DNA from: Verrucomicrobia bacterium Tous-C9LFEB
GTDB lineage: Bacteria > Verrucomicrobiota > Verrucomicrobiia > Methylacidiphilales > UBA1321
Assembly (NCBI GenBank): GCA_002304345.1
Contig: NEUU01000002.1
Location: 62,001-126,000 of the forward strand
Length of the DNA: 64,000 nt
Direction: 5' to 3'
How positions within the stretch are numbered: position 1 is the first letter of the stretch; each line of letters opens with the position of its first letter. A program made the translations under genes and the position numbers. Positions 1 to 64,000 of the stretch are shown here, one piece after another. Under the pieces are notes generated by a model. The model ran no database searches, had not been told where the DNA came from, and was given only the letters and a program-made list of their open reading frames with translations.

Positions 1-156
1 CGATCCCTTGCCATTCGTCCCCGCGATGTGAATGAACTTCAACTTCTCCTGCGGATTCCCCAACCGCCGCGCCAGCTCCTGCATATTCTCCAAGCCCAGC
101 TTCACGCCGAAGCGTCGCACCTGGCCGAGAAAAGAAATGGCATCGTCGTAAGTCAT
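1..156 (-). CDS. folC: Folylpolyglutamate/dihydrofolate synthase, N-terminal part (cut by window edge)
   Basis: Reading the minus strand from an ATG at 156 gives 52 codons that run off the window. The peptide begins MTYDDAISFLGQV and ends in HIAGTNGKGS, the ATP-binding P-loop typical of the FolC/Mur ligase family at about residue 45-52. FolC adds glutamate to folates, and in many bacteria also to dihydropteroate, in the cytoplasm. The spacing from start to P-loop fits FolC rather than a Mur ligase, where the loop lies deeper. There is no clear Shine-Dalgarno. The leader is an iterated AACTTAGAACC-type repeat at 173-208. The rest of the gene, and so its exact subtype, is not visible. Confidence 0.85.
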   Translation of the reverse strand, partial: MTYDDAISFLGQVRRFGVKLGLENMQELARRLGNPQEKLKFIHIAGTNGKGS

Positions 157-488
157 AAAACAAAGGCAAAAAAGTTCTACGTACTAGGTTCTAAGTTCTA
201 CGTAGAAAGGCAAGGCGCGAATGCACCAGCCAACGTCACGGTGGCCCACACAACACTACCGCCACAAGTGCGACTCCCGCACGGGACCTCCGTTGTAGCC
301 GAAGCCGGTGGCTTCGGCGGGCGCATGCCCCTCGACAGGGGCTTTCGGCAACGCTGAACCGGGAAACCGAGGCCACCTCCCCCAAACCCAGCGGGTTTGC
401 AGCCATTAGCCGGGGGTTGAGCGTCAGCGACACCCCCGGAAAACCGTCCCACGAACACCCCGACCCCGGAGGGGTCGCAGCCAGCCAC
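157..488. repeat. Intergenic string of short palindromes, no gene seen
   Basis: Between folC and the small membrane gene I see no coding sequence. The stretch begins with an iterated word repeat (173-208). A copy of the TGTAGCCG-type element follows at about 284-353, with hairpins GAAGCCggtGGCTTC and GCCCCtcgacaGGGGC. More hairpins come after it: AACCCagcGGGTT, a CCGGGGGT/ACACCCCCGG pair and CGACCCCggaGGGGTCG. The 284-353 block recurs in inverted orientation near 22493-22568 and 29586-29655. It looks like a patchwork of REP-like modules. Confidence 0.7.
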
Positions 489-758
489 TCACTCCTCGCG
501 ATACAAAAACGCCAGAATCATCGGACTCCGATGCAACGCAAACTCGCCCAAAAATACAAACGTGCCGCTCAGCACCAACTGCGGAGAAACCGTGGCGAAC
601 GCCTTCGCAAACGAGTACGCCAATTCGCGATCCGCCATTAAATTCACGACACCATAAGGCACGAACGCAAATTGATAGAGCCCCCACGCCAGTGCCGCCA
701 ACGCCAGCAACCGATACACCAAACAAAACCCACACTTCGCCAATCCCTTTGAATCCAT
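489..758 (-). CDS. Small hypothetical membrane protein (89 aa)
   Basis: I chose the ATG at 758 because a strong Shine-Dalgarno (CAGGAGGGAT) lies just upstream at 761-770. A longer in-frame reading from 899 would run through a repeat. The product starts MDSKGLAKCGFC and has two probable membrane segments, at about residues 10-34 (VYRLLALAALAWGLYQF) and 58-75 (LVLSGTFVFLGEF), with a short charged tail. I do not recognise the family. It stands alone between folC and ctpA, flanked by repeats. It could be a small inner-membrane protein, but nothing visible gives its role. Confidence 0.6.
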   Translation of the reverse strand: MDSKGLAKCGFCLVYRLLALAALAWGLYQFAFVPYGVVNLMADRELAYSFAKAFATVSPQLVLSGTFVFLGEFALHRSPMILAFLYREE

Positions 759-1404
759 AAATCCCTCCTGATGGTTTTCCCAACGCCCCATGCTGTCGCG
801 CCTGCCCATCCCCTGTCCAATCCGAAATCGCGATTCCAGCCACTGACACTCACCGTTGCCGAAACTCCCCGTCCCGCTCCAGCCACCCGCCGCTCTCACC
901 GCGAGCGGCTACAACGCTACCGCGACAGGTGGACTCCTCGCCGGACCTCCGGTGTAGCCGAAGCCGGTGGCTTCGGCGGGTGCAGGCTCATGGACCGGGG
1001 CGATTCTCCCTCCTCCACTTTCACTTCGCCCTCCTTCGTACCTGGAACCTCGTACTGAGTACTTTCTCCCGCTTCGGCCGCAAAAATCTCGCACACGTAG
1101 CTCACGCAGCCAACCTAACGCAAACGCTGGACCGGGAAAGTATGCTTAAATCCCCGCATGACTCCTCTCTTGTGCCGCCCTTTGAAATCTCAAATTTGCG
1201 ATTTGAAATTTCCCTCCGCGCCAATGCCGTGCACACGCCTGCAGCCTGCGCGACACGGGATCAGGGACTTACGAAATCTGTCCAGACTCGGTGCCACTCG
1301 GCGCTCGCATCTCAAAACAATTTCCGCCCTCCTCCAAAGCGCGTGGCACTTTTGTTATCGCAGGAAACTTTTACCGTGTTAGAAGTGAAAAGCCTCTCTG
1401 ACCT
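759..1404. repeat. Repeat-rich spacer upstream of ctpA
   Basis: No gene is seen here. At about 903-1001 there is a TGTAGCCG/CGGCTACA module that matches, inverted, the block at 22557-22620. At 1033-1212 lies copy 1 of a composite element. It has three parts: a word repeat (CGTACCTGGAACCTCGTAC), a core GCCGCAAAAATCTCGCACAC followed by CTCACGCAGCCAACCTAAC, and an AT palindrome (CCCTTTGAAATCTCAAATT). The remaining 190 nt up to ctpA is unique sequence and probably holds the promoter, which I cannot pinpoint. Confidence 0.65.
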
Positions 1405-2907
1405 ATGCCTCGGCGTTACTTACAGCTCCTAATCCTCATCGCGGGCCTTTCCCTGCTCGGAAGCCTGGCCCTCACCGTGCCCTCGCTCATCGCGGCGGAC
1501 CCCGCCAAGCCCGTGCCGGTGAAGACCGCTCCCGCCGCACCGGCCACCGCCACCACGAGCGCGCCCGCTGCCGCGAAGCCCGCCCCCAAGCCGCCCGAGG
1601 ACACCTACCAATACTCGTTTCTCCTCTCGAAAGTCATCGAACTCATCCGCGAGCAATACGTCGACGAAGGCAAGGTCAGCTACAAGGACCTCACCTACGC
1701 CGCCCTGCGCGGCATGCTTTCCTCGCTCGATCCGCACAGTCAATTTCTCGATGAAGACAGCTTTGCCGAGATGCAAAAGGACACCAAGGGCGAGTTCAGC
1801 GGACTCGGCATCGTCGTCGGCATGAAGGACGGCAACCTCATCGTCATCGCCCCGATGGAGGACACCCCCGGCTATCGCGCGGGCATCATGCCGGGCGACC
1901 GCATTCTCAAGATCGAAGGCAAGGCGACGGAAAAGATGTCGCTGCTCAACGCCATCAAAAAACTCAAGGGCCAGCGCGGCGAGAAGGTGAAGCTCACCCT
2001 CATGCATCCGCCCAAGACGGACGACAAGGAAACCAAGGACGCCAAAGAGAAACCCGCCAAGACGAAGGAGAGCAAGGACGCGAAAGAGAAAAATCTCGGC
2101 CAGGTTTACGAGGTCGAACTCACCCGCGAACTGATCAAGGTTCCCACCGTGCGCGACGCGAAGCTCCTCCCCTCCGACCTCACCGGCGACGACAAGATCG
2201 GTTACATCCGGCTCGAACAATTCGGCGAGAACACGCCGCAGGAATTCGAGGACGCCCTCGTGAAACTCGAAGGTCAGGGCATGCAAGCGCTCGTCATCGA
2301 TCTCCGCAACAACCCCGGCGGCTTGCTCGATTCCGCCGTGGAAGTTGCCGGTAAATTCCTCCCCTCCGGCCAGGTCGTCGTCTCGACGCAGGGCCGTCTC
2401 GCGGAACAGAATTACGAATACCGCGCGCGCGGCATGAAGAAGCACCCGAACTATCCCATCGCCGTCCTCATCAACGGCTACAGCGCGAGCGGATCGGAAA
2501 TCGTCGCGGGCGCACTGAAGGATCTCAACCGCGCCGTGCTCGTCGGCGAAACCACCTTCGGCAAGGGCTCCGTGCAAAGCGTGCAGGACCTCGGCAACGG
2601 CATCGGCCTGCGCCTCACCACCGCGAAATATTACACCCCGAGCAAAAAGACCATCCACGAAGTCGGCGTGCCCCCGGACATCTACGCGCCCATCAGCGAG
2701 ACGGAAGAACGCGGCCTCATGATGGCCCGCTCGCCCCAACTCCTCTCCGCCGAGGAGAAGCAGGAAATCCGCAACCTGCGCGACTCGCAACTCGATCGCG
2801 CCATCGGCTCGCTCAAGAGCATCCGCATTTACAACCAGCGGCAACAACAAACCGCCCCGGCCACCAACGCCCCCGCGATCCCGCCCGCCGCCATTCCGAA
2901 ATCGTGA
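1405..2907 (+). CDS. ctpA: Carboxy-terminal processing protease, S41 family
   Basis: A 500-residue exported serine protease of the CtpA/Tsp family. It has an N-terminal signal/anchor (about 5-30), a Pro/Ala-rich linker (31-65), a PDZ domain from about 131, and the S41 catalytic core with DLRNNPGG at 299-306. By spacing to Tsp, the catalytic triad residues are Ser362 (in GYSASGSE), Asp373 and Lys387 (in TFGKGS). Such proteases trim the C termini of periplasmic proteins, often cell-wall enzymes. An unusual Lys/Glu/Asp-rich insert (about 204-231) interrupts the PDZ end. The ATG at 1405 has no evident Shine-Dalgarno. It stands alone upstream of tsaD on the same strand, 166 nt away. Confidence 0.93.
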   Translation: MPRRYLQLLILIAGLSLLGSLALTVPSLIAADPAKPVPVKTAPAAPATATTSAPAAAKPAPKPPEDTYQYSFLLSKVIELIREQYVDEGKVSYKDLTYAALRGMLSSLDPHSQFLDEDSFAEMQKDTKGEFSGLGIVVGMKDGNLIVIAPMEDTPGYRAGIMPGDRILKIEGKATEKMSLLNAIKKLKGQRGEKVKLTLMHPPKTDDKETKDAKEKPAKTKESKDAKEKNLGQVYEVELTRELIKVPTVRDAKLLPSDLTGDDKIGYIRLEQFGENTPQEFEDALVKLEGQGMQALVIDLRNNPGGLLDSAVEVAGKFLPSGQVVVSTQGRLAEQNYEYRARGMKKHPNYPIAVLINGYSASGSEIVAGALKDLNRAVLVGETTFGKGSVQSVQDLGNGIGLRLTTAKYYTPSKKTIHEVGVPPDIYAPISETEERGLMMARSPQLLSAEEKQEIRNLRDSQLDRAIGSLKSIRIYNQRQQQTAPATNAPAIPPAAIPKS

Positions 2908-2960
2908 TCACCGCATGCGCTCGCTCCTCCCGAATTCAGCCGATAAAAGCCTGCGATCAC

Positions 2961-3012
2961 TTGTAGGACGGCACTGTGTGCCGTCGCGGCGGTTCACCGA
3001 ACCGCCCTACAA
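2961..3012. repeat. GTAGGGCG-type palindromic element, copy A1
   Basis: A 52-nt element with TTGTAGGACG and CGCCCTACAA ends and internal mini-hairpins (GGCACtgtGTGCC, GCGGTTcaccGAACCGC). It lies between ctpA and tsaD. Related copies are at 20954-21005, 22400-22451, 29454-29521 and 32685-32805. Confidence 0.8.
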
Positions 3013-3073
3013 CGGATTCGATTCGATTGTCCCGTTTTGACTTTTGACCTCTAACTTTTGACTTTCCCAACCC

Positions 3074-4159
3074 ATGCGCGTTCTTGGTATTGAAACCTCC
3101 TGCGACGAAACCGCCGTCTCTGTTGTCGAAGCGCAGATCGGCAAGACCGGCATTCTCGCGAACGTCGTCAGTTCCCAAATCCGCCTGCACGAACAATTCG
3201 GCGGCATCGTTCCCGAAGTCGCCACGCGCGAACACCTCCGCAATCTCCCGCAACTCGTCCCCGGCCTCCTCACCCAGTCCCGCATCCGGCTCGACGACCT
3301 CGACGCCATCGCCGTCACGCAAGGCCCCGGCCTCGCCACCTCGCTGCTCATCGGCTATTCCTACGCGCGCGCCCTCGGCCTCGCGGCGGACATCCCCGTC
3401 TGCGGCGTGAACCATCTCGAAGGCCATCTCTTCTCCCCGTTCCTCGCGCTCTCGCAGAAAGTCGAATTCCCCTTCATCGGCCTCATCGTCAGCGGCGGCC
3501 ACACGCTGCTCGTCCACGCCAAGGGCTGGAATCATTACGAGAAACTCGGCGGCACCGTCGACGACGCCGCCGGAGAGGCCTTCGACAAGGTCGCGCGGCT
3601 CATGGATATTTCCTATCCCGGCGGTCCCAAGATCGAACGGCTCGCCCGCACCGGCAATGCCGAAGCCTACGCCTTCCCGCGTTCGTTCCCGCAAAAGGAC
3701 AACTTCAATTTCAGCTTCAGCGGACTCAAAACCTCCGTGCGCTATTTTTTCGAGAAGAACCCGCAAGCCCACGATGACAACGCGTGGAAAGCCGATCTCT
3801 GCGCCTCATTCCAAAGCGCCGTCGTCGACGTGCTCGCCCGCAAGGCCGGCAATGCCCTCGCCGCCACTGGCTGCAAACGGCTCGTCGCCTCCGGCGGCGT
3901 CCTCTGCAACAACGCGCTGCGCGTCGCCCTCGCGCAAGCCTGCGCCGAACAAGGAGCCAACCTCCTCGTTGCTGATCCGAAACTCTGCACCGACAACGCC
4001 GCCATGATCGCCGCCACCGCCGCCGAGAAAATGGCCGCCGGAATTCCCCTCACCCTCGCCACCGACATCGACCCCAACCTGAGCCTCTTCAAACGCCCCG
4101 GCAGCACCGCCGCCGTGAAGAACAAAGAGAAACTCATGCGGTCACTCAAGCCCGCGTGA
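3074..4159 (+). CDS. tsaD: tRNA N6-threonylcarbamoyladenosine synthase subunit TsaD
   Basis: The 361-residue product opens with GIETSCDETAVSVVE, the signature of the Kae1/TsaD family. It carries the metal-binding HLEGH motif (His114, His118) and the SGGHT, AAGEAFDKVA and CTDNAAM segments expected of the ASKHA fold. TsaD transfers the threonylcarbamoyl group from TC-AMP to A37 of ANN-decoding tRNAs, working with TsaB, TsaC and TsaE, none of which is in this window. Length is normal for the family. The start at 3074 is supported by homology. The leader just upstream (about 3030-3073) is an iterated TTTTGACTTTTGACCTC word repeat rather than a Shine-Dalgarno. The gene converges on bioD with only 12 nt between stops. 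Confidence 0.96.
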   Translation: MRVLGIETSCDETAVSVVEAQIGKTGILANVVSSQIRLHEQFGGIVPEVATREHLRNLPQLVPGLLTQSRIRLDDLDAIAVTQGPGLATSLLIGYSYARALGLAADIPVCGVNHLEGHLFSPFLALSQKVEFPFIGLIVSGGHTLLVHAKGWNHYEKLGGTVDDAAGEAFDKVARLMDISYPGGPKIERLARTGNAEAYAFPRSFPQKDNFNFSFSGLKTSVRYFFEKNPQAHDDNAWKADLCASFQSAVVDVLARKAGNALAATGCKRLVASGGVLCNNALRVALAQACAEQGANLLVADPKLCTDNAAMIAATAAEKMAAGIPLTLATDIDPNLSLFKRPGSTAAVKNKEKLMRSLKPA

Positions 4160-4171
4160 CGCCGGAACCCG

Positions 4172-4825
4172 TCACGCGGCCGTCGCCAACCACTCCGGCA
4201 GCATACCCTTCGCTTCACTCACGCGATTGAAAACGAAGATCGGATACTTCACCAATCCCGCGAGTGTCTCGGCATTCGTCGCGAACGCCTGCGGATAGGC
4301 CGCCGCGCTGGGATCAGCCAGTCCGGCATTCAACACAATTCCCACAATCGGCACGCCGGAACGTTCGATGCTTTCGATGGTGAGCAGTGTGTGATTGATC
4401 GTCCCCAACCCCGCTCGCGCCACGATGAGCGCAGGCAGCTTCATCTCCACCGCCCAATCGCGCACCAGCTTCTTGCCATCGAGCGGCACGAGCCAGCCGC
4501 CCACGCCTTCCACCGCGAGATGCGTGAATCGCGCGCGCGCGGAATCGATGCTCGCGTTCATCGCGTCCCAATCGAACGGCATGCGATCCACCAGCGTCGC
4601 CACGTGCGGCGCGACGGGCGAAGGAAAACGAATCGGATTCACTTCCGCGAGCGTGAGCTCATGGTCCGCCGCCGCCCGCAACGCCTCGGCATCTTCCGTT
4701 CCGCCGCACGAGATCGGCTTGATCCCCGCCGCGTGAAATCCCCGCTGCCGCCATTGGCGCACGAGCCACGCGGAAAAGTAGGTCTTGCCTATTTCAGTGT
4801 CCGTTCCAGTGACGAAGAGGTGCAT
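4172..4825 (-). CDS. bioD: ATP-dependent dethiobiotin synthetase
   Basis: A 217-residue protein starting MHLFVTGTDTEIGKTYFSAW. The GTDTEIGKT P-loop at the extreme N terminus is diagnostic of BioD, which closes the ureido ring of dethiobiotin from DAPA, CO2 and ATP. I chose the ATG at 4825, because a longer reading from 4891 would add 22 residues encoded by a repeat. The stretch before the ATG is an iterated CTGAAAACTGAAAACCACG leader with no Shine-Dalgarno. No other biotin gene is in the window, so it is separated from bioA, bioB and bioF here. Confidence 0.93.
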   Translation of the reverse strand: MHLFVTGTDTEIGKTYFSAWLVRQWRQRGFHAAGIKPISCGGTEDAEALRAAADHELTLAEVNPIRFPSPVAPHVATLVDRMPFDWDAMNASIDSARARFTHLAVEGVGGWLVPLDGKKLVRDWAVEMKLPALIVARAGLGTINHTLLTIESIERSGVPIVGIVLNAGLADPSAAAYPQAFATNAETLAGLVKYPIFVFNRVSEAKGMLPEWLATAA

Positions 4826-4979
4826 GGGAAAAGTTTTCAGTTCGTGGTTTTCAGTTTTCAGTAGCGCCCTTTCGCACGTCAGGCAACTCATTCAAAATCC
4901 CAAAGCAATCAAAGTGTCTCATCATTTGCTCAACTCCGGTTCTGCCACTGAAAACCGAAAACTTCGAACTGAAAACTTT
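4826..4979. repeat. Imperfect inverted repeat upstream of bioD
   Basis: The two ends of this spacer, about 4828-4864 and 4943-4979, are imperfect inverted copies built from the word TTTTCAGTT (AGTTTTCAGTTCG...). The middle 80 nt appears unique. On the minus strand the promoter-proximal copy leads directly into the bioD start codon. Confidence 0.65.
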
Positions 4980-6137
4980 CTACCCAATCTTCGCCTGATC
5001 GAGCAAATCCTGGCATACCTTCTTCGCCTCGAAATATTTCTCCGCGAGAGCCCGCGCGGCTTTCTGGTGTGCGGGATAATTCGCGTTGATCCGGTCGATG
5101 CCCGCCACCGCTTCCTCCATCGTGGAAAAGGCGAGCACGCCTTCGCCCGCCGGGATATACGCGCTCCAGCCGGTTTCCTGCACAATCGCGGGACGCCCCA
5201 GCGCGAGGTAGCAGGCCGTGCGACAACTGAACCAACCCGTGCGGCCCGAGACGTAACCGTGCTTCGCGACGCTCCACTCGGCTTTCGACGAGCGCAGGAA
5301 ATCGCGATAGGTGAGATGATCCGGCGTTACTTCATCCGGCTCGAGAATCGTCCAGCCGAGATCGCGCAACAGCGCGTCCGGTCGCTTGCTGCCCACACCC
5401 TTGCCCATCACCATCGCGAGCGGTTGCGACGTGCGATGCGGCAGCTCCTTGAACTTGTCGAACTCGAGATCCTTCTGGCCCCAGACCTGGCCATTCCACT
5501 GCTTCGGCGCGTAACTGGCCCAGTTCATCACCGTGGTATAGCGATCCATCGGCGCTTCGCTCGCGAACGGCCAATAATCGAGCGCGATCGGCTGCACGGT
5601 TTTCTTCCACGCGATGCCCGTCTCCGGCACAAGCGTGCCCGGCCCGCCGACATTGAGGCCGAACGTAAAATGACTGTCGTGAGCGCGAATGCGCGCGTTG
5701 TAATCGGCCTGCTTTTCGTCGAGCAATCCGATGTGGCAGAACATCGGGTCGCCATCGATGAACATCTGGTGCTTCACGCCGAAATCGTAATCCCGCAACC
5801 ACCCCGCGCTCGACACGTTGATGAGCAGGTCGCTGTTCTTGATCAAATCCCGCGCCGCCGTTTCGCCCGCGCCATGGAATTTTCCGTCCGCCCCGTTGCG
5901 GTAAATCCACCGGTCGCCGAAGCCGAACTCCGTCATCATCCGCCCGAGATAATTCACATTGTACGAGCAGTCCTCAGAAATCGTCTGCTTGATCGGATCA
6001 TACGGCCACGCGCCCGAATCTTCCAGATACCACACGTCATGTCCGAGATCGCGAAAACCGATCAGGTACTGGATGTAATCCCAAATCACTCCGCCAAAAG
6101 AATATTGGCCCAACAGGCCGGTAATCACAATGCGCAC
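4980..6137 (-). CDS. Putative glycosyltransferase
   Basis: A 385-residue cytoplasmic protein beginning MRIVITGLLGQYSFGGVIWDYI. It has no signal peptide or membrane segment. The opening Rossmann-like strand followed by a Gly-rich turn, and the C-terminal stretch with GYVSGRTGWFSCRTACYLALGRPAIVQETGW around residue 300-330, resemble GT-B glycosyltransferases. In those enzymes the second half binds the sugar nucleotide and a glutamate follows a conserved Pro. I cannot assign a substrate. It lies upstream of bioD on the same strand across a repeat-containing spacer, and nothing beside it points to a polysaccharide cluster. It could equally be annotated as a conserved hypothetical protein of glycosyltransferase-like fold. 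Confidence 0.6.
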   Translation of the reverse strand: MRIVITGLLGQYSFGGVIWDYIQYLIGFRDLGHDVWYLEDSGAWPYDPIKQTISEDCSYNVNYLGRMMTEFGFGDRWIYRNGADGKFHGAGETAARDLIKNSDLLINVSSAGWLRDYDFGVKHQMFIDGDPMFCHIGLLDEKQADYNARIRAHDSHFTFGLNVGGPGTLVPETGIAWKKTVQPIALDYWPFASEAPMDRYTTVMNWASYAPKQWNGQVWGQKDLEFDKFKELPHRTSQPLAMVMGKGVGSKRPDALLRDLGWTILEPDEVTPDHLTYRDFLRSSKAEWSVAKHGYVSGRTGWFSCRTACYLALGRPAIVQETGWSAYIPAGEGVLAFSTMEEAVAGIDRINANYPAHQKAARALAEKYFEAKKVCQDLLDQAKIG

Positions 6138-6244
6138 AGCTATTCACACTACCGAACCCCCGCCCGCGCATCCATCACGAATCGACAAAAAATGCGGCCG
6201 CCCCCTTCCGGGAACGACCGCTTTCACCAGGAGCAACCCCAAAA

Positions 6245-6799
6245 CTATTGTGCCGCCACGGGAGTCCCCTGCGACTCCGTCACACGTGCCGATGGCTGGG
6301 CCGCCGGTGCGGGCGTTTCCGGAGTAGCGGGCGTTGCGTTCGCCACGCGCGAGAGATCCGCATATTTCCCCGCCAACTTGCTTTCCGTCCGCACCGTCGT
6401 CAACTTGGTGATCAGGTTCGGATAAAGGCGGTCGAGCCACTTTTGCGGTTCACGACCCGGCACCCAGACAGGCTGCTTCGAATACATGTCCATGCCCCAA
6501 TAACGCCCCTCCGCATCCAGAAAGACCACCACCGAGCTGGTGCGAGCCTGTTCGGCCTTTTCAAATTCACGACGCCACTGGAATGTCACGAGATGCGCCT
6601 CGCCACCCGCCTTGATAAATCGATTGTACAACTCCGGGGCAAATTCAGATCCCTTGCCGCCCACATTATTTTTTCCCGGAAGATCCTGACTCAACGCCAG
6701 CATCTGCCCGTCGTCCTTCGCTGGAGCGAAGCTGGAAAAAATAAAAAAACCGCACACCGCTAAAACCACTCCCATCCACATCGGGCGCATCACTTTCAT
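6245..6799 (-). CDS. Secreted hypothetical protein (184 aa)
   Basis: The ATG at 6799 follows a good Shine-Dalgarno (AAAGGAAAG). A TTG one codon earlier is possible but less likely. The product has a signal peptide (MKVMRPMWMGVVLAVCGFF...SFAPAKD). A globular region follows, with GGEAHLVTFQWRREFEKAEQARTSS and DAEGRYWGMDMYSKQP, and then a Pro/Ala-rich low-complexity tail. The combination of an HLVTF strand and an aromatic WGMD turn recalls transglutaminase-like or papain-like folds, but I cannot place catalytic residues. It is divergent from the serine acetyltransferase gene. Confidence 0.65.
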   Translation of the reverse strand: MKVMRPMWMGVVLAVCGFFIFSSFAPAKDDGQMLALSQDLPGKNNVGGKGSEFAPELYNRFIKAGGEAHLVTFQWRREFEKAEQARTSSVVVFLDAEGRYWGMDMYSKQPVWVPGREPQKWLDRLYPNLITKLTTVRTESKLAGKYADLSRVANATPATPETPAPAAQPSARVTESQGTPVAAQ

Positions 6800-7106
6800 C
6801 AAACTTTCCTTTCTGATTAATTAGTTGCACTCACCATCTGTATGCCATCCTAGCTACAATTCTTATGTAGCAACTTAAGGAATCATTTCGATAAAATAAA
6901 TGCAACCTACTTTAAATAAGTGCATTGCACTAATATTAGAGACTATTTATCTCCTGAATATGTCAGGATAGCGACACGCAACTGTCTCCAAAAAAGACAA
7001 AAGTTGAATTACAACGACACGACCGTGCGGCAGCCCTGAAAAGGACCTTGCTTGTATATCGGGCGTTCGGTTTGTCGCTTGAGTGATTTATCGTTCCGTT
7101 CTCCCA
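6800..7106. promoter_or_regulatory. AT-rich divergent promoter region with small palindrome
   Basis: This 307-nt spacer between two divergent genes is markedly more AT-rich than its surroundings, as expected for promoters. A 13-nt palindrome AGTGCATTGCACT at 6919-6931 could be an operator. I could not choose convincing -35/-10 boxes. No coding sequence seen. Confidence 0.35.
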
Positions 7107-8099
7107 ATGTCCCCCCCTCTTGTCGTCCGTTTCACGCCCTTCAACGAGCGCCAGTTGCACGTTGCCTACTTTTCCGATACGTTTGCCAGCGTGGACAAGT
7201 CTCTCAGCCGTTTAGTAGATCAATTTCTGGATTCCTACGCCCAGTGCGGTGGCATCAATCACATCGACGGGGCGAACCTGCCGTCGAAGGCCGCCATTGC
7301 GCAATTGACCCTCGATTTACTCGAACTTCTTTTCCCCGGCTTTCACGCCGGTGAGCCCATCTCGAATCAAGTCCTGCCGACGCTCACTTTGACCAATGTC
7401 GAGGATGTGCTGGACCGGCTGATTCGCGAGATTCGCAAAAGCCTCGAATACCGCCCCGTCGCAGGCAAGGAAGCCGAAGCCGTCGCGCATCAATTTCTCT
7501 GCAAACTCGTCGACCTGCGCTGCATCCTGCAAACCGACGTCGAAGCCGCCTACGAAGGTGATCCTGCCGCCATCAGCACCGATGAAGTCATGGTCGCCTA
7601 CCCCGGCATCGAAGCCATCGCCGTGCAACGGATGGCCCATCTCCTCTATCAGGAAGGCATCGCGCTGATCCCGCGCATGATGACCGAGTGGGCTCACTCG
7701 CGCACCGGAATCGATATCCATCCCGGCGCCACCATCGGCACGCATTTCTTCATCGATCACGGCACGGGGGTTGTCGTGGGCGAAACCACGACCATAGGCG
7801 ACCACGTGCGCATCTATCAAGGGGTGGGTCTCGTCGCCCGCAGCCTCGCGGCCCATACGGCTCGCGATACAACCGGCGCAGCCATCGGCGGGAAACGTCA
7901 CCCCACGATTGGCAATCACGTGACCATCTATGCGGGAGCCACCATCATCGGCGGCGACACCCTTATCGGCGACCGCAGCATCATCGGTGGCAATGTCTGG
8001 CTGGCCCACTCCGTCGCGCCCGATTCCATCGTGGTCTTCGAGTCGCAAGACATCCGCATCCAGCAACGCGGTCGCTCGACGCTCGACTGGCAAATTTAG
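7107..8099 (+). CDS. Serine O-acetyltransferase (CysE/EpsC type)
   Basis: A roughly 330-residue protein. Its C-terminal 170 residues form a left-handed beta-helix of hexapeptide repeats: IHPGATIGTHFFIDHGTGVVVGE, then VRIYQGVG, then a GGKRHPTIGNHVTIYAGATIIGG segment. This is the classical serine acetyltransferase signature that makes O-acetylserine from serine and acetyl-CoA for cysteine synthesis. The long helical N-terminal part is typical of the EpsC-like longer form. I chose ATG 7107; a GTG eight codons upstream at 7083 is an alternative, and neither has a Shine-Dalgarno. The partner cysK is absent here, although a cysteine desulfurase lies 15 kb away. Confidence 0.88.
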   Translation: MSPPLVVRFTPFNERQLHVAYFSDTFASVDKSLSRLVDQFLDSYAQCGGINHIDGANLPSKAAIAQLTLDLLELLFPGFHAGEPISNQVLPTLTLTNVEDVLDRLIREIRKSLEYRPVAGKEAEAVAHQFLCKLVDLRCILQTDVEAAYEGDPAAISTDEVMVAYPGIEAIAVQRMAHLLYQEGIALIPRMMTEWAHSRTGIDIHPGATIGTHFFIDHGTGVVVGETTTIGDHVRIYQGVGLVARSLAAHTARDTTGAAIGGKRHPTIGNHVTIYAGATIIGGDTLIGDRSIIGGNVWLAHSVAPDSIVVFESQDIRIQQRGRSTLDWQI

Positions 8100-8124
8100 C
8101 CCCACTCTTTCTCGGAGTGGGGTT
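8100..8124. terminator. Bidirectional hairpin terminator
   Basis: A perfect 8-bp stem, CCCCACTC (8100-8107) with GAGTGGGG (8115-8122), and a 7-nt loop. It starts right after the acetyltransferase stop and lies 16 nt before the stop of the convergent RND gene. The T-run is short, so the call rests mainly on its position between two convergent genes. Confidence 0.6.
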
Positions 8125-8139
8125 CCGGCCTCCGCAAAA

Positions 8140-10884
8140 TCAGCGGCGTTTCTCGAGAAGCTTGAGGATTTGCGGGAGCAAACCGAGACTGGTGATGAGG
8201 CAAAAAACCACGCCAAGCGTCATGACCAGACCCAGGCTGAAAAGCCCCCGATAATCACTGATCAACATCGACGCAAAGCCGAAGAGCGTGGTGGCAGCCG
8301 AAAGAACAATCGCCTTACCCGTGCTCGTCGAGAAAATCTGCATCTTGCCCACTTCCCGGAAGCGGTCGGTCGTATAGACGCCATAGGCGACACCAATGCC
8401 CAGCAGCATCGGCAAGGTCATGATATTCGCCGGATTAAAGGGAATATGGAAAAGCGCCATCGTGCCCAGCGTCCAGATCACACCCAGGGCCAGCGGCAGA
8501 ATGGCGAGTGACGCATCGATCACGCTCCGGAAATGGAGCAGGATGAGCACGACAATCGCGAGAAACGCCCAGATCGCGGCGTCGCGATAACTCACGCGCA
8601 ACAAGTCGATGTAGGCGTAGTTTTGAACCGGCGTGCCGCTTGCATTCGGGTCAATGGACTGCACTTCGTGCACGAACTTCACGAGGGGTTCGCGATCCCA
8701 CAAGTCCTGTTTCGCATAGACCTGAAGCAAGAACTTCCCGGTGTTGCCGATGAAACGTCGGCGCAGCGATTCCGGCACATCATCCAACGTGATCAACTGG
8801 TTCGTCTCCGCATTGCGCAGCCAGGCGAGACCGCGTTGCATCCGGCCAAAGACTTCGGATTGATACGTGGTGAGCCGTTGAGCCAGTTCTTCGTCGGAAA
8901 GCTTGGCCATCGCCGCGTCGGCACGTTCGAGAGGTGGGATCAACTTCTTGAAAGTTTCCACGGCTTCCTTGGCCATTTTGGAAGTTCCGGCAAACATTTC
9001 GGCCTGCACGCGCGCTTCCTTCGAAGAGGCCAAAAGCGCAGCCACATCGCGACGCGCCTTGGCCACATCGATTTTCACCGCGCTGTCGGCGTTCAACTTC
9101 ACCCCCTGCAGCGAGGCGACGATGCGGCGGATGATGGCCTGCTTCTCCACCTGACGATCAGGCAAAATGCTGGCAATGGATTGCACTTCCTTGACGGTCG
9201 ACAGGGCTTCCAGTTTTTTAGTCATCTCACGCGCTTCGTCGAGAGAGTTGACGGTGACGCTGGCGTAGATGCTGGAGCTGCCGAGTTTCTTGAGAAGTTG
9301 CTTCTCCACCTGAACCGATTCCAGTTTCTGGTTCTGCATGTTGAGCAGATTGTAATCGAACTGGATGCCTCGGAGAGAGATCAGGCAGATCACGGTAATG
9401 ACCGAGCCGATAGTCAAAACGATGTACGGATGACGAACGATTCCATTATTGAAGGCGGGAGTGAAATGAGATTCGGCGGCAATTTCCTTCGCATGCAATT
9501 CGCGAGGAGTGCGCTTGCGGTCGCGCAAGACGTAAATGGCCGGCAGCAAGATCAGGTTGCCGACGATGCACAGGATCATGCTCATGCCGCAGATAATGCC
9601 GAGCTCCGAAAGACCCTTGAAATCGTTCAGACACATCGAGAAGAACGCCGCAGCCGTTGTACTGCCGCTGGTAATGATCGCGACACCCGTGTGCTGGAGT
9701 GACTCCGATAGAGCGTGTTCAACACCGAAGCCGTGCCCGAGTTCCTCCTCGTAACGGCCCATGACCTGAATGCCAAAATCAATACCCAGACCGAGCACCA
9801 TCGGCACGAAGGCGTTGGTCAGAATGTTGAGATGACCGACGAAGAACATGGTGGCAGCGAAGCACCAGACCACGACCATCAGCAGAACCGCGATAGCCCA
9901 GCCGGGGCGGGCGTATTCCTTGTAACTAATGGCGAAGAGCAGCGTGATGAGGATGAACGTCAGGATCGACGCGTAGGTCATGTCCTTGGTCGCAGTCTGC
10001 ATCTCGTCATCGTTGAGAACGGGCTCACCGGTCAGACCGATGGAGACAGAGGGATTTTGCGCCTGCAGATCCGTCAGGATGGAACGAATCTTGGTCAGCG
10101 TGCCGGAGTAGGGAGAAGCCGAGCCCGCCTGTCGTTGTCCAGGCGTGGCGAGCACCAAGACCGTGCGGCCACGGTCGTAGGAAAGATATTCTCGTTCCGT
10201 GATGAGCTCACTGACGTCACCGGAGGCGAGATCATTTTCGGTAGTCGCTGCCGAATTGTCGTCCATGCCGGGCTTCTTGCCTTCCACACTATTGGCGAGT
10301 TGATCGAGCATCGCGGCGAAGCGATCGACGAACGGTTTGAAGTCCTTCCAGTTTTCTTTTTTGCGAAGGTATTGCTCATTGCCCATGGCTCCCTTGGCCT
10401 GGTCGAGCATGGAATGGAGATCGAAATTAACCTTGGTGGTCTTGAGCGCGTTGGCGTAGCCGGTGACATCGGTCTCAATCTGCTGCAGCGCACTTTCCTT
10501 TTCGAGCAGGAGAAAACGGCGCTCGAGTTTGGAGAAATCCAACTTGTAGAAAACTCGGTTCAGGCCGGGGCCCACTTCGTGCAATCGCGCGGCGACCGTA
10601 TCCGCCACGCGCCGGTTCATGGCGGCATCGGGGGAGGTGATGACAATGACGTATTCTTCCTCGAGGTTGAACTCCTTCTTGTACTCGCGATAGACGCGGT
10701 TGACGGTGGATTTGTCATCGAGCAAATCGCCAATGCTGTTGACCACCTTGAAATGAGTATAGGTGTACCAAAGGCAGAAAAGGGTGAAGGCCACGCCGAG
10801 GGTGGTGACCACCCCGGGTGCCCGGTAAATGATCCGTGCGGTGTGGCGCAGGATCTGTCGAAAAAAGCCGTGAACGCTAGACAT
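8140..10884 (-). CDS. RND superfamily exporter (MMPL/HpnN-like)
   Basis: A 914-residue integral membrane protein with the RND plan of two repeats. Each has one transmembrane helix, a large periplasmic domain and a bundle of about five helices (first around residues 310-440, second around 760-905). The bundles hold typical segments such as VPMVLGLGIDFGIQVMGRYEEE and LPMLLGIGVAYGVYTTDRFRE, whose acidic and Gly residues belong to the sterol-sensing-like half of this family. Relatives move hopanoids or other lipids to the outer membrane (HpnN) or mycolates (MMPL). The substrate cannot be told here because no hopanoid gene is adjacent. The start ATG 10884 shares a short divergent spacer with the receiver-PATAN gene. 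Confidence 0.88.
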   Translation of the reverse strand: MSSVHGFFRQILRHTARIIYRAPGVVTTLGVAFTLFCLWYTYTHFKVVNSIGDLLDDKSTVNRVYREYKKEFNLEEEYVIVITSPDAAMNRRVADTVAARLHEVGPGLNRVFYKLDFSKLERRFLLLEKESALQQIETDVTGYANALKTTKVNFDLHSMLDQAKGAMGNEQYLRKKENWKDFKPFVDRFAAMLDQLANSVEGKKPGMDDNSAATTENDLASGDVSELITEREYLSYDRGRTVLVLATPGQRQAGSASPYSGTLTKIRSILTDLQAQNPSVSIGLTGEPVLNDDEMQTATKDMTYASILTFILITLLFAISYKEYARPGWAIAVLLMVVVWCFAATMFFVGHLNILTNAFVPMVLGLGIDFGIQVMGRYEEELGHGFGVEHALSESLQHTGVAIITSGSTTAAAFFSMCLNDFKGLSELGIICGMSMILCIVGNLILLPAIYVLRDRKRTPRELHAKEIAAESHFTPAFNNGIVRHPYIVLTIGSVITVICLISLRGIQFDYNLLNMQNQKLESVQVEKQLLKKLGSSSIYASVTVNSLDEAREMTKKLEALSTVKEVQSIASILPDRQVEKQAIIRRIVASLQGVKLNADSAVKIDVAKARRDVAALLASSKEARVQAEMFAGTSKMAKEAVETFKKLIPPLERADAAMAKLSDEELAQRLTTYQSEVFGRMQRGLAWLRNAETNQLITLDDVPESLRRRFIGNTGKFLLQVYAKQDLWDREPLVKFVHEVQSIDPNASGTPVQNYAYIDLLRVSYRDAAIWAFLAIVVLILLHFRSVIDASLAILPLALGVIWTLGTMALFHIPFNPANIMTLPMLLGIGVAYGVYTTDRFREVGKMQIFSTSTGKAIVLSAATTLFGFASMLISDYRGLFSLGLVMTLGVVFCLITSLGLLPQILKLLEKRR

Positions 10885-11021
10885 GATAAAGGGTCAAGTC
10901 TCCTTCAGATCGGGGGTGGGTGCAACCTCGAAATCTCGCCCCGCTCTTCACGGTTTCCCCTGTCTTTTACGAGGCAAGTCTGGCAACCTGCTTAATATTC
11001 AACTTGAGATGTCGGCCAGTC

Positions 11022-12203
11022 ATGCCACATTTTGCCCACATGCTGCGTCAGGCTTTGATCCTCACTGCCCATCGGGAGTATGCCGCGATGTTTCGCCAGC
11101 ATATTACCTTGTCGCTTGCTCCCGACGCCCGGGTCGATGTCGAAACCGATCCCCTGCGTGCCATGCAGCTTTCTCCGCAGCAGTACGATCTATTCCTACT
11201 GGACACGGTCATCGGCAACATGGATTGCTTCCAGTTCATGGCGGTGATGAAAAAGCAGGCGTTCCAGACGCGATTCGTAGTCATCAGCGAGGAAGCCAAC
11301 GAGCTGTACCGCTTTCAAGCCTACCATAACGGAGCCGACCTCTTTCTCCTGCGTCCCAAAACGGATGAGGAATGGAAAGAGGTGCTGACGCAACTGGGCC
11401 ACCTGCTGGAACCAGCCACAGTCCCACTCGCTGTGCAGCCGGGAGATGTCTCGTCATTGGGCGAGCTCATCTATCAGCAGTGCCAGAAGACGGACTCGTG
11501 CATGATCCAGGTGGATATCATCGGCAATTCCGGAGACATTTTCATCTACGAAGGCTCGGTCTACCACGCGCAATGTTCCGGATTTAGCGGCGAGCGCGCC
11601 ATTGCCGCCATTCTGACGTGGCCGGCCGAAGAAATGCGGATCAAGGTGCATCGGCTGAACTATGTGCCGCCACGCACCATCGAACGCCCCCTCTCGGATT
11701 TGCTGATGGGCAACGTGGAGGTCGATACGCTGGAGATTCCCTCCAGTCTCGACAAGGAGTATGCGGTGACTCCGCTGGAAACGCCCGAACCGACGTCCAT
11801 CCCCGCGGAAATGGCCACACTGGAAGCCCCGCCCAAGGATGACCTTTCCGAAAAGTCGCCCGATCTGCCGCACCCCGCTCCGGCCTGCGATCTTTCTTTT
11901 CGCTCCCCGGCGTTGACCGCCCACTGGAAGATCAATCTGATGGGGCAATTCGTGGATGGCTGCGGCGCGATCGACCCGACGCATACCGCCGCGCTCACTG
12001 ATTTCATTTATCGCAAGATGGCCAATGTGGCCGTGGCCCTGGAAGAAGATTACTTTCAACGCCTGACCCTGCTCGGACCGGAATTTCGGCAGGAACTGGT
12101 CGCGGACAATCTCGGGGTACGCCACGCTCTCTTTAAAACGAATGGGGTCCAGCCAGGGGAAGCCGAAGAATTTATCCAATGGTGCTATGGACAAGGCATT
12201 TGA
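11022..12203 (+). CDS. Receiver-like domain protein with PATAN/DUF4388 and a Roadblock-like C terminus
   Basis: About 393 residues. The N-terminal 120 residues look like a CheY receiver: QALILTAHREYAAMF first strand, DLFLLDT with the likely phospho-Asp, VVISEEAN, and FLLRPK where the usual Lys-Pro is Arg-Pro. A DUF4388/PATAN domain follows (GELIYQQCQKTDSCMIQV...GSVYHAQCSGFSGERAI), then an acidic linker and a C-terminal segment (WKINLMGQFVDGCGAID...) that resembles Roadblock/LC7 folds. PATAN proteins occur in bacterial two-component and small-GTPase pathways. The start could be 11022, 11040 or upstream at 10920, since no Shine-Dalgarno decides. It overlaps the next gene by 17 nt, so the two are probably translated together. 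Confidence 0.75.
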   Translation: MPHFAHMLRQALILTAHREYAAMFRQHITLSLAPDARVDVETDPLRAMQLSPQQYDLFLLDTVIGNMDCFQFMAVMKKQAFQTRFVVISEEANELYRFQAYHNGADLFLLRPKTDEEWKEVLTQLGHLLEPATVPLAVQPGDVSSLGELIYQQCQKTDSCMIQVDIIGNSGDIFIYEGSVYHAQCSGFSGERAIAAILTWPAEEMRIKVHRLNYVPPRTIERPLSDLLMGNVEVDTLEIPSSLDKEYAVTPLETPEPTSIPAEMATLEAPPKDDLSEKSPDLPHPAPACDLSFRSPALTAHWKINLMGQFVDGCGAIDPTHTAALTDFIYRKMANVAVALEEDYFQRLTLLGPEFRQELVADNLGVRHALFKTNGVQPGEAEEFIQWCYGQGI

Positions 12204-12516
12204 ACAAATCGGTCGCATCGAGGCGGTGATGGCCGCCGCGTTGATCTCGCCGCTCAACCAAATGTTGGGCTGGTGCGCCAATTCCGCCATTGCGCCGGAA
12301 AAAATGCTGACGGTGGGCGAATCGTGCCGTTCGATGCTGGACTCGCTGCGCTCGGATCAATACGAAGCCACCGTGGGCTGCGCCGCATTCGGGGAGCGTA
12401 CGCTGGTCTTTCGGCAATACCCCCGCGGATTGTTCCTGGTCTATCTGAACTCGCCAGTCAACGATGAGGTGCTCAATTGGCTCTGGGCACAAGTCGATCC
12501 GTTGTTGAGCCAATGA
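12187..12516 (+). CDS. Small Roadblock/LC7-like protein
   Basis: A 109-residue protein starting MDKAFEQIGRIEAVMAAAL, which begins inside the last 17 nt of the receiver-PATAN gene. The pattern of an N-terminal helix, an LNQMLGWCANSA strand-turn, a helical LTVGESCRSMLDSLRS middle and paired strands VGCAAFGERTLVFRQYPRGLFLVYL matches the Roadblock/LC7 fold of MglB-type regulators of small GTPases. Sequence conservation is weak, so this is a fold-level inference. No MglA-like GTPase is in the window. A strong terminator follows immediately, ending a two-gene unit. Confidence 0.6.
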   Translation: MDKAFEQIGRIEAVMAAALISPLNQMLGWCANSAIAPEKMLTVGESCRSMLDSLRSDQYEATVGCAAFGERTLVFRQYPRGLFLVYLNSPVNDEVLNWLWAQVDPLLSQ

Positions 12517-12546
12517 AAAAGCCCGGTCCTTGCGGGCCGGGCTTTT
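12516..12546. terminator. Rho-independent terminator, bidirectional
   Basis: AAAAA, GCCCGG, a 10-nt loop, CCGGGC, TTTT. The stem is 12521-12526 with 12537-12542, flanked by A and T runs that also pair. It lies directly after the Roadblock-like gene stop and 24 nt before the stop of the convergent aminotransferase, so it can serve both strands. Confidence 0.88.
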
Positions 12547-12569
12547 CTGGAGCGGATGAATCGCTCGAA

Positions 12570-13649
12570 TTAGATGGACTTCAAACAATCGTCGATCCAG
12601 CCGAGGAGCTGGCGGATGTTCTCGGTCGATTCGTCGCCCATATGCGAGATGCGGAACGTGGTTCCCTTGATCTTGCCATAGCCACCGTCGATCACGCAGG
12701 AGTACTTGCTCTTGAGCGCGGCGTTGAGCTTGGGCACATCAATGTTCTTCACGTTCTTCACGCAGGTCAGCGAGAGCGACTCGTAACCCTTCGCCGGGAA
12801 GAGTTCGAAGCCGTTGCCGTAAGCCCATTCGCGGGTGAGCAGCGCGTTGGCCTTGTGACGGGCGTAACGCTTTTCCAGACCTTCGGTTTCGAAGTCCTCG
12901 ATCTTGCTCTTGAGCGCGTAGAAATGACCGATCGACGGCGTGGTCGGGGTCATGTTGTTTTCCTGATTCTTGCGGAATTCGATGAAGTCGAAATAGTAGC
13001 CGCGATCCTTGATGGTGGCCGCTTTCGCGAACGCCTTTTCGGAGACGGTGAACAACGCGCAGCCGGAGGGCATGGCCATGGCTTTTTGCGTACCGGCGAG
13101 CAGGACGTCGATGCCGAGCTTGTCGAATTCAATCGGCATGGCCGTGAACGAGCTGACGCAGTCGACGATGAACATCACGTCGGGGTACTTCTTGAGCACT
13201 GCGGCGATGTCGGCGAGCGGGCTCATCGTGCCGGTGGACGTTTCATTATGGATCAGGGTGATCGCATCGAATTCGCCGGTCTTCAGCTTGGCGTCGATCT
13301 GCTCGGGAAGAATGGGTTGACCCCATTCGACCTGCAGCGCTTCGGCCTGCTTGCCACACTTTTTGGCAACGTCGAACCATTTGTCCGAGAAGGCGCCGTT
13401 CATGCAATTGAGCACTTTTTTGCTCACGAGATTGCGCAGCGCACCTTCCATCACGCCCCAGGCGGAGGAGGTGCTGACGAAGACGGGTTGCTTGGTGAAG
13501 AAGAGGCGTTGCAGTCCGGGATGGATGTCGGCGTAGAGGGCCTGAAAGTCCTTGCTGCGATGCCCGATCATGGGAGTCGCGTAAGCGCGGAGGGTCTTTT
13601 CCGACACTTCAATCGGACCGGGAATGAAAAGTTTGATGTGCTGGGACAT
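12570..13649 (-). CDS. Class V aminotransferase (alanine/serine-glyoxylate type)
   Basis: A 359-residue PLP enzyme. It opens with FIPGPIEVSEKTLRAYATPMIGHRSKDF, the class V alanine-glyoxylate/serine-pyruvate signature, and carries VDCVSSFTAMP (PLP ring Asp) and the Schiff-base Lys in LLAGTQKAMAMPSG. The C-terminal FRISHMG supplies the substrate carboxylate Arg. Family members move amino groups between Ala or Ser and glyoxylate or pyruvate, and some act in phosphoserine metabolism. The exact substrates are not decidable from sequence. It shares the minus-strand direction with the cyclophilin gene 162 nt upstream across a repeat-bearing gap. Confidence 0.88.
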   Translation of the reverse strand: MSQHIKLFIPGPIEVSEKTLRAYATPMIGHRSKDFQALYADIHPGLQRLFFTKQPVFVSTSSAWGVMEGALRNLVSKKVLNCMNGAFSDKWFDVAKKCGKQAEALQVEWGQPILPEQIDAKLKTGEFDAITLIHNETSTGTMSPLADIAAVLKKYPDVMFIVDCVSSFTAMPIEFDKLGIDVLLAGTQKAMAMPSGCALFTVSEKAFAKAATIKDRGYYFDFIEFRKNQENNMTPTTPSIGHFYALKSKIEDFETEGLEKRYARHKANALLTREWAYGNGFELFPAKGYESLSLTCVKNVKNIDVPKLNAALKSKYSCVIDGGYGKIKGTTFRISHMGDESTENIRQLLGWIDDCLKSI

Positions 13650-13811
13650 AAGACGAACAGCCTAGAGGCTTGCTCTCTCTTTGGCAAGCCAGCGTGACGG
13701 CAGAGCTGAGCCCTGCACCCATTTGACCCAGATCGACACCTTCGCCATCAATGAGATACGACGGCAAAAAACGACGTTGCACCCGGTTTAAGGGATGCAA
13801 CGTCACGTTGC
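13650..13811. repeat. Spacer with GAGCCCTGCACCC module and a GTGAC-loop hairpin
   Basis: Between the aminotransferase and cyclophilin genes. 13703-13722 carries GCAGAGCTGAGCCCTGCACC, also found near 18661, 21170 and 22713. 13797-13811 is the palindrome GCAACGTCACGTTGC, flush with the cyclophilin stop codon. On the gene's strand it reads GCAAC-GTGAC-GTTGC. Confidence 0.75.
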
Positions 13812-14231
13812 TTATTCTTCGATCGTCAGGGTCGTGATCGTATCGCCCTGGGCGATGGAGTTGACCACGTCCATGTCGGTCGTGCGGCCGAAAACGGTGT
13901 GCACGCCGTCGAGCCAAGGCGTGGTGGTGTGGGTGATGAAGAACTGGCTGCCGCCGGTGTCCTTACCCGCGTGGGCCATGGAGAGCGTGCCGGGGGTGTG
14001 CTTTTGCTTGTTGATTTCGCACTTGATCTTGTAGCCGGGGCCGCCGGTGCCGGTGCCGAGGGGACAGCCACCCTGAATCATGAAATCCTTGATGACGCGG
14101 TGGAACTTCAGGCCGTTGTAGAAACCCTTTTTGGCGAGGTCGCTGAAATTTTTAACGGTGTTGGGGGCATCCTTGTCGAAGAGTTCGAGGTTAATGGTGC
14201 CTTTGCTGGTGACCATGATGGCTTTGGGCAT
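13812..14231 (-). CDS. Peptidyl-prolyl cis-trans isomerase, cyclophilin type
   Basis: A 139-residue single-domain cyclophilin starting [18 protein letters not shown]. It has the catalytic [15 protein letters not shown] (Arg and Phe/Met-Gln of the active site), [12 protein letters not shown], and [17 protein letters not shown] with the substrate-pocket Gln-Phe-Phe. It has no signal peptide, so it is cytoplasmic. It speeds proline isomerisation in protein folding. I chose ATG 14231 on homology; an AGGA motif lies about 11 nt upstream, and the reading from 14300 adds unrelated residues. The stop codon touches a palindromic hairpin. Confidence 0.94.
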
Positions 14232-14319
14232 AGTGAGGTTTTTTCCTGGAGGGTTTAAGGTTAGGGAGCGAACCGTAGCGGCTCGCCCCACGTCTGGCAA
14301 ATCTTAAGCGCCGTCTGCG

Positions 14320-15498
14320 TCAATTGGGAATGATGAGCTTTTGCCCCGGCTGCAACGTGCGGGGATCGCTGATCTGATTGACGCGGGTGAGTTTCGAAAC
14401 CGAACAATCGTAGACCTGCGCGATGGAGGTGAGCGTTTCGCCGCGGCGAATAACGTGGGTCTGGTTGGCCGGACGCGCGGGCTCGACGGGAGCGGCGGCG
14501 GGAACCGTGGGCACTTCTGTCGGTGCTGGCGCGGGCGCAGGGGCTGTGACGGCGGGAGTCACCGCCGCAGGAGCGGTCGGAACAGCCGGCGCGGCGGGTG
14601 TCGCGGGAGGTGGCACGGTCACCGCCGTGGTGGTCGCGGGAACCGTCGGGTCGGCAGGCAGATGGGCGAAGCCGTAATCGAAAAGCGCGGTGGCGTCGGC
14701 CCATTTGTTGGGCGTATCAAGAATGGTGAGATGCAACTCGCGGCCATTGCGCGTGGCAGCGGCGGCGTAGGTGTGGCGGGAGGTGTAGGTCCAGCCGGTC
14801 TTGGCGGGGCCCATGCCGGAGTAGACGCCGAGGAGTTTGTTGTGATTCTTAAGGGTCTGGCTGCGCGCGGCGGTTTTCAGGAAGTAGGTCTTGGTGCTGG
14901 CGATGCGGCGCAATTCCGGGATACGAACGAACGCCTCGAAGATTTTCATGAGGTCTTCGCTGGTGGTGTATTGACCGGGAGTGGGCAGGCCGTTCGGGGT
15001 TTTGAAATTGGAATTGCGACAGCCGAGGCGAATGGCGCGGTTGTTCATCATGTTGATGAAGTTCGGGACGTTGCCGCCGGTGTAACGCGCAAGAGCGATG
15101 GCGGAGTCATTGTCGGAACCGAGCAGGAGCGAGTAAACGAGATCGCGGACCGCGACGGTTTCGCCCGGAATAAGCGGAACATTGCTGGGCTCGGCTTTGT
15201 CGTCAGAGGTGATGAGCACCGTGCCGCCAAGTCCCTTGGTTTCGTAAACGAGAAGGGCGGTCAGCATCTTGACCGTGCTGGCGGGCGGGAGTTCCTTGCC
15301 GGCATTGCGGGCAAAGATCACTTCACCGGTTTTCTCGTCGACCAGAAGCGCGCTCTTGGCGCGGACGAGGGCGTTGATGTCGCGTTCGAGAGGATGAGTT
15401 TCGCGACCAGCGGCCATAGCCGTCGCGCCCGTCATCATTCCCAGAATGAGGACCGGCAGGCATAATTCCCGGAATGCCTGTTTCAAAGGGTGTAACAT
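14320..15498 (-). CDS. D-alanyl-D-alanine carboxypeptidase (S11) with C-terminal LysM
   Basis: A 392-residue penicillin-binding protein of the DacA/PBP5 type. After a signal sequence (about 1-29) come the three active-site motifs: STVK in PPASTVKMLTALLV, SDN in LLGSDNDSAIA, and KTG in GPAKTGWTYTS. A long Pro/Ala/Val-rich linker (about 270-345) leads to one LysM domain (THVIRRGETLTSIAQVYD...LQPGQKLIIPN) that binds peptidoglycan glycan strands. The enzyme trims the terminal D-Ala of stem peptides in the periplasm. The usual PBP5 C-terminal beta domain and amphipathic anchor are missing, so the LysM probably replaces them for wall targeting. Confidence 0.93.
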   Translation of the reverse strand: MLHPLKQAFRELCLPVLILGMMTGATAMAAGRETHPLERDINALVRAKSALLVDEKTGEVIFARNAGKELPPASTVKMLTALLVYETKGLGGTVLITSDDKAEPSNVPLIPGETVAVRDLVYSLLLGSDNDSAIALARYTGGNVPNFINMMNNRAIRLGCRNSNFKTPNGLPTPGQYTTSEDLMKIFEAFVRIPELRRIASTKTYFLKTAARSQTLKNHNKLLGVYSGMGPAKTGWTYTSRHTYAAAATRNGRELHLTILDTPNKWADATALFDYGFAHLPADPTVPATTTAVTVPPPATPAAPAVPTAPAAVTPAVTAPAPAPAPTEVPTVPAAAPVEPARPANQTHVIRRGETLTSIAQVYDCSVSKLTRVNQISDPRTLQPGQKLIIPN

Positions 15499-15613
15499 GG
15501 TTTGCGGATACTAAATCTATATGTCGGTTCGGTTACAATAAAAAATTAATGATCTAAACGAGCTAAACTACTAACGCACGGATGTTAGCAACCTATCTGA
15601 ACAGGGATACGAC

Positions 15614-17572
15614 TCACTTTTTCGTAGGCGGACGAGGCTTTCCGTTCTTCGCTTCGGCGAGCGCGGCATCGAGTTTCGACTTCGCGTCCTTGTTCTCGGG
15701 ATCGAGCTTCACGACTTTTTGCCAGAGTTCGGTGGCATTGGCGATCTGCCCCAGTTTCGCGTAAGTATCGGCGAGGTGGCCGAGGACAACGGGATCTTCC
15801 TTGGTTAAAGTACTGGCCTGTTGCAGGAGCGGGAGCGCTTCCTTGGGTTGATTCAGTTTGTAGTAAATCCAGCCGAGGGTATCGAGGAAAGCGCCGTTGG
15901 CGGGTTCGGACTCAAGCGACTTCTTGCTCATCTTGAGCGCTTCATCGAGGTTGCGGTTTTCCTCGGACCAATGATACGCGAGGGCGTTGAGCATGTTGGG
16001 ATTGTCGGGAAACTTGCGCAGCCCTTCGCGCAGGGTCGGTTCGATCTGGTCCTTCTTGCCCGCGAGTTCCTGGGTCATCGAGAGTTCGAGGTAGAAATTC
16101 TCATTGAGCAGCGGCGAGTCCGATCCCGTAGCCAGGATCTTCACCTGTGAAAAGGAGTTGAGCGAGTCGTCGTATTTCTTTTGCTCGCGGGAGGAGATGG
16201 CTTGCAGCAAGCAGATGCGGCCGGAGGTGGGGAAACGCCGTTGCGCGGCGCGCAGGGTGGAGTCGGCCTGCGTGTAGTTTTTGGAGCGAAGCTGGACGTA
16301 GGCGAGTTGCAAGTACGCGGGGAGAACGCTCGGGTCGAGAGCGAGGACCTGTTGATAATTCTGTTCGGCCTTGTCGAAACGGTCGAGGCGTTCGTACAAC
16401 CCGGCGAGGTCGTTGTAGAGTTCGATGCGGGTCGGGGCGCGACTGATCATGCGTTCGAGCACATCAATCGCCTTCTGCGTCTGGTTGGAACCGCTGTACA
16501 ATTTCGAGAGCGTGTTGCCGAGCCAGCCATCGCCATAGTCGGGCCGCAATTCGTAAGCCTGCTCGTAGAACTTCAACGCTTCGTCGCGCTGGCCGACATT
16601 GAAGAGGAGATTCGCGAGCCGCAATTGCACCTCGATATTGAGCGGCGAATTCTCATGCGCCTGTCGGGCGAACTCGATGGCCTTGTCGTTATTGCCGAGG
16701 GTGGCGTGACAATCGGAGAGCAATTGCAGGAGTTCCGTGCTGGGTTCGCCCTTGCAGGCGAGCGCTTTTTCGTAGAGCGGGAGCAGGCGCGCCGCGACGT
16801 CTTTGGCATGTTCCTTGTTCGTGGCCTGCAGCGGATTCTGACGCTGTTCCTCGTTGAGCAATTCCTGGTAGAGCCGGGCGAGGTTGATCCAGAAGGAAGC
16901 CTTGCCGGTGTTTTGCTTCACGGTCTGTTCGACCGTTTTCATGGCTTCGCCGAACTTCCCCTGCTCGCTGTAGATCTCGAACAACACGCGATAGGCCGTG
17001 ACCTGATCGGGCGTGGTGGCGAGCACTTCGCGGGCAAGGGCAAGGGCCTCGTCGTTGCGTTTGAGCAACCGGTAAGCGTAAGCGGTAGCCGCCTTGAGAT
17101 CGGCGGAATCGGGGTTGCTCTGGAGGCCGAGCTTCAAATACGAGAGCGCTTGTTCGATCTGGTTGCGCTGGAGAAAATAGAGAGCCGTCTTCAGGTGGGC
17201 CTGCACGAAATGCGGGTCCAGCTTGGTAATGGCGAGATAGAGCGGGAGAGCGGTGGCAAAACCTTGGCGGAGTTCCACGCGGAGTGCCTCGATGTAGAGA
17301 GCGTGGGCCTTGGCCTGCTTTTCCCCTTCGGGAGACAGGCGCGCTGGAACCACCGGCTCCGGGGCCGGCCATTCAATATAAACCATCGGGAGAGCCGAAG
17401 ACGCAAACGGGGCCGGAGCAGGAATAGACGATGACTCCGGCTTCGAGGAAGCCGGACCAACAATCACACTTTTGCCGGGTGTTGACGCTTCAGTTCCCGC
17501 GGCATACGCGAGGACTGGATAAAAGCTTAGCAGCGTTACCCACAAGGCAATGAAACATGGCCGAGGGATCAC
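15614..17572 (-). CDS. Exported TPR-repeat protein
   Basis: A 652-residue protein with a signal peptide (ending near LAYAAG). An array of at least ten tetratricopeptide repeats follows, visible as periodic A-L-Y/P motifs such as LPLYLAITKLDPHFVQAHLKTA and YGDGWLGNTLSKLYSG...AIDVLERMI, and the tail is Lys-rich. TPR proteins act as scaffolds, and this one would sit in the periplasm or outer membrane. I take the GTG at 17572 because the signal peptide begins there. It ends upstream of the D,D-carboxypeptidase and starts 18 nt after the small bS22-like gene, suggesting one transcript with hisG. No catalytic domain is seen. Confidence 0.85.
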   Translation of the reverse strand: MIPRPCFIALWVTLLSFYPVLAYAAGTEASTPGKSVIVGPASSKPESSSIPAPAPFASSALPMVYIEWPAPEPVVPARLSPEGEKQAKAHALYIEALRVELRQGFATALPLYLAITKLDPHFVQAHLKTALYFLQRNQIEQALSYLKLGLQSNPDSADLKAATAYAYRLLKRNDEALALAREVLATTPDQVTAYRVLFEIYSEQGKFGEAMKTVEQTVKQNTGKASFWINLARLYQELLNEEQRQNPLQATNKEHAKDVAARLLPLYEKALACKGEPSTELLQLLSDCHATLGNNDKAIEFARQAHENSPLNIEVQLRLANLLFNVGQRDEALKFYEQAYELRPDYGDGWLGNTLSKLYSGSNQTQKAIDVLERMISRAPTRIELYNDLAGLYERLDRFDKAEQNYQQVLALDPSVLPAYLQLAYVQLRSKNYTQADSTLRAAQRRFPTSGRICLLQAISSREQKKYDDSLNSFSQVKILATGSDSPLLNENFYLELSMTQELAGKKDQIEPTLREGLRKFPDNPNMLNALAYHWSEENRNLDEALKMSKKSLESEPANGAFLDTLGWIYYKLNQPKEALPLLQQASTLTKEDPVVLGHLADTYAKLGQIANATELWQKVVKLDPENKDAKSKLDAALAEAKNGKPRPPTKK

Positions 17573-17590
17573 GCTGCTAAGAGTAGAGGC

Positions 17591-17695
17591 CTAAGCCTTG
17601 TAACGCAAACGCTTCTTATGACGATTCGCCTTCATGCGCTTGCGGCGCTTATGTTTGGCAATCTTCGTTTTGCGTCGTTTCTTGAGTGATCCCAT
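17591..17695 (-). CDS. Small basic bS22/AURKAIP1-COX24-like ribosomal protein (34 aa)
   Basis: A 34-codon gene, from the ATG at 17695 to a TAG at 17591. It reads MGSLKKRRKTKIAKHKRRK, then RMKANRHKKRLRYKA. About 60% of residues are Lys or Arg. The MGS...KKRR...K..KH.KR..R.R..K layout matches the bS22/AURKAIP1-COX24 family of tiny small-subunit ribosomal proteins, related to mitochondrial mS38. It sits 32 nt after hisG and 18 nt before the TPR gene, so it is probably co-transcribed with them. The assignment rests on sequence pattern. I am confident it is a real gene because composition, start and neighbours agree. Confidence 0.85.
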   Translation of the reverse strand: MGSLKKRRKTKIAKHKRRKRMKANRHKKRLRYKA

Positions 17696-17727
17696 AATTT
17701 GAACTTCTGATTTAAAAGCGATTTTCG

Positions 17728-18609
17728 CTAATACACAACCTTATTCAACGGATATTCGATGATTCCTTCCGCGCCCAACTCTTTCAGCTGGGGAATAATC
17801 TCGCGGACGACTTTTTCATCGAGAATGGTCTCGATGGCTACCCAATCGAGCTGGGATAGCGGCGCGACCGTGGGGTTGCGCAGCGCCGGGAGACATTTCA
17901 ACAACCGGTTGAGATTGCTCTTTGGCACATTCATTTTCAACCCCACCTTGCGGCGGGCATTGAGGGCGCCCTGCAGGAGGAGCGCGAAATTGGAGATGAC
18001 TTTGCGTTGGGTGGGGTCAGCCCAAACCGCCTTGTTCGCGATAAGCTGCGGATAGCTTTCCATCAGCGTGTCGACGATGCGCAGGTTATTGGCGCGCAGG
18101 GAGGAACCAGTCTCGGTCAGATCGACAATGGCGTCGACCAGCTCGGGCACCTTCACTTCGGTGGCACCCCAGGAGAATTCCACTTCTGCCTTCACCTTGT
18201 GCTTGCGGAGGTAGGTTTTGACGAGATTGACCGCCTCGGTGGCGATGCGCTTGCCCTTGAGATCCTTGACCGAGCGGATCTTGGAGTCCTCCGGCACGGC
18301 GAGCACCCAGCGGGCGGGCAGCGAGGTGGCGCGGCTGTAGGGCAGATCGCAAATCACGTGAACGGGCACGCCGTTTTCCGCGATCCAATCCTTGCCGGTA
18401 ATGCCGAAATCGAGAAAACCCTGGGCCACGTAACGGCTCAGTTCCTGCGGACGCACCAAGCGCGGATCGAAGGAGGGGTCGTCGATGAAGGGCTTGTAGC
18501 CGCGGCTCGACATGGTCACGGAAAAACCGGCCTTGCCCATCAATTCGATGGTAGGCTTTTCGAGACTGCCTTTCGGCAATCCAAAACGGAGCGGTTTCTT
18601 CAGTTTCAT
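17728..18609 (-). CDS. hisG: ATP phosphoribosyltransferase, long form
   Basis: A 293-residue HisG that catalyses the first step of histidine synthesis, joining ATP and PRPP. The N-terminal transferase domains show [27 protein letters not shown] and the PRPP-binding ATEAVNLV...[18 protein letters not shown] region. The C-terminal 80 residues ([25 protein letters not shown]...[14 protein letters not shown]) form the ACT-like regulatory domain of the long form, so no HisZ partner is needed and feedback by histidine is expected. No other his gene is in the window. An upstream composite repeat lies in the same orientation, 135 nt before the start. Confidence 0.96.
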
Positions 18610-19000
18610 CGGGAGCCGTTCAAGCTGCGGTCACGCGTCGATTTTGTAAAGTGCAAACTGCGCAGGGCTGAGCCCTGCACCCAGTAACGCGGCTCGCGGG
18701 GCTCGCCGTCGCAGGACTTCGAGCGGCGGCTGCGCCTCGAAAAAAAAGAGCGTCGACAATCGACTACGATAATCGACCGCCTCTGTTGGGTGTCGCGGTG
18801 GTGTAGACCAAAATGAGCGAATTTCAAATTTCAGATTTGAGATTTCAAAGGGACGGAGGCTGGGCATGGCACGAGTTATAGCACGGAAACCCATCGGGCG
18901 TTTGCGTTAGGTGTGCTGCGTGAGCTACGTGTGCGATATTTTTTGCGGCGTGGAGGAAGTTTTTCCGGCGGTAAGAGAGCCCTCTTGGCCGAAGGCTCGG
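18610..19000. repeat. Repeat-filled spacer upstream of hisG
   Basis: No gene is seen. 18661-18690 holds a GCAGGGCTGAGCCCTGCACC module. 18745-18951 is copy 2 of the composite element, in minus orientation. Its core GCCGCAAAAAATATCGCACAC is at about 18929-18949, followed by an AT palindrome at 18819-18852, then shared TTTGGTCTACACC and CCCAACAGAGGCGG words. The element therefore reads in the same direction as hisG. Confidence 0.75.
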
Positions 19001-20686
19001 TCAAAATCGGGGATCTTTGGGGACAGGATCAGGCCGTGTGACTTCGATGTAGGAGCCGTCCTCGCGATAGAGACGCACGACGATTTTGCCAGCCTGCTCG
19101 ATCACCTCGAAGTTTCCGGGAGAATCCTCGTTCGTGATCTTGCCGCCGAGGTAGGGGTTGGAAAGGTCTGCTCTCTCCAAGTCGGAGATCAATTTCTGTA
19201 CCAGCCCACCTTGGTTGAGTGCGGGACTCTCGGCGAGATGGGTTTGGATTTTAAGTTGATTGTAGTACTCCAGGTTTTGCACCTGATAGACATTGCCTTC
19301 ATCGCGAATGGCGGCTTGCCTGCAGGTCAGATATTTACCGACACCCACCAGAATCGAGATCGCTGCCAGCAGGAGCAGGGACTGATTGATAAAGGCGTAA
19401 TGAGTGCTTGCGTAGATGGTCTTGAGATAACGAGCAATGAATGCGATCAGACCCATGCACCAGATGGTCGCGCCGAGGGCAAATCCTTCGCGAGCGGCCA
19501 TGCCCTTGCTGTAGACCTGCAGTCGATAGGGTTTGCCTTCGGGCATGGAAAGAAAAGTGAAGTCATGGGACATGGCGGCAGGGCGAACTTCGCCGACCAG
19601 CTTGGTCACGATGCAACCCTCCCACATCAAGCGTCGACCCAGTTCGTGACCGACCATTCCTTGAAAATTCCGGCCATAATAAATGGGCCATTCGATTTCT
19701 TTTTCGTCCGGTGTACGAAAGGTATTAAAGAGAGCGTGGTGACTATAGATGCTCAGGTTCGAGAGTCGGCTAAAGAACTGATCGCTGTATTCCATCGCCA
19801 AGTCGCGGCTTTGATATTGGCGGTCGGCTATGAGAAAAAGTTCGAGAGCCACCGAATGCTCGGTGAGGGCGGTGAGGCGCATCGGGTAGATCGGTTCCTT
19901 CGCGGGAAAGGTAAGAACGAGCGGATGCGGCGCGGAGAGTCCGCCTTTCTCGCGTTGTAGCCGAGCGAGAACGAAGGACCAATTTTCGCGAATGTAAGAC
20001 TGGACGACTTGACTGCTGGTGGCGTCGAAGGCGCGTAAGTTATTACGCGCGAGCCAGTCGTTGAGGTTCTCGACGGTTTGTGCTTTCAGCACAGCGACGT
20101 CGTAATTACCCACGACCGAGGATTGGGAAAGATCGACACCTGCGACGGATTGATACGAGGTCATTTTGCCGCCGAGGGATTGCAGGACTGTCATCGGCAA
20201 GAGGAGGAATACAAAAAAAACTGCCAGCCCATTCACGATTCCTCTTCGAAAAGTAGGTGTACGTTTAATCACCCAAAGGCAAATGATCGTTACGTAGAGA
20301 GTCAGCAGGATTTTCTGGGTAAAATCGAAACTGCCTTTTACGTCATCCATGTGAATCTCCGGCTGCAACTGCACCTGCAGCGTCTTGATCATTCCCGGCG
20401 TGCCGACGCGCATTTCGGTGGGGGACGCGGGGACGGGGATGATCCAGCCGAATTCCTGACCTTCGGCTTGAAGAAGCGATTGGACGACGAGGATTTCCTG
20501 TCCGTCGCGGAACGAAATAATCGCGGTTTGCGCGGGAATGGTCGGGGTCTGGAGGTAGGTCTTGTGCGGGATGTAACAGCCGTCCGCCCGCGCGGCGAAT
20601 GCGGAGGCGAGCAGAAGAAGGAGAACGCTGAATGCGCGGAAGAACGAAGAGGTCAGCCCGCGACTGGTTTGAAAAAGTGTGCGCAC
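19001..20686 (-). CDS. DUF2330-like exported membrane protein
   Basis: About 561 residues from a GTG at 20686; a TTG at 20737 is the longest reading. A signal peptide (FSVLLLLLASAFAARADG) leads to CYIPHKTYLQTPTIPAQTAIISFRDGQEILVVQSLLQAEG...GWIIPVPASP. This matches the opening of DUF2330 proteins, in which an early Cys and a Trp-(I/V)-(I/L)-PVP motif recur. Four likely transmembrane helices follow (about residues 120-140, 150-175, 415-435 and 450-470). It is probably an envelope protein; the function is unknown. It is followed by the hisG repeat region and preceded by a word repeat at 20772-20803 in its own orientation. Confidence 0.65.
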   Translation of the reverse strand: MRTLFQTSRGLTSSFFRAFSVLLLLLASAFAARADGCYIPHKTYLQTPTIPAQTAIISFRDGQEILVVQSLLQAEGQEFGWIIPVPASPTEMRVGTPGMIKTLQVQLQPEIHMDDVKGSFDFTQKILLTLYVTIICLWVIKRTPTFRRGIVNGLAVFFVFLLLPMTVLQSLGGKMTSYQSVAGVDLSQSSVVGNYDVAVLKAQTVENLNDWLARNNLRAFDATSSQVVQSYIRENWSFVLARLQREKGGLSAPHPLVLTFPAKEPIYPMRLTALTEHSVALELFLIADRQYQSRDLAMEYSDQFFSRLSNLSIYSHHALFNTFRTPDEKEIEWPIYYGRNFQGMVGHELGRRLMWEGCIVTKLVGEVRPAAMSHDFTFLSMPEGKPYRLQVYSKGMAAREGFALGATIWCMGLIAFIARYLKTIYASTHYAFINQSLLLLAAISILVGVGKYLTCRQAAIRDEGNVYQVQNLEYYNQLKIQTHLAESPALNQGGLVQKLISDLERADLSNPYLGGKITNEDSPGNFEVIEQAGKIVVRLYREDGSYIEVTRPDPVPKDPRF

Positions 20687-21197
20687 CCGTGGTTCCCTTT
20701 TTTGTGACGACGGGAGGAAGCCTGACGGGTCTCGCAAAGGTGGTCAAGAAAAGTGAGGGGGATGAGAGGGAAAGTTCTAGGTACGAGGCTCTAAGTACGA
20801 AGGAGGGACAAACCCAAAGCCAAGGGGAGGAGGCTATTTTCGGAGGTCGAGCCGAAAGCCGGGGGTGTTTTTCCGGCGGGGAGAGGCCTACGGCCTTTTC
20901 AAGAATCGCGCACACGCTTCGACATCGCTTCAAGACTGGGAATGCCACGCCCCTTGTAGGGCGCCATTGTATGGCGCCGCGGCGCGATGCAATCGCGCCC
21001 TACAAAGCAGACATGCCTCTGTGCGCGACTCTCGAAAAGGCTGTAGTGGCCGAGAGTCCCCTGCCCGCGAGCGGCGGGCGCAAGCCACCGCAGTCCAAAG
21101 CGGAGGCGCTTCACCGAGCGCCCTACAGTTTAGAAACCGATTCGCAGATCGGGCGCCAGCGTTACTGGGTGCAGGGCTCAGCCTCGTGGATGCAACG
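20687..21197. repeat. Repeat-rich spacer between DUF2330-like and oxidoreductase genes
   Basis: No gene is seen. It holds a word repeat (20772-20803), GTAGGGCG element A5 (20954-21005, with GGCGCCattgtatGGCGCC and GCGCGATgcaATCGCGC hairpins), a partial TGTAGCCG-type block (21046-21098), half an A element (to 21128) and a GTGCAGGGCTCAGCC module (21150-21181). The GCAACGTCACGTTGC palindrome (21192-21206) spans the stop codon of the oxidoreductase. Confidence 0.75.
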
Positions 21198-22193
21198 TCA
21201 CGTTGCCCAGATGGAGTCGAGGAATTCCATATATTTCACGCCGGTCGCGAAGCTGGGTTCGGGCTGGGTGCCGGTGCGAATGGCGTGGATGAAGTCTTGT
21301 TCGACGGTCCATTGACCTTGTTCCTCGGCGCGGATGGGGCGTTCGTGGAGCGATTTCTGTCCGTTGAGGGCGACGTAGAGGCGGTCCTCGGTGAAGTCGT
21401 AGACGAGCGTTCCGGCATCGCCGTAGAGTTCGAGTTGTTCGTGGTGGGCGGCCTGCGCGACGCCGCTCCATTCGAGCGTGCCGAAGAGGTCGTTGGGCCA
21501 GCGGCCGGTGACGGTCACCCAGTCGGGAATTTGCACGTGATACCCCTGCCGGTCGGGATGAAAGACGTGGCGGGTGGCGTGGAGTTCGAGCGGATGGCCG
21601 AGCCATTTGCCGAGGACTTCGGCGTAGATGCCGACAGAAAGAATGTTCTGGCCGCTGAGTTCGATCTTCTGCCGCCAATGCGCCGGAGTGGTGGGGTTGG
21701 CCCAGGCGTCATTGAAGGCCTGGAGCCGAAAGTGGAGGAGTTTGCCGAGGACGTTGTCCTTGAGGAGACGGCGCACGGTGGGATCGCCGCGCATGCCGTG
21801 GGGCGGCGGGCAGAGCATGGTGACTTGATTGGGTCGCGACTGCGCGGCAGCGAGCATTTCGCGGGCTTGGGGGAGATTCATCGCCATGCGGGCCTGACAG
21901 AAGACGTGCTTCCCCGCGGCGAGCGCGGCGAGGGTGAGCTCGGCGTGCATGTAGGGCGGCGTGCCGATCCAGATGGCGTGGAGATCGGGCCGGGCGATGA
22001 GCGCTTTCCAGTCGTCCATGACTTCGGCAATGCCAAAGTCGCGCGCGATGACCTCGGCGGTGGCGCGGCGCTGGTTGCATACGGCGACGAATTCGAGACC
22101 GGGAATCAATTTGAGATTGGGCAGGTGCCGGGTGCGGACGATGCCGCCGGCGCCGATGAATCCAATGCGGAGTGTGCCGGAGGGAATGCTCAT
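21198..22193 (-). CDS. Gfo/Idh/MocA family oxidoreductase
   Basis: A 331-residue NAD(P)-dependent oxidoreductase. The N-terminal Rossmann domain begins LRIGFIGAGGIVRTRHLPNL (GxGxxG), followed by FVAVCNQRRATAEVIARDFG and the IGTPPYMHAELTLAALAAGKHVFCQARMAMN segment. The usual Glu-Lys-Pro of this segment is replaced by Gln-Ala-Arg, and that Lys is often catalytic or structural. The C-terminal alpha/beta domain carries PDWVTVTGRWPNDLFGTLEWSG. The family acts on sugars and inositols; the substrate is unknown. The last codons (Ala-Thr-stop) lie inside a palindromic repeat, so the natural C terminus may once have been different. Confidence 0.82.
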   Translation of the reverse strand: MSIPSGTLRIGFIGAGGIVRTRHLPNLKLIPGLEFVAVCNQRRATAEVIARDFGIAEVMDDWKALIARPDLHAIWIGTPPYMHAELTLAALAAGKHVFCQARMAMNLPQAREMLAAAQSRPNQVTMLCPPPHGMRGDPTVRRLLKDNVLGKLLHFRLQAFNDAWANPTTPAHWRQKIELSGQNILSVGIYAEVLGKWLGHPLELHATRHVFHPDRQGYHVQIPDWVTVTGRWPNDLFGTLEWSGVAQAAHHEQLELYGDAGTLVYDFTEDRLYVALNGQKSLHERPIRAEEQGQWTVEQDFIHAIRTGTQPEPSFATGVKYMEFLDSIWAT

Positions 22194-22726
22194 AACTATA
22201 AGTTTAGCTCATGATTTATGGAGAGGCAATAGATTTATAAGGTTAATTAATGCCAGCGTGACCAGCGTGTCGCTGGGCCCGGTAACGCTTCGCCACGGGT
22301 GGAAGACTGAATGCGAAAGTAGGATCGAGAGGATCACACACCCTTGCCCCCTCTTGATAGGTATTGGTAACAAGTATTGGTTTCATCAAGATTCTCCGAC
22401 TGTAGGGCGACTCGGTGAGTCGCCATGGCGTTTCACCGAAACGCCCTACAGAAGACCGCGCTACCATTACTCGTCAGCAATGCTCTCGAAACTCCCGTTG
22501 CCGAAAGCCCCTGTCGGGAGGCATGCCCCCGCCGCAGCCAGCGGCAGCGGCTACAACCGGAGGTCCATTGAGGAGTCCACCTGTCGCGGTAGCGTTGTAG
22601 CCGGGGTCGTTGACCCCGGAGGCCTAGCGGGGTGACGTGACGAACGGAATCCGGCCCCGGCGGGGCCGGCTACAACGGAGGTCCAGATCGGGCGTCGGCG
22701 TTACGGGGTGCAGAGCTCAGCCCTGC
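22194..22726. repeat. Repeat cluster between oxidoreductase and cysteine desulfurase genes
   Basis: No gene is seen. It holds CCAGCGTGACCAGCGTG fragments (22254-22290), GTAGGGCG element A2 (22400-22451), TGTAGCCG-type blocks (22493-22620), and a pair of GC hairpins, GGGGTCgttGACCCC and GGCCCCggcGGGGCC (to about 22685). A GCAGGGCTGAGCTCTGCACC module (22694-22731 on the minus strand) includes the stop codon of the desulfurase gene. Confidence 0.75.
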
Positions 22727-23908
22727 TCACGCTGGCCGCTGATGCGAGACGACGGTACGGACGCGGGTGGCGATTTCGGTGATGTCGGCGGGGCTGAGGT
22801 CGTGCCCGATGGAGAAGCGCACGGTGGCAGGCATGACATCAGTCCCACGAGTGGTCTCGCGTCCCTCTACTGGATGCAACGTCGCGTTGCCCATGGCTTG
22901 CAGGACGTGCGAGGTTTGCACGGAGCCGACGAGGCAGGCGGAGCCGCTGGAGACGGAGAGTCCGGCGAGGTCGAGGGCGATGAGGAATTCCTCGGGATGC
23001 AAATCGGGGAAGCTGACGTTGAGCGTATTGCCGAGGCGCTCGGTGGGATGACCGTTGCGGCGGATGGGCGCGAGCGGGGCAAGCTCCTGCCAGAGTTGTT
23101 CGGTGAGGGCAAAGGCCGCAGCGTTGTGCGCGTCGCTTTCGGCGGTGGCGAATTCGAGCGCCTTGGCGAGGCCGACAATCGCGGCGACGTTCTCGGTGCC
23201 AGGGCGACGTTCGTTTTCGTGCGCGCCGCCTTCCATGAGCCGGGCCACGGGAATTCCGGCATGGAGATAGAGCAGACCCGCGCCGTGGGGACCGCCGAAT
23301 TTGTGCGCGGTGAGGCTGAGGGCGGAGACGTGCCAGGCTTGGGCGCGGAGCGGTTCCTTGCCCGCGCTCTGGACGGCGTCGGTGTGGAAGAGGATGCTGC
23401 GGTCCGCGCAGATTTCGCCAATGGCGGTGACGGGGGATTTGACGCCGGTCTCGTTGTTGGCGGTCATGACACTGACGAGCACGGTGTCGTCGCGCAAGGC
23501 GCGGCGGAGCTCGTCGGGATCGGTGCGGCCATCGGGTTGCAGCGGGAGAAAAGTGACGTCGAATCCGTGGCGCTGTTGCAACGCCTGCGCGGCGTGGAGC
23601 ACAGCGTGGTGTTCACCGGCGGAAACGATGACGTGTTGGCCCCGCGCGCGGTGCGCGAGGGCGAGCCCTTGCACGGCGAGGTTGCAGCTCTCGGTGCCGC
23701 CGCTGGTGAAAATAATCTCGGACGGTTTCGCTCCGAGCAAAGCGGCAACCTGATCGCGGGCGATGTCGACCGCGCCGCGCGCGCGACGACCTTCGGCATG
23801 GAGACTCGAGGGATTGCCGACGAGTCCGCGCTGGTAGGGCTCCATGACCACACGCACCCGCTCGTCGAGCGGCGTGGTGGCGTTGTGGTCGAGGTAGTAC
23901 CGCTTCAT
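22727..23908 (-). CDS. Cysteine desulfurase (NifS/IscS-like)
   Basis: A 393-residue class V PLP enzyme starting MKRYYLDHNATTPLDERV; a GTG at 23923 is a longer option. It has the Schiff-base Lys in LTAHKFGGPHGAG, the TSGGTESCNLA and SAGEHHAVL motifs, and the active Cys in SSGSACLVG that forms the persulfide. The short SGSAC loop fits group II enzymes of the NifS/IscS type, which supply sulfur for Fe-S clusters and tRNA thiolation. About 20 residues (ATLHPVEGRETTRG and neighbours, 22829-22888) are inserted between AMG and ATVRFS near the C terminus and coincide with a palindromic repeat. The stop codon also lies in a repeat. It is the last gene of an aminotransferase-desulfurase pair. Confidence 0.92.
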   Translation of the reverse strand: MKRYYLDHNATTPLDERVRVVMEPYQRGLVGNPSSLHAEGRRARGAVDIARDQVAALLGAKPSEIIFTSGGTESCNLAVQGLALAHRARGQHVIVSAGEHHAVLHAAQALQQRHGFDVTFLPLQPDGRTDPDELRRALRDDTVLVSVMTANNETGVKSPVTAIGEICADRSILFHTDAVQSAGKEPLRAQAWHVSALSLTAHKFGGPHGAGLLYLHAGIPVARLMEGGAHENERRPGTENVAAIVGLAKALEFATAESDAHNAAAFALTEQLWQELAPLAPIRRNGHPTERLGNTLNVSFPDLHPEEFLIALDLAGLSVSSGSACLVGSVQTSHVLQAMGNATLHPVEGRETTRGTDVMPATVRFSIGHDLSPADITEIATRVRTVVSHQRPA

Positions 23909-23930
23909 GCCGGCATCGGACACCGCCCGG

Positions 23931-25352
23931 TTAATGGGCGGCGAGCTCTTCTTCCTGGGCGTCGGTGGATTTCATCGCCTTGAAGAAATTCTGGCCGAGA
24001 TCCCAGACGGGACCGGGGAACTTTTTCAAATCACCAAGCACAGATTCAAACGCGACCATGAAGCGGTCGACTTCCGTCTGGCCGATGATGAGCGGCGGGA
24101 GGAACTTGACCACGTCGGAGTTGTTCGCCGCGACCTGCGTGAGGATGCGGTGCTTCGAGAGCATCGGGGTGACGATGAGCTGCGGGAACATGCCTTTGTC
24201 GAGGGAGTGGACGAGCTTCCAGCCCATTTTGCCCATCATCGATTTCGGCTCTTCGAATTCGACGGCGCACATGAGGCCCTTCACGCGCACTTCCTTGATC
24301 ATGTCGCTGCGCTTCTGCAACTCGAGGAGGCGGCGTTCGATTTCCGTGCCCTGCTTGGCGGCGTTCTCGATGAGGTTTTCCTCCTCGAGAATCGCGAGCG
24401 CGGCAAGACCGCTGGCGCAGGCGAGGTTGTTGCGGCCAAAGGTGGTGGAGTGGACGATGCAACGATCCATCCGCGAGAAGGTCTTCTGGTAGATGTCGCG
24501 GCGGGTGATGATCGCCGCGGCGGGGACGTAACCGGCGCTGAGTGCCTTGGCGAGCGTGATGATGTCGGGTTCGAGACCCCAGTGCTCAAACGCGAACCAT
24601 TTGCCGGTGCGGCCGAGGCCGGTCTGCACTTCGTCGCAAATCAAGAGCGTGCCGTACTTGCGGCAGAGCGCCTGCGCCTGTTGATAGAAATCGTCCTTGG
24701 CAAATTTGACGCCCTTCCCCTGCACGAGTTCCATGATGAGGGCGGCGACGTCGCCTTTCTTCAGCTCATACTCGAGCGCGGCGAGATCGCCCATGTCGAT
24801 ATTGACGACGCCGGGAACGAACGGGCCGAAGCCTTCGTGAAAATAGGGATTGGCCGTGACGGACAACGAACCGTAGCTGAGGCCGTGGTAGGAATTCTTG
24901 AGCGAGACGAGACGCGGACGACCGGTCGCACACTTGGCGAATTTGAGGGCGCCTTCGACGGACTCGGTGCCGCTATTGCAGAGGAACACGGCGTTCAAAT
25001 GCGGCGCGCCTTGCTTGGCGAGTCGCTTGACGAGGGCTTCGGCGAGCAGACCGCTCATCAGAGCGGAGTCGAGCTGGACCATGTTCGGCAGGTCGAGGTC
25101 GAGGACGTCGCGGATGATCTTTTGCGCGCCGTCATGGTTGCGGCCAATAGCGTAAACGCCGAACCCGGAAAGAAAATCGAGGTAGTCGTTCCCGTCTTTG
25201 TCGTAGAGATACGAACCCTTGGCGCGGGTGTAAACTTTGTCGAATCCAATGGTGCGTTGCACCTTGACCAAAGTGCGGTTGAGATAATTGTGGTGGAGGT
25301 CGTAGTTCTCACCCATGCGGGAGGCCACCAAAGCTTTAATATCCAGAGGCAT
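23931..25352 (-). CDS. Class III aminotransferase
   Basis: A 473-residue PLP-dependent aminotransferase. It shows FLSGFGVYAIGRNHDG, CNSGTESVEGALKFAK, the YHGLSYGSLSVT segment, ICDEVQTGLGRTGKWFA (PLP Asp) and the Schiff-base Lys in IITLAKALSAGYVP. These are hallmarks of class III omega-aminotransferases such as acetylornithine, putrescine or the hopanoid-linked HpnO group. The substrate cannot be fixed. Its place next to argG makes an arginine-pathway role possible, but the 356-nt repeat spacer argues against tight linkage. I chose ATG 25352; the longest reading starts at a TTG four codons earlier. It lies 22 nt upstream of the desulfurase gene. Confidence 0.87.
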   Translation of the reverse strand: MPLDIKALVASRMGENYDLHHNYLNRTLVKVQRTIGFDKVYTRAKGSYLYDKDGNDYLDFLSGFGVYAIGRNHDGAQKIIRDVLDLDLPNMVQLDSALMSGLLAEALVKRLAKQGAPHLNAVFLCNSGTESVEGALKFAKCATGRPRLVSLKNSYHGLSYGSLSVTANPYFHEGFGPFVPGVVNIDMGDLAALEYELKKGDVAALIMELVQGKGVKFAKDDFYQQAQALCRKYGTLLICDEVQTGLGRTGKWFAFEHWGLEPDIITLAKALSAGYVPAAAIITRRDIYQKTFSRMDRCIVHSTTFGRNNLACASGLAALAILEEENLIENAAKQGTEIERRLLELQKRSDMIKEVRVKGLMCAVEFEEPKSMMGKMGWKLVHSLDKGMFPQLIVTPMLSKHRILTQVAANNSDVVKFLPPLIIGQTEVDRFMVAFESVLGDLKKFPGPVWDLGQNFFKAMKSTDAQEEELAAH

Positions 25353-25708
25353 CTCAACATTCAAGCACGTCCCCGCCCACTTTCAATGTATTACTGGGGC
25401 GCTGCCCCAGCCCCCGCTCAAGGGGCTGAGCCCCTTGAGAATCCTCGTTTCTTTGGCGAATGGTTTTTTTGCGCGGACGCAAAAGAACCATTCGCCAAAG
25501 TGCGAGTGTTTCTCAGAGAGTTCATACCTTCAGTGGAGCTTGTGAGTCACTTTTTTCATGCCTCGTTCAAAAGTAATGACATCGCTTTTGAAAACGACTT
25601 GGGCCGGAGTCGATCTTTTGCGTTAAGCAAAAGGCGAATCCGGCCCAATGGGGGTTTCCAAAGGGAATCATTCCCTTTGGCGGGGTGTGGGGCAGCGCCC
25701 CACTATGC
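25353..25708. repeat. Nested inverted-repeat element D1 (about 310 bp)
   Basis: Bounded by TGGGGCGCTGCCCCA (25395-25409) and TGGGGCAGCGCCCCA (about 25689-25703). Inside are CTCAAGGGGCtgaGCCCCTTGAG, a TTTGGCGAATGGTT/AACCATTCGCCAAA pair (about 25450-25500) and CCAAAGGGAATCATTCCCTTTGG. No coding sequence is seen. The right end sits 3 nt from the argG stop. A short relative (D2) abuts the ftsZ stop at 46247-46302. Confidence 0.8.
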
Positions 25709-26920
25709 CTATTTTTTCTTGCCGCGTTGCTTGGCGAGAACGGCGGCGCGGGTGCGGAGGCGGAGGCCATTGAGGCGGATAAAGCCTGTGGCATCGGCCT
25801 GATTGTACGCACCGGCGTCATCTTCCATCGTGGCGACATCAGGATTGTAGAGCGACACGGGGCTCTTGCGACCGGCGGTGATGATGTTGCCCTTGTAGAG
25901 CTTCAGCTTCACCGTGCCCGTGACGTTCTTTTGGCTTTCGTCCACGGCGGCTTGCAGGAATTCGCGCTCGGGGGCGAACCAGAAACCGTTGTAAACGAGT
26001 TCCGAATACTTCGGGATCATGCCGTCGCGCAAGTGCATGACTTCGCGGTCCATGGTCAGCGTTTCCACCTGGCGATGCGCGAAATGCAGGATCGATCCGC
26101 CGGGGGTCTCGTACACGCCGCGGGACTTCATGCCCACGAAACGGTTTTCCACGAGGTCCACGCGGCCGATGCCGTGCTTGCCGCCGAGCTTGTTGAGGAC
26201 GTCCATCACGCCGAAGGGCGAGAGCGCCTTGCCATTGACGGCGACGGCGTTGCCTTGCACGAAATCAATCGTGACGTACTCGGGCTTGTTCGGGGCTTTC
26301 TCCGGGGAGACGCTGAGCTTGAACATGTCGGCGGGCGGTTCGAGCCACGGGTCTTCCAGGATGCCGCTCTCGAAGCTGATGTGGAGCAAATTGCGATCCA
26401 TCGAGTAGGGCTTCTTCGCGGTGACCGGAACGGCGATGCCGTGGGCCTTGGCGTAGTTGATGAGATCGGTGCGGCCCTTGAATTCCCAATCGCGCCACGG
26501 GGCGATGATCTTGAGGTCGGGAGCGAGCGCAGCGAAGGTCAGCTCGAAGCGGACCTGATCGTTGCCCTTGCCGGTGGCACCGTGCGCAACGGCGTCGGCG
26601 TTTTCCTTGCGGGCGATTTCCACATGGCGCTTGGCGATGAGCGGGCGGGCGATGCTGGTGCCGAGGAAGTACTGGCCCTCGTAGAGAGCGTTGGCGCGGA
26701 CCATCGGGTAGATGAAGTCGCGGGCGAATTCTTCGCGCAGATCGTCGATGTAACACTTGGACGCGCCGGTCTTGAGCGCCTTCTTGTCGAGACCCTTGAG
26801 TTCTTCCTGCTGGCCCACGTCGGCACAGAACGCGATGATCTCGGCGTTATACTTTTCTTTGAGCCAGGTGAGGATGATGGAGGTGTCGAGCCCTCCCGAG
26901 TAAGCGACAACGATTTTCAT
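25709..26920 (-). CDS. argG: Argininosuccinate synthase
   Basis: A 403-residue enzyme starting [27 protein letters not shown] is the ATP pyrophosphatase P-loop that defines ArgG. Further family blocks are [32 protein letters not shown] and [30 protein letters not shown], which bind aspartate and citrulline. It joins citrulline and aspartate in arginine synthesis (cytoplasm). Length and start agree with the family. No argH lies next to it. The gene is flanked by repeat elements on both sides. Confidence 0.97.
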
Positions 26921-27266
26921 AATTTTGGAAATAGTGGGTTAACGTGCGAAAGTGTAGAGTTCATCGCGAGCCGCCCTAAAGTACAAGCAAAAAGGCGTTG
27001 GATGCCAGAGCTCATTGCGTAAATAGCGGGTGGTAAGACAATGGATAAAAACCGCCCCTTCCACCCGATCCTTCGCTCCCGCTCAGGATGACAGCAGAAA
27101 AATCAGTCCTGAAGAGTGCGGATTTTCCGGCGACTCCGCTTTTTTCACCGGATAGTCTCTCCTGTCATCCTGAGCGGGAGCGAAGGATCGGGTGGAAGGG
27201 GCGGTTTTAAAAGGGAGTGACCGGAGGCTGCCGCTTCGACGACGATATACTTGGATCTCTCGAAAC

Positions 27267-27303
27267 AAAAACCCCGCCACCTCTTTCGAGATGACGGGGT
27301 TTT
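27267..27303 (-). terminator. Rho-independent terminator downstream of rpsA
   Basis: On the minus strand: AAAACCCCG, an 18-nt loop, CGGGGTTTTTG. The 9-bp stem (27268-27276 with 27295-27303) ends in a T tract. It lies about 68 nt beyond the rpsA stop with no gene between, so it most likely ends the rpsA transcript. Confidence 0.75.
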
Positions 27304-27343
27304 CGATACAAACCAAGTGACGTTGGTTCCAGTTAAACCGGGT

Positions 27344-27358
27344 CCAGCGTCACGCTGG
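27344..27358 (-). other. GTGAC-loop hairpin after rpsA stop
   Basis: On the rpsA strand it reads CCAGC-GTGAC-GCTGG, a 5-bp stem with a pentaloop, 12 nt after the stop codon. The loop matches the GCAAC-GTGAC-GTTGC hairpins at the ends of four other minus-strand genes while the stem differs and still pairs. Confidence 0.6.
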
Positions 27359-27370
27359 TGTCTGCTAGGA

Positions 27371-29053
27371 CTATTTCTTCTTGTCGCTCGGGCGGTAATC
27401 TTCTTCCGCGCGGTCGAACGCGTGTTCGAGCGAGGTGAGATCTTCGCCGGGCTTGATGAGGTCGAAGTTCGCGCGCTCACGCTCCAGCTGTTCCGGAGTG
27501 TAATCGGCGGCCTTGATGGACAGACCGATGCGGCGTTCGCCCTTGTCAACCTTGATGACGCGAGCGGTGACTTCCTGGCCGACCTTGAGGACGTCCTTGA
27601 CCTTCTCGACGCGGTCATTGCTGATCTGCGAGATGTGGACCAAGCCGTCGATTTCGTCAGCGAGCTGGATGAAGGCGCCGAAGCTGGCAACCTTGGACAC
27701 CTTGCCGGTGACCAGTTCGCCAATCTTGTAGCGGTCTTCGATGAGCTTCCAGGGATCGTCGGAGATTTGTTTGACGCCGAGGGAAATGCGTTGGTTGGTC
27801 TTGTCGATTTCGAGCACCTGCGCCTCGACATCGTCGCCCTTCTTGAGCATTTCGGAGGGGTGATTGATCTTGCGGGTCCAGCTGAGGTCGGACACGTGGA
27901 TCATGCCATCGATACCCTCTTCGAGTTCCACAAAGGCACCGTAAGCGGTGAGATTGCGGACCTTGCCGTTGACGCGAGTGCCAACCGGGTACTTGAGGGA
28001 AACTTCTTCCCAAGGATTCGTGTCGAGCTGGCGAACGGAGAGGGAGACCTTCTGGTCTTCCTTGCTGACGCCGAGCACAACCGCTTCCACTTCCTGGCCG
28101 AGCGTGAGCACGTCGGAGGGACGGGCGATGCGCTTGGTCCAGCTGAGTTCGGAAACGTGAACGAGGCCTTCGATGCCGGGTTCGAGTTCGACGAACGCGC
28201 CGTAAGGCACGAGGTTCGTGATCTTGCCCTTGACCTTGAGGTTGACGGGATACTTTTCCGCAATCTTGTCCCAGGGATTTTCGCTCTTCTGCTTGAGACC
28301 GAGGGAAACGCGTTCCTTTTCGCGGTCGATTTCGAGAACGACGACTTCCACTTCCTGTCCGATCTTGAGGAGTTCGGAAGGATGGTTGAGTCGGCTCCAG
28401 CTCATGTCGGTGATGTGGAGCAAGCCATCGAGGCCGTCGAGGTCGATGAACGCACCGAAGTCGGTGATGTTCTTGACCACGCCCTTGATGACGCCGCCCT
28501 TGGTGATGGCACCGAGGAGCTTGGAACGCTTTTCAGCGCGCTCGGCTTCGATGATCTCGCGGCGGGAGAGAACGACATTCTTGCGCTCTTCGTTGACCTT
28601 GACGATTTTGCACTCGAGGGTCTTGCCTTCGTATTCGCGGAGGTTCTTCGGGGCGACGATGTCGACCTGGGAACCGGGGAGGAACGCTTCCACGCCCACA
28701 TTGAGCATGAGGCCACCCTTGACGACGGCTTTGACCTTACCGGAGATGAGGCCACCTTCGTTGTAAATCTTGACGATCTTTTCCCAGTTCTGCTTCTGGG
28801 CGGCTTTTTCCTTCGAGAGGACGACCATGCCCTCATCGTTTTCGAGACGTTCGAGGAGCACTTCGATTTCGTCGCCCACGGCGAGCGTGTCGGAGTCTTC
28901 GAATTCGCCGAGGCTGATCATGCCTTCGGATTTGTAACCGATGTCGACGAGGACTTCGGAGGCGCGCTTTTCAATGATGCGGCCTTTGACGATACTGCCT
29001 TCAGCGAAGACACGCATGGTCTTGCTGAATAATTCTTGCATGGTTGCACTCAT
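27371..29053 (-). CDS. rpsA: 30S ribosomal protein S1
   Basis: A 560-residue protein with six S1 RNA-binding domains, the full length seen in Gram-negative S1. Domain units recur as GSIVKGRIIEKRASEVLVDIGYKSEGMI, GGVIKGVVKNITDFGAFIDLDGLDGLLHIT, LKVKGKITNLVPYGAFVELEPGIEGLVHVS and so on, ending with GKVSKVASFGAFIQLADEIDGLVHIS. S1 docks mRNA to the small subunit and is vital for messages with weak Shine-Dalgarno sites, which are common in this window. ATG 29053 overlaps the stop of a possible 42-codon upstream reading frame (ATGA). A hairpin and a terminator follow the gene. Confidence 0.96.
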   Translation of the reverse strand: MSATMQELFSKTMRVFAEGSIVKGRIIEKRASEVLVDIGYKSEGMISLGEFEDSDTLAVGDEIEVLLERLENDEGMVVLSKEKAAQKQNWEKIVKIYNEGGLISGKVKAVVKGGLMLNVGVEAFLPGSQVDIVAPKNLREYEGKTLECKIVKVNEERKNVVLSRREIIEAERAEKRSKLLGAITKGGVIKGVVKNITDFGAFIDLDGLDGLLHITDMSWSRLNHPSELLKIGQEVEVVVLEIDREKERVSLGLKQKSENPWDKIAEKYPVNLKVKGKITNLVPYGAFVELEPGIEGLVHVSELSWTKRIARPSDVLTLGQEVEAVVLGVSKEDQKVSLSVRQLDTNPWEEVSLKYPVGTRVNGKVRNLTAYGAFVELEEGIDGMIHVSDLSWTRKINHPSEMLKKGDDVEAQVLEIDKTNQRISLGVKQISDDPWKLIEDRYKIGELVTGKVSKVASFGAFIQLADEIDGLVHISQISNDRVEKVKDVLKVGQEVTARVIKVDKGERRIGLSIKAADYTPEQLERERANFDLIKPGEDLTSLEHAFDRAEEDYRPSDKKK

Positions 29054-29696
29054 AATGGATCTTTGCGCCGCTTTCTTTCGTGAAAAAGCTCCGGGCGCCG
29101 GAGTACAGCTCTGGTTTCTATCTGGCCCCGTGAAGGGCTTTCGGAGATGACTATCTCCTTAGACAACAAAACCGCCATAACCTTGGCGGGTAAGGGTTGA
29201 GGGTTGCCTAAACGCCACTCCGGCTCGCACCAGAGTTACCAAGCGATTTGCCTACGGTAAAGAGATCGGCCCAAGAGGCAAGCTTATTTAGGAGGATGCG
29301 GAGGAGGGAACGGAAGTTCTAGGTACGAGGTTCTATGTACGAAGTAGGGGAAAGGGGAAGGTTTCTCGCAGAGTGCGCCAAGACGCGGAGATGGGAAAAC
29401 TAGCAATCCCCTCTAAGAAGAAGATTGCTAACGAGTCATGGTATGGCGGTCTTCTGTAGGGCGTTTCGGTGAAGTGTTAGCACACGGCATAGCCATGGCG
29501 ACTCACCGAGTCGCCCTACAGTCGGAGGACACCCCGGCGCTCCGTGCCCCTCTTCTTAGAGGGGATTTTAGTTGCTGATACTCCTCGTTGCCGAGAGCCC
29601 CTGCCCGCGAGCTTGCGCCCGCCGAAGCCACCGGCTTCGGCTACAACGGAGATCCAGTTGGGGCGTCAGCCTTACTGGAGGCAACGTCACGTTGCC
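29054..29696. repeat. rpsA leader region and repeat cluster
   Basis: The 130 nt nearest rpsA contains a perfect hairpin GGAGATgactATCTCC (29143-29158) and a CCGCC/GGCGG hairpin followed on the minus strand by a T-rich run (29164-29189), terminator-like. A possible 42-codon frame (29050-29178) overlaps the rpsA start. Further out are a word repeat (29314-29346), GTAGGGCG element A3 (29454-29521), a TGTAGCCG-type block (29586-29655) and a GTGAC-loop palindrome (29680-29696) flush with the stop of the PEP-CTERM gene. No firm gene is seen. Confidence 0.6.
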
Positions 29697-30506
29697 TCAG
29701 CCTTGGCGACGATAGCGGGCGAGGCCGAGGAAGCCGAGTCCGCTGAGGACGAGCGCGATGGAGGCGGGTTCCGGAATGGCGCTGACTTGCAGATTGTCGA
29801 TACTCATGGTCTGCGTGCCGCCGTTCGGGTTGAACCGGATGCCGATTTCGCCAACGGTGGAGACCAACCCGGAGTAGGTATAGGAACCTGTACCCATCAG
29901 CGTCGTCTGCGTCTGATCATAATATTGCGCCACGGTGGCGAGTGATCCGTTGCCCAAATCGGTGACGGTGAACTTGAGGTGATACCACGTGTCGTTGGCT
30001 TTGACTGTCGCCACCGAGACGTCCGCATTCACACTGGCACCCGCACCGGCGGAGGATTCTTGAGCCCCGCTGCGCCAGTTCATGGTCGTACCGGTCAAGG
30101 ACATCTGATTGTAGAACAGCGCCGTGTTCGAATTCGTGCGCGAGCCGCCATCGGCAAAGTAGATGCCGAAGTTGGTGGAGAGCGTGCCGGTCATCAATCC
30201 TTTGAAATCCACATCCAGCACGAAACTGGAAAAATTCGAATTGGTCGGCGTGGTATCGGGAGTCGTATCGTAAAAAATGGCAGCGCCACCACCCGAGAGC
30301 TGTGTCACCGCTCCGGTTCCGCCAACGCCTGCCGTGCTACTATAGGTAACGGTCCCGAAAACGTAATAACTGGAGGTTAAATCGGTCGACCCGTTATTGA
30401 AGGTATTGAGCGAAATGGTTTGTGCTCCCACGCTTCCCAGACCGGAAGCCACCCCCACAATCATTCCCGCTATGAGGCTCTTTTTAATCGAGCTGATGCG
30501 GAACAT
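29697..30506 (-). CDS. PEP-CTERM sorting-domain protein (269 aa)
   Basis: An exported protein with a signal peptide (MFRISSIKKSLIAGMIVG...GAQ) and a Ser/Thr/Gly-rich beta-sandwich-like body. The C-terminal PEP-CTERM tail is PEPASIALVLSGLGFLGLARYRRQG: a PEP motif, a hydrophobic stretch and an Arg-rich end. This tail is recognised by exosortase, which anchors such proteins at the surface or releases them to an extracellular matrix. No exosortase is in the window. The ATG at 30506 has a strong Shine-Dalgarno (TAGGAG). The stop codon is flush with a palindromic hairpin. The ligand is unknown. Confidence 0.88.
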   Translation of the reverse strand: MFRISSIKKSLIAGMIVGVASGLGSVGAQTISLNTFNNGSTDLTSSYYVFGTVTYSSTAGVGGTGAVTQLSGGGAAIFYDTTPDTTPTNSNFSSFVLDVDFKGLMTGTLSTNFGIYFADGGSRTNSNTALFYNQMSLTGTTMNWRSGAQESSAGAGASVNADVSVATVKANDTWYHLKFTVTDLGNGSLATVAQYYDQTQTTLMGTGSYTYSGLVSTVGEIGIRFNPNGGTQTMSIDNLQVSAIPEPASIALVLSGLGFLGLARYRRQG

Positions 30507-30671
30507 ATGTAGATCTCCTATTTATCAATAGCATACATGCTATTTGAATAATTACATCCTAAGCCTCTTTCATTGTAAGTCAATAGGGCTTTTGTTTATT
30601 ATTATAAAACAGAAATTGAATTGTTTCGGATAGCCTAAATCAGCAGCCAACCGTTCATCCAGCACTCGCCG

Positions 30672-31505
30672 TTATTTCTCCACGCGCAAAAGCGCCGATA
30701 CCGCTCCTTGGTGAGGAATTTCCCCAGCCTGAAAGGTATTGTGCAGCGCCTCGCCCCACGCCTTTTCCAGATCCGACGCGGCGCTTTGCAAGGCCGCCAG
30801 CGTGAGCTTCACCTGCGCGGGCTTTTGCAGGCGCACCGTCGGCGCGCTGCAACCGATCCCGGCGAGGATATTCCCCCAGAGATCGTAGACCGGCACGGCC
30901 ATGGCGCTGAGTCCTTCGCAAAATTCGTCGACGGTGCGCGCGTAGCGCTGCTTGCGGACTTGCGCCAGCTCCGCCTTGAGCGCCGCGCCGTCGCGCACCG
31001 TATTTTCGGTGAGCCGCTTGAGGGAGACGCGCTTCAGGTAATCATCCAGCTCGGGCTCGGTCAACGAGGCGAGCAGCACCTTGCCGACAGCCGTGGCGTA
31101 GGCGTGGTCGCTCATGTCGTCCGACTCGTGCGCGCGCAGAGCCTGACGACCGGGGGAGTACTTGAGATTGATGACGCGGCCACCGTCGATCACCGCGAGC
31201 AGCGTGCTTTCGTTGATCTGCTCCGCCACGGCATCGATGATCGGGGCCCCGGTCTGGAGCAACGACCGCCGGTAGGTGGGGTGCCGACTGAAGACCATGA
31301 GGCGCAAGCCGGGGTAGAAGACCTTGGTCTTCGCATCCTGCTGCAGATACTTCAGATCGCAGAGGGTCATGGAGATGTTGTGGACCGTGGCGATGTTTTC
31401 ATCGAGCAACTTGGCGAGCGGCCGGGTGCCAATGCCACCTGGAGCTGCAAAGACGGCTTCGAGCAAGGCGATACTTTTTTCGAGAGTGAGAACGCGTTGG
31501 CGCAT
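30672..31505 (-). CDS. IclR-family transcriptional regulator
   Basis: About 277 residues starting MRQRVLTLEKSIALLEAVF; an ATG at 31538 gives 11 more residues. The N-terminal winged helix (residues 1-65, with GGIGTRPLAKLLDENIATVHNISMTL) binds DNA. The C-terminal effector domain includes MSDHAYATAVGKVLLASLTEPELDDYL and VDEFCEGLSAMAVPVYDLWGNILAGI, both typical of IclR. These regulators sense small metabolites. It is divergent from a LamG-like PEP-CTERM gene, whose promoter region holds palindromes, and it may control that gene or itself. Confidence 0.88.
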   Translation of the reverse strand: MRQRVLTLEKSIALLEAVFAAPGGIGTRPLAKLLDENIATVHNISMTLCDLKYLQQDAKTKVFYPGLRLMVFSRHPTYRRSLLQTGAPIIDAVAEQINESTLLAVIDGGRVINLKYSPGRQALRAHESDDMSDHAYATAVGKVLLASLTEPELDDYLKRVSLKRLTENTVRDGAALKAELAQVRKQRYARTVDEFCEGLSAMAVPVYDLWGNILAGIGCSAPTVRLQKPAQVKLTLAALQSAASDLEKAWGEALHNTFQAGEIPHQGAVSALLRVEK

Positions 31506-31577
31506 AGGATTTAATGTGTTACTAAAATATGAACGCATTATTTACCAGAAAAGGCGAGCTTTTTCTTTGCAAAAACA

Positions 31578-31605
31578 TTGACTTAGCCCTTTAAAGGCGT
31601 ATTTG
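31578..31605 (+). promoter_or_regulatory. Putative sigma70-type promoter for the LamG-like PEP-CTERM gene
   Basis: TTGACT (31578-31583), a 16-nt spacer and TATTTG (31600-31605). It lies about 80 nt before the ATG at 31684 and includes a CCTTTAAAGG palindrome in the spacer. Identified by eye only. Confidence 0.35.
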
Positions 31606-31650
31606 TGGCTTAAGAACCAAAAGTTGCACGCAACCCCGTGAGACTAAAGC

Positions 31651-31667
31651 GTTAATATAATATTAAC
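31651..31667. promoter_or_regulatory. 17-nt perfect palindrome, candidate operator
   Basis: GTTAATATAATATTAAC is a perfect inverted repeat around a central A, 16 nt before the start codon of the LamG-like gene and opposite the iclR start. IclR proteins bind palindromes of about this size, so it may be their site or another repressor's. Confidence 0.4.
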
Positions 31668-31683
31668 ATAAAACACACCCCCT

Positions 31684-32586
31684 ATGAATGCCACCACTTC
31701 ACTCCGCTGGATGTTCGCCACCAGTTTCCTCGCCCTGTTGGGTCTGAGTCTGCCGCTTCAGGCGCAGACGTTGTTACTGGAATACAAATTCAATGACAGC
31801 GGCACCACCACGGCGAATTCCGGCTCCCTCAGCACCCAGAATGCGAATCTCGTGGCGAGCGATTTCACGACAGCGACCGACCTGCATGGCACGGCGGGGT
31901 CCGGTGTTTCGGGTCAGGCGGGCGACAAGGCCTTGAACCTGACGAGCGCCACGGGACAAGGCAGCGGCTTCACCGGTCCGGCGGCGGTCACGGCCACGGG
32001 CGGTCTCGGCGCACTGAAGTCCTTCACGCTCACCGGTTGGTATAATGCGGCCACCACCGGCGGTAATGCGCGGCTCTTTGATGACGGCAGCGTCCTGACG
32101 GGCAAGGGAATCACGCTGTGGATGTCGGGAACGAATCAGCTCAATCTGACCATCAACGGCGTCCAAACTTCGTTCGCGGTCAACTCCACGCTGGCCCTGA
32201 CCAATACATGGGTGTTCTATGCCGTGACCTACGATTCCTCGCTGACATCCAACAACATCAGCCTGTACGTCGGCACCACGTCGACCAACTCCGCTCTGGC
32301 CAGCACCGCCACCACGACGAGCCTGCCCGGCGACGTCGCGAATAATCCCACGGTGTCTCTCGTGCTCGGCAATCAAACCGCCGCCAATCAACGTCCGTTC
32401 GATGGCCTGATGGATAATGTCCGCCTCTACGGCAGCGCCACCGATGCGTCGGGCGTCCTCTCGGGACTGGCGATTGAAAATCTCCGCTCCCTCGATGTCG
32501 TGCCGGAACCGAACTCGATGGCGCTGCTCGTCTCGGGCGCGCTGGTGCTGGGCTTCTTCGCGCGCCGCCGCGCGATGGCGATCTGA
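31684..32586 (+). CDS. LamG-like PEP-CTERM protein (300 aa)
   Basis: An exported protein with a signal peptide ending at LQAQ. A concanavalin/LamG-like beta-sandwich spans about residues 30-265: LEYKFNDSGTTTANSGS, the FTLTGWYNAAT strand, WVFYAVTYDSS, ISLYVG and FDGLMDNVRLYG, the last being the usual LamG closing strand. A PEP-CTERM tail (VPEPNSMALLVSGALVLGFFARRRAMAI) would be cut by exosortase. LamG domains bind carbohydrates or proteins. The protein may therefore act in polysaccharide binding at the cell surface. It is divergent from an IclR regulator. Confidence 0.87.
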   Translation: MNATTSLRWMFATSFLALLGLSLPLQAQTLLLEYKFNDSGTTTANSGSLSTQNANLVASDFTTATDLHGTAGSGVSGQAGDKALNLTSATGQGSGFTGPAAVTATGGLGALKSFTLTGWYNAATTGGNARLFDDGSVLTGKGITLWMSGTNQLNLTINGVQTSFAVNSTLALTNTWVFYAVTYDSSLTSNNISLYVGTTSTNSALASTATTTSLPGDVANNPTVSLVLGNQTAANQRPFDGLMDNVRLYGSATDASGVLSGLAIENLRSLDVVPEPNSMALLVSGALVLGFFARRRAMAI

Positions 32587-32593
32587 TTTGAAA

Positions 32594-32655
32594 ATTTGGA
32601 GTGCGGGAGCTTGCTCCCGCTTTGTCGTGCGGCGGCAAGCCGCCGCACTCCAAAT
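32594..32655. repeat. Inverted-repeat element with ATTTGGAGTGCGG ends
   Basis: Perfect 13-nt terminal inverted repeats (32594-32606 and 32643-32655) enclose two hairpins, GCGGGAGCttGCTCCCGC and GCGGCggcaaGCCGC. It starts 8 nt after the LamG-like gene stop and could double as its terminator. Confidence 0.8.
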
Positions 32656-32684
32656 CATCCCGAGGCATTCAAGACATCTCTGCG

Positions 32685-32805
32685 TTGTAGGGCGGTTCGG
32701 TGAACCGCCAATTGGCAGCGAAGCTGACACCTGCAAGCCGGAACGCAAGCTCCCCACTCTTGGCACCTGCGGTGCCAGTCGGCGGTTCACCGAACCGCCC
32801 TACAG
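32685..32805. repeat. GTAGGGCG-type element, copy A4 (expanded)
   Basis: TTGTAGGGCGGTTCGGTGAA and its inverted complement form the two ends of a 121-nt element. The middle holds a GGCACCtgcGGTGCC hairpin and unique sequence. It separates the LamG-like gene from the convergent antiporter gene. Confidence 0.8.
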
Positions 32806-32835
32806 TTCCGATTCGACAATCAAAAGCACCTTGGC

Positions 32836-34548
32836 TCAAAACAACTCGCGCCGCAATCGGTCGTGCTCGCGGTCGATCTGCTCCTCGGTCGCTCCGAGTT
32901 GGCGCATGAGGTAATCGAGCATCGCGAGGGCAATTTCGCCTTCGCTCGAGAACACCGCATTGGCTCCGATCTTGCGCAGTTCCCCCGATTCCTTCAGGTA
33001 GGTGGCCCGCGTGAGAATGCGGATATCGGGATTCAACTCCCGCGCGGTCTGCACGACCGCCTCGGTCTCCAGACCGGAAGCGGCGATGATCAGGCTCTCG
33101 GCTTTCTCGACGAAGGCATGCTGCAGGATTTCCCGCTGGGCCGCGTCGCCATAGACGGCGTTGACGCCCTCCTGGGTGAGCCGTTCCACGGTCTCGATGT
33201 TCATCTCGATGATGACCACGTCGATGCTGTTCTCGCGCAGGATGCGGGTGAGCGTGCGACCGACGGGGCCGTATCCAATCACGATAACGTGGCGCGAGGG
33301 ATCGTGCTTGGCGACCAATTCCCTGGCTTCCGGCACCTCGACGGCGGGCGGACTGAGATGGAATTTTTCCAGCAATCTCATGACGGGGGCGATCATTTGG
33401 TAGAGCAGCGGGTTCAGGGTGATGGAGACAATCGAGGCGACCACCAGCGCGTTGTAGGCTTGCTTCGGCAGGATGCCGAGCCCGGAGGCAAGCGTGGCGA
33501 GGATGAAGGAAAACTCGCCGATCTGCGAGAGCGCCACCGCGATGGCCAATGCGGCGCGCAGGGGTTTCTTCAATACGAGTACCACCGCGAGCGCGGCGAG
33601 CGGTTTGCCGATCAGGACCACTCCGAGCGTGGCGAGCACGATGGGCCAGTCGGACATCAAGGAAAAGGGATCGAGCAGCATGCCGACGGAGACAAAGAAG
33701 AGCACGGCAAAGGCATCGCGCATGGGCAACGCCTCCGCGGCGGCGCGTGCGCTGAAAGTCGATTGCCCCACGATCATACCCGCGAGAAAGGCTCCGAGCG
33801 CCATGGAAGCGCCGAACCATTTCGCGGAGCCCACGGCGATGCCAAGCGCGAGCACCAGCACGGCCAGCGTGAAAAGCTCCCGCGAACCGGATCGCGCCAC
33901 GTAGCCGAGGCACCAGGGGATCAGCTTCCGTCCGGCCAAAAGCGCAAAGACGACGAGGGTCACCAACTTGAGCAGGGCGATGCCGAGCGAAATCCAGGGG
34001 CCCGAACCACTCACCGATTGCCCGCCATTCGTGAAGAACGCGGGCAAGAGCACGAGGACGATGATGGTGAAGAGATCCTCGACGATGAGCCAGCCGACGG
34101 CGATGTGGCCAATGGGCGTATGCAACGCGCGGTTATCGGCGAGCACGCGGGTGAGCACCACCGTGCTGGCAACCGAGATGGCCATGCCGAAGACCACACC
34201 GGCCGTCCACGACCAACCCAACATTTTGCAGACAACGGCCCCGAGCACGGTTGCCATGACAATTTGCACGACAGCGCCGGGGATGGCGATCGCGCGAACG
34301 GCGAGCAAATCCTTCAGGTGAAAGTGCAGCCCCACACCGAACATAAGCAGGATGACACCAATCTCGGCGCATTGCTGGGCGATGTCGTGATTGGCCACAT
34401 ACCCGGGCGTGAACGGTCCCACGAACACCCCGGCAAGCAGATAGCCGACGATGGGCGAAAGCTTGAGCTTCTGCGTGAGCATGCCCAGCAGCAAGGCGGC
34501 GGTCAGGCCACTGGTCAGGGTCAGGATGAGATCAATGTTGTGCGGCAT
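32836..34548 (-). CDS. Cation:proton antiporter with TrkA-N/RCK domain (YbaL/Kef type)
   Basis: A 570-residue CPA2-family transporter. About 12 membrane helices (residues 1-385) include LSPIVGYLLAGVFVGPFTPG and a GFLAGMI-like GAFLAGMIVGQS segment. A cytosolic RCK domain (about 410-540) begins VIVIGYGPVGRTLTRILREN, the GxGxxG nucleotide-binding motif, and contains VYGDAAQREILQHAF. Such proteins exchange K+ or Na+ for protons, gated by NAD(H) or glutathione adducts. The close match in order to E. coli YbaL suggests that subgroup. No KefF/KefG partner is adjacent. Confidence 0.9.
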   Translation of the reverse strand: MPHNIDLILTLTSGLTAALLLGMLTQKLKLSPIVGYLLAGVFVGPFTPGYVANHDIAQQCAEIGVILLMFGVGLHFHLKDLLAVRAIAIPGAVVQIVMATVLGAVVCKMLGWSWTAGVVFGMAISVASTVVLTRVLADNRALHTPIGHIAVGWLIVEDLFTIIVLVLLPAFFTNGGQSVSGSGPWISLGIALLKLVTLVVFALLAGRKLIPWCLGYVARSGSRELFTLAVLVLALGIAVGSAKWFGASMALGAFLAGMIVGQSTFSARAAAEALPMRDAFAVLFFVSVGMLLDPFSLMSDWPIVLATLGVVLIGKPLAALAVVLVLKKPLRAALAIAVALSQIGEFSFILATLASGLGILPKQAYNALVVASIVSITLNPLLYQMIAPVMRLLEKFHLSPPAVEVPEARELVAKHDPSRHVIVIGYGPVGRTLTRILRENSIDVVIIEMNIETVERLTQEGVNAVYGDAAQREILQHAFVEKAESLIIAASGLETEAVVQTARELNPDIRILTRATYLKESGELRKIGANAVFSSEGEIALAMLDYLMRQLGATEEQIDREHDRLRRELF

Positions 34549-34638
34549 GCGCGCAATTTAGCAGCGCTTGTACGACCTGTCTAAAAAAAGGCGCCGGAAA
34601 ATCCCCTCTCCTTGGCGAGCTTTGCGAAAAACTTCCCC

Positions 34639-36036
34639 CTACGGAATCGTCGCGCGTGTGTCGGGCGCGGTAGGGCGCAAGGCCGGGGGTGGAACCAGTT
34701 CGGCGAGTTCATCGACGAGATAGTCGGTGACAATCGGATGGACCATCAGTTTGCCGTGCGGAACATCCTTCACCACCATCACGCGGGAATCATCGAGATC
34801 TTCCACCGCCGATTCAAACGTCACCGTGCCATCGCCGTCGCCTTCAAAGAGGAATCGCGTTTTCGTCGCATCGCCTTCGCCCTCGGAAATAATTCCCGTG
34901 GGAGTGCGTTCGCCGCGACTGGCGAGTAGCCGCAGCCGCGACGGTTGTCCGGGGCGCGTGAGCAACTTGTCGGTGTAGCCGAGCGTGCCGAGTTGCAACC
35001 GCCATTCGCGCACCAAGGCGAGGATGTTTTGCAATTCGACGTAGTTACCATCCTGACAGAATTCCCATTTCTTCGGCTCAACCGGTTCGTCGGGGCCCTT
35101 GGCAAAACGAGCGAACCACGGATCGAGGAATTTCGCTTTCTCGGCGGCGGCGCTCGGCCAGTAATGTTTCCACGTGCCGATGGTGAGCATGTCATCGAGC
35201 GAGACGCGAATGGAATGACCCTCCGCATCAATGCGGGTCCAGTTCGGATCGCGCAATGGGAGCAATTCGTAAAGACTCGGCCGCGTGATCGCGACGAGCT
35301 TCGTGGCGAGCGGATCGACATCGCTCGGCAACCAACGCAGGAGCGAGGCGGGGAAATCGACCGGATTTTCCCGCAGACCACCCGGTCCGACGAGGAGCGT
35401 CTGGATTGCCTTCACCGAACCGAGATTGGGCGTGCCGATGAGAAAAAGCCGTTCGACGCGTTCAGCCAGTCGTGGACTCTGACTCAACATCGTGCGCACG
35501 ACGAGGCCGCCCATGCTGTGCGTGATGAAGACGAATTTCGGCGGCACTCCCGTCGCGCCACCACCCGCGAGTGAATAGGTGCGCGCGTATTCCTCGAGTT
35601 TGTACTGCAACGCCGGAGCCGTGACCGTGCCGATGTCCTGCCGCCAGTCGTAGGCGAAGAGAAAGAAATCCTTGTCGCGCTGGTAGGGAAAGAACGCGCG
35701 CTGGCGCGGTTGCCGCCGCGTCATCTGCTCCACAAAGCGACCGTAGATATCCATCGGCCCGGCCTTGAGCATCGTGCGGGCCACGAGTTTATTCGGCATG
35801 CGCAGGCCGAAGTAAAGATCCTGACGGCGGATCGCATCGAGCGAACCCCACACGCAGGGCGCATCATCGTCTTCCTTCGCGAGACCGGGATCGTACAGCG
35901 CACACCCTTCGTACGCCGGAATAAAGACCAGGATATGGTCGTGCAACCGTTCCTCCCCCTTCGCCCGTTGCGGCCAGAATAAGGAGAGCATCAGGAGGCT
36001 AATCGTAAGAGTACGGAAGACAAACGGATGGACCAC
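34639..36036 (-). CDS. Exported LCAT-like lipase/acyltransferase (alpha/beta hydrolase)
   Basis: A 465-residue protein with a signal peptide (LTISLLMLSLFWPQRAKG) and an alpha/beta-hydrolase fold of the lecithin:cholesterol acyltransferase group. It shows HILVFIPAYEGCALYD near the N terminus, FAYDWRQD, and the nucleophile elbow in FVFITHSMGGLVVRTML (THSMGG), followed by LFLIGTPNLGSVKA. The likely His lies near VVKDVPHGKLMVHP. It probably hydrolyses or transfers acyl chains of lipids in the envelope. The start is a GTG at 36036; upstream of it lies the inverted-repeat spacer after lipA. Confidence 0.82.
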   Translation of the reverse strand: MVHPFVFRTLTISLLMLSLFWPQRAKGEERLHDHILVFIPAYEGCALYDPGLAKEDDDAPCVWGSLDAIRRQDLYFGLRMPNKLVARTMLKAGPMDIYGRFVEQMTRRQPRQRAFFPYQRDKDFFLFAYDWRQDIGTVTAPALQYKLEEYARTYSLAGGGATGVPPKFVFITHSMGGLVVRTMLSQSPRLAERVERLFLIGTPNLGSVKAIQTLLVGPGGLRENPVDFPASLLRWLPSDVDPLATKLVAITRPSLYELLPLRDPNWTRIDAEGHSIRVSLDDMLTIGTWKHYWPSAAAEKAKFLDPWFARFAKGPDEPVEPKKWEFCQDGNYVELQNILALVREWRLQLGTLGYTDKLLTRPGQPSRLRLLASRGERTPTGIISEGEGDATKTRFLFEGDGDGTVTFESAVEDLDDSRVMVVKDVPHGKLMVHPIVTDYLVDELAELVPPPALRPTAPDTRATIP

Positions 36037-36102
36037 TGTGGGCAGTGTAGAGAGTTGTCACGGCGTGAAAATGAGAATTTTTCGATGACGGACGTCATAC
36101 TT

Positions 36103-36252
36103 TTTTTGACGAAATTAACGGAATTTACGAAATTCAATACAAGGATTGTTTTATCAGGAACTCAAGAAATTGCATCGGAGGTTCTGTCCGATTTTCTGAT
36201 CCAAAAACCAGTTGCCTTTTAATTTCGTAAATTCCGTTAATTTCGTCAAAAA
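36103..36252. repeat. 32-bp perfect inverted repeat flanking 86 nt
   Basis: Left arm 36103-36134 and right arm 36221-36252 are perfect inverted complements built from the words ACGAAATTAACGGAATT and ACGAAATT. The right arm ends flush with the lipA stop codon at 36253. The 86-nt middle has no clear gene. It is AT-rich relative to its neighbours and could be a small mobile inverted-repeat element. Confidence 0.85.
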
Positions 36253-37173
36253 TCAGCTCTTCGGCACCAAGCCGCCGGACTGTTCGTCCGCGTGGTAGGA
36301 ACTGCGCACGAGCGGGCCGGACTCGACGACCTTGAAGCCGATCTCGAGGCCGAACTTCTTCCAGTAAGCGAATTCGTCGGGCGTGACCCAGCGCTTGATT
36401 TCCAGATGCTGCATCGAGGGCCGCAAGTATTGGCCGAGCGTGAGGACGTCGAGCTTGATGGCGGCGAGATCGCGCAGGGTCGCTTCGATTTCCTTCAGCT
36501 CTTCGCCGAGGCCGAGCATGAGGCCCGACTTGGTGACGAACCCGGCCGCCTTGGCACGCTGGAGGAGTTCCAGCGAACGCTCGTACTTCGCCTGTGGACG
36601 CACTTCCTTGTGGAGGCGCGGAACGGTTTCGACGTTGTGATTGAGAATGTCCGGCTTCGCGGCGAGGACGGTTTCCAGATCCTGCCAGTGGCCCTTGAAA
36701 TCGGGGATGAGCACTTCGATGCCGGTCGAGGGACACGCCGCGCGGGTTTGGCGGATCGTTTCCGCCCAGACTCCGGCGCCGCCGTCGCTGAGTTCATCGC
36801 GGCAGACGGAGGTGATGACCGCGTGGCGCAGGCCCATGAGCCGGATCGCTTCCGCCACGCGCGCCGGTTCTTCCAGATCCAGCTCGGTGGGGCGTCCGGT
36901 GTTCACCGCGCAAAAGCCGCAACTGCGCGTGCAGATGTTGCCGAGGATCATGATCGTCGCCGTCTTGCGCGCCCAGCATTCGCCGAGGTTGGGGCATTGG
37001 GCGCTTTCGCAGACGGTGTGCAGCTTGTGTTCGCGCACGATGTCGTCCGTCGCCTTGTAGGTGATGCCGCCCGGAATCTTCGCGCGCAGCCAGGACGGTT
37101 TGCGACCGTTCAGGGGAATCGGTTGCGCCTCCGAAGGGGCCGGGGCGAAAGAGGCAGCGGTCACAGTATCCAT
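36253..37173 (-). CDS. lipA: Lipoyl synthase
   Basis: A 306-residue radical SAM enzyme starting MDTVTAASFAPAPS. It has the auxiliary cluster motif CESAQCPNLGEC and the radical SAM motif CTRSCGFC, followed by KSGLMLGLGEE and the C-terminal VRSSYHADEQSGG, where a conserved Ser ligates the auxiliary cluster. It inserts two sulfur atoms into octanoyl-lipoyl domains, depends on Fe-S cluster supply, and works after LipB (not in the window). I chose ATG 37173; the upstream reading to 37287 adds unrelated residues. Confidence 0.97.
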   Translation of the reverse strand: MDTVTAASFAPAPSEAQPIPLNGRKPSWLRAKIPGGITYKATDDIVREHKLHTVCESAQCPNLGECWARKTATIMILGNICTRSCGFCAVNTGRPTELDLEEPARVAEAIRLMGLRHAVITSVCRDELSDGGAGVWAETIRQTRAACPSTGIEVLIPDFKGHWQDLETVLAAKPDILNHNVETVPRLHKEVRPQAKYERSLELLQRAKAAGFVTKSGLMLGLGEELKEIEATLRDLAAIKLDVLTLGQYLRPSMQHLEIKRWVTPDEFAYWKKFGLEIGFKVVESGPLVRSSYHADEQSGGLVPKS

Positions 37174-37339
37174 GGTCGAATCAGCATACTGATCTCTGCC
37201 GCTTTGTCTAGCCGGGTGGCCAAAACCAATCCGCAGCGGTTTTTGCAATTTACAAAAAGCCATTCGTCGAGCACTGTAACGACTCAAGAATGGAACCCAT
37301 TTGATTCAAGGCACTTAAGTAAGTAGAGATGTTCGAAAA

Positions 37340-37759
37340 ATGAAGCCGCTCCGCCCCACTTCCGTCAGCGTAGTTTCCTGGTTGCTCATCGCCAGCGCGG
37401 TGGCTCAATTCATCCTCATTGATCTCGCCCGCCAAAATGGCAAGGCCACCCTGCTGGCGCAAACGTCCCTGCCCGTCTCCACCCAATATCTGGTGCTCTT
37501 CACCAGCCTCGGCGTCACGGTCCTCTGCGGCGCGCTCCTGATCAATGGGATCAATCTGGCGCGGTTCGTCTACCTCGCGCAGGGTCTGGCTCTGCACGGG
37601 ACGATCCTGACCTCCACCTCACAGCCCGTGCTGGATTTGCCGGGCCTGATCGGTTTTGCCATCGCCCTCTTCTTCCTGTTTCGTCCTCAGGCCAACGCCT
37701 ATTTTCGCGGCGAACCCACGGTCGAAGATTTACGGGGTCGTTACTGGCAGGGTCACTGA
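37340..37759 (+). CDS. Small integral membrane protein (139 aa)
   Basis: A hydrophobic protein with four probable membrane helices (about residues 8-28, 44-66, 72-90 and 97-115), visible as VVSWLLIASAVAQFILI, YLVLFTSLGVTVLCGALLING, FVYLAQGLALHGTIL and GLIGFAIALFFLF. A soluble tail (NAYFRGEPTVEDLRGRYWQGH) follows. I do not recognise the family. It is divergent from lipA, and its 3' end overlaps the end of the convergent esterase gene by 30 nt. No Shine-Dalgarno is evident. Confidence 0.65.
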   Translation: MKPLRPTSVSVVSWLLIASAVAQFILIDLARQNGKATLLAQTSLPVSTQYLVLFTSLGVTVLCGALLINGINLARFVYLAQGLALHGTILTSTSQPVLDLPGLIGFAIALFFLFRPQANAYFRGEPTVEDLRGRYWQGH

Positions 37760-38695
37760 TCCCGCCGCGGGCAGCCACCCGTTTTGCTGCATCCAGAAAA
37801 CCACATCCTTCGCCCACGGATGCACATCGCCCGGCGCGACTCCGTTTTTGCCCGAAGACAAGCCGATGCCGTGGACGCCCTTTTGGTACAGGTGTAAGTC
37901 GTAGGGCACGCCCTTCGCCTGACACGCCGCCGCGAAGGCGAGGGAATTCTGCGGATTCACCACCTTGTCCTCGAGCGTGCTCCAGATGAAGGCGGGCGGC
38001 GTTTGCGCCGTCACCTGCGTTTCGTTCGAGAAGAGATCCACCAGCGCGCGATCCGGATTCACACCGAGATTATTATTACGCGAACCGATGTGGCCGAAGG
38101 CTTCCTGAAAGGAAATCACCGCGTAGCAGAGAATTCCGTAGTCGGGGCGCGAACTGACCCGCTCGATGGGATCGGTATCGTCCGGCTTCCCCGCGTCGAA
38201 GTGCGTCATCGTCGTCGAGGCCAGATGACCACCCGCACTGCTGCCGATGATGCCGATCTTGTTGGGATCCACACCCCATGTGGCGGCCTTGGCCCGGACG
38301 GTGCGCATCGCGCGCGCCGCATCGAGCATCATGGCCGGGTGATGATATTTATCCGAGGCCACGCGGTACTTCAGCACGAAGCAAGTCACGCCTTGCTTGG
38401 CGAAATATTCCGCATAAGCAAGCCCCTCATGCCCGGAAAGCCGGGAGTAACCGCCCCCCGGACATACCACCAGCGCCGTTCCGTTCGCCTTGCCCGCTTC
38501 CGGCAATACCGGGGTGATCGTGGGAATATCCTTTTCCTCGGTGTCGAGCGCACCGGGGGCATCGCCCTCCCAGAGTCGCAATGCGGGCTGCGGTGCCGCT
38601 TCCAGAAAATTCATGCCAGTGAGAATCCACACAATCAACGTCAGGGGCAAAAGTAATTTCAACACGCGCCGAATGTAGCGTGGCCGGCATTTCAT
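37730..38695 (-). CDS. Exported alpha/beta hydrolase (esterase-like)
   Basis: About 321 residues, with a signal peptide (RRVLKLLLPLTLIVWILTGMNFLEAAPQ). An esterase/lipase domain follows: LVVCPGGGYSRLSGHEG with the oxyanion-hole GGGY, nucleophile Ser in IGIIGSSAGGHLAS, Asp near WSTLEDKVVNPQNS and His in GVHGIGLSSG. The layout fits acetyl-xylan or other carbohydrate esterases of the BD-FAE/DLH-like group, found in polysaccharide-degrading Verrucomicrobiota. I chose ATG 38695; 38713 and 38797 are upstream options. The substrate is inferred only. Confidence 0.82.
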   Translation of the reverse strand: MKCRPRYIRRVLKLLLPLTLIVWILTGMNFLEAAPQPALRLWEGDAPGALDTEEKDIPTITPVLPEAGKANGTALVVCPGGGYSRLSGHEGLAYAEYFAKQGVTCFVLKYRVASDKYHHPAMMLDAARAMRTVRAKAATWGVDPNKIGIIGSSAGGHLASTTMTHFDAGKPDDTDPIERVSSRPDYGILCYAVISFQEAFGHIGSRNNNLGVNPDRALVDLFSNETQVTAQTPPAFIWSTLEDKVVNPQNSLAFAAACQAKGVPYDLHLYQKGVHGIGLSSGKNGVAPGDVHPWAKDVVFWMQQNGWLPAAGSVTLPVTTP

Positions 38696-38829
38696 GGGGA
38701 GCGAAATCACCATCGCGATAGAGTCTCTAATACGGTCATTAAGAGATCGAAATAATGCAATCCCATGAAAATTCCTTCGTTTCATTGGCAAGTCCACTCA
38801 GTAACCTCCCCATCAGTTACCACCCCAAA

Positions 38830-40887
38830 ATGCCGATGAAACAAATCATGCTTTTAACGTCTCCTCGTTATCTGTCGTGGCTCGTCGTGGCCGGGACGCT
38901 ACTTGGCTGCATTCTACCGGCCGCTGCGCTCGATTTGCGCGAGGCAAAATTTACCCAGGTCGTGAACGCGGTAACCGTAACCAACCCGCAGGGGCAGAAC
39001 GGTCGCCAAGCCGTCGTGGATACCGCGTTCGTCACGCCCGACATCATCCGCACCGGGATCAGCTCCCGCGCGGAACTCACCGCGGCCGACCAGACCGTCA
39101 CCCGCGTCGGAGCCAACACGATCTTCTCCTTCAAACCCGAGGGACGCGGCATCAACCTGCAACAAGGCAGCGTCCTCTTCAACTCTCCCACCGGTCGCGG
39201 CGGCGGCACCATCCAGACCGCGGCGGCCACGGCCTCCGTCCTCGGCACGACTATCATCGTCTCCACCACGAGCAACGGGGGATTCAAACTGCTCGTGATC
39301 GAGGGCAAAGCCAAGGCGACCCTGCCGAATGGGCGCGACTTCGTTTTGAAAGCAGGCCAGATGACCTTCATCACGCCCGGCATGACCCGCGCACCGCAAG
39401 TGTTCGAATTCCGGCTGAGCAAACAAACCGAGGGATCGAACCTGCTGCAGGGATTCAACAATGAACTTCCTGCCCAAGATAAGGTCCAGCAGGCAATCCA
39501 GGTGCAGGATGTGCAGATCGCCAATGGCGACAAAGCCGACACCGGCCTGATGATTGGCAACGTGGTGGGCGATGAAGTGCAATTGGTCGATCCGAATTTG
39601 ATCCAGACCGCGATGCAGACGCTGGCCCAGGATCAAAACGCGGCGGCGATTGCGAAATTCAAGACCGCCGTCACAGTCAATTCCACCGTTTCCTCCACCC
39701 TGTTCGACGACCAACAAACCGTCTACTTCTCCACAGCCGACGCGCTGAAGCGCGGCCTCGAAGCAGTCGGTGATACGAGCAACAAGAACGGCCTGCCCAA
39801 AACGACCTGGGTCTACGCTGCCAAGAATCTCTACTTTGCCACCGGCACACCCATCGATCTGAGCGACTACACCGATGCCAACACATTTGCCTTCTACGGC
39901 AAGGAATCGGTCAGCATCGTCGGCAATCTCTCCATCGGTTACTTCCCCGGCGAAGTGACCATCCGCAGTCAGGGCGATCTCACCCTGTCCGGCATGGTCT
40001 ACAACTTTGATTCCAACGAGGCCTCAATGGTCGCGAATACCGCCTCGCTGTGGGCGATTTCCGGTAAAAGCATCACCAACGCCGGTGGCCAACTCCGTCT
40101 CGAGAACGAGGGCAGCGGCAAACTTTCACTCCTGAGTAACACCCTCACCGGCCAAGCCACCGGCAGCCTGCACGCCATTCAACTGGAATCCGCCGGGGAT
40201 ATGGAACTCATCGGCGGCACCTACAATACCTCCGGCCCGTCGGGCACGGTCGGCCTCGGCATCGATGTGCAGGGAACGCTGACGCTTTCCTCCTTCGTGT
40301 TTAATTCCGCCACGCAGAGCGTGCGCATCACCGGCGGCTCGGGCGGCGACGCCTTCCTCTTCGGCACCGGCTCGATTACCGCCGACGAGTTCAGCCTCTC
40401 CGGCAAAAACAACGCCACCGTGAGCAATACCAATATCACCGCCAATAACATCAAGCTCGCGGTGGTCGGATCGGTCAACCTCAGCAACGGCACCTTCACC
40501 GCCGCCAATAATCTGAACATCACCGGCCGCAACATCACCGTCAACACCTCCAGCTTCTCCTCTGCCACGCCTGGCACGGGTACTGCGACCTTCACCGGAG
40601 GAACCGGCGCCACGGATGAAATTTACATGTCTTCGGTCAATTTCAACACCTCGAATAATTTCAACAGCGTCTCGATGCAGGCCTACACCATCACCTTCAC
40701 CAACGTCGATTTCAGCTCCACCACCAACTACACGTTCAAGTCCCGCTACGGCCTCAATTCCAGCATCAACATGGGAACCGCAGCCATCCCCGGCTACGTC
40801 AATTTTACCACCGGCAATACCGTCGGCGGCGCAGGATTCTCCACCCTGCCCCCCAACATGACGGTTGCATCGGGTTGGGGCCAATGA
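38830..40887 (+). CDS. Secreted FecR-domain beta-helix protein 1
   Basis: About 685 residues. A signal peptide (to PAAALD) leads to a FecR domain at about 45-150: VTVTNPQGQN, TAFVTPDIIRTGISSRAEL, VTRVGANTIFSFKPEGRG, QQGSVLFNSPTGRGGGTIQTAAATASVLGTTIIV and LLVIEGKAKATLPNGRDFVLKAGQM. A helical spacer (about 190-320) and a long Ser/Thr/Asn-rich repetitive C terminus follow, with the periodicity of a right-handed beta-helix (N-N-F-N-S-V-S motif near the end). Unlike anti-sigma FecR proteins it has no cytoplasmic domain, and no sigma factor is nearby. The role is probably extracellular or outer surface, unknown. First of three tandem paralogues. Confidence 0.78.
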   Translation: MPMKQIMLLTSPRYLSWLVVAGTLLGCILPAAALDLREAKFTQVVNAVTVTNPQGQNGRQAVVDTAFVTPDIIRTGISSRAELTAADQTVTRVGANTIFSFKPEGRGINLQQGSVLFNSPTGRGGGTIQTAAATASVLGTTIIVSTTSNGGFKLLVIEGKAKATLPNGRDFVLKAGQMTFITPGMTRAPQVFEFRLSKQTEGSNLLQGFNNELPAQDKVQQAIQVQDVQIANGDKADTGLMIGNVVGDEVQLVDPNLIQTAMQTLAQDQNAAAIAKFKTAVTVNSTVSSTLFDDQQTVYFSTADALKRGLEAVGDTSNKNGLPKTTWVYAAKNLYFATGTPIDLSDYTDANTFAFYGKESVSIVGNLSIGYFPGEVTIRSQGDLTLSGMVYNFDSNEASMVANTASLWAISGKSITNAGGQLRLENEGSGKLSLLSNTLTGQATGSLHAIQLESAGDMELIGGTYNTSGPSGTVGLGIDVQGTLTLSSFVFNSATQSVRITGGSGGDAFLFGTGSITADEFSLSGKNNATVSNTNITANNIKLAVVGSVNLSNGTFTAANNLNITGRNITVNTSSFSSATPGTGTATFTGGTGATDEIYMSSVNFNTSNNFNSVSMQAYTITFTNVDFSSTTNYTFKSRYGLNSSINMGTAAIPGYVNFTTGNTVGGAGFSTLPPNMTVASGWGQ

Positions 40888-41381
40888 GTCGCGCGAGTCG
40901 AGAAGCAGAGCCGACGCCCTCTCTGGTTTTTCGCCCGACAGCCTGTACCTCGTACCTAGAACTTAGTACTTAGTACTTTTGCCGCCTCCTGCGGCAAAAA
41001 ATATCGCACACCTAGCTCACGTAGCTCACCTAACACAAACGTCTTTGCACGATTCCTGCTAATAGTCGTGCATGCCCGTCCTCGATCCCTTTGAAATCTC
41101 CAATTTGAGATTCCCTCTCTTTGGTCTACACCGGCCTCTCCAACCAACAGAGACGGCTGAAACTCGTCGGCGCTTGTCGACGATCACCAAAAATCCGCGC
41201 TTCGCGATCTCCCCGCAGGGCCGATTTTGCAAGTCCGCGCAATTCTTTCGTTCACTAGCGATGAAACCATTCCACCGGAACAATGCGGGCCAATTGTATA
41301 AGATTTAGATCATTTAACGTTTTAAAACTTATTGTTTTGATTGATTCCCCCCGCAATTTTCGGTCTCATATCCCCCCGCTT
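40888..41381. repeat. Spacer with composite repeat copy 3
   Basis: No gene is seen. 40945-41187 is the third composite element, in plus orientation toward the second FecR gene. It contains a word repeat (CGTACCTAGAACTTAGTAC), the core TGCGGCAAAAAATATCGCAC with CTCACGTAGCTCACCTAAC, the AT palindrome (CCCTTTGAAATCTCCAATT) and the TTTGGTCTACACC...CCAACAGAGACGG tail shared with copy 2 before hisG. Confidence 0.75.
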
Positions 41382-43790
41382 ATGAAAGCCTTCACCACCT
41401 GCCTGATGCTCGCAATTGCCTTCTCGCCCCTGGCGTCCCGGGCCGTTGACCTGCGCGAAGCCACCTTCACGCAAGTGGTGAATTCCGTGACGGTGACCAA
41501 TCCGCAAGGCGGCGGTCTGCGCCCGGCGCAGGTGAATACGAAGTTCGCCACGCCGGAAGTGATCCGCACCGGGGCCAACTCCCGCGCGGAACTTACCGCC
41601 GCCGACCAGACCGTCACCCGCGTCGGAGCCAACACGATCTTCTCCTTCAAGCCCGAGGGACGCGGCATCAACCTGCAACAAGGCAGCGTCCTCTTCAACT
41701 CTCCCACCGGTCGCGGCGGCGGCACCATTCAGACCGCGGCGGCCACGGCCTCCGTGCTCGGCACCACGATCATCGTGTCCTGCACGAGCAACGGCGGATT
41801 CAAGCTCCTCGTGCTCGAAGGCAAGGCCAAGGCGACGTTGCAAAATGGCCGCGACTTCATTTTGAAGGCGGGCCAGATGAGCTTCATCACTCCCAACATG
41901 ACGCAAGCCCCGCAAGTGTTCGAGTTCCGCCTCGGCAAACAAAACGATGGTTCGAATCTGCTCAAGGGTTTCACCAAGCCCCTGCCGGCAGAGGACAAGG
42001 TGAAGAACGAAAAGGAGAAGCAGGAACAGCAAATCGCCAAGGGTGAGAAAACCGACACGGGCTTTATGGTTGGCGATGTCGTTGGCAATGAAATCCAGAT
42101 CATCGACCCGAGCCTGCTGCAAACCGCGCTACGCACGCTGGCCGCAGAACACGGCGACACGGACCTGATCAAGAAACTGCAGGCCGCCGTGACGGTCGAC
42201 CGCACGGTTTCCGGCACGTTGGACCCCGACAATGCGCTGCTGTTTGAGCGCGCCACCTCCTTCCTCGCGGGCTTGTTCGCGATCGACGCCCAAGTGGGCC
42301 TGCTCTTTACCGCGAACGATAATACCGTGATCTATGCGGCGAAGAATCTCACCCTCACCGGCTATACGCTCGACTTGAGCCCCTACAGCACGGCGGAAAC
42401 TTTCGCCTTCTTCGGCAAGGAGAGTTTGACGCTGCCGTATAACTACACCATCACGGGCTTCGGCGGCGACTTGGTTTTCCATTCGGACGGCGACCTGATC
42501 ATTCCGGGCTACACAAACCTGTCCTACAACGGCTCGTCGCTCTCGCTGGAAGGGTGGAACTCGGGCGGCCTGAACCTCAGTGTTGTGACCATCTCCAATT
42601 CCGGCTCGGTCTCGATCAGCAATTTCGGCGGCGACATTTCCGTGTCGTCCGGCACCTACACCGGCAGCGAGGTCACCTTCATCGCCGGTGGAAACGTGAC
42701 CTTCACTAGCAACCCAACCTTTAACACCGATGTGTTGCTCGTGAGCGCCGGAGATACCGTCAGCATGAACGGCAATACCCTGACGGCCGTCGATAACATC
42801 AGCCTCGTCGCGGGAGTGCTCCTGGAACTCTCCAACAGCACCTTGCTGGCGGGTAATTCGGTTCTCCTCAGTGGCCAGAGCACCCTGAATCTCGGCAACG
42901 TCAACATTACCTCCGACACGGTCATTGCCCTCGGCGATGCCATCAGCAGCATCGGCAATATCTTTACCGCCACCTCCGCCATTTTAATCGGCTCCGACGC
43001 CACCTCCACCTATATCAATAACAGCACCTTCAGCGCAGCGCTGCTCACCATCGACACCCAAACACTCACCGCCTACAGCACCACGATGACCGCCAGCAAC
43101 GGCATTCTCGGGCTTTACAGCACCGGGACAGCCAGCCTGAGCAACAGCTTTTTCCACGGCGACACCATCGAACTCACTTCCGCCACGGGCTCGCTCTCCA
43201 ACAATATTTTCACCGCCACCTCCTCGATCGATGTTGGCGCCACCGGCACGATCTCCCTCAGCGGAAACACCTTCACCACGACGGATAGCGTCTCTGGAAC
43301 CCTCAATGTTTCCGGCAACCATATCGACAGCACGGGCGATACCTACAACGCCGCGAAGATCAAGCTGTACGCGATTGCGGGTACGATCAATGTGAACACC
43401 GGCAACTTCACCGCCAAAAGCCAGTTGGTCGTGAACGGAAAAAACATCAACATCAATACGGCCACGTTCTCCTCCGGCGCCGCCAATACCGGCACGGCTT
43501 CCTTCTCGGCGGGCATGACGCCGAGCGATGTGCTGAATATCTCGAATGCGAATTTCAACGTCGCCAACAATTTCAACTCGGTCTCGATGCAGGCGTACAC
43601 CATCAATCTGACCAATGTGGATTTGAGCGCCTACACCAACTACGTCTTCAAGACTTTCTTCGGTGGCTATAACTTCGGTGCCCCCACGCCGGGCACCACG
43701 AATCTCAATAATGTCTCCGTGGGTGGAACGACGTTGAACGGTGGAAACATCGGCACGGTGGGCAGCAATCTCAGCTTTCCAGCTCACTAA
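41382..43790 (+). CDS. Secreted FecR-domain beta-helix protein 2
   Basis: 802 residues with the same plan as its upstream neighbour: a signal peptide (MKAFTTCLMLAIAFSPLASRA), a FecR domain, a helical spacer and a longer repetitive beta-helix-like C terminus rich in SGNxFTxT and SNNIFTATSS turns. A 128-nt stretch of the FecR domain (41601-41728) differs from 39085-39212 by one base, while the rest of the genes has diverged, which points to recent gene conversion. The C-terminal NNFNSVSMQAYTINLTNVDLS motif is shared with protein 1. Function unknown; probably surface-associated. Confidence 0.78.
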   Translation: MKAFTTCLMLAIAFSPLASRAVDLREATFTQVVNSVTVTNPQGGGLRPAQVNTKFATPEVIRTGANSRAELTAADQTVTRVGANTIFSFKPEGRGINLQQGSVLFNSPTGRGGGTIQTAAATASVLGTTIIVSCTSNGGFKLLVLEGKAKATLQNGRDFILKAGQMSFITPNMTQAPQVFEFRLGKQNDGSNLLKGFTKPLPAEDKVKNEKEKQEQQIAKGEKTDTGFMVGDVVGNEIQIIDPSLLQTALRTLAAEHGDTDLIKKLQAAVTVDRTVSGTLDPDNALLFERATSFLAGLFAIDAQVGLLFTANDNTVIYAAKNLTLTGYTLDLSPYSTAETFAFFGKESLTLPYNYTITGFGGDLVFHSDGDLIIPGYTNLSYNGSSLSLEGWNSGGLNLSVVTISNSGSVSISNFGGDISVSSGTYTGSEVTFIAGGNVTFTSNPTFNTDVLLVSAGDTVSMNGNTLTAVDNISLVAGVLLELSNSTLLAGNSVLLSGQSTLNLGNVNITSDTVIALGDAISSIGNIFTATSAILIGSDATSTYINNSTFSAALLTIDTQTLTAYSTTMTASNGILGLYSTGTASLSNSFFHGDTIELTSATGSLSNNIFTATSSIDVGATGTISLSGNTFTTTDSVSGTLNVSGNHIDSTGDTYNAAKIKLYAIAGTINVNTGNFTAKSQLVVNGKNININTATFSSGAANTGTASFSAGMTPSDVLNISNANFNVANNFNSVSMQAYTINLTNVDLSAYTNYVFKTFFGGYNFGAPTPGTTNLNNVSVGGTTLNGGNIGTVGSNLSFPAH

Positions 43791-43813
43791 TACTCTGTAA
43801 AAGTAAAGTTCCC

Positions 43814-44620
43814 ATGTCCCGCTTCTTTCCAATCCTACTCCTGATCCTTTCCCTCGCCGGGGTCCACGCGGCGGACCTGACTGAGGCAACCTTCACGCAG
43901 GTGGTCAACAACGTCACGGTCGCCTCTCCTGCTGGCAAGGAATTGCGCCCCGCGAAGGTGGAGACGAAATTCGTCACACCGCAAATTCTGCGCACGGGGG
44001 CCAACTCCCGCGCCGAGCTGACCGCGCCGGACAAAACCGTCACCCGCGTCGGAGCCAATACGATCTTCTCCTTCAAGCCCAACAGCCGCACGATCAACCT
44101 GCAAAAAGGCAGCGTCCTTTTCAATTCCCCTCCCGGTCAGGGCGGCGGCACGATTCAAACCGCAGCCGCGACGGCGTCGGTGCTCGGCACGACGATCATT
44201 GTTTCCTTCGATCCGAAAGTCGGCTGCAAGCTGCTCGTGCTTGAAGGCACCGCCAAGATCATGCTGCCGAACGGCCAGAGCGCAACCGTGCGCGCCGGTC
44301 AGATGATCATCATCCCCAACGGCGCCACCTCGCTGCCTCCCGTCATCGGCTTCCTGATCGACAAGACCAAGAAGAACGCCAACCTGCTAAGCGGGTTCGA
44401 CGACAAGCTGCCGTCCGAGGACAAAATCCTCGCCGCGATCCGGGAACAGGATCGCCAACTGGCCAACGGGGATTTGAAGATCATGCAGTCGGGCAACGAC
44501 ACCTTCCTGATCGATCCGAACACGCAGCAGGCCTACTTCATCGAGCAACAAAAGCGGCACGAGGCCAACCAACAGCCGCCACCCCCTCCCTACATTCCGC
44601 CGCCGATCAACGGGATTTAA
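43814..44620 (+). CDS. Secreted FecR-domain protein 3 (short)
   Basis: 268 residues: a signal peptide (MSRFFPILLLILSLAGVHA), the same FecR domain (DLTEATFTQVVNNVTV...VTRVGANTIFSFKPNSR...AATASVLGTTIIVSF) and a short Gln/Pro-rich tail (QQPPPPPYIPPP). It lacks the beta-helix of its two upstream paralogues, so it is either a truncated copy or a separate FecR-only partner. It starts 23 nt after protein 2, suggesting one transcript. Its 3' end overlaps the convergent acyltransferase gene by 14 nt. Confidence 0.78.
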   Translation: MSRFFPILLLILSLAGVHAADLTEATFTQVVNNVTVASPAGKELRPAKVETKFVTPQILRTGANSRAELTAPDKTVTRVGANTIFSFKPNSRTINLQKGSVLFNSPPGQGGGTIQTAAATASVLGTTIIVSFDPKVGCKLLVLEGTAKIMLPNGQSATVRAGQMIIIPNGATSLPPVIGFLIDKTKKNANLLSGFDDKLPSEDKILAAIREQDRQLANGDLKIMQSGNDTFLIDPNTQQAYFIEQQKRHEANQQPPPPPYIPPPINGI

Positions 44621-45380
44621 GCTCAGCCTCAATCCGCGCCGCTTCGGCCCAACGTTCCTGCGCGGTCTTGGGGAAATCGTCCGGCTGCAAATCGAATTCC
44701 GTGCGTAACTCCCCGGCCAGTTGATGCCACGCCACCTCAGCCCGCTTGGTGATGTCACGGCGCACCGCCTTGTTATCCAGTGCCGGATCAGTCGATAGCG
44801 GAATCGCCGGACCGAAACGGAAATCGAGCGTAGTGCGAAACCACCAGTTGCGCTTGGCGTAAAGTTTGTCCGTCCCCAGCACAAACGCCGGGACGATTGG
44901 CACCTGCCCCAACTGCGCAATCGCTCCGACATTCTCATCGAGCGGCTGCCCACCGAGAATGGACGTCTCCCCGGCGCGAATGCCGCCCTCCGGAAAAATC
45001 CCCACCGCACGCCCCTGCTTCAACCGCCGCAAAATCTCCCGCACGGCCTTGCGGTCCGATTCCTGACGATCCACCGGAATGGAATCGATGCTCGTAAAAA
45101 AGAAATCGCCCACCGGATGAGCAAACATATCGAGCGCCACGACCCAGCTCATCTGCCGCCACATGACCGCGGCGAGAATGCCCGGATCAAAGTGACTGAT
45201 GTGATTGCAAATCAAGAGATAAGGCCCCGACTTGGGCAAATGTTCACGCCCCGTGATGCGGATGCGCACTGTCGTTCCGAAGATAATTCGCACCAAAAGC
45301 TGGGCGAAACGGTAAAAACACGTGTGGTAGATGCGGGTTAGGCTTGTCGGGATTGTGATCTTGCGGCTAAACACATTCAT
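44607..45380 (-). CDS. 1-acyl-sn-glycerol-3-phosphate acyltransferase (PlsC-like)
   Basis: A 257-residue membrane-associated acyltransferase with the NHxxxxD catalytic motif in LICNHISHFDPG and the FPEGGIRAGE glycerophosphate-binding motif. A hydrophobic N terminus (FAQLLVRIIFG) anchors it. It makes phosphatidic acid, or acylates another lyso-lipid, at the inner membrane. The ATG at 45380 is the first convincing start. It overlaps head to head the ATG of thrB (sequence CATG), so neither gene has room for its own promoter outside the other. The 3' end overlaps the FecR gene. Confidence 0.9.
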   Translation of the reverse strand: MNVFSRKITIPTSLTRIYHTCFYRFAQLLVRIIFGTTVRIRITGREHLPKSGPYLLICNHISHFDPGILAAVMWRQMSWVVALDMFAHPVGDFFFTSIDSIPVDRQESDRKAVREILRRLKQGRAVGIFPEGGIRAGETSILGGQPLDENVGAIAQLGQVPIVPAFVLGTDKLYAKRNWWFRTTLDFRFGPAIPLSTDPALDNKAVRRDITKRAEVAWHQLAGELRTEFDLQPDDFPKTAQERWAEAARIEAELKSR

Positions 45381-46233
45381 GGCTTGGCAAAAAGTAGCAG
45401 TACGCGTTCCGGCGACAACAGCGAATCTTGGTCCGGGGTTCGATAGTCTCGGCGTGGCCCTGCGCCTGCACAACACCGTAACCCTCCGCCCCGGCGTGCA
45501 AACGCACCTCCCGCCGATGTTTTCCGCCACGGCCAAAACCTTTTTCAGCGCCGCGAAGACCAAGCCCTTTCCCTTCTCCGTGGAAATCACCGGCGATGTC
45601 CCGATCTCGCGCGGACTCGGCAGCAGCGTCACGGTTCGGCTCGGTATTCTCGCCGGTCTGAACCAACTCGCGGAGTGTCCACTCACTCCCGAACAAGTCC
45701 TCGCGCTCGTCGTGGAAATGGAAGGACACCCGGACAATGCCGTCCCGGCTTTCTACGGCGGATTCGCCGCCTGTGCCGCCTCGAAATTCCTCAACGTCCC
45801 CGTCTCTCCCCAATTAAAATTCATCGCGCTGATTCCGGACTTTATGATGGAAACCAGCTCCGCGCGCAAAGTATTGCCGAAGCAAGTCTCCCTTGCTGAT
45901 GCCGTGAGCAACCTGCAACATTCCTCCGTCATCACCGCCGCTTTTTGCGCCAAGCAATACGATGCGCTCGCGGGCCTCTTCACGGATCGCCTGCATCAGC
46001 CCTATCGCGCCAAACTGATTCCCGGTTTCAAGGAAGTCCTCGCCGTGGCGGAAAAGAATGGCGCGCTCGGCAGTTTCTTGAGCGGGTCCGGTTCCACGCT
46101 GATGGCGATCACCTTGAAAAATGCCGAAGCTATCCGCGCCGCCATGCTGCGGGTCGCACGCAAGCATCTCCCCTCGCCCGAAGCCCACATCCTCACTGCC
46201 GATAACAACGGCCTCCAGATCAAGGCGAGCTGA
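45379..46233 (+). CDS. thrB: Homoserine kinase
   Basis: A 284-residue GHMP kinase starting MAWQKVAVRVPATTANLGPGFDSLG, the typical ThrB opening. The ATP-binding GHMP loop is ISRGLGSSVTVRLG, and the C-terminal FLSGSGSTLMAI is the second conserved motif. It phosphorylates homoserine in threonine synthesis. The family start fits 45379; an ATG at 45331 would add 16 residues and overlap the acyltransferase gene by 50 nt. No thrA or thrC is in the window. It converges on ftsZ across a short repeat (46247-46302). Confidence 0.95.
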   Translation: MAWQKVAVRVPATTANLGPGFDSLGVALRLHNTVTLRPGVQTHLPPMFSATAKTFFSAAKTKPFPFSVEITGDVPISRGLGSSVTVRLGILAGLNQLAECPLTPEQVLALVVEMEGHPDNAVPAFYGGFAACAASKFLNVPVSPQLKFIALIPDFMMETSSARKVLPKQVSLADAVSNLQHSSVITAAFCAKQYDALAGLFTDRLHQPYRAKLIPGFKEVLAVAEKNGALGSFLSGSGSTLMAITLKNAEAIRAAMLRVARKHLPSPEAHILTADNNGLQIKAS

Positions 46234-46246
46234 TATTCGCCCTTAA

Positions 46247-46302
46247 GTGGGGTTTCCAAAAGGAATCATTCCCTTTGGCGGGGTAAGGGGCAGAGCCCCT
46301 TA
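46247..46302. repeat. Short element D2 at the thrB/ftsZ junction
   Basis: GTGGGGTTTCC then AAAAGGAATCATTCCCTTTGG, then GGGGCAGAGCCCC. It matches the right half of the 310-bp element before argG (25645-25705). Its last 3 nt are the ftsZ stop codon. The TAAGGGGCagaGCCCCTTA hairpin may end transcription of ftsZ. Confidence 0.75.
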
Positions 46303-47655
46303 TAAACGAATCGCGAGTTTACGGCGACGGAAAGTCGGTTGATCGAGATTTTCGCCTTTATAAATCGTCTCGATAGATTTCTCGAAACGGCCGCGATGAC
46401 TGCCATCGAACTGCAGTTCTTCCTGCTTCGCGATGTATTTCTTCGTCTTCTTACCCGGGATCACCACCGACGCATCGTTCGCCGCCGTAGCCTTTCCGCG
46501 AAGCGGCGCTACCAATTCCTCATCGGTTTCCGCAGCTTCTTCAAATTCTACCTCAGATTCCTCAGCAGCGTTCTCTTGCAGTTCGGCGAGGCTCGGCAGC
46601 GGCACCGTATCGTGCACCATGCGCTGCGGTTCCGGCTCGGGTTCCATCTCCACAATCGGCGTGGCCGGAGCCACAGTCCGGGCGAGCAACACGGTAAGGC
46701 GCAGCTTCGACTTGCACGTTTCCTCCAGCGTTGCCCCGGTGGCCACGGGGAAATCGGCCGGCAACCGCTTTTGCAATTCCGCCAGCATGTTCTGCACTTG
46801 CACGAGACTCAAATCGCCGCCGCCGGAAAGGCAGACGATCGCGTGATCGGCCTGAGACCAGACTTCCTCGGTAAAAAGCGGACTGCTCAAGGCGTCATCG
46901 ACCAGGCGCTTGATATCCTTCGTGCTGGAGACTTCGCTCCAGCCGGCCCAGCAATTTTCCGTGATCGCGTTATTCGTCAACCGACCATACAGGCTGCGCA
47001 CATCGGCGAAGCTGAGCTGGATCAAGCCGGGCTTGCTCAGAATTTGCGCCAACGCCTCGATGCTGTGGCCTGCAAGCTGATTGATGACGTGAAATCCCTG
47101 GCGAATATTTCCGGAGGCTTGCGGTAAAGTGGTGATGCGGTCATTGGCAAAAACCAGAACCGAATCCGCGCACCGGCGCAGGCGTTCCAAAGACTTGTTC
47201 GCCATGGTCTGACGACGACGGCTTTCGAACGAGAACGGCATCGTCGCCACCACGATGGTGCGAATGCCCTGCTTGCTCGCCTGGATGACCAGTTCGGGAG
47301 CCACCATGCACGCCGTCGCACCGCCGAGACCAACAGAGAGAATCAAATGATTGCAGCCACTGACCGCTTCCGTGAGCTTGTCGCTGCAGGCCGTCGCGAT
47401 TTCCGCCGCGACTTCGTGATCGCCACCGCAACCGAGACCGCGGGTGATTTCCGCCCCGAGCAACAGGCGTTGTTTGACGACGGAACCCTCGATCGATTGC
47501 TGGTCGGTATCCACCACGAGCATGTCGTAGCGATCCATGCCGTACATGACGATCTGATCCAGCGCGCCGATGCCCGCCTGACCGAGACCGATCACGCGAA
47601 GGCGATTGGCCGGACTGCCGTTGCTCTGAGACTCGTCGATTTTGAATTCGATCAT
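46300..47655 (-). CDS. ftsZ: Cell division protein FtsZ, highly divergent
   Basis: A 451-residue FtsZ/tubulin-fold protein at the end of the dcw cluster, right after ftsA, with a Shine-Dalgarno (GAGGTG) before ATG 47655. The order of FtsZ motifs is intact: VIGLGQAGIGA (T1), VVDTDQQSI (T2), VGLGGATACM (T4), TMPFSFES (T5), FANDRITTL (T6) and QLSFADVRSL (T7). The tubulin signature GGGTGTG is changed (residues 109-117), and in T7 the Asn and first Asp are Gln213 and Ser215, with only Asp218 kept. A long acidic linker ends in LDQPTFRRRKLAIRL, which resembles the FtsA/ZipA-binding tail. Polymerisation and GTP hydrolysis may therefore be altered. The identity is firm from order and fold. Confidence 0.9.
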   Translation of the reverse strand: MIEFKIDESQSNGSPANRLRVIGLGQAGIGALDQIVMYGMDRYDMLVVDTDQQSIEGSVVKQRLLLGAEITRGLGCGGDHEVAAEIATACSDKLTEAVSGCNHLILSVGLGGATACMVAPELVIQASKQGIRTIVVATMPFSFESRRRQTMANKSLERLRRCADSVLVFANDRITTLPQASGNIRQGFHVINQLAGHSIEALAQILSKPGLIQLSFADVRSLYGRLTNNAITENCWAGWSEVSSTKDIKRLVDDALSSPLFTEEVWSQADHAIVCLSGGGDLSLVQVQNMLAELQKRLPADFPVATGATLEETCKSKLRLTVLLARTVAPATPIVEMEPEPEPQRMVHDTVPLPSLAELQENAAEESEVEFEEAAETDEELVAPLRGKATAANDASVVIPGKKTKKYIAKQEELQFDGSHRGRFEKSIETIYKGENLDQPTFRRRKLAIRL

Positions 47656-47697
47656 ATCCGCACCTCTTTTATTTTCCCGCATGGCCGTGTTCAGTCC

Positions 47698-48933
47698 CTA
47701 AATTAACCGGATTCCAGTCAGCACCTTCTTGATGGATTGCGACATCCGCGCCCAACCGCGGGCGGGTGGCTCTTCCATTTCCGCCTGACGAGCGTACTGC
47801 AAAAGTCCGAGCACCGTGCTCAGGTCGGGACGGTTCGCATAATTCTGATCCCCATCGAGTGGGAACTGATTGCCCATGTCCACCGGGAAAGGGAAGATTT
47901 TCGACGCGAGTTCCTTCAATCCCTTTACCTGCGACGCACCACCGGTCAGATAAATCGTCCCGGCGAAATCTTCCCAGAACGGCTGACGCTCCAAGTCGGC
48001 GAGCACGATTTCCAGCGTCTCGGCCTGGCGCGCCTGCATGATCGTCACCAGCGATTCGCGATAGATCTGCCGCTCTTCGAAATTGAAATCGCCCACGAGC
48101 GCGATGCGTTCGTGACGTTGTTCCGGAACAAGAATGACCGCCCCTTCCGTCTTCTTGAGCATTTCCGCTTTCGAATAGGGAATCTTCAAGCCCGCCACGA
48201 TGTCGTTGGTCAAATGTTCGCCGCCGACTCCGAGCACGCCCGCATGAACCACCGAGCCACGTTCGTAGGCGATGTAATCCGTGACGCCGCCACCGAGATT
48301 GATCACCACCGCACCGAGCTGCTTGTCGCTGGGTCGCAACACCGCCTGCGCCGTAGCATAAGCGCTGAGCGCGTAATTTTTGACATCGATGGAGAGTTCC
48401 TTAACGCACTTGATCGAGGTCAACAGTCGTGTGGCGAGTCCGTAGACGAGGTGATAATCCGCCGCAAGCCGGCGCGTGACCAAGCCAACGGGATTATCTG
48501 TCTGCGATTCGTCGTCGAGAATGTAGTGCTGCAACAGATCATGAATGAGCGCGTAATCAGTCGGCAAGGCGTGCTTGCGCGCCATGTCGCGCAGTTCATA
48601 GAGATGATCCTCGGTGACTTCGCCGTTTTCCGTGTTCACGGCGACGCTGTGGCGCACACTCGTCGAGCAAATGTGCGCGCCTGAAATCGCGAGATAGACT
48701 TCGCCCACCGTCACGCCGGTCTTCGCTTCCGCATCGGCCAGCGCATCCTGCACGCAACGCTGCGCGGTTTCAAAATCCACGATCTCGCATTTGCGCACCT
48801 GACCCGAAGGACCTTCCCCAATACCCAGCAGCGCCATGCTGCCGTCCGCACGCAATTCGGCCACGGCGGTGGCGATCTTGGTGCTGCCAATCTCGAGCGC
48901 GACGATGATATTTCGGTCATTTTTCCAGAACAT
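47698..48933 (-). CDS. ftsA: Cell division protein FtsA
   Basis: A 411-residue actin-fold protein that tethers FtsZ to the membrane. It shows NIIVALEIGSTKIATAVAEL (phosphate-1), VVINLGGGVTDYIAYERG (phosphate-2), the 1C domain (VYLAISGAHICSTSVRHSV) and a late IYLTGGASQVKGLKEL motif. The C-terminal end SQSIKKVLTGIRLI is a clear amphipathic membrane-targeting helix. ATG 48933 has a good Shine-Dalgarno (GAGGAG). It lies 42 nt upstream of ftsZ and 23 nt after ftsQ. Length and motifs are normal, which contrasts with the degenerate FtsZ it serves. Confidence 0.96.
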   Translation of the reverse strand: MFWKNDRNIIVALEIGSTKIATAVAELRADGSMALLGIGEGPSGQVRKCEIVDFETAQRCVQDALADAEAKTGVTVGEVYLAISGAHICSTSVRHSVAVNTENGEVTEDHLYELRDMARKHALPTDYALIHDLLQHYILDDESQTDNPVGLVTRRLAADYHLVYGLATRLLTSIKCVKELSIDVKNYALSAYATAQAVLRPSDKQLGAVVINLGGGVTDYIAYERGSVVHAGVLGVGGEHLTNDIVAGLKIPYSKAEMLKKTEGAVILVPEQRHERIALVGDFNFEERQIYRESLVTIMQARQAETLEIVLADLERQPFWEDFAGTIYLTGGASQVKGLKELASKIFPFPVDMGNQFPLDGDQNYANRPDLSTVLGLLQYARQAEMEEPPARGWARMSQSIKKVLTGIRLI

Positions 48934-48956
48934 GGCTTGATTCTCCTCGCGGATGG

Positions 48957-49817
48957 TTATTGGACAAAAGTCACGGGTACGTTGCGGTCGAGGGTCAGGT
49001 CGACCGTGCGAATTTGTTTATTGTTGGTCTGCGCGTATTCCAAAATTTCCTGCAGGCGATGGATCTGCTGTCCGATGTAATCCATGCGGAAGAACACCAC
49101 CGCGCCGTCGCGGGTGGTGACCTTGAGCGCCAACGGTTGGCTCACGTCAATGGTCTGCACATCGAGGGCGCTGCCCAGCGTGGTGGTTTCCAGCGCCTTG
49201 AGCAAGCTGATGGCCACGACGACTTCGGGCTGAGAAATCCGCAGACCCGCGTCGAGATCGCGATTGCGCAGGCCGACGATTTCCGGCAACGGACGCGTCG
49301 CTTCGCCGGGGCGCGGCTTGAAGATGACGTATTGATCGCGGTCGATGTAGAAGACTTCGGAACGGTTCAGATCGGAGATCACCGCCGTGACTTTGACGAT
49401 CGGGTTGCGCTCGGTGATCTTGATCACGAGCTTGCCGGGCAGATGCTTTTCCACGCGCGCTTCGGCGACGTAAGGCAGTCGTTCGATGTTGCGCTGCACC
49501 CGGCCGAGGTCGATGGTCCAGATGTTGTCCCCGGTGGAAACTCCCGCCGCCTGCCGGATCTGACGCTGGGAATAATCGCCTCGCGTGGCAACGACGATCT
49601 CGCGCACGGAGTATTCGGGATTGGTGTAGAGCGCCTTGCTGAGAAGTCGCTCCATCGCGAAATGCGTGGCCACTCCGGCACCGGTCAAGGTCATGAGCAA
49701 GAGCAATCCCCACGCCGCATGGCGCGCCAGCTTCCGGCGGTTGTGACGCTGTTGCGTCGCCGCCAGGAGGACGTTGATCTCGTTATGACGTAGGCGTGAG
49801 CCGGGGCGTCGGTTCAT
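48957..49817 (-). CDS. ftsQ: Cell division protein FtsQ
   Basis: A 286-residue bitopic protein: a basic cytoplasmic N terminus, one membrane helix (AAWGLLLLMTLTGAGVATHF, about 34-54), a POTRA domain (YSVREIVVATRGDYSQRQIRQAAGVSTGDNIW...LPYVAEARVEKHLPGKLVIKITERNP) and the FtsQ beta domain. FtsQ links early and late divisome proteins. ATG 49817 overlaps the ddl stop as ATGA, which indicates translational coupling. A reading from 50012 would run through ddl and is not needed. Confidence 0.92.
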   Translation of the reverse strand: MNRRPGSRLRHNEINVLLAATQQRHNRRKLARHAAWGLLLLMTLTGAGVATHFAMERLLSKALYTNPEYSVREIVVATRGDYSQRQIRQAAGVSTGDNIWTIDLGRVQRNIERLPYVAEARVEKHLPGKLVIKITERNPIVKVTAVISDLNRSEVFYIDRDQYVIFKPRPGEATRPLPEIVGLRNRDLDAGLRISQPEVVVAISLLKALETTTLGSALDVQTIDVSQPLALKVTTRDGAVVFFRMDYIGQQIHRLQEILEYAQTNNKQIRTVDLTLDRNVPVTFVQ

Positions 49818-50725
49818 GGTTTCGAATTCTGAAAAGCTGCGTAGGTTTTTTCCGCAATAAGCGCGCAAAGTTGGGGCATCGTATAGCCAGCGACCTTGGC
49901 CGCATCCGGCACGAGGCTGGTGGCGGTCATGCCGGGAACGGTGTTGACCTCGAGAAGATACGGCTGACCGTCCTCCGCGAGCATCACGTCGACGCGGGAA
50001 TAAATGCCACAACCGAGAACCTCGTGGGCACGCAGCGCGACGCGCTGTACAATGGCCGTGATTTCAGGGTCAAGCGGCGCCGGGCACAAATGTTCCGATG
50101 CACCGGGAGTATACTTGTTTGTATAGTCGTAGAAACCGGCTTTGATGCGAATCTCGATCACGGGCAGCGCTTTCCCGTCGAGAATACCGACGGTGAGCTC
50201 TTTGCCAACAATCAACTTCTCCACCAGTGCACGATCTCCATAGCGCAAGGCTTCGTTCAACGCAGTCTTGAGTTGCTCCGCGTTATGGACAAGCGTAACC
50301 CCTACGCTGGAACCCTGGCAGGGTGGCTTCACCGCGACAGGTAGTTCGAGAGTCAAGTCTTCCACGCTCGAGATCAGCTGGCTTTGCGGCGTGGGCAATC
50401 CGTTCTCGATGAAAATGGATTTCGTCACGACCTTATCGAACGCGTCGCGGCTGGCCGTTTCGTTGCTGCCGGTGTAGGGAATCCCCAGTTTCGAGAGAAT
50501 GCGCTGGAGTTTGCCGTCCTCGCCAAAGGTGCCGTGCAGGCAGACAAAGACGAGTTCGGTTCCGGCGGGAATTTCCACCGTTTCGCCCTCGACGGTAACC
50601 GATGTCACTTCATAGCCGGATTCGGTCAGCGCCTTGGCCACCGCCGCGCCGCTTCGGAGCGAGACTTCGCGTTCCGTGGACGGTCCGCCTTGCAGGACGG
50701 TGATTTTTTTAAAGGTGCGACTCAT
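49814..50725 (-). CDS. ddl: D-alanine--D-alanine ligase
   Basis: A 303-residue ATP-grasp ligase that makes the D-Ala-D-Ala dipeptide for MurF. It opens KKITVLQGGPSTEREVSLRSG and contains FVCLHGTFGEDGKLQ, PYTGSNETASRDAFDKVVTK, PVAVKPPCQGSSVGVT (ATP-grasp) and the metal-binding end LEVNTVPGMTATSL. Its start overlaps the murC-murB stop by one base (TAATG), and its stop overlaps ftsQ. The murC-B to ddl order recalls the MurC-Ddl fusion of chlamydiae, here as separate genes. Confidence 0.96.
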   Translation of the reverse strand: MSRTFKKITVLQGGPSTEREVSLRSGAAVAKALTESGYEVTSVTVEGETVEIPAGTELVFVCLHGTFGEDGKLQRILSKLGIPYTGSNETASRDAFDKVVTKSIFIENGLPTPQSQLISSVEDLTLELPVAVKPPCQGSSVGVTLVHNAEQLKTALNEALRYGDRALVEKLIVGKELTVGILDGKALPVIEIRIKAGFYDYTNKYTPGASEHLCPAPLDPEITAIVQRVALRAHEVLGCGIYSRVDVMLAEDGQPYLLEVNTVPGMTATSLVPDAAKVAGYTMPQLCALIAEKTYAAFQNSKP

Positions 50726-53019
50726 TATAAATCCTCTCCGATGACGATGACTTCTGTTTCGAGTTCGATCTGGCGCTTCTCGCGCGCTTCCGCTTTGACG
50801 ATCTCAATCAAAGCGAGCATGTCCTTGGACGTGGCACCGCCGTCATTGACGATGAAATTGCCGTGCTCGACCGAGACGCGGGCCTTGCCGACGGAACGGT
50901 TTTTGAGGCCCAACTCGTCGACGAGTTTGCCCGCCGGGATCGTTTCCGGGTTCTTGAAAATGCATCCGGCGCTGGGCGCGGCGGGTTGCGAACTCCAGCG
51001 TTTTTCGCTGAACTTCTTCAATCGCTCGCTGATTTCCTGCGGCGCACTCGGCGTACCGCGCAGCTTAGCCGAGAGGGCGATGTTCTGTTCGAAATGCGGC
51101 ACGCTGCGGTAGCGCACTTCGAGATTCTCGCGCTTCTCCACTTGAATTTCACCGCGATAATTCATCGAGCGGATTTCCTCGACCACTTCCATGGTCCAGC
51201 CCTGCATCGCTCCAGCGTTCATGCGCAAGGCACCGCCGAGATTGCCGGGAATGCCTTCCATGAATTCGAGTCCGCCCAAGCCATTCTTCTTGGCCTCCGC
51301 GACAATATTCTTCAGTCGCACGCCCGCTCCGGCATTGATATTGATACCGTCCACCGTGACCTGATTGAAGTGCGGTTGCCCCAGATGAATGCAGAGCCCG
51401 CGGATGCCGCCGTCGCGCACGAGCAGATTGGTGCCGCGACCAATCACGGTCACCGGAACCCCGCGTTTGAGCGCATGCTTCAAACCCTTGGCCAAATCCT
51501 CTTCATCGACGGGCTCGAACCAGAGGTCCGCCGGGCCACCGACTCGCAGCGACGTGTGTTTGGAAAGCGGTTCTTCGCGCAGCAGCACGCTCTCGGGCTT
51601 GAGCTCCTTGCGCAACGCCTCGAAGGCGGCAAGATCTTCCGCCAGCTTCGTCGCCACGCGGTGGATATCGCCCGCCCCGAGCGTGATCACGAGATCGCCG
51701 GGTTCGATCGCATGCGAGACGCGACGGCGCAGTCGCACCAGGCTGGACTCAAATTCGACATGCGCATTACCCGCCTCGCGAACGACCGCCGCGAGTGATT
51801 CTCCGGAAACACCTTCCAGCGGCTGCTCGCTCGCCGCATAAATTTCCGTGAGGTAAACGCGACTGGCGTCCTTGAACGCCGGACCGAAATCTTCGAGCAA
51901 CAACTTGGTGCGCGTGTAGCGGTGCGGTTGAAACAGGGCAATGACACGCTTCCAACCACTATTGTGCGCGGCCGCCAGCGTGGCGAGAATTTCGGTCGGG
52001 TGATGGGCGTAGTCGTCGACCACCATGAAATTCTGGCTGACGTATTTGACTTCGAAGCGGCGCTTCGCACCGCGAAATTCCGCAAGCGCGTCGACAATAT
52101 CCTTCCAGTCCACACCGAGTTCGGTCGCCATCGCGGCCACACCCGCCGCATTGCGGACGTTTTGCTTGCCGGGAATATTGAGAGTGATATCACCGAGCAG
52201 AACGCCGTTCTTGAGGAGCTTGAACGTGGATGAAAAATTCTGTGCGTGGACGTCGATGATGCGGTAGTTGGCATGCTCCGAGCAGCCGTAACCGATGGAG
52301 CCTTCGTGGTGCGAGCAGAGCAGAACGGCGTTCTTGTCATCGGCGCAGTAGAAGACCGGGCCGGTGGTCTGTTCGATCAATTGGGCGAAGGTGCGCAAAA
52401 TCTCATCGAGACTGCCGTAGTAGTCGAGGTGTTCTTCTTCGACATTCAGAATCATCGACGCATGCGGATGGTAGAGCGAGATGGTGCCGTCGCTTTCGTC
52501 GCCTTCGACCACAAAGTGATGCCCTTCATCCCACGCCGCGCTGGCGCCGAGGATCGGCACTTCCGCGCCGATGTAGTGGGCGCAACGCCAATCGGCATGA
52601 CGCAACACCCAAGCGAGCATCGACGAAGTGGTCGTCTTGCCATGCATGCCCGCCACGACGAGCGATTGCTTTTGCTCGGTGAGCATCGCCAGACATTCCG
52701 CGCGGCGCGCAACCTGGATACCCGCCTTCACCGCTGCCTTGCGCTCGGGATTGGCGGGCGTGATTGCAGAAGAGTAGACGACAAGCTCGGTGCCCGTGAC
52801 GTTGCTGCCTTCGTGCCCCTTGAAAAATTTAAGTCCGAGCGCTTCCAGACGACCGACTTCCGCCGAACGATTCAGATCGGAACCGGAAACGTGATGACCA
52901 AGTTGCATCAGGAGCCGGGCCAACCCGCTCATGCCGCTGCCCGCCACCCCGATGAGGTGGATGCGCGCGCCCGGCTTGCTCAGCAATTGGCGAAGGTAGT
53001 TATTTAATTCCGGCTGCAT
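50725..53019 (-). CDS. murC-murB: MurC-MurB fusion (UDP-MurNAc:L-Ala ligase / UDP-MurNAc dehydrogenase)
   Basis: A single 764-residue frame. Residues 1 to about 455 are MurC: HLIGVAGSGMSGLARLLMQLG, the P-loop GMHGKTTTSSML, NVEEEHLDYYGS and a C-terminal VDDYAHHPTEI. Residues from about 475 are MurB: LREEPLSKHTSLRVGGPADLWFEP and VIGRGTNLLVRDGGIRG bind FAD, EGIPGNLGGALRMNAGA follows, and SAGCIFKNPE carries the catalytic acid, here Cys rather than Ser. The two enzymes catalyse consecutive steps (MurB, then MurC). The 16-nt overlap with murG and the 1-nt overlap with ddl show tight packing. Confidence 0.96.
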   Translation of the reverse strand: MQPELNNYLRQLLSKPGARIHLIGVAGSGMSGLARLLMQLGHHVSGSDLNRSAEVGRLEALGLKFFKGHEGSNVTGTELVVYSSAITPANPERKAAVKAGIQVARRAECLAMLTEQKQSLVVAGMHGKTTTSSMLAWVLRHADWRCAHYIGAEVPILGASAAWDEGHHFVVEGDESDGTISLYHPHASMILNVEEEHLDYYGSLDEILRTFAQLIEQTTGPVFYCADDKNAVLLCSHHEGSIGYGCSEHANYRIIDVHAQNFSSTFKLLKNGVLLGDITLNIPGKQNVRNAAGVAAMATELGVDWKDIVDALAEFRGAKRRFEVKYVSQNFMVVDDYAHHPTEILATLAAAHNSGWKRVIALFQPHRYTRTKLLLEDFGPAFKDASRVYLTEIYAASEQPLEGVSGESLAAVVREAGNAHVEFESSLVRLRRRVSHAIEPGDLVITLGAGDIHRVATKLAEDLAAFEALRKELKPESVLLREEPLSKHTSLRVGGPADLWFEPVDEEDLAKGLKHALKRGVPVTVIGRGTNLLVRDGGIRGLCIHLGQPHFNQVTVDGININAGAGVRLKNIVAEAKKNGLGGLEFMEGIPGNLGGALRMNAGAMQGWTMEVVEEIRSMNYRGEIQVEKRENLEVRYRSVPHFEQNIALSAKLRGTPSAPQEISERLKKFSEKRWSSQPAAPSAGCIFKNPETIPAGKLVDELGLKNRSVGKARVSVEHGNFIVNDGGATSKDMLALIEIVKAEAREKRQIELETEVIVIGEDL

Positions 53020-54104
53020 TTTTCAATTTCCTCCGCGACGCGGCGCGCGGCTTCTTTTCCCGCCAGTCCTGAGGCGGCCCGGCCCATGCGTTCGCGCTCG
53101 GTTTGATCCTCGAGCAGGCGGGTGACTTCCTCAGCAAGCCGCGGCGCGGTGAGTTTGCCCTCGGCAAAAACAGCGGCGGCTCCGGCGTCTCCAAAAATCC
53201 GGGCGTTATAGGTCTGGTGATCGTGCGCGGCGGTGGGCAAAGGAATGAGAATGCTCGGCAAGCCGTAATGGCTGAGTTCCGTAAGCGAGCTGGCCCCTGA
53301 CCGGGCAATGACGAGGTCCGCGAGGCTGTAAAGATATTCCATTTCGGAGCTGAAGGGCTGCACGACGGCGGTAAGACGTTGGCGGCGGTAGTTGATCTCC
53401 ACGATATTCGCGTCGGCGTTTCCGGTAAGATGGACGAACTGCCAGCGATCACGCTGGTTCGCCACAAGAGGCAACATCTTGAGCACCAGCTCGTTGACCC
53501 CGCGTGCGCCCTGGCTGCCGCCCATGATGAGAATGGTTTTGAACTCAGGATGAAGTCCAAACTTCTCGGCTGCTTCCGCGCGAGGCACCTGCCGCAGTCC
53601 TTGCCGCACCGGTGTGCCCGTGACGACCCAGCGGGCGTTGCTGAGATAACTGCCGCAAGCTGAAAAACCAAGGAGTGTCCGCGTCACGCGCGGCGCGACG
53701 AGTTGCGTCACGCGACCGGGAATGGCGTTGGACTCGTGCAACAACGTGGCGAGGTGTTGGCGATTGGCCAGCATCAGGGGCACAGCGCTGGTGAAGCCGC
53801 CCATGCCGAGCACGGCATCGGGTTCGAAATCGCGGAAAATCGCCCGGCATTCACGCCAGGATTTCAACAGCGTCGTGGCAAATTTGAAAATGCGCGGACT
53901 GGTCAAGCCTGGCCAGCCGACGGTGGAAATCGCCCGTGAATTTTGTTGAGCCGAGCCTTGCAACGCCACGGCATCAATTTGCTTGGATGAAACCAGCAGC
54001 AACGTCTCGTGCCCGCGTTGGCGCAGTTCTTCCGCCACGGCCAGACCTGGGAACAGGTGGCCGCCGGAACCGCCGCATGCGATGGCTATACGAAGTGCAC
54101 TCAT
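53004..54104 (-). CDS. murG: UDP-GlcNAc:undecaprenyl-PP-MurNAc-pentapeptide transferase
   Basis: A 366-residue GT-B enzyme that turns lipid I into lipid II at the inner face of the membrane. Motifs: IAIACGGSGGHLFPGLAVAEEL (first G-loop), VLGMGGFTSAVPLMLA, HESNAIPGRVTQLVAPRV, ILIMGGSQGARGVNELV (second G-loop) and RSGASSLTELSHYGLPSILIPLPTAAHDHQTYNA for UDP-GlcNAc. Length is normal. It starts 6 nt after the ftsW stop and ends inside murC-B. Confidence 0.97.
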   Translation of the reverse strand: MSALRIAIACGGSGGHLFPGLAVAEELRQRGHETLLLVSSKQIDAVALQGSAQQNSRAISTVGWPGLTSPRIFKFATTLLKSWRECRAIFRDFEPDAVLGMGGFTSAVPLMLANRQHLATLLHESNAIPGRVTQLVAPRVTRTLLGFSACGSYLSNARWVVTGTPVRQGLRQVPRAEAAEKFGLHPEFKTILIMGGSQGARGVNELVLKMLPLVANQRDRWQFVHLTGNADANIVEINYRRQRLTAVVQPFSSEMEYLYSLADLVIARSGASSLTELSHYGLPSILIPLPTAAHDHQTYNARIFGDAGAAAVFAEGKLTAPRLAEEVTRLLEDQTERERMGRAASGLAGKEAARRVAEEIEKCSRN

Positions 54105-54110
54105 CTGATT

Positions 54111-55280
54111 CTACATCCTCGGACTGCTGCGCGGAGGCAACAGTTCCTCGTTTCCATTGGGGGTGTCATAGGTCCCCTGCCGCTGGATATTAAATAACAC
54201 GCCGACCGCCGCCAGACACACCAGCAGGTTCGAGCCTCCATAGCTGATGAACGGCAACGGCATACCCTTGTTGGGCATCATGGAGGTGACCACCGCGAGG
54301 TTGATCAGCGCCTGCACACCCAGCATGGTCGTGATCCCGATCCCGAGGAAAACCCCGGTCGGGTCCGGAGCGGAAATGGTAATCCATCCGCTCGCCAAAA
54401 CCAATACCAGAAATGCCGTCACAACCGCCAGAGCCACCCACATGCCAAGCTCTTCTCCCGCGATCGGGAAAATGCAGTCGGTCGACGCTTCGGGCAGATA
54501 GAACATCTTTTGACGGCTATTGCCGAGACCGAGACCGTTCAATCCGCCGGAGCCCAACGCGATCAATCCCTGCCAGACCTGATAGGCCGAAGTTTCCCGG
54601 AATTTCTCCGGGTCCATGAAGGCAAAAAAACGTCCGCGTTTGGCGGGCATGAAATACGCCATCGTCATCAACCCGATCAACCCCACAATCGGAACGGGAA
54701 AGAGATAGCGTTTTTTCGCACCCGCGCAAAACATCACCACGGCAAAGATCAGCACCAGCATCGCGGCGGCACCGAGATCACCCTGCCGGAAGTGAAGTCG
54801 CGGAAACATGATCAGAACACAAAGAGCACCCACGACAGCGGCGGGCATCAGGAACCCCTTCAGGATATCCCCCGCGTGTCGTTGATGTTTGGACATCCAC
54901 CAGGCCAGGAAAAAGATGAGCGCCACTTTCGCGAATTCGGAAGGCTGGAAATTCATTCCGGCAATCGAAATCCAGCGATATGCGCCATTCACCTTCTTGC
55001 CAATGCCCGGGACAAAAACGAGCAGGAGCAGGAACACCGCCGCCGCCACGCCATACGGCGCGTAGCGGACCAGCAGATGGTAATCCAGCCGCGACATGGT
55101 CACGCAGAGGATTGCCCCCACTCCCAACCACATGGCCTGACGCTTCAGATTGTAGTACACCTCGCCGCCATTATGCGTGGCATAGGGCGCGCTGGTGCTG
55201 AAGAGCATGACCAGCCCGAAGGCGACCAAGCCCAGCACAATCACCAGCAGGATGTATCCAACCTGTCGTTGTAGAGCCAT
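54111..55280 (-). CDS. ftsW: Septal peptidoglycan glycosyltransferase FtsW (SEDS)
   Basis: A 389-residue SEDS-family membrane protein with about ten helices. Landmarks are VMLFSTSAPYA near the N terminus, GAYRWISIAGMNFQPSEFAKVALIFFLAWW, a RFFAFMDPEKFRETSAYQVWQGLIALGSGGLNGLGLG loop, EASTDCIFPIAGEELGM and the end NKGMPLPFISYGGSNLLVCL. These are the FtsW/RodA signatures. It polymerises glycan at the septum with FtsI. It lies between the LysM protein and murG. FtsW rather than RodA follows from the position. Confidence 0.95.
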   Translation of the reverse strand: MALQRQVGYILLVIVLGLVAFGLVMLFSTSAPYATHNGGEVYYNLKRQAMWLGVGAILCVTMSRLDYHLLVRYAPYGVAAAVFLLLLVFVPGIGKKVNGAYRWISIAGMNFQPSEFAKVALIFFLAWWMSKHQRHAGDILKGFLMPAAVVGALCVLIMFPRLHFRQGDLGAAAMLVLIFAVVMFCAGAKKRYLFPVPIVGLIGLMTMAYFMPAKRGRFFAFMDPEKFRETSAYQVWQGLIALGSGGLNGLGLGNSRQKMFYLPEASTDCIFPIAGEELGMWVALAVVTAFLVLVLASGWITISAPDPTGVFLGIGITTMLGVQALINLAVVTSMMPNKGMPLPFISYGGSNLLVCLAAVGVLFNIQRQGTYDTPNGNEELLPPRSSPRM

Positions 55281-55308
55281 GTGTTTGTTTCGTTCTTAAT
55301 GAGGCAAT

Positions 55309-56214
55309 TTAGCGGGCCATCACGAGATCCGAGCTCTGCGCCGGGGCCGGCTTGGCGCTGGCAGCTTTCTCGGGAGCAGCCACCGGTTGGGTGGTCGCCT
55401 GCTGGCCGGGAATCTTGAGCTTCGCACCGATGCTGAGCTTGCGCGGGTCAGTCATGTTGTTCGCGGACATGATCGCGCTCGGAGTCGTCTTGAACTGCTT
55501 GGCGATCTTCGTAAGCGTATCGCCCTTGGAGACGGTGTAGACCGAGCTGGCGGCAGCAACCGGAGCCGACACTTTCGGCGCGACCGGAGTTGTCTTGATC
55601 GAGGCCACGGCAGTCTGTGCCGGAGCGGTCACAGGGGCGGGAGCCGCGCCCTTGACTTCGACCTTGAGCTTCTGGCCGATCTTCAGGTTGTCGCTGGCCA
55701 GACCGTTGAGCTTCTTGATCGCGTCGACCGTCATGTGATTCTGGCGGGCGATCTTGTAGAGGCTGTCACCCTTGTTGACGGTGACTTCCATCTGACTGGT
55801 CTTCACGGTGTTTTCAACCGAGGTCTTCGGCTGGGCCGGAACCGCGGTAGCAACCGGTTCGACAACGGGAGGTTGCGTGCTCACCGTAGGATTATGCGCC
55901 GTGGCACCGGTCGACTGCTGTGCGGTAGGCTGAGGCGCCGTCACGTTCTCGGTCACCTGCGCGTCGGTCGGTGTCGGTGCGGGAGTGCCGTCGGCTTGCA
56001 ACGGTTCCGGTCCGGCTTCCGGCTTTACGGGGTCGGCGTTCTCGGTATTGGTATCCTGCTTCGAGATATCGCCCGCGCCGTCGCCGGTGCCGCGTTTAAA
56101 GATATGGTAAGCGCTGATGCCGCCGATGACGACAACATGCAACGCGAGTACGACGATGAATACGGTCATCAATTTCAGACCGCCTGTTTGAGGTTTGGGG
56201 TTTTCCGTTTCCAT
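55309..56214 (-). CDS. Membrane-anchored protein with two LysM domains, inside the dcw cluster
   Basis: 301 residues. A short cytoplasmic start is followed by one membrane helix (about 15-37, LMTVFIVVLALHVVVIGGISAYHI), a long Pro/Thr/Ala-rich periplasmic stretch (40-140), LysM 1 (about 142-186, EVTVNKGDSLYKIARQNHMTVDAIKKLNGL), a linker and LysM 2 (about 222-266, VYTVSKGDTLTKIAKQFKTTPSAIMSANN). LysM binds peptidoglycan. A strong Shine-Dalgarno (GGAGAAATCACATG) precedes ATG 56214. It lies 24 nt after murD and 28 nt before ftsW. The position suggests a division-linked peptidoglycan-binding role, which is inference. The classical E. coli dcw cluster has no such gene. Confidence 0.88.
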   Translation of the reverse strand: METENPKPQTGGLKLMTVFIVVLALHVVVIGGISAYHIFKRGTGDGAGDISKQDTNTENADPVKPEAGPEPLQADGTPAPTPTDAQVTENVTAPQPTAQQSTGATAHNPTVSTQPPVVEPVATAVPAQPKTSVENTVKTSQMEVTVNKGDSLYKIARQNHMTVDAIKKLNGLASDNLKIGQKLKVEVKGAAPAPVTAPAQTAVASIKTTPVAPKVSAPVAAASSVYTVSKGDTLTKIAKQFKTTPSAIMSANNMTDPRKLSIGAKLKIPGQQATTQPVAAPEKAASAKPAPAQSSDLVMAR

Positions 56215-56238
56215 GTGATTTCTCCGATTGTGGGGTTT

Positions 56239-57576
56239 CTATTTGTTTGGGGTTGAAAGTTTCGCCTGCACCGCCGAGCGGAACAGATCACCGCGCTCGA
56301 CGTAGCTCGAGAACATATCGTAGCTCGAGCAGCCGGGTGAAAAGAGGACGACATCGCCCGAGCGCGCCAGCCGTTGAGCGGCATCGACCGCGTCGTTGAG
56401 CGTCTCGACCTTGTGGCACGGCACCGCCGAATGCCACCAGTCGTAAAACTTGTCCTTCATCTGACCGAGCAACACGATCTCGCGCACCTTCTCACGCAAG
56501 AGCGGACGCAGCCCGCTGAAGTCGAGTCCCTTGTCCTTGCCACCCGCGATCAGGACGACCGGAGCGCGCATGGCGAGGAGCGCCTTTTCGAGCGCATCGA
56601 TGTTGGTCGCCTTGGAGTCGTTCAAGTAGGTGACTCCATTGACCACGCCGACTTTTTCGCAGCGGTGCGGTTGCGGCACGTAATTGCACATCGCCTCGAT
56701 CGCGGCCTGACGCGGAACGTTGTAGAGATCCGCCACGGCGAGGGCCGCGAGCAGATTTTCCGCGTTGTGCGGACCGACGAGATTCGTCTTGTCGAGTGCC
56801 ACGACCGGCTCGCCACGCGCGGTGAGCATGCCGTCAATGAGTTGATAATCCGCCGGTTTGCCGAACGCGCTGAAGGTAATCTTTTGCGCGCGAAAATTCT
56901 TCGGCAATTCCACGTCAACGTTGACGATGGCAAAATCGTCCGGTGTCTGGTTCTTGTAAATCTCCCATTTCGCGGCGCGATACTCTTCCATCGTCGCGTA
57001 ACGATCCAGGTGATCCGGGGTGAGATTCAGATGAACACTCACGCGCGGACGGAAATCGACCGTGCATTCGAGCTGGAATGAACTGACCTCCAGCACCATT
57101 ACGTCGAGCTCTGCGCTCTTCGCCACGGCGGCGGAGAATGCCTTGCCGATGTTGCCGGAAGCCATCGTGCGCTTCTCGCCAGCCGTGAGTAATGCAGCGA
57201 CCAATTCGGTCGTCGTCGTCTTGCCGTTGGTGCCGGTGATTGCCACGATCGGGCATTCGCAAAAACGGAAAGCCATTTCCAACTCGCCCATGAGCGGCAA
57301 GCGGGCCTGCGTCAACGTCTGCACGAGTGGCACCGACGGATCGATGCCGGGGCTGAGCACGCCAAAGTCAAAATTGGCGGTGGATTTGACTTCGCTGCCA
57401 ATCTCCACGGCGATGCCTTCCTGTCGCATCGCTTCCGCGCGCGCCTGGTGCTTGGCACTGCTGCCGTTATCGCGGATGAGAACGTCCGCGCCGAACTTCT
57501 TTAAAAGTTTAGCGACTTCCATACCACTTTCTCCCAGTCCGAGGACCACTATTTTCTTTCCGACCACATTCATCAT
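56239..57576 (-). CDS. murD: UDP-MurNAc-L-alanine:D-glutamate ligase
   Basis: A 445-residue Mur ligase. KKIVVLGLGESGMEVAKLL is the UDP-binding start, ITGTNGKTTTTELVAALL the ATP P-loop, LNLTPDHLDRYATMEEYRAAKWEIY the Mur-ligase middle block, and YLNDSKATNIDALEKAL...VVLIAGGKDKGLDFSGL the C-terminal domain. It adds D-Glu to UDP-MurNAc-L-Ala. Two ATGs open the frame (57576 and 57573); either is possible. The gene starts 13 nt after mraY. Confidence 0.96.
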   Translation of the reverse strand: MMNVVGKKIVVLGLGESGMEVAKLLKKFGADVLIRDNGSSAKHQARAEAMRQEGIAVEIGSEVKSTANFDFGVLSPGIDPSVPLVQTLTQARLPLMGELEMAFRFCECPIVAITGTNGKTTTTELVAALLTAGEKRTMASGNIGKAFSAAVAKSAELDVMVLEVSSFQLECTVDFRPRVSVHLNLTPDHLDRYATMEEYRAAKWEIYKNQTPDDFAIVNVDVELPKNFRAQKITFSAFGKPADYQLIDGMLTARGEPVVALDKTNLVGPHNAENLLAALAVADLYNVPRQAAIEAMCNYVPQPHRCEKVGVVNGVTYLNDSKATNIDALEKALLAMRAPVVLIAGGKDKGLDFSGLRPLLREKVREIVLLGQMKDKFYDWWHSAVPCHKVETLNDAVDAAQRLARSGDVVLFSPGCSSYDMFSSYVERGDLFRSAVQAKLSTPNK

Positions 57577-57589
57577 TCTTCATTGTTCC

Positions 57590-58699
57590 TTACCGTAGTT
57601 TCAGGGTGGACAAGGCAAGCAAGGCGAAAAGTATGCTCAAAATCCAAAAGCGAATCGTTACGGTCGATTCGTTCCAACCACGTAATTCGAAGTGATGATG
57701 AATGGGTGACATCGCAAACAGGCGTTTGCCGCCCGTCGCCTTGAACCAGCCCACCTGCAGCAGAACCGAGCCCGCTTCCATCACAAAAACACCGCCCGCG
57801 ATCACCAGCACCAATTCCTGATGCACGCAGATCGCCACCACGGCCAGTGCACCGCCAATGGCAAGCGAACCGGTATCCCCCATGAACACCTTGGCCGGGT
57901 GACAATTCCACCAGAGGAACCCAAGACTCGCTCCAATCAGGGCTGCGCAAAAAACCGTGAGCTCGCTGGCACCGGGAACATAGGGAATAAAGAGATATGG
58001 CGCGAACTTCGCATTGCCCGCCACGTAGCAGAAGATCGCGTAGACACTCGCCACCGTCACCGTGCAGCCAGCGGCCAGTCCGTCGAGTCCATCCGTGAGA
58101 TTCACCGCGTTGGAAGAACCCATGATCACGAGCGCGAAGAAAAGGAATCCGAGAATGAGACCCATTTCCACGAGCGGTTGTTTCCAGAACGGAATATACA
58201 GCTTCGTGGCGTGTTCGGCGGTTTCGGGATTGTACTTCAGGCAGGCCGTCACCAACGCCGCAAGCATGAACTGCGCAATCAATTTTTGCCGTCCAGCCAT
58301 GCCAGCGGATTTTTTCTTCGTGACCTTGAGGTAATCGTCGAGGAACCCAATCCCACCGAGATAAAGCATGGAGATCAGCACCAGCCAGACATAGGGATTT
58401 GTCGGACGGCACCAGAGCAGCGCACTGATCGTCACAGACGCGAGAATGAGAATGCCACCCATGGTGGGCGTGCCCTTCTTGCTGCTATGGAGGTCGGCGA
58501 GTTTGTGCACTTCCTCCTTCGAACGAAGTGGCTGACCAAGCTTGAGACGCGTCAGGATGCGAATCGTCCACGGTCCGACCCAAATGCAAATGAGCAGTGA
58601 CGTCAGCGCCGCGCCGAGGGCTCGGATGGTGTGGTACTGAAAGACGTTCAGGAAGCCTAGAGCGTCGATCTCCTGCAATTTGTGTAAGTAGTAAAGCAT
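57590..58699 (-). CDS. mraY: Phospho-MurNAc-pentapeptide transferase
   Basis: A 369-residue ten-helix enzyme making lipid I on undecaprenyl phosphate. It shows KKGTPTMGGILILASV, GFLDDYLKVTKKKSAGMAGRQKLIAQ (catalytic DDY), NAVNLTDGLDGLAAG, KVFMGDTGSLAIGGALA and MSPIHHHFELRGWNESTVTIRFW, all family hallmarks. ATG 58699 overlaps the murF stop (TAATG); a reading from 58786 would extend into murF and is unlikely. Confidence 0.97.
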   Translation of the reverse strand: MLYYLHKLQEIDALGFLNVFQYHTIRALGAALTSLLICIWVGPWTIRILTRLKLGQPLRSKEEVHKLADLHSSKKGTPTMGGILILASVTISALLWCRPTNPYVWLVLISMLYLGGIGFLDDYLKVTKKKSAGMAGRQKLIAQFMLAALVTACLKYNPETAEHATKLYIPFWKQPLVEMGLILGFLFFALVIMGSSNAVNLTDGLDGLAAGCTVTVASVYAIFCYVAGNAKFAPYLFIPYVPGASELTVFCAALIGASLGFLWWNCHPAKVFMGDTGSLAIGGALAVVAICVHQELVLVIAGGVFVMEAGSVLLQVGWFKATGGKRLFAMSPIHHHFELRGWNESTVTIRFWILSILFALLALSTLKLR

Positions 58700-60105
58700 T
58701 AGTGCGCGCCTCCGTTTGTCACGCCGGTCAGGGCTTGCACCAGTTTTTCCAATTGCATAAAACGAGAGCCTTTCACGAGAACGCAATCTTCATCCCCGCT
58801 AAAATGTGTTTTCAGCGCCTCAAGCGCTTGTTCCGGTTTGTGGCAGAGAAGAATTTGCTCCTTCTTCATGCCCGCGCCGTGAGCACCGTGCTGCATGTCG
58901 TGCGCGTTCGGTCCCAGAACGATCAAAAGATCGAGATTCGCTTTCTCCGCCGCTTCACCAATCTGCCGGTGCAGCTCGATCGCGCGATCGCCCAGTTCGC
59001 CCATCGATCCGAGCACCGCGATCTTGCGGCCCGCCGCGGGAAATTCCTTGAGCGACTGCAAGGCCGCTCGCATCGAATCGGGATTGGCGTTATAGGCGTC
59101 GTTAATGATCCAGCGACCTTCCGGGGTGCGGCTCACTTCCATGCGCTGCGCGGGAAGCTGAACGGTTTCCAGACCATGAACGATTTCCTCGAACGTCACT
59201 CCGCAGCAACTGCCTGCGGCAGCAGCAAGCAGCGCATTGACCACCATGGGACGGCTATAGAGCGGGAGCGTGACGGACGCCTTGTTGGTGCCATGGCGCA
59301 AATCGAAACGAATGCCGCGCGTGGTGACTTCCAGATTTTCCGCGCGCCATTCCGCTTGCGAGGAAAGTCCCGCGAGCACCACTCGTGCGTGCGTGCGGGC
59401 ACGGATGACCGCCGTCCACGGATCGTCCGCGTTCAACACGGCCACACCATTGTTCGGCAGATTGGCAATCATCTCCGATTTCTCGAGTGCGATGCCTGCC
59501 GGGTCCTTGAAAAATTCAATGTGAGCGGAGCCGACATTGGTAATGAGGCCAATCTCGGGAGTTGCCATGTTTACGAGCGGCTTCAGTTCGCCCGGATGGT
59601 TCATACCCATCTCGACCACGGCAAATTCGTGTTCCTCCTCGAGGGCGAGCAGAGTGCGTGGCACGCCGATGTGATTATTCAGATTGCCCTGCGTGGCGTG
59701 GGTTTTGTAATGCTGGCGCAGGACATTCGCGGTCATTTCCTTCGTGCTGGTCTTGCCGCTGCTACCGGTCACGCCAACCACGCGCACCGAGAGTCGTGCG
59801 CGATAGTCCGCCGCAAATTTCTGCAGGGCGATCAGTGTGTCCCCGGCTTCCACCAGACCAAAGCCTTCCGGCAACGTGGAGGGATTCTCGATGCGACTGA
59901 CCAGCGCCGCCGCAGCGCCCTTTGCCGCCGCTTCCGCCACGTAGTCGTTACCGTCGAATTTTTCGCCCTTGAGCGCGACAAAGCAATCGCCCGGCTGCAA
60001 CGTCCGTGTGTCGGTGTGCAGGCGCTTGATGATCAGTCCCGATTCGCCACGGCGCAAGGCCGAGCCGGACCGTTCCGCCAGTTGAAGAAGCGTGCAGGGA
60101 ATCAT
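58699..60105 (-). CDS. murF: UDP-MurNAc-tripeptide--D-Ala-D-Ala ligase
   Basis: A 468-residue Mur ligase. The N-terminal substrate domain (IIKRLHTDTRTLQPGDCFVALKGEKFDGNDYV) is followed by the P-loop VVGVTGSSGKTSTKEMTANVL, the MGMNHPGELKPLVNMATPEIGLITNVGSAHIEF block and the C-terminal domain with WIINDAYNANPDSMRAALQSL. It adds D-Ala-D-Ala (made by Ddl) to complete the pentapeptide. ATG 60105 overlaps the murE stop as ATGA. Confidence 0.97.
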   Translation of the reverse strand: MIPCTLLQLAERSGSALRRGESGLIIKRLHTDTRTLQPGDCFVALKGEKFDGNDYVAEAAAKGAAAALVSRIENPSTLPEGFGLVEAGDTLIALQKFAADYRARLSVRVVGVTGSSGKTSTKEMTANVLRQHYKTHATQGNLNNHIGVPRTLLALEEEHEFAVVEMGMNHPGELKPLVNMATPEIGLITNVGSAHIEFFKDPAGIALEKSEMIANLPNNGVAVLNADDPWTAVIRARTHARVVLAGLSSQAEWRAENLEVTTRGIRFDLRHGTNKASVTLPLYSRPMVVNALLAAAAGSCCGVTFEEIVHGLETVQLPAQRMEVSRTPEGRWIINDAYNANPDSMRAALQSLKEFPAAGRKIAVLGSMGELGDRAIELHRQIGEAAEKANLDLLIVLGPNAHDMQHGAHGAGMKKEQILLCHKPEQALEALKTHFSGDEDCVLVKGSRFMQLEKLVQALTGVTNGGAH

Positions 60106-61586
60106 GAGGTTGTCCTCCGCGCTAAAAATTCCTTCACCGCGATGCGGTCATCAAAAGGGGTGAACTTGCCCGCGATCTCCTGAGTGGACTCGTGTCCCTT
60201 GCCCGCCACGCAAATAATGTCGCCGGGCTGCGCCAGGGCGAGCGCCCGCGCAATGGCTTCGCGCCGGTCGGGTAGGCGGGAGTAATTCGTAGCCGAACCC
60301 ACGCCAGCAACCATATCGTCGAGAATCTTTTCGATGGATTCATCGCGCGGATTATCCGCCGTGAAGATTGCTTCGTCCGCCAATTCCACCGCCGCGCGCG
60401 CCATCTTGGGCCGCTTGGTGACATCGCGATTGCCACCACAACCAACAACGATGATCAAACGTCCACGACACAGCGGCCGCAACACCTGCAAGGCTTTGCT
60501 TACCGCATCGTCGGTATGCGCGTAATCGACCACGGCCGTGACGCCGTCCTGCGAGGCAAAGCATTCCAAACGACCGGGAGCCGAATGCACCGAGGCCAGC
60601 TTTGCCACAATCGCTTCGGCATCCACCCCGGCGGCGAGCGCCGCACCGGCGGCGGCAAAGGCATTGGAGGCGTTGAAGCTGCCAAGCAACGGCAAGCGCA
60701 ACGGATAACTCTTGCCCAAAATGACAACCTCGCCAGTAATGCCTCGCGCGGAATAGGTCACGTTACGACCGAAAATCTCTACGTCTTCGCGTGCGACAGA
60801 ATAACGGATCTGACGCACCGCCTTGGACAAGGATCGCGAGATACGCTCGCTATAGGAATCGTCCGCATTCAATACGGCGACGCCGGAACTGCGTGAGCGA
60901 TCAAGATTCTGGAAGAGGAGTTTCTTCGCATCGAAATAATTCTCCATCGTACCGTGATAATCGAGGTGATCCTGCGTGAGATTGGTAAACACGCCGACAC
61001 TGTATTCGATCGGCAACACACGCCCCTGCGCCAGCGCATGCGAGGAGACCTCCATGACGAGACTCTTGCATTGCGCGGAAACCATCATGGCCAGCAATTC
61101 GTGCAGGTCCGAACCTTCCGGCGTCGTACGCTTCGCAGGAAGGATGCGCTGGCCAATCTCGTACTGCACGGTGCCGATCAAACCGACCGTGGACCCCGCA
61201 CTTTCGAGTAATTGCTTCGTGAGATACGCGGTCGTGGTCTTGCCGTTGGTTCCGGTGATGCCGATCGTCTGTAGCTTGCGGTCGGGACGACCATAATACG
61301 TGGCAGCCATGCGAGCCAGCGCGCGACGCGCATCCGGCACGGCGATGTAGGTCGGGCCCAGACGGCCCATGAGGCTGGCGTCTTCAAGCACGATGGCGGC
61401 GGCGCCACGGTCGCACACTTCGGGAATGAATTGATGCCCGTCCAGATGCGCCCCACGCCACGCGAAGAACACATCGTTCGCGGCCACCCGGCGCGAATCG
61501 TAGCGAAGCGCGGCGATCTCGCGATCAAGGTTGCCCCCGAGCACGACGCCCTTGCTTTCGGCGGGAAGGAGTTCAGCTAGTTTCAT
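60102..61586 (-). CDS. murE: UDP-MurNAc-dipeptide--meso-diaminopimelate ligase
   Basis: A 494-residue Mur ligase: IAALRYDSRRVAANDVFFAWRG, the P-loop IGITGTNGKTTTAYLTKQLL, NLTQDHLDYHGTMENYFDAKKLLF, and the C-terminal VVDYAHTDDAVSKALQVLRPL. TADNPRDESIEKI contains the DNPR motif that marks enzymes adding meso-diaminopimelate rather than lysine, so the wall is expected to be the DAP type. ATG 61586 overlaps the ftsI stop (ATGA). The longer reading to 62132 lies inside ftsI and is rejected. Confidence 0.97.
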   Translation of the reverse strand: MKLAELLPAESKGVVLGGNLDREIAALRYDSRRVAANDVFFAWRGAHLDGHQFIPEVCDRGAAAIVLEDASLMGRLGPTYIAVPDARRALARMAATYYGRPDRKLQTIGITGTNGKTTTAYLTKQLLESAGSTVGLIGTVQYEIGQRILPAKRTTPEGSDLHELLAMMVSAQCKSLVMEVSSHALAQGRVLPIEYSVGVFTNLTQDHLDYHGTMENYFDAKKLLFQNLDRSRSSGVAVLNADDSYSERISRSLSKAVRQIRYSVAREDVEIFGRNVTYSARGITGEVVILGKSYPLRLPLLGSFNASNAFAAAGAALAAGVDAEAIVAKLASVHSAPGRLECFASQDGVTAVVDYAHTDDAVSKALQVLRPLCRGRLIIVVGCGGNRDVTKRPKMARAAVELADEAIFTADNPRDESIEKILDDMVAGVGSATNYSRLPDRREAIARALALAQPGDIICVAGKGHESTQEIAGKFTPFDDRIAVKEFLARRTTS

Positions 61587-63292
61587 AGCTTGGCCTGCGT
61601 CACGCCCGCAGTCTCCTTCTTGGGTTCGAGGTTCAGGCACTGGACAATCTTTTTGCTCATCTCGGCAAACGCGGGCGCGGCGACCTGACCGCCGTAGTAC
61701 TGCTTGCCCTTCGGTTCGTCGACCATGACAAGCATGACGAACTGGGGGTTCTCCGCCGGGAGATAACCGATGAACGAAGCGACATACTTTTCCTTCGAGT
61801 ATTCGCCATTCACAAACTTTTGCGCCGTGCCGGTCTTGCCCGCCACGGTGAAACCAGGAACAGACGCCGCCTGTGCCGTACCCTGATCGGAAACAACATC
61901 CTCGAGCGATTGGGTCATCATGCGGGCCGTGCTCGGGGCGATGACCTGCCGCACCATGCGCGGGCTGTAAATTTCCACCACACGACCTTCGCTGTCGTTG
62001 ACCTGCTTGACGATGCGCGGAGTCATCAGCGCTCCACCGTTCGCAACCGCCGACATGGCGCTGATCATTTGCAGCGGCGTGGCCGCCACGCCCTGCCCCA
62101 TCGGGACGCGCGTGATGGAGACCTTGGACCACTGACTGAGCGGCCGCAGGATGCCCGCCGATTCGCCCTGACGCGACAGAATGCCAGTGACCCGGCCAAA
62201 GCCAAAGGCTTGCAAATAGGGGAAAAGTTTTTCCTGACCGAGCATGAGCGCGATCTTGCCCGTGCCGATGTTACTGGATTTGGCGATGACTTCCCGGACG
62301 GTCATCATGCCGTAGCGTTCATGATCGTGCAGCGTGAAACCGCCATAGTAGAACTCGCCGTTCTCGCAGAAAATCGGAGTTCCGAGAGTCACGACGCCCT
62401 CATTAATGGCCGCCGCAATACTGACCGCCTTGAAGGTGGAACCTGGCTCAAACGTATCGGTGATGCAACGATTGCGCATTTGCTCTGGCTTCGCGCCGCG
62501 GCGTTCATTCGGATCGAAAGTGGGGCGATTCGCCATCGCGAGGATCTCGCCGGTGCGGGGCCGCATGACAATCACGAACGCACCCGCCGGTTGGTATTTC
62601 TGCACGAGCTTGTCGAGCTGATCCTCGATGATGTGCTGGATGCTGAGATCAATGGTGAGCGCGACCTGCATCCCGTCGACCGGTTGCAAATCCTTGCGGC
62701 GATATGCGGCGATTTCCTTGCCCTTGCGGTCCTTCTCGATCCACAGCTCGCCGGGGATGCCGCGCAGATAGGAGTTCATCTGCTTTTCAATACCGCTCGC
62801 GCCGCGATTGTCGTCACCGAGGAAGCCAATCAAATGACTGGCGTGTGCGCCATTGGGGTAACTGCGGACGGACGTTTCCTTGAAAATCAAGTTACGTACC
62901 TTCAGCTCGCGCAGGGCGACAACCATCTTTTCCTCCACGTCCTTGCGTAGCGGCAGGTAGCGGGCCTCGGGATTGTAGGATTTGGCCAGTTGATCGGCAG
63001 GCAATTCGAGGATAGAAGCGATTTGCTTGAGCGTTTCCTCGGGATCTTTCAGGTCCTGGCAATCGAGATAAATGTCGTTGATGATCCGGGTCTGGGCGAG
63101 CGTGTTGAAGGCGGAATCGACGATCGCTCCGCGGTGCGGCGGCAGCTCAATCCGGCGCAAATGATTGTTGATCGCGAGGTCCTGATACTTCTCGTGATCG
63201 ACAAGCATGATCTGCACGAGACGCAGTGAGACCAGCGTGAACCCGAATGCCAGGAACACGATGACGTAAAGCGCTCGTTGCCGATGATTCAT
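61583..63292 (-). CDS. ftsI: Septal transpeptidase FtsI (PBP3)
   Basis: A 569-residue class B penicillin-binding protein. One N-terminal membrane helix (about 8-30) leads to the dimerisation region (IELPPHRGAIVDSAFNTLAQT) and the transpeptidase domain with STFK in FEPGSTFKAVS, SSN in AKSSNIGTGKIALML and KTGTA in VAGKTGTAQKF. It cross-links septal peptidoglycan as the partner of FtsW. ATG 63292 lies 15 nt after the nearer FtsL-like gene, and the stop overlaps murE. Length is typical. Confidence 0.96.
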   Translation of the reverse strand: MNHRQRALYVIVFLAFGFTLVSLRLVQIMLVDHEKYQDLAINNHLRRIELPPHRGAIVDSAFNTLAQTRIINDIYLDCQDLKDPEETLKQIASILELPADQLAKSYNPEARYLPLRKDVEEKMVVALRELKVRNLIFKETSVRSYPNGAHASHLIGFLGDDNRGASGIEKQMNSYLRGIPGELWIEKDRKGKEIAAYRRKDLQPVDGMQVALTIDLSIQHIIEDQLDKLVQKYQPAGAFVIVMRPRTGEILAMANRPTFDPNERRGAKPEQMRNRCITDTFEPGSTFKAVSIAAAINEGVVTLGTPIFCENGEFYYGGFTLHDHERYGMMTVREVIAKSSNIGTGKIALMLGQEKLFPYLQAFGFGRVTGILSRQGESAGILRPLSQWSKVSITRVPMGQGVAATPLQMISAMSAVANGGALMTPRIVKQVNDSEGRVVEIYSPRMVRQVIAPSTARMMTQSLEDVVSDQGTAQAASVPGFTVAGKTGTAQKFVNGEYSKEKYVASFIGYLPAENPQFVMLVMVDEPKGKQYYGGQVAAPAFAEMSKKIVQCLNLEPKKETAGVTQAKL

Positions 63293-63307
63293 CCGATGCG
63301 GTCAACC

Positions 63308-63667
63308 TTATCGCGGAGGTCGCTCCAGGTTTGGTGAGTAGGTTCGCGCCAGGCTCGCACCCGTGCCCAAATCACGCCGGACGACGAGCATTTCGCCGAC
63401 CGGAACCAAACCGTTGGCGGCCACCTTGCGCTGCAATTCCTGCGGCGAGGTCAGCCACGCGATATTGAGGCGCAATTGTTCGTTGCGCTTGAGAAGTTTT
63501 TCGAGTTCGCGCTTCTGCTGGGCCGACTCGTCGGCCAGCTTCATGGCCTGGTTCTTGTACATGATGTAGCTCAGGCCGAGCGCGAGGCAAAAGCCAATAA
63601 TGACCACGCACTTGAGCACCATGGCCCAGTGGAGAGATTGACTGTGTTTGAATTGGTTCCGGCTCAT
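63308..63667 (-). CDS. FtsL-like small bitopic division protein, copy 2
   Basis: 119 residues. A basic N terminus MSRNQFKHSQSLHWAMVLK is followed by a membrane helix (CVVIIGFCLALGLSYIMY, about 20-37) and a coiled-coil heptad region (KLADESAQQKRELEKLLKRNEQLRLNIAWL). The Pro-containing end includes SPQELQRKVAANGLVPVG. This is the layout of FtsL, which bridges FtsQ/FtsB and FtsW/FtsI, and the position directly before ftsI agrees. It is a close paralogue of the next gene upstream, 9 nt away, sharing MSRNQF and a leucine-zipper-like region. Which copy is the true FtsL is not clear. Confidence 0.78.
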   Translation of the reverse strand: MSRNQFKHSQSLHWAMVLKCVVIIGFCLALGLSYIMYKNQAMKLADESAQQKRELEKLLKRNEQLRLNIAWLTSPQELQRKVAANGLVPVGEMLVVRRDLGTGASLARTYSPNLERPPR

Positions 63668-63676
63668 ATAAAAAAA

Positions 63677-63997
63677 TTAACGACTGGCCACCTGATCGAT
63701 GTCGCGGCGAATCACGGGCATCTCGCTGATGGGAATCAATCCGCTGGTCGAGATACGGCTTTGCAAATGGCGGGGGGCATTGAGCCAGTCGATATTGCTT
63801 TTCAGTTGGTCATTACTGCGGACGATCTTGGCCAGGTCCTTGCGTCCCTGCGCGGCTTCTTCGGCCAACCGCATCTGCTGGTTCTTGGCCACCAGAAAAC
63901 TCAAGCCGACCAGGAGCAACACGGCAGCGATAACGACATACTTCAACACCTGCGTCCACTGCAGCGAGCGCGTGTCGCGAAATTGATTGCGGCTCAT
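63677..63997 (-). CDS. FtsL-like small bitopic division protein, copy 1
   Basis: 106 residues, with the same design as its neighbour. MSRNQFRDTRSLQWTQVLK is followed by one membrane helix (YVVIAAVLLLVGLSFLVAK) and a coiled coil (QMRLAEEAAQGRKDLAKIVRSNDQLKSNIDWLNAP). The end of the domain reads HLQSRISTSGLIPISEMPVIRRD, parallel to the copy 2 end (GLVPVGEMLVVRRD). The shared C-terminal motif G-L-(I/V)-P-(I/V)-(S/G)-E-M is a clear sign of duplication. The start is 3 nt from the window edge. In most dcw clusters rsmH and mraZ would lie just upstream; this is not visible here. Confidence 0.78.
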   Translation of the reverse strand: MSRNQFRDTRSLQWTQVLKYVVIAAVLLLVGLSFLVAKNQQMRLAEEAAQGRKDLAKIVRSNDQLKSNIDWLNAPRHLQSRISTSGLIPISEMPVIRRDIDQVASR

Positions 63998-64000
63998 AGC

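Follow-up and report, generated by a model that had tools for sequence, protein, structure and literature searches.

An FtsZ with a re-specified T7 loop in a verrucomicrobial dcw cluster, and the loss of one T7 acid across nearly all sampled FtsZ of its class

Verrucomicrobia bacterium Tous-C9LFEB encodes a single-copy FtsZ in which the T7 loop follows an alternative consensus (GLIQLSFADVRS). The gene is homologous to canonical ftsZ, keeps its position in the dcw cluster and is under purifying selection, and its product retains the T5, T2 and arginine contacts as well as the C-terminal tail. The finding is real, and its scope is the class rather than this genome; the function we infer. On balance, this protein is rather probably the genuine and only division FtsZ of the cell, with a T7 loop remodelled to one acid, which would be anchored by FtsA, hydrolyze GTP slowly and form long-lived filaments as a septal scaffold. 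The window is the whole stretch of 64,000 nucleotides that was analysed (contig NEUU01000002.1, positions 62,001 to 126,000); features are listed in Table 1.

The ftsZ gene, its product and its neighbourhood

The gene lies in a minus-strand open reading frame (46300-47682; 460 aa). Its start codon is most likely at 47655, as placed in the preliminary description, because AGAGG is found seven bases upstream and relatives start with MIEF; this ribosome-binding site and these relatives make the alternative start at 47682 less likely. The product matches the Pfam Tubulin domain (PF00091; 2.6e-26, 93.5 bits against a cut-off of 33) and the FtsZ_C domain (PF12327; 1.6e-7, 31.9 bits against a cut-off of 27). 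Its homology to canonical FtsZ spans both domains and is beyond chance (FtsZ in the PDB, E 8.5e-39), and all of the 51 PDB matches listed are FtsZ, with no closer affinity to tubulin (BtubA/BtubB). The score against TIGR00065, the NCBI equivalog model of FtsZ, is 185.6 bits (1.5e-54), below the curated cut-off of 295.2. This is not peculiar to the window gene, because the cut-off excludes most FtsZ of the phylum: 190 of 194 phylum genomes (those at least 90% complete, plus the window's own at 89.67%) have a match but only 19 exceed the cut-off, whereas every control genome with a match (13 of 13) exceeds it.

In the alignment with FtsZ from E. coli MG1655, the T4 segment GMGGGTGTGAAP corresponds to GLGGATACMVAP in the window protein (G107A, G109A, T110C, G111M), and the tubulin signature [SAG]GGTG[SAT]G is replaced by GGATACM. 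T4 differs even within the genus, a relative (L003) having AFGGATASA (GGATASA in place of GGATACM). In T7, NVDFAD is changed to QLSFAD (N207Q, D209S, with D212 kept), which departs from NxDxxD with both acids. The T4 reading GLGGATACM and the T7 reading with Ser215 for D209 beside a retained Asp218, both given in the preliminary description, are borne out by this alignment. Its assignment of Ala to the T1 Asn position is wrong; E. coli N24 aligns with Gly (G39, or G30 if counted from M10), and Ala is the next residue. T2 D45 and Q47, T3 G71, T5 P134, F135, E138 and R142, and T6 N165 and D166 are kept. As had been noticed before, the C-terminal tail (KKYIAKQEELQFDGSHRGRFEKSIETIYKGENLDQPTFRRRKLAIRL) resembles the FtsA-binding peptide, and its conserved segment GENLDQPTFRRR is predicted from the sequence to have this role. 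Thus far the protein is like canonical FtsZ (E. coli, S. aureus) in its two-domain homology, its dcw place after ftsA, its T5/T6 contacts and its putative FtsA-type peptide, while it differs in having three glycines fewer in T4, in N207Q and D209S, in its long conserved tail and in a score far below the curated cut-off. An AlphaFold2 model from an alignment of only three sequences is too poor for the interface (pLDDT 47.7, pTM 0.37).

The dcw cluster, which the preliminary description called intact, indeed runs without a break in the order ftsI, murE, murF, mraY, murD, a LysM protein gene, ftsW, murG, murC-murB fusion, ddl, ftsQ, ftsA and ftsZ, with ftsZ directly after ftsA. Directly downstream of ftsZ and convergent with it is a gene for a GHMP kinase, probably homoserine kinase (45331-46233, plus strand). 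Three adjacent paralogues, near-identical among them in the N-terminal domain, are encoded at 38755-44620 (plus strand); the FecR domain (PF04773) is present in both members searched, and two of the three have long repetitive C-terminal parts.

Table 1. Coordinates of ftsZ, its motifs and the dcw genes in the window, with loci of related genes in other genomes given by locus number
Feature	Position	Strand	Basis or remark
ftsZ	46300..47655	-	451 aa; the genome's sole tubulin-family gene
C-terminal tail, conserved	46303..46443	-	nearly identical in L003, whole protein 66% identical
FtsA-binding-type peptide (putative)	46321-46356	-	highest conservation of any 12-residue segment in the family
T7 loop QLSFAD	47002..47019	-	alignment; conserved in the window's family
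Asp218 codon (E. coli D212)	47002-47004	-	T7 alignment
Ser215 codon (E. coli D209)	47011-47013	-	T7 alignment
T4 signature GLGGATACM (E. coli GMGGGTGTG)	47305..47331	-	alignment
T1 loop GLGQAGIGALD (E. coli GVGGGGGNAVE)	47557..47589	-	alignment
ftsA	47698..48933	-	directly upstream of ftsZ; TIGR01174 292.4 bits, cut-off 175.85
ftsQ	48957..49817	-	weak match to FtsQ models
ddl	49814..50725	-	
murC-murB fusion	50725..53019	-	as in V. spinosum (PMC12283558)
murG	53004..54104	-	
ftsW	54111..55280	-	TIGR02614 352.9 bits, cut-off 337.5
murD	56239..57576	-	
mraY	57590..58786	-	start codon uncertain
Mur ligase, murF by position	58699..60105	-	
Mur ligase, murE by position	60102..61580	-	
ftsI-type transpeptidase	61583..63292	-	
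FtsZ of group f37, most shortened	L170-L174, L200-L206, L208-L213, L217, L219, L221-L223		L203 is a fuller-length exception
Second tubulin-like protein	L195-L199, L230-L239		groups f22, f31, f32, f37, f39, f43, f50

Only one gene was found by PF00091 search in the window's genome (89.67% complete), and only one in a 97-98% identical relative (96% complete). A second ftsZ or BtubA/BtubB was looked for in the window's genome without success, and the second tubulin-like family of other classes described below is absent from it; the suggestion of a second tubulin elsewhere in this genome is therefore unsupported. One genome of the window's family (G003) has two divergent FtsZ copies (L009 and L074/L142; 593 and 642 aa) with different T4 and T7 motifs.

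The presence of odd residues at normally invariant sites might point to a pseudogene, a sequencing error or an assembly artefact, but this is practically ruled out by the intact frame, by the same motifs in the independent assembly of the 97-98% identical relative (L002/G002), and by dN/dS values far below 1, namely 0.039 against this relative and 0.20 against a 66-67% identical one (L003). The corresponding values of ftsA in those genomes are 0.010 and 0.054, so that dN/dS of FtsZ is about four times that of its neighbour. This contrast agrees with the accelerated evolution of ftsZ, but not of ftsA, in Methylacidiphilum (PMC2474590).

T7 states in the family, the class and the phylum

Conservation in the window's family was expressed as mean top-residue frequency in 12 FtsZ sequences with identity down to about 40%. 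Among 12-residue segments of the entire protein, the tail peptide GENLDQPTFRRR ranks first (0.97); outside the tail, the highest value belongs to GLIQLSFADVRS (0.90), which contains the altered T7. T7 itself averages 0.88, whereas the globular core has 0.69 and T4 has 0.72. The altered T7 thus ranks with the best-conserved segments of the family, and is re-specified and held by selection rather than decaying; the word "degenerate", previously applied to both motifs, fits T4 but not T7. Over the whole order, nucleotide-pocket positions (0.70) are more conserved than the remaining globular part (0.50), and the conservation of T7 (0.53) no longer stands out as it usually does.

Alignment of 124 FtsZ sequences of the phylum, covering about 50 families, a check that had been proposed, reveals that 78 of the 79 sequences from the window's class do not have both T7 acids. 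The sole acid is D209 in 31 and D212 or Glu in 46; one sequence has both and one has neither, the latter coming from a family with an unreliable T7 alignment. When group f9, where the T7 alignment is unreliable, is omitted (n=71), the numbers are 26, 44, one and zero, respectively. Both acids are present in 19 of 45 sequences from other classes and in the reference FtsZs of E. coli, S. aureus, M. tuberculosis, M. jannaschii and B. subtilis, and the T7 residues have been described as conserved across species (PMC8936486). On a quick tree built without the T7 columns, in which branches are long and deep placements unsure, the T7 states group by clade and change 18 times. The window's order is D212-only, f9 and a single long-branch sequence excepted; families f11, f13, f14, f15 and f18 form another D212-only clade, and families f10, f12, f16, f17, f19 and f20 form a D209-only clade. 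FtsZ of f12, which is the best-scoring and most canonical-looking of the class, is among those without D212 (LDFATLRQ).

Thus, the oddity implied earlier for this one genome is in fact class-wide with respect to the loss of one T7 Asp, and the general divergence of verrucomicrobial FtsZ is already known (PMC1845146, PMC2474590, PMC9871819, PMC12283558). Verrucomicrobial FtsZ is among the most divergent bacterial FtsZ (PMC9871819), and that of V. spinosum, judged canonical by its motifs, has a long branch and unusual residues at eight core positions (PMC1845146). Because nearly all sampled FtsZ of the class are without one T7 acid, division throughout the class seems to rely on a modified FtsZ engine. 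The T7 aspartates have been treated as indispensable for both assembly and hydrolysis of FtsZ, and a one-acid class with clade-specific solutions is a natural experiment that bears on the need of GTP turnover or treadmilling for division at all.

Shortened FtsZ and a second tubulin-like protein in the phylum

Comparison with a profile of the phylum FtsZ alignment reveals that many FtsZ frames in group f37, which belongs to another class, consist of the N-terminal part to just before T7 (profile positions 12-205), a short linker and the tail (390-444). This half-FtsZ, with stop-to-stop frames of 247-371 codons and no C-terminal domain, occurs in eight genera (g78, g105, g106, g117, g119, g122, g123, g124), and four (g77, g112, g121, g125) keep more of FtsZ. 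A single-contig genome (G137) has the frame intact, and in four of the first five loci checked a match to ftsA lies upstream of half-FtsZ in the same orientation. A separate FtsZ C-terminal domain was not found within the approximately 1.5 kb examined on each side. Half-FtsZ is under purifying selection where tested (for G137 compared with one relative at 96% identity and another at 77%, dN/dS is 0.16 in both cases). Among five half-FtsZ proteins, the Pfam Tubulin domain is seen in one (54 bits), faint in two and not seen in two. In group f9, which belongs to the window's order and which we guess to be the genus Methylacidiphilum (L085, L090-L093, L100, L101), T7 and the C-terminal domain are hardly recognizable by profile comparison; the ftsA linkage and the tail remain.

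A second tubulin-like protein, about 365 aa long and with GGGTGNG in T4, is also encoded in the genomes with half-FtsZ. It is 49-81% identical across families, and thus far better conserved than FtsZ of those genomes. It is present in 18 of the 194 phylum genomes, all outside the window's class; a nineteenth, marginal match (E 8e-4) overlaps the ordinary ftsZ of its genome and was not counted. Its similarity to FtsZ structures is N-terminal only, and it has neither a Pfam match above cut-off nor a PHROG match. No description of the T7 pattern, half-FtsZ or this second tubulin was found in the open-licence literature searched; earlier subscription literature (e.g. Pilhofer 2008) may mention the motifs.

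Possible mode of action and known systems

In the explanation that we favour, the window FtsZ would bind GTP and form filaments at midcell, and FtsA would anchor it via the strongly conserved tail. GTP hydrolysis would persist at a low rate, and the long-lived filaments would be less a rapidly treadmilling motor than a septal scaffold. The catalytic water in S. aureus filaments is placed by a swing of D210, its environment is held by D213 together with G72 of the neighbour, R143 is arginine-finger-like, N208 and Q48 hold K+, and D46 belongs to the Mg2+ shell (PMC8936486). In the window FtsZ, D210 and N208 are replaced by Ser and Gln, respectively, and the other listed catalytic residues are present. 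Slow hydrolysis is suggested because the water-positioning residue is absent while the equivalents of D213, R143, D46 and Q48 remain. Q48A and R143K of S. aureus FtsZ assemble with about six-fold lower GTPase activity (PMC8936486), and E. coli D212A hydrolyzes slowly and forms more numerous and longer filaments (PMC7616276). Impaired FtsZ treadmilling left constriction rates unchanged in S. aureus (PMC10994846), and V. spinosum can dispense with neither ftsZ nor its C-terminal extension (PMC12283558). On the other hand, the T7 change might abolish filaments unless compensated, because each of D210N, D213N and N208L stops assembly in S. aureus (PMC8936486). A tree-aware search of residue pairs found no compensating substitution. 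N43D was rejected as a candidate; it is fixed in the window's order, yet 24 of the 39 sequences from other classes that retain D209 also have it, and no association emerges from independent pairs.

Catalysis might instead be re-wired rather than weakened, one T7 acid together with a Ser/Gly-bound water or another residue sustaining ordinary GTPase activity and treadmilling. The persistence of both single-acid solutions in many families, with complete loss in only 1/79 as if exactly one acid sufficed, and the conservation of T7 in its new form are consistent with this; we nevertheless consider it rather unlikely, as model FtsZs need each acid (PMC8936486), E. coli D212G failing to complement and requiring suppressors for division (PMC5405962), and no replacement residue was found. 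It is unlikely to a greater degree that FtsZ is turning into a non-hydrolysing adaptor, in which dynamics are dispensable and the protein is kept mainly for the FtsA-binding tail and the nucleotide-sensing N-half. The f37 proteins, with tail and ftsA linkage but no T7 loop or C-terminal domain, the f9 proteins, and the tail, which no other part of the protein surpasses in conservation within the window's family, argue for such a change, but the window's lineage is not yet at that state, because T7 is strongly conserved there and FtsZ_C remains recognizable. Supply of turnover by a second tubulin-family protein is highly improbable: such a protein is carried by some other classes of the phylum, but none was found in the window's genome, about a tenth of which is missing from the assembly, or, with PF00091, in its near-complete relative.

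A phylum-wide stepwise conversion from a cytomotive GTPase to an FtsA-bound nucleotide-sensing adaptor can be proposed only tentatively. One T7 acid, T7 and then the C-terminal domain would be lost, half-FtsZ of f37 would be the endpoint, and cell-wall synthesis, rather than turnover of FtsZ, would drive constriction; the window's FtsZ would then be an early stage, still forming filaments. How Planctomycetota and Chlamydiota came to lose FtsZ is a long-standing question of the superphylum, and the half-FtsZ lineage may represent an intermediate stage on that path.

Among known systems, V. spinosum FtsZ (673 aa) is likewise divergent and encoded in a dcw cluster, in a genome with a murC-murB fusion, although its T4 is GGGTGSG, unlike GLGGATACM (PMC1845146, PMC12283558). 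M. infernorum, probably of the window's order, shares the acceleration of ftsZ but not ftsA (PMC2474590), whereas the f9 sequences, guessed to be of its genus, have even less of T7 and the C-terminal domain than the window protein. The FtsZ-like protein of Nitrosopumilus maritimus also has altered T4 and T7; this archaeon is thought to divide by Cdv and its protein forms no polymers in yeast (PMC3684127), while the window ftsZ is single and lies in an intact dcw cluster. D212A, D212G and other T7 mutants of E. coli FtsZ also have one T7 acid missing but, unlike the window FtsZ, are laboratory changes in an otherwise canonical protein.
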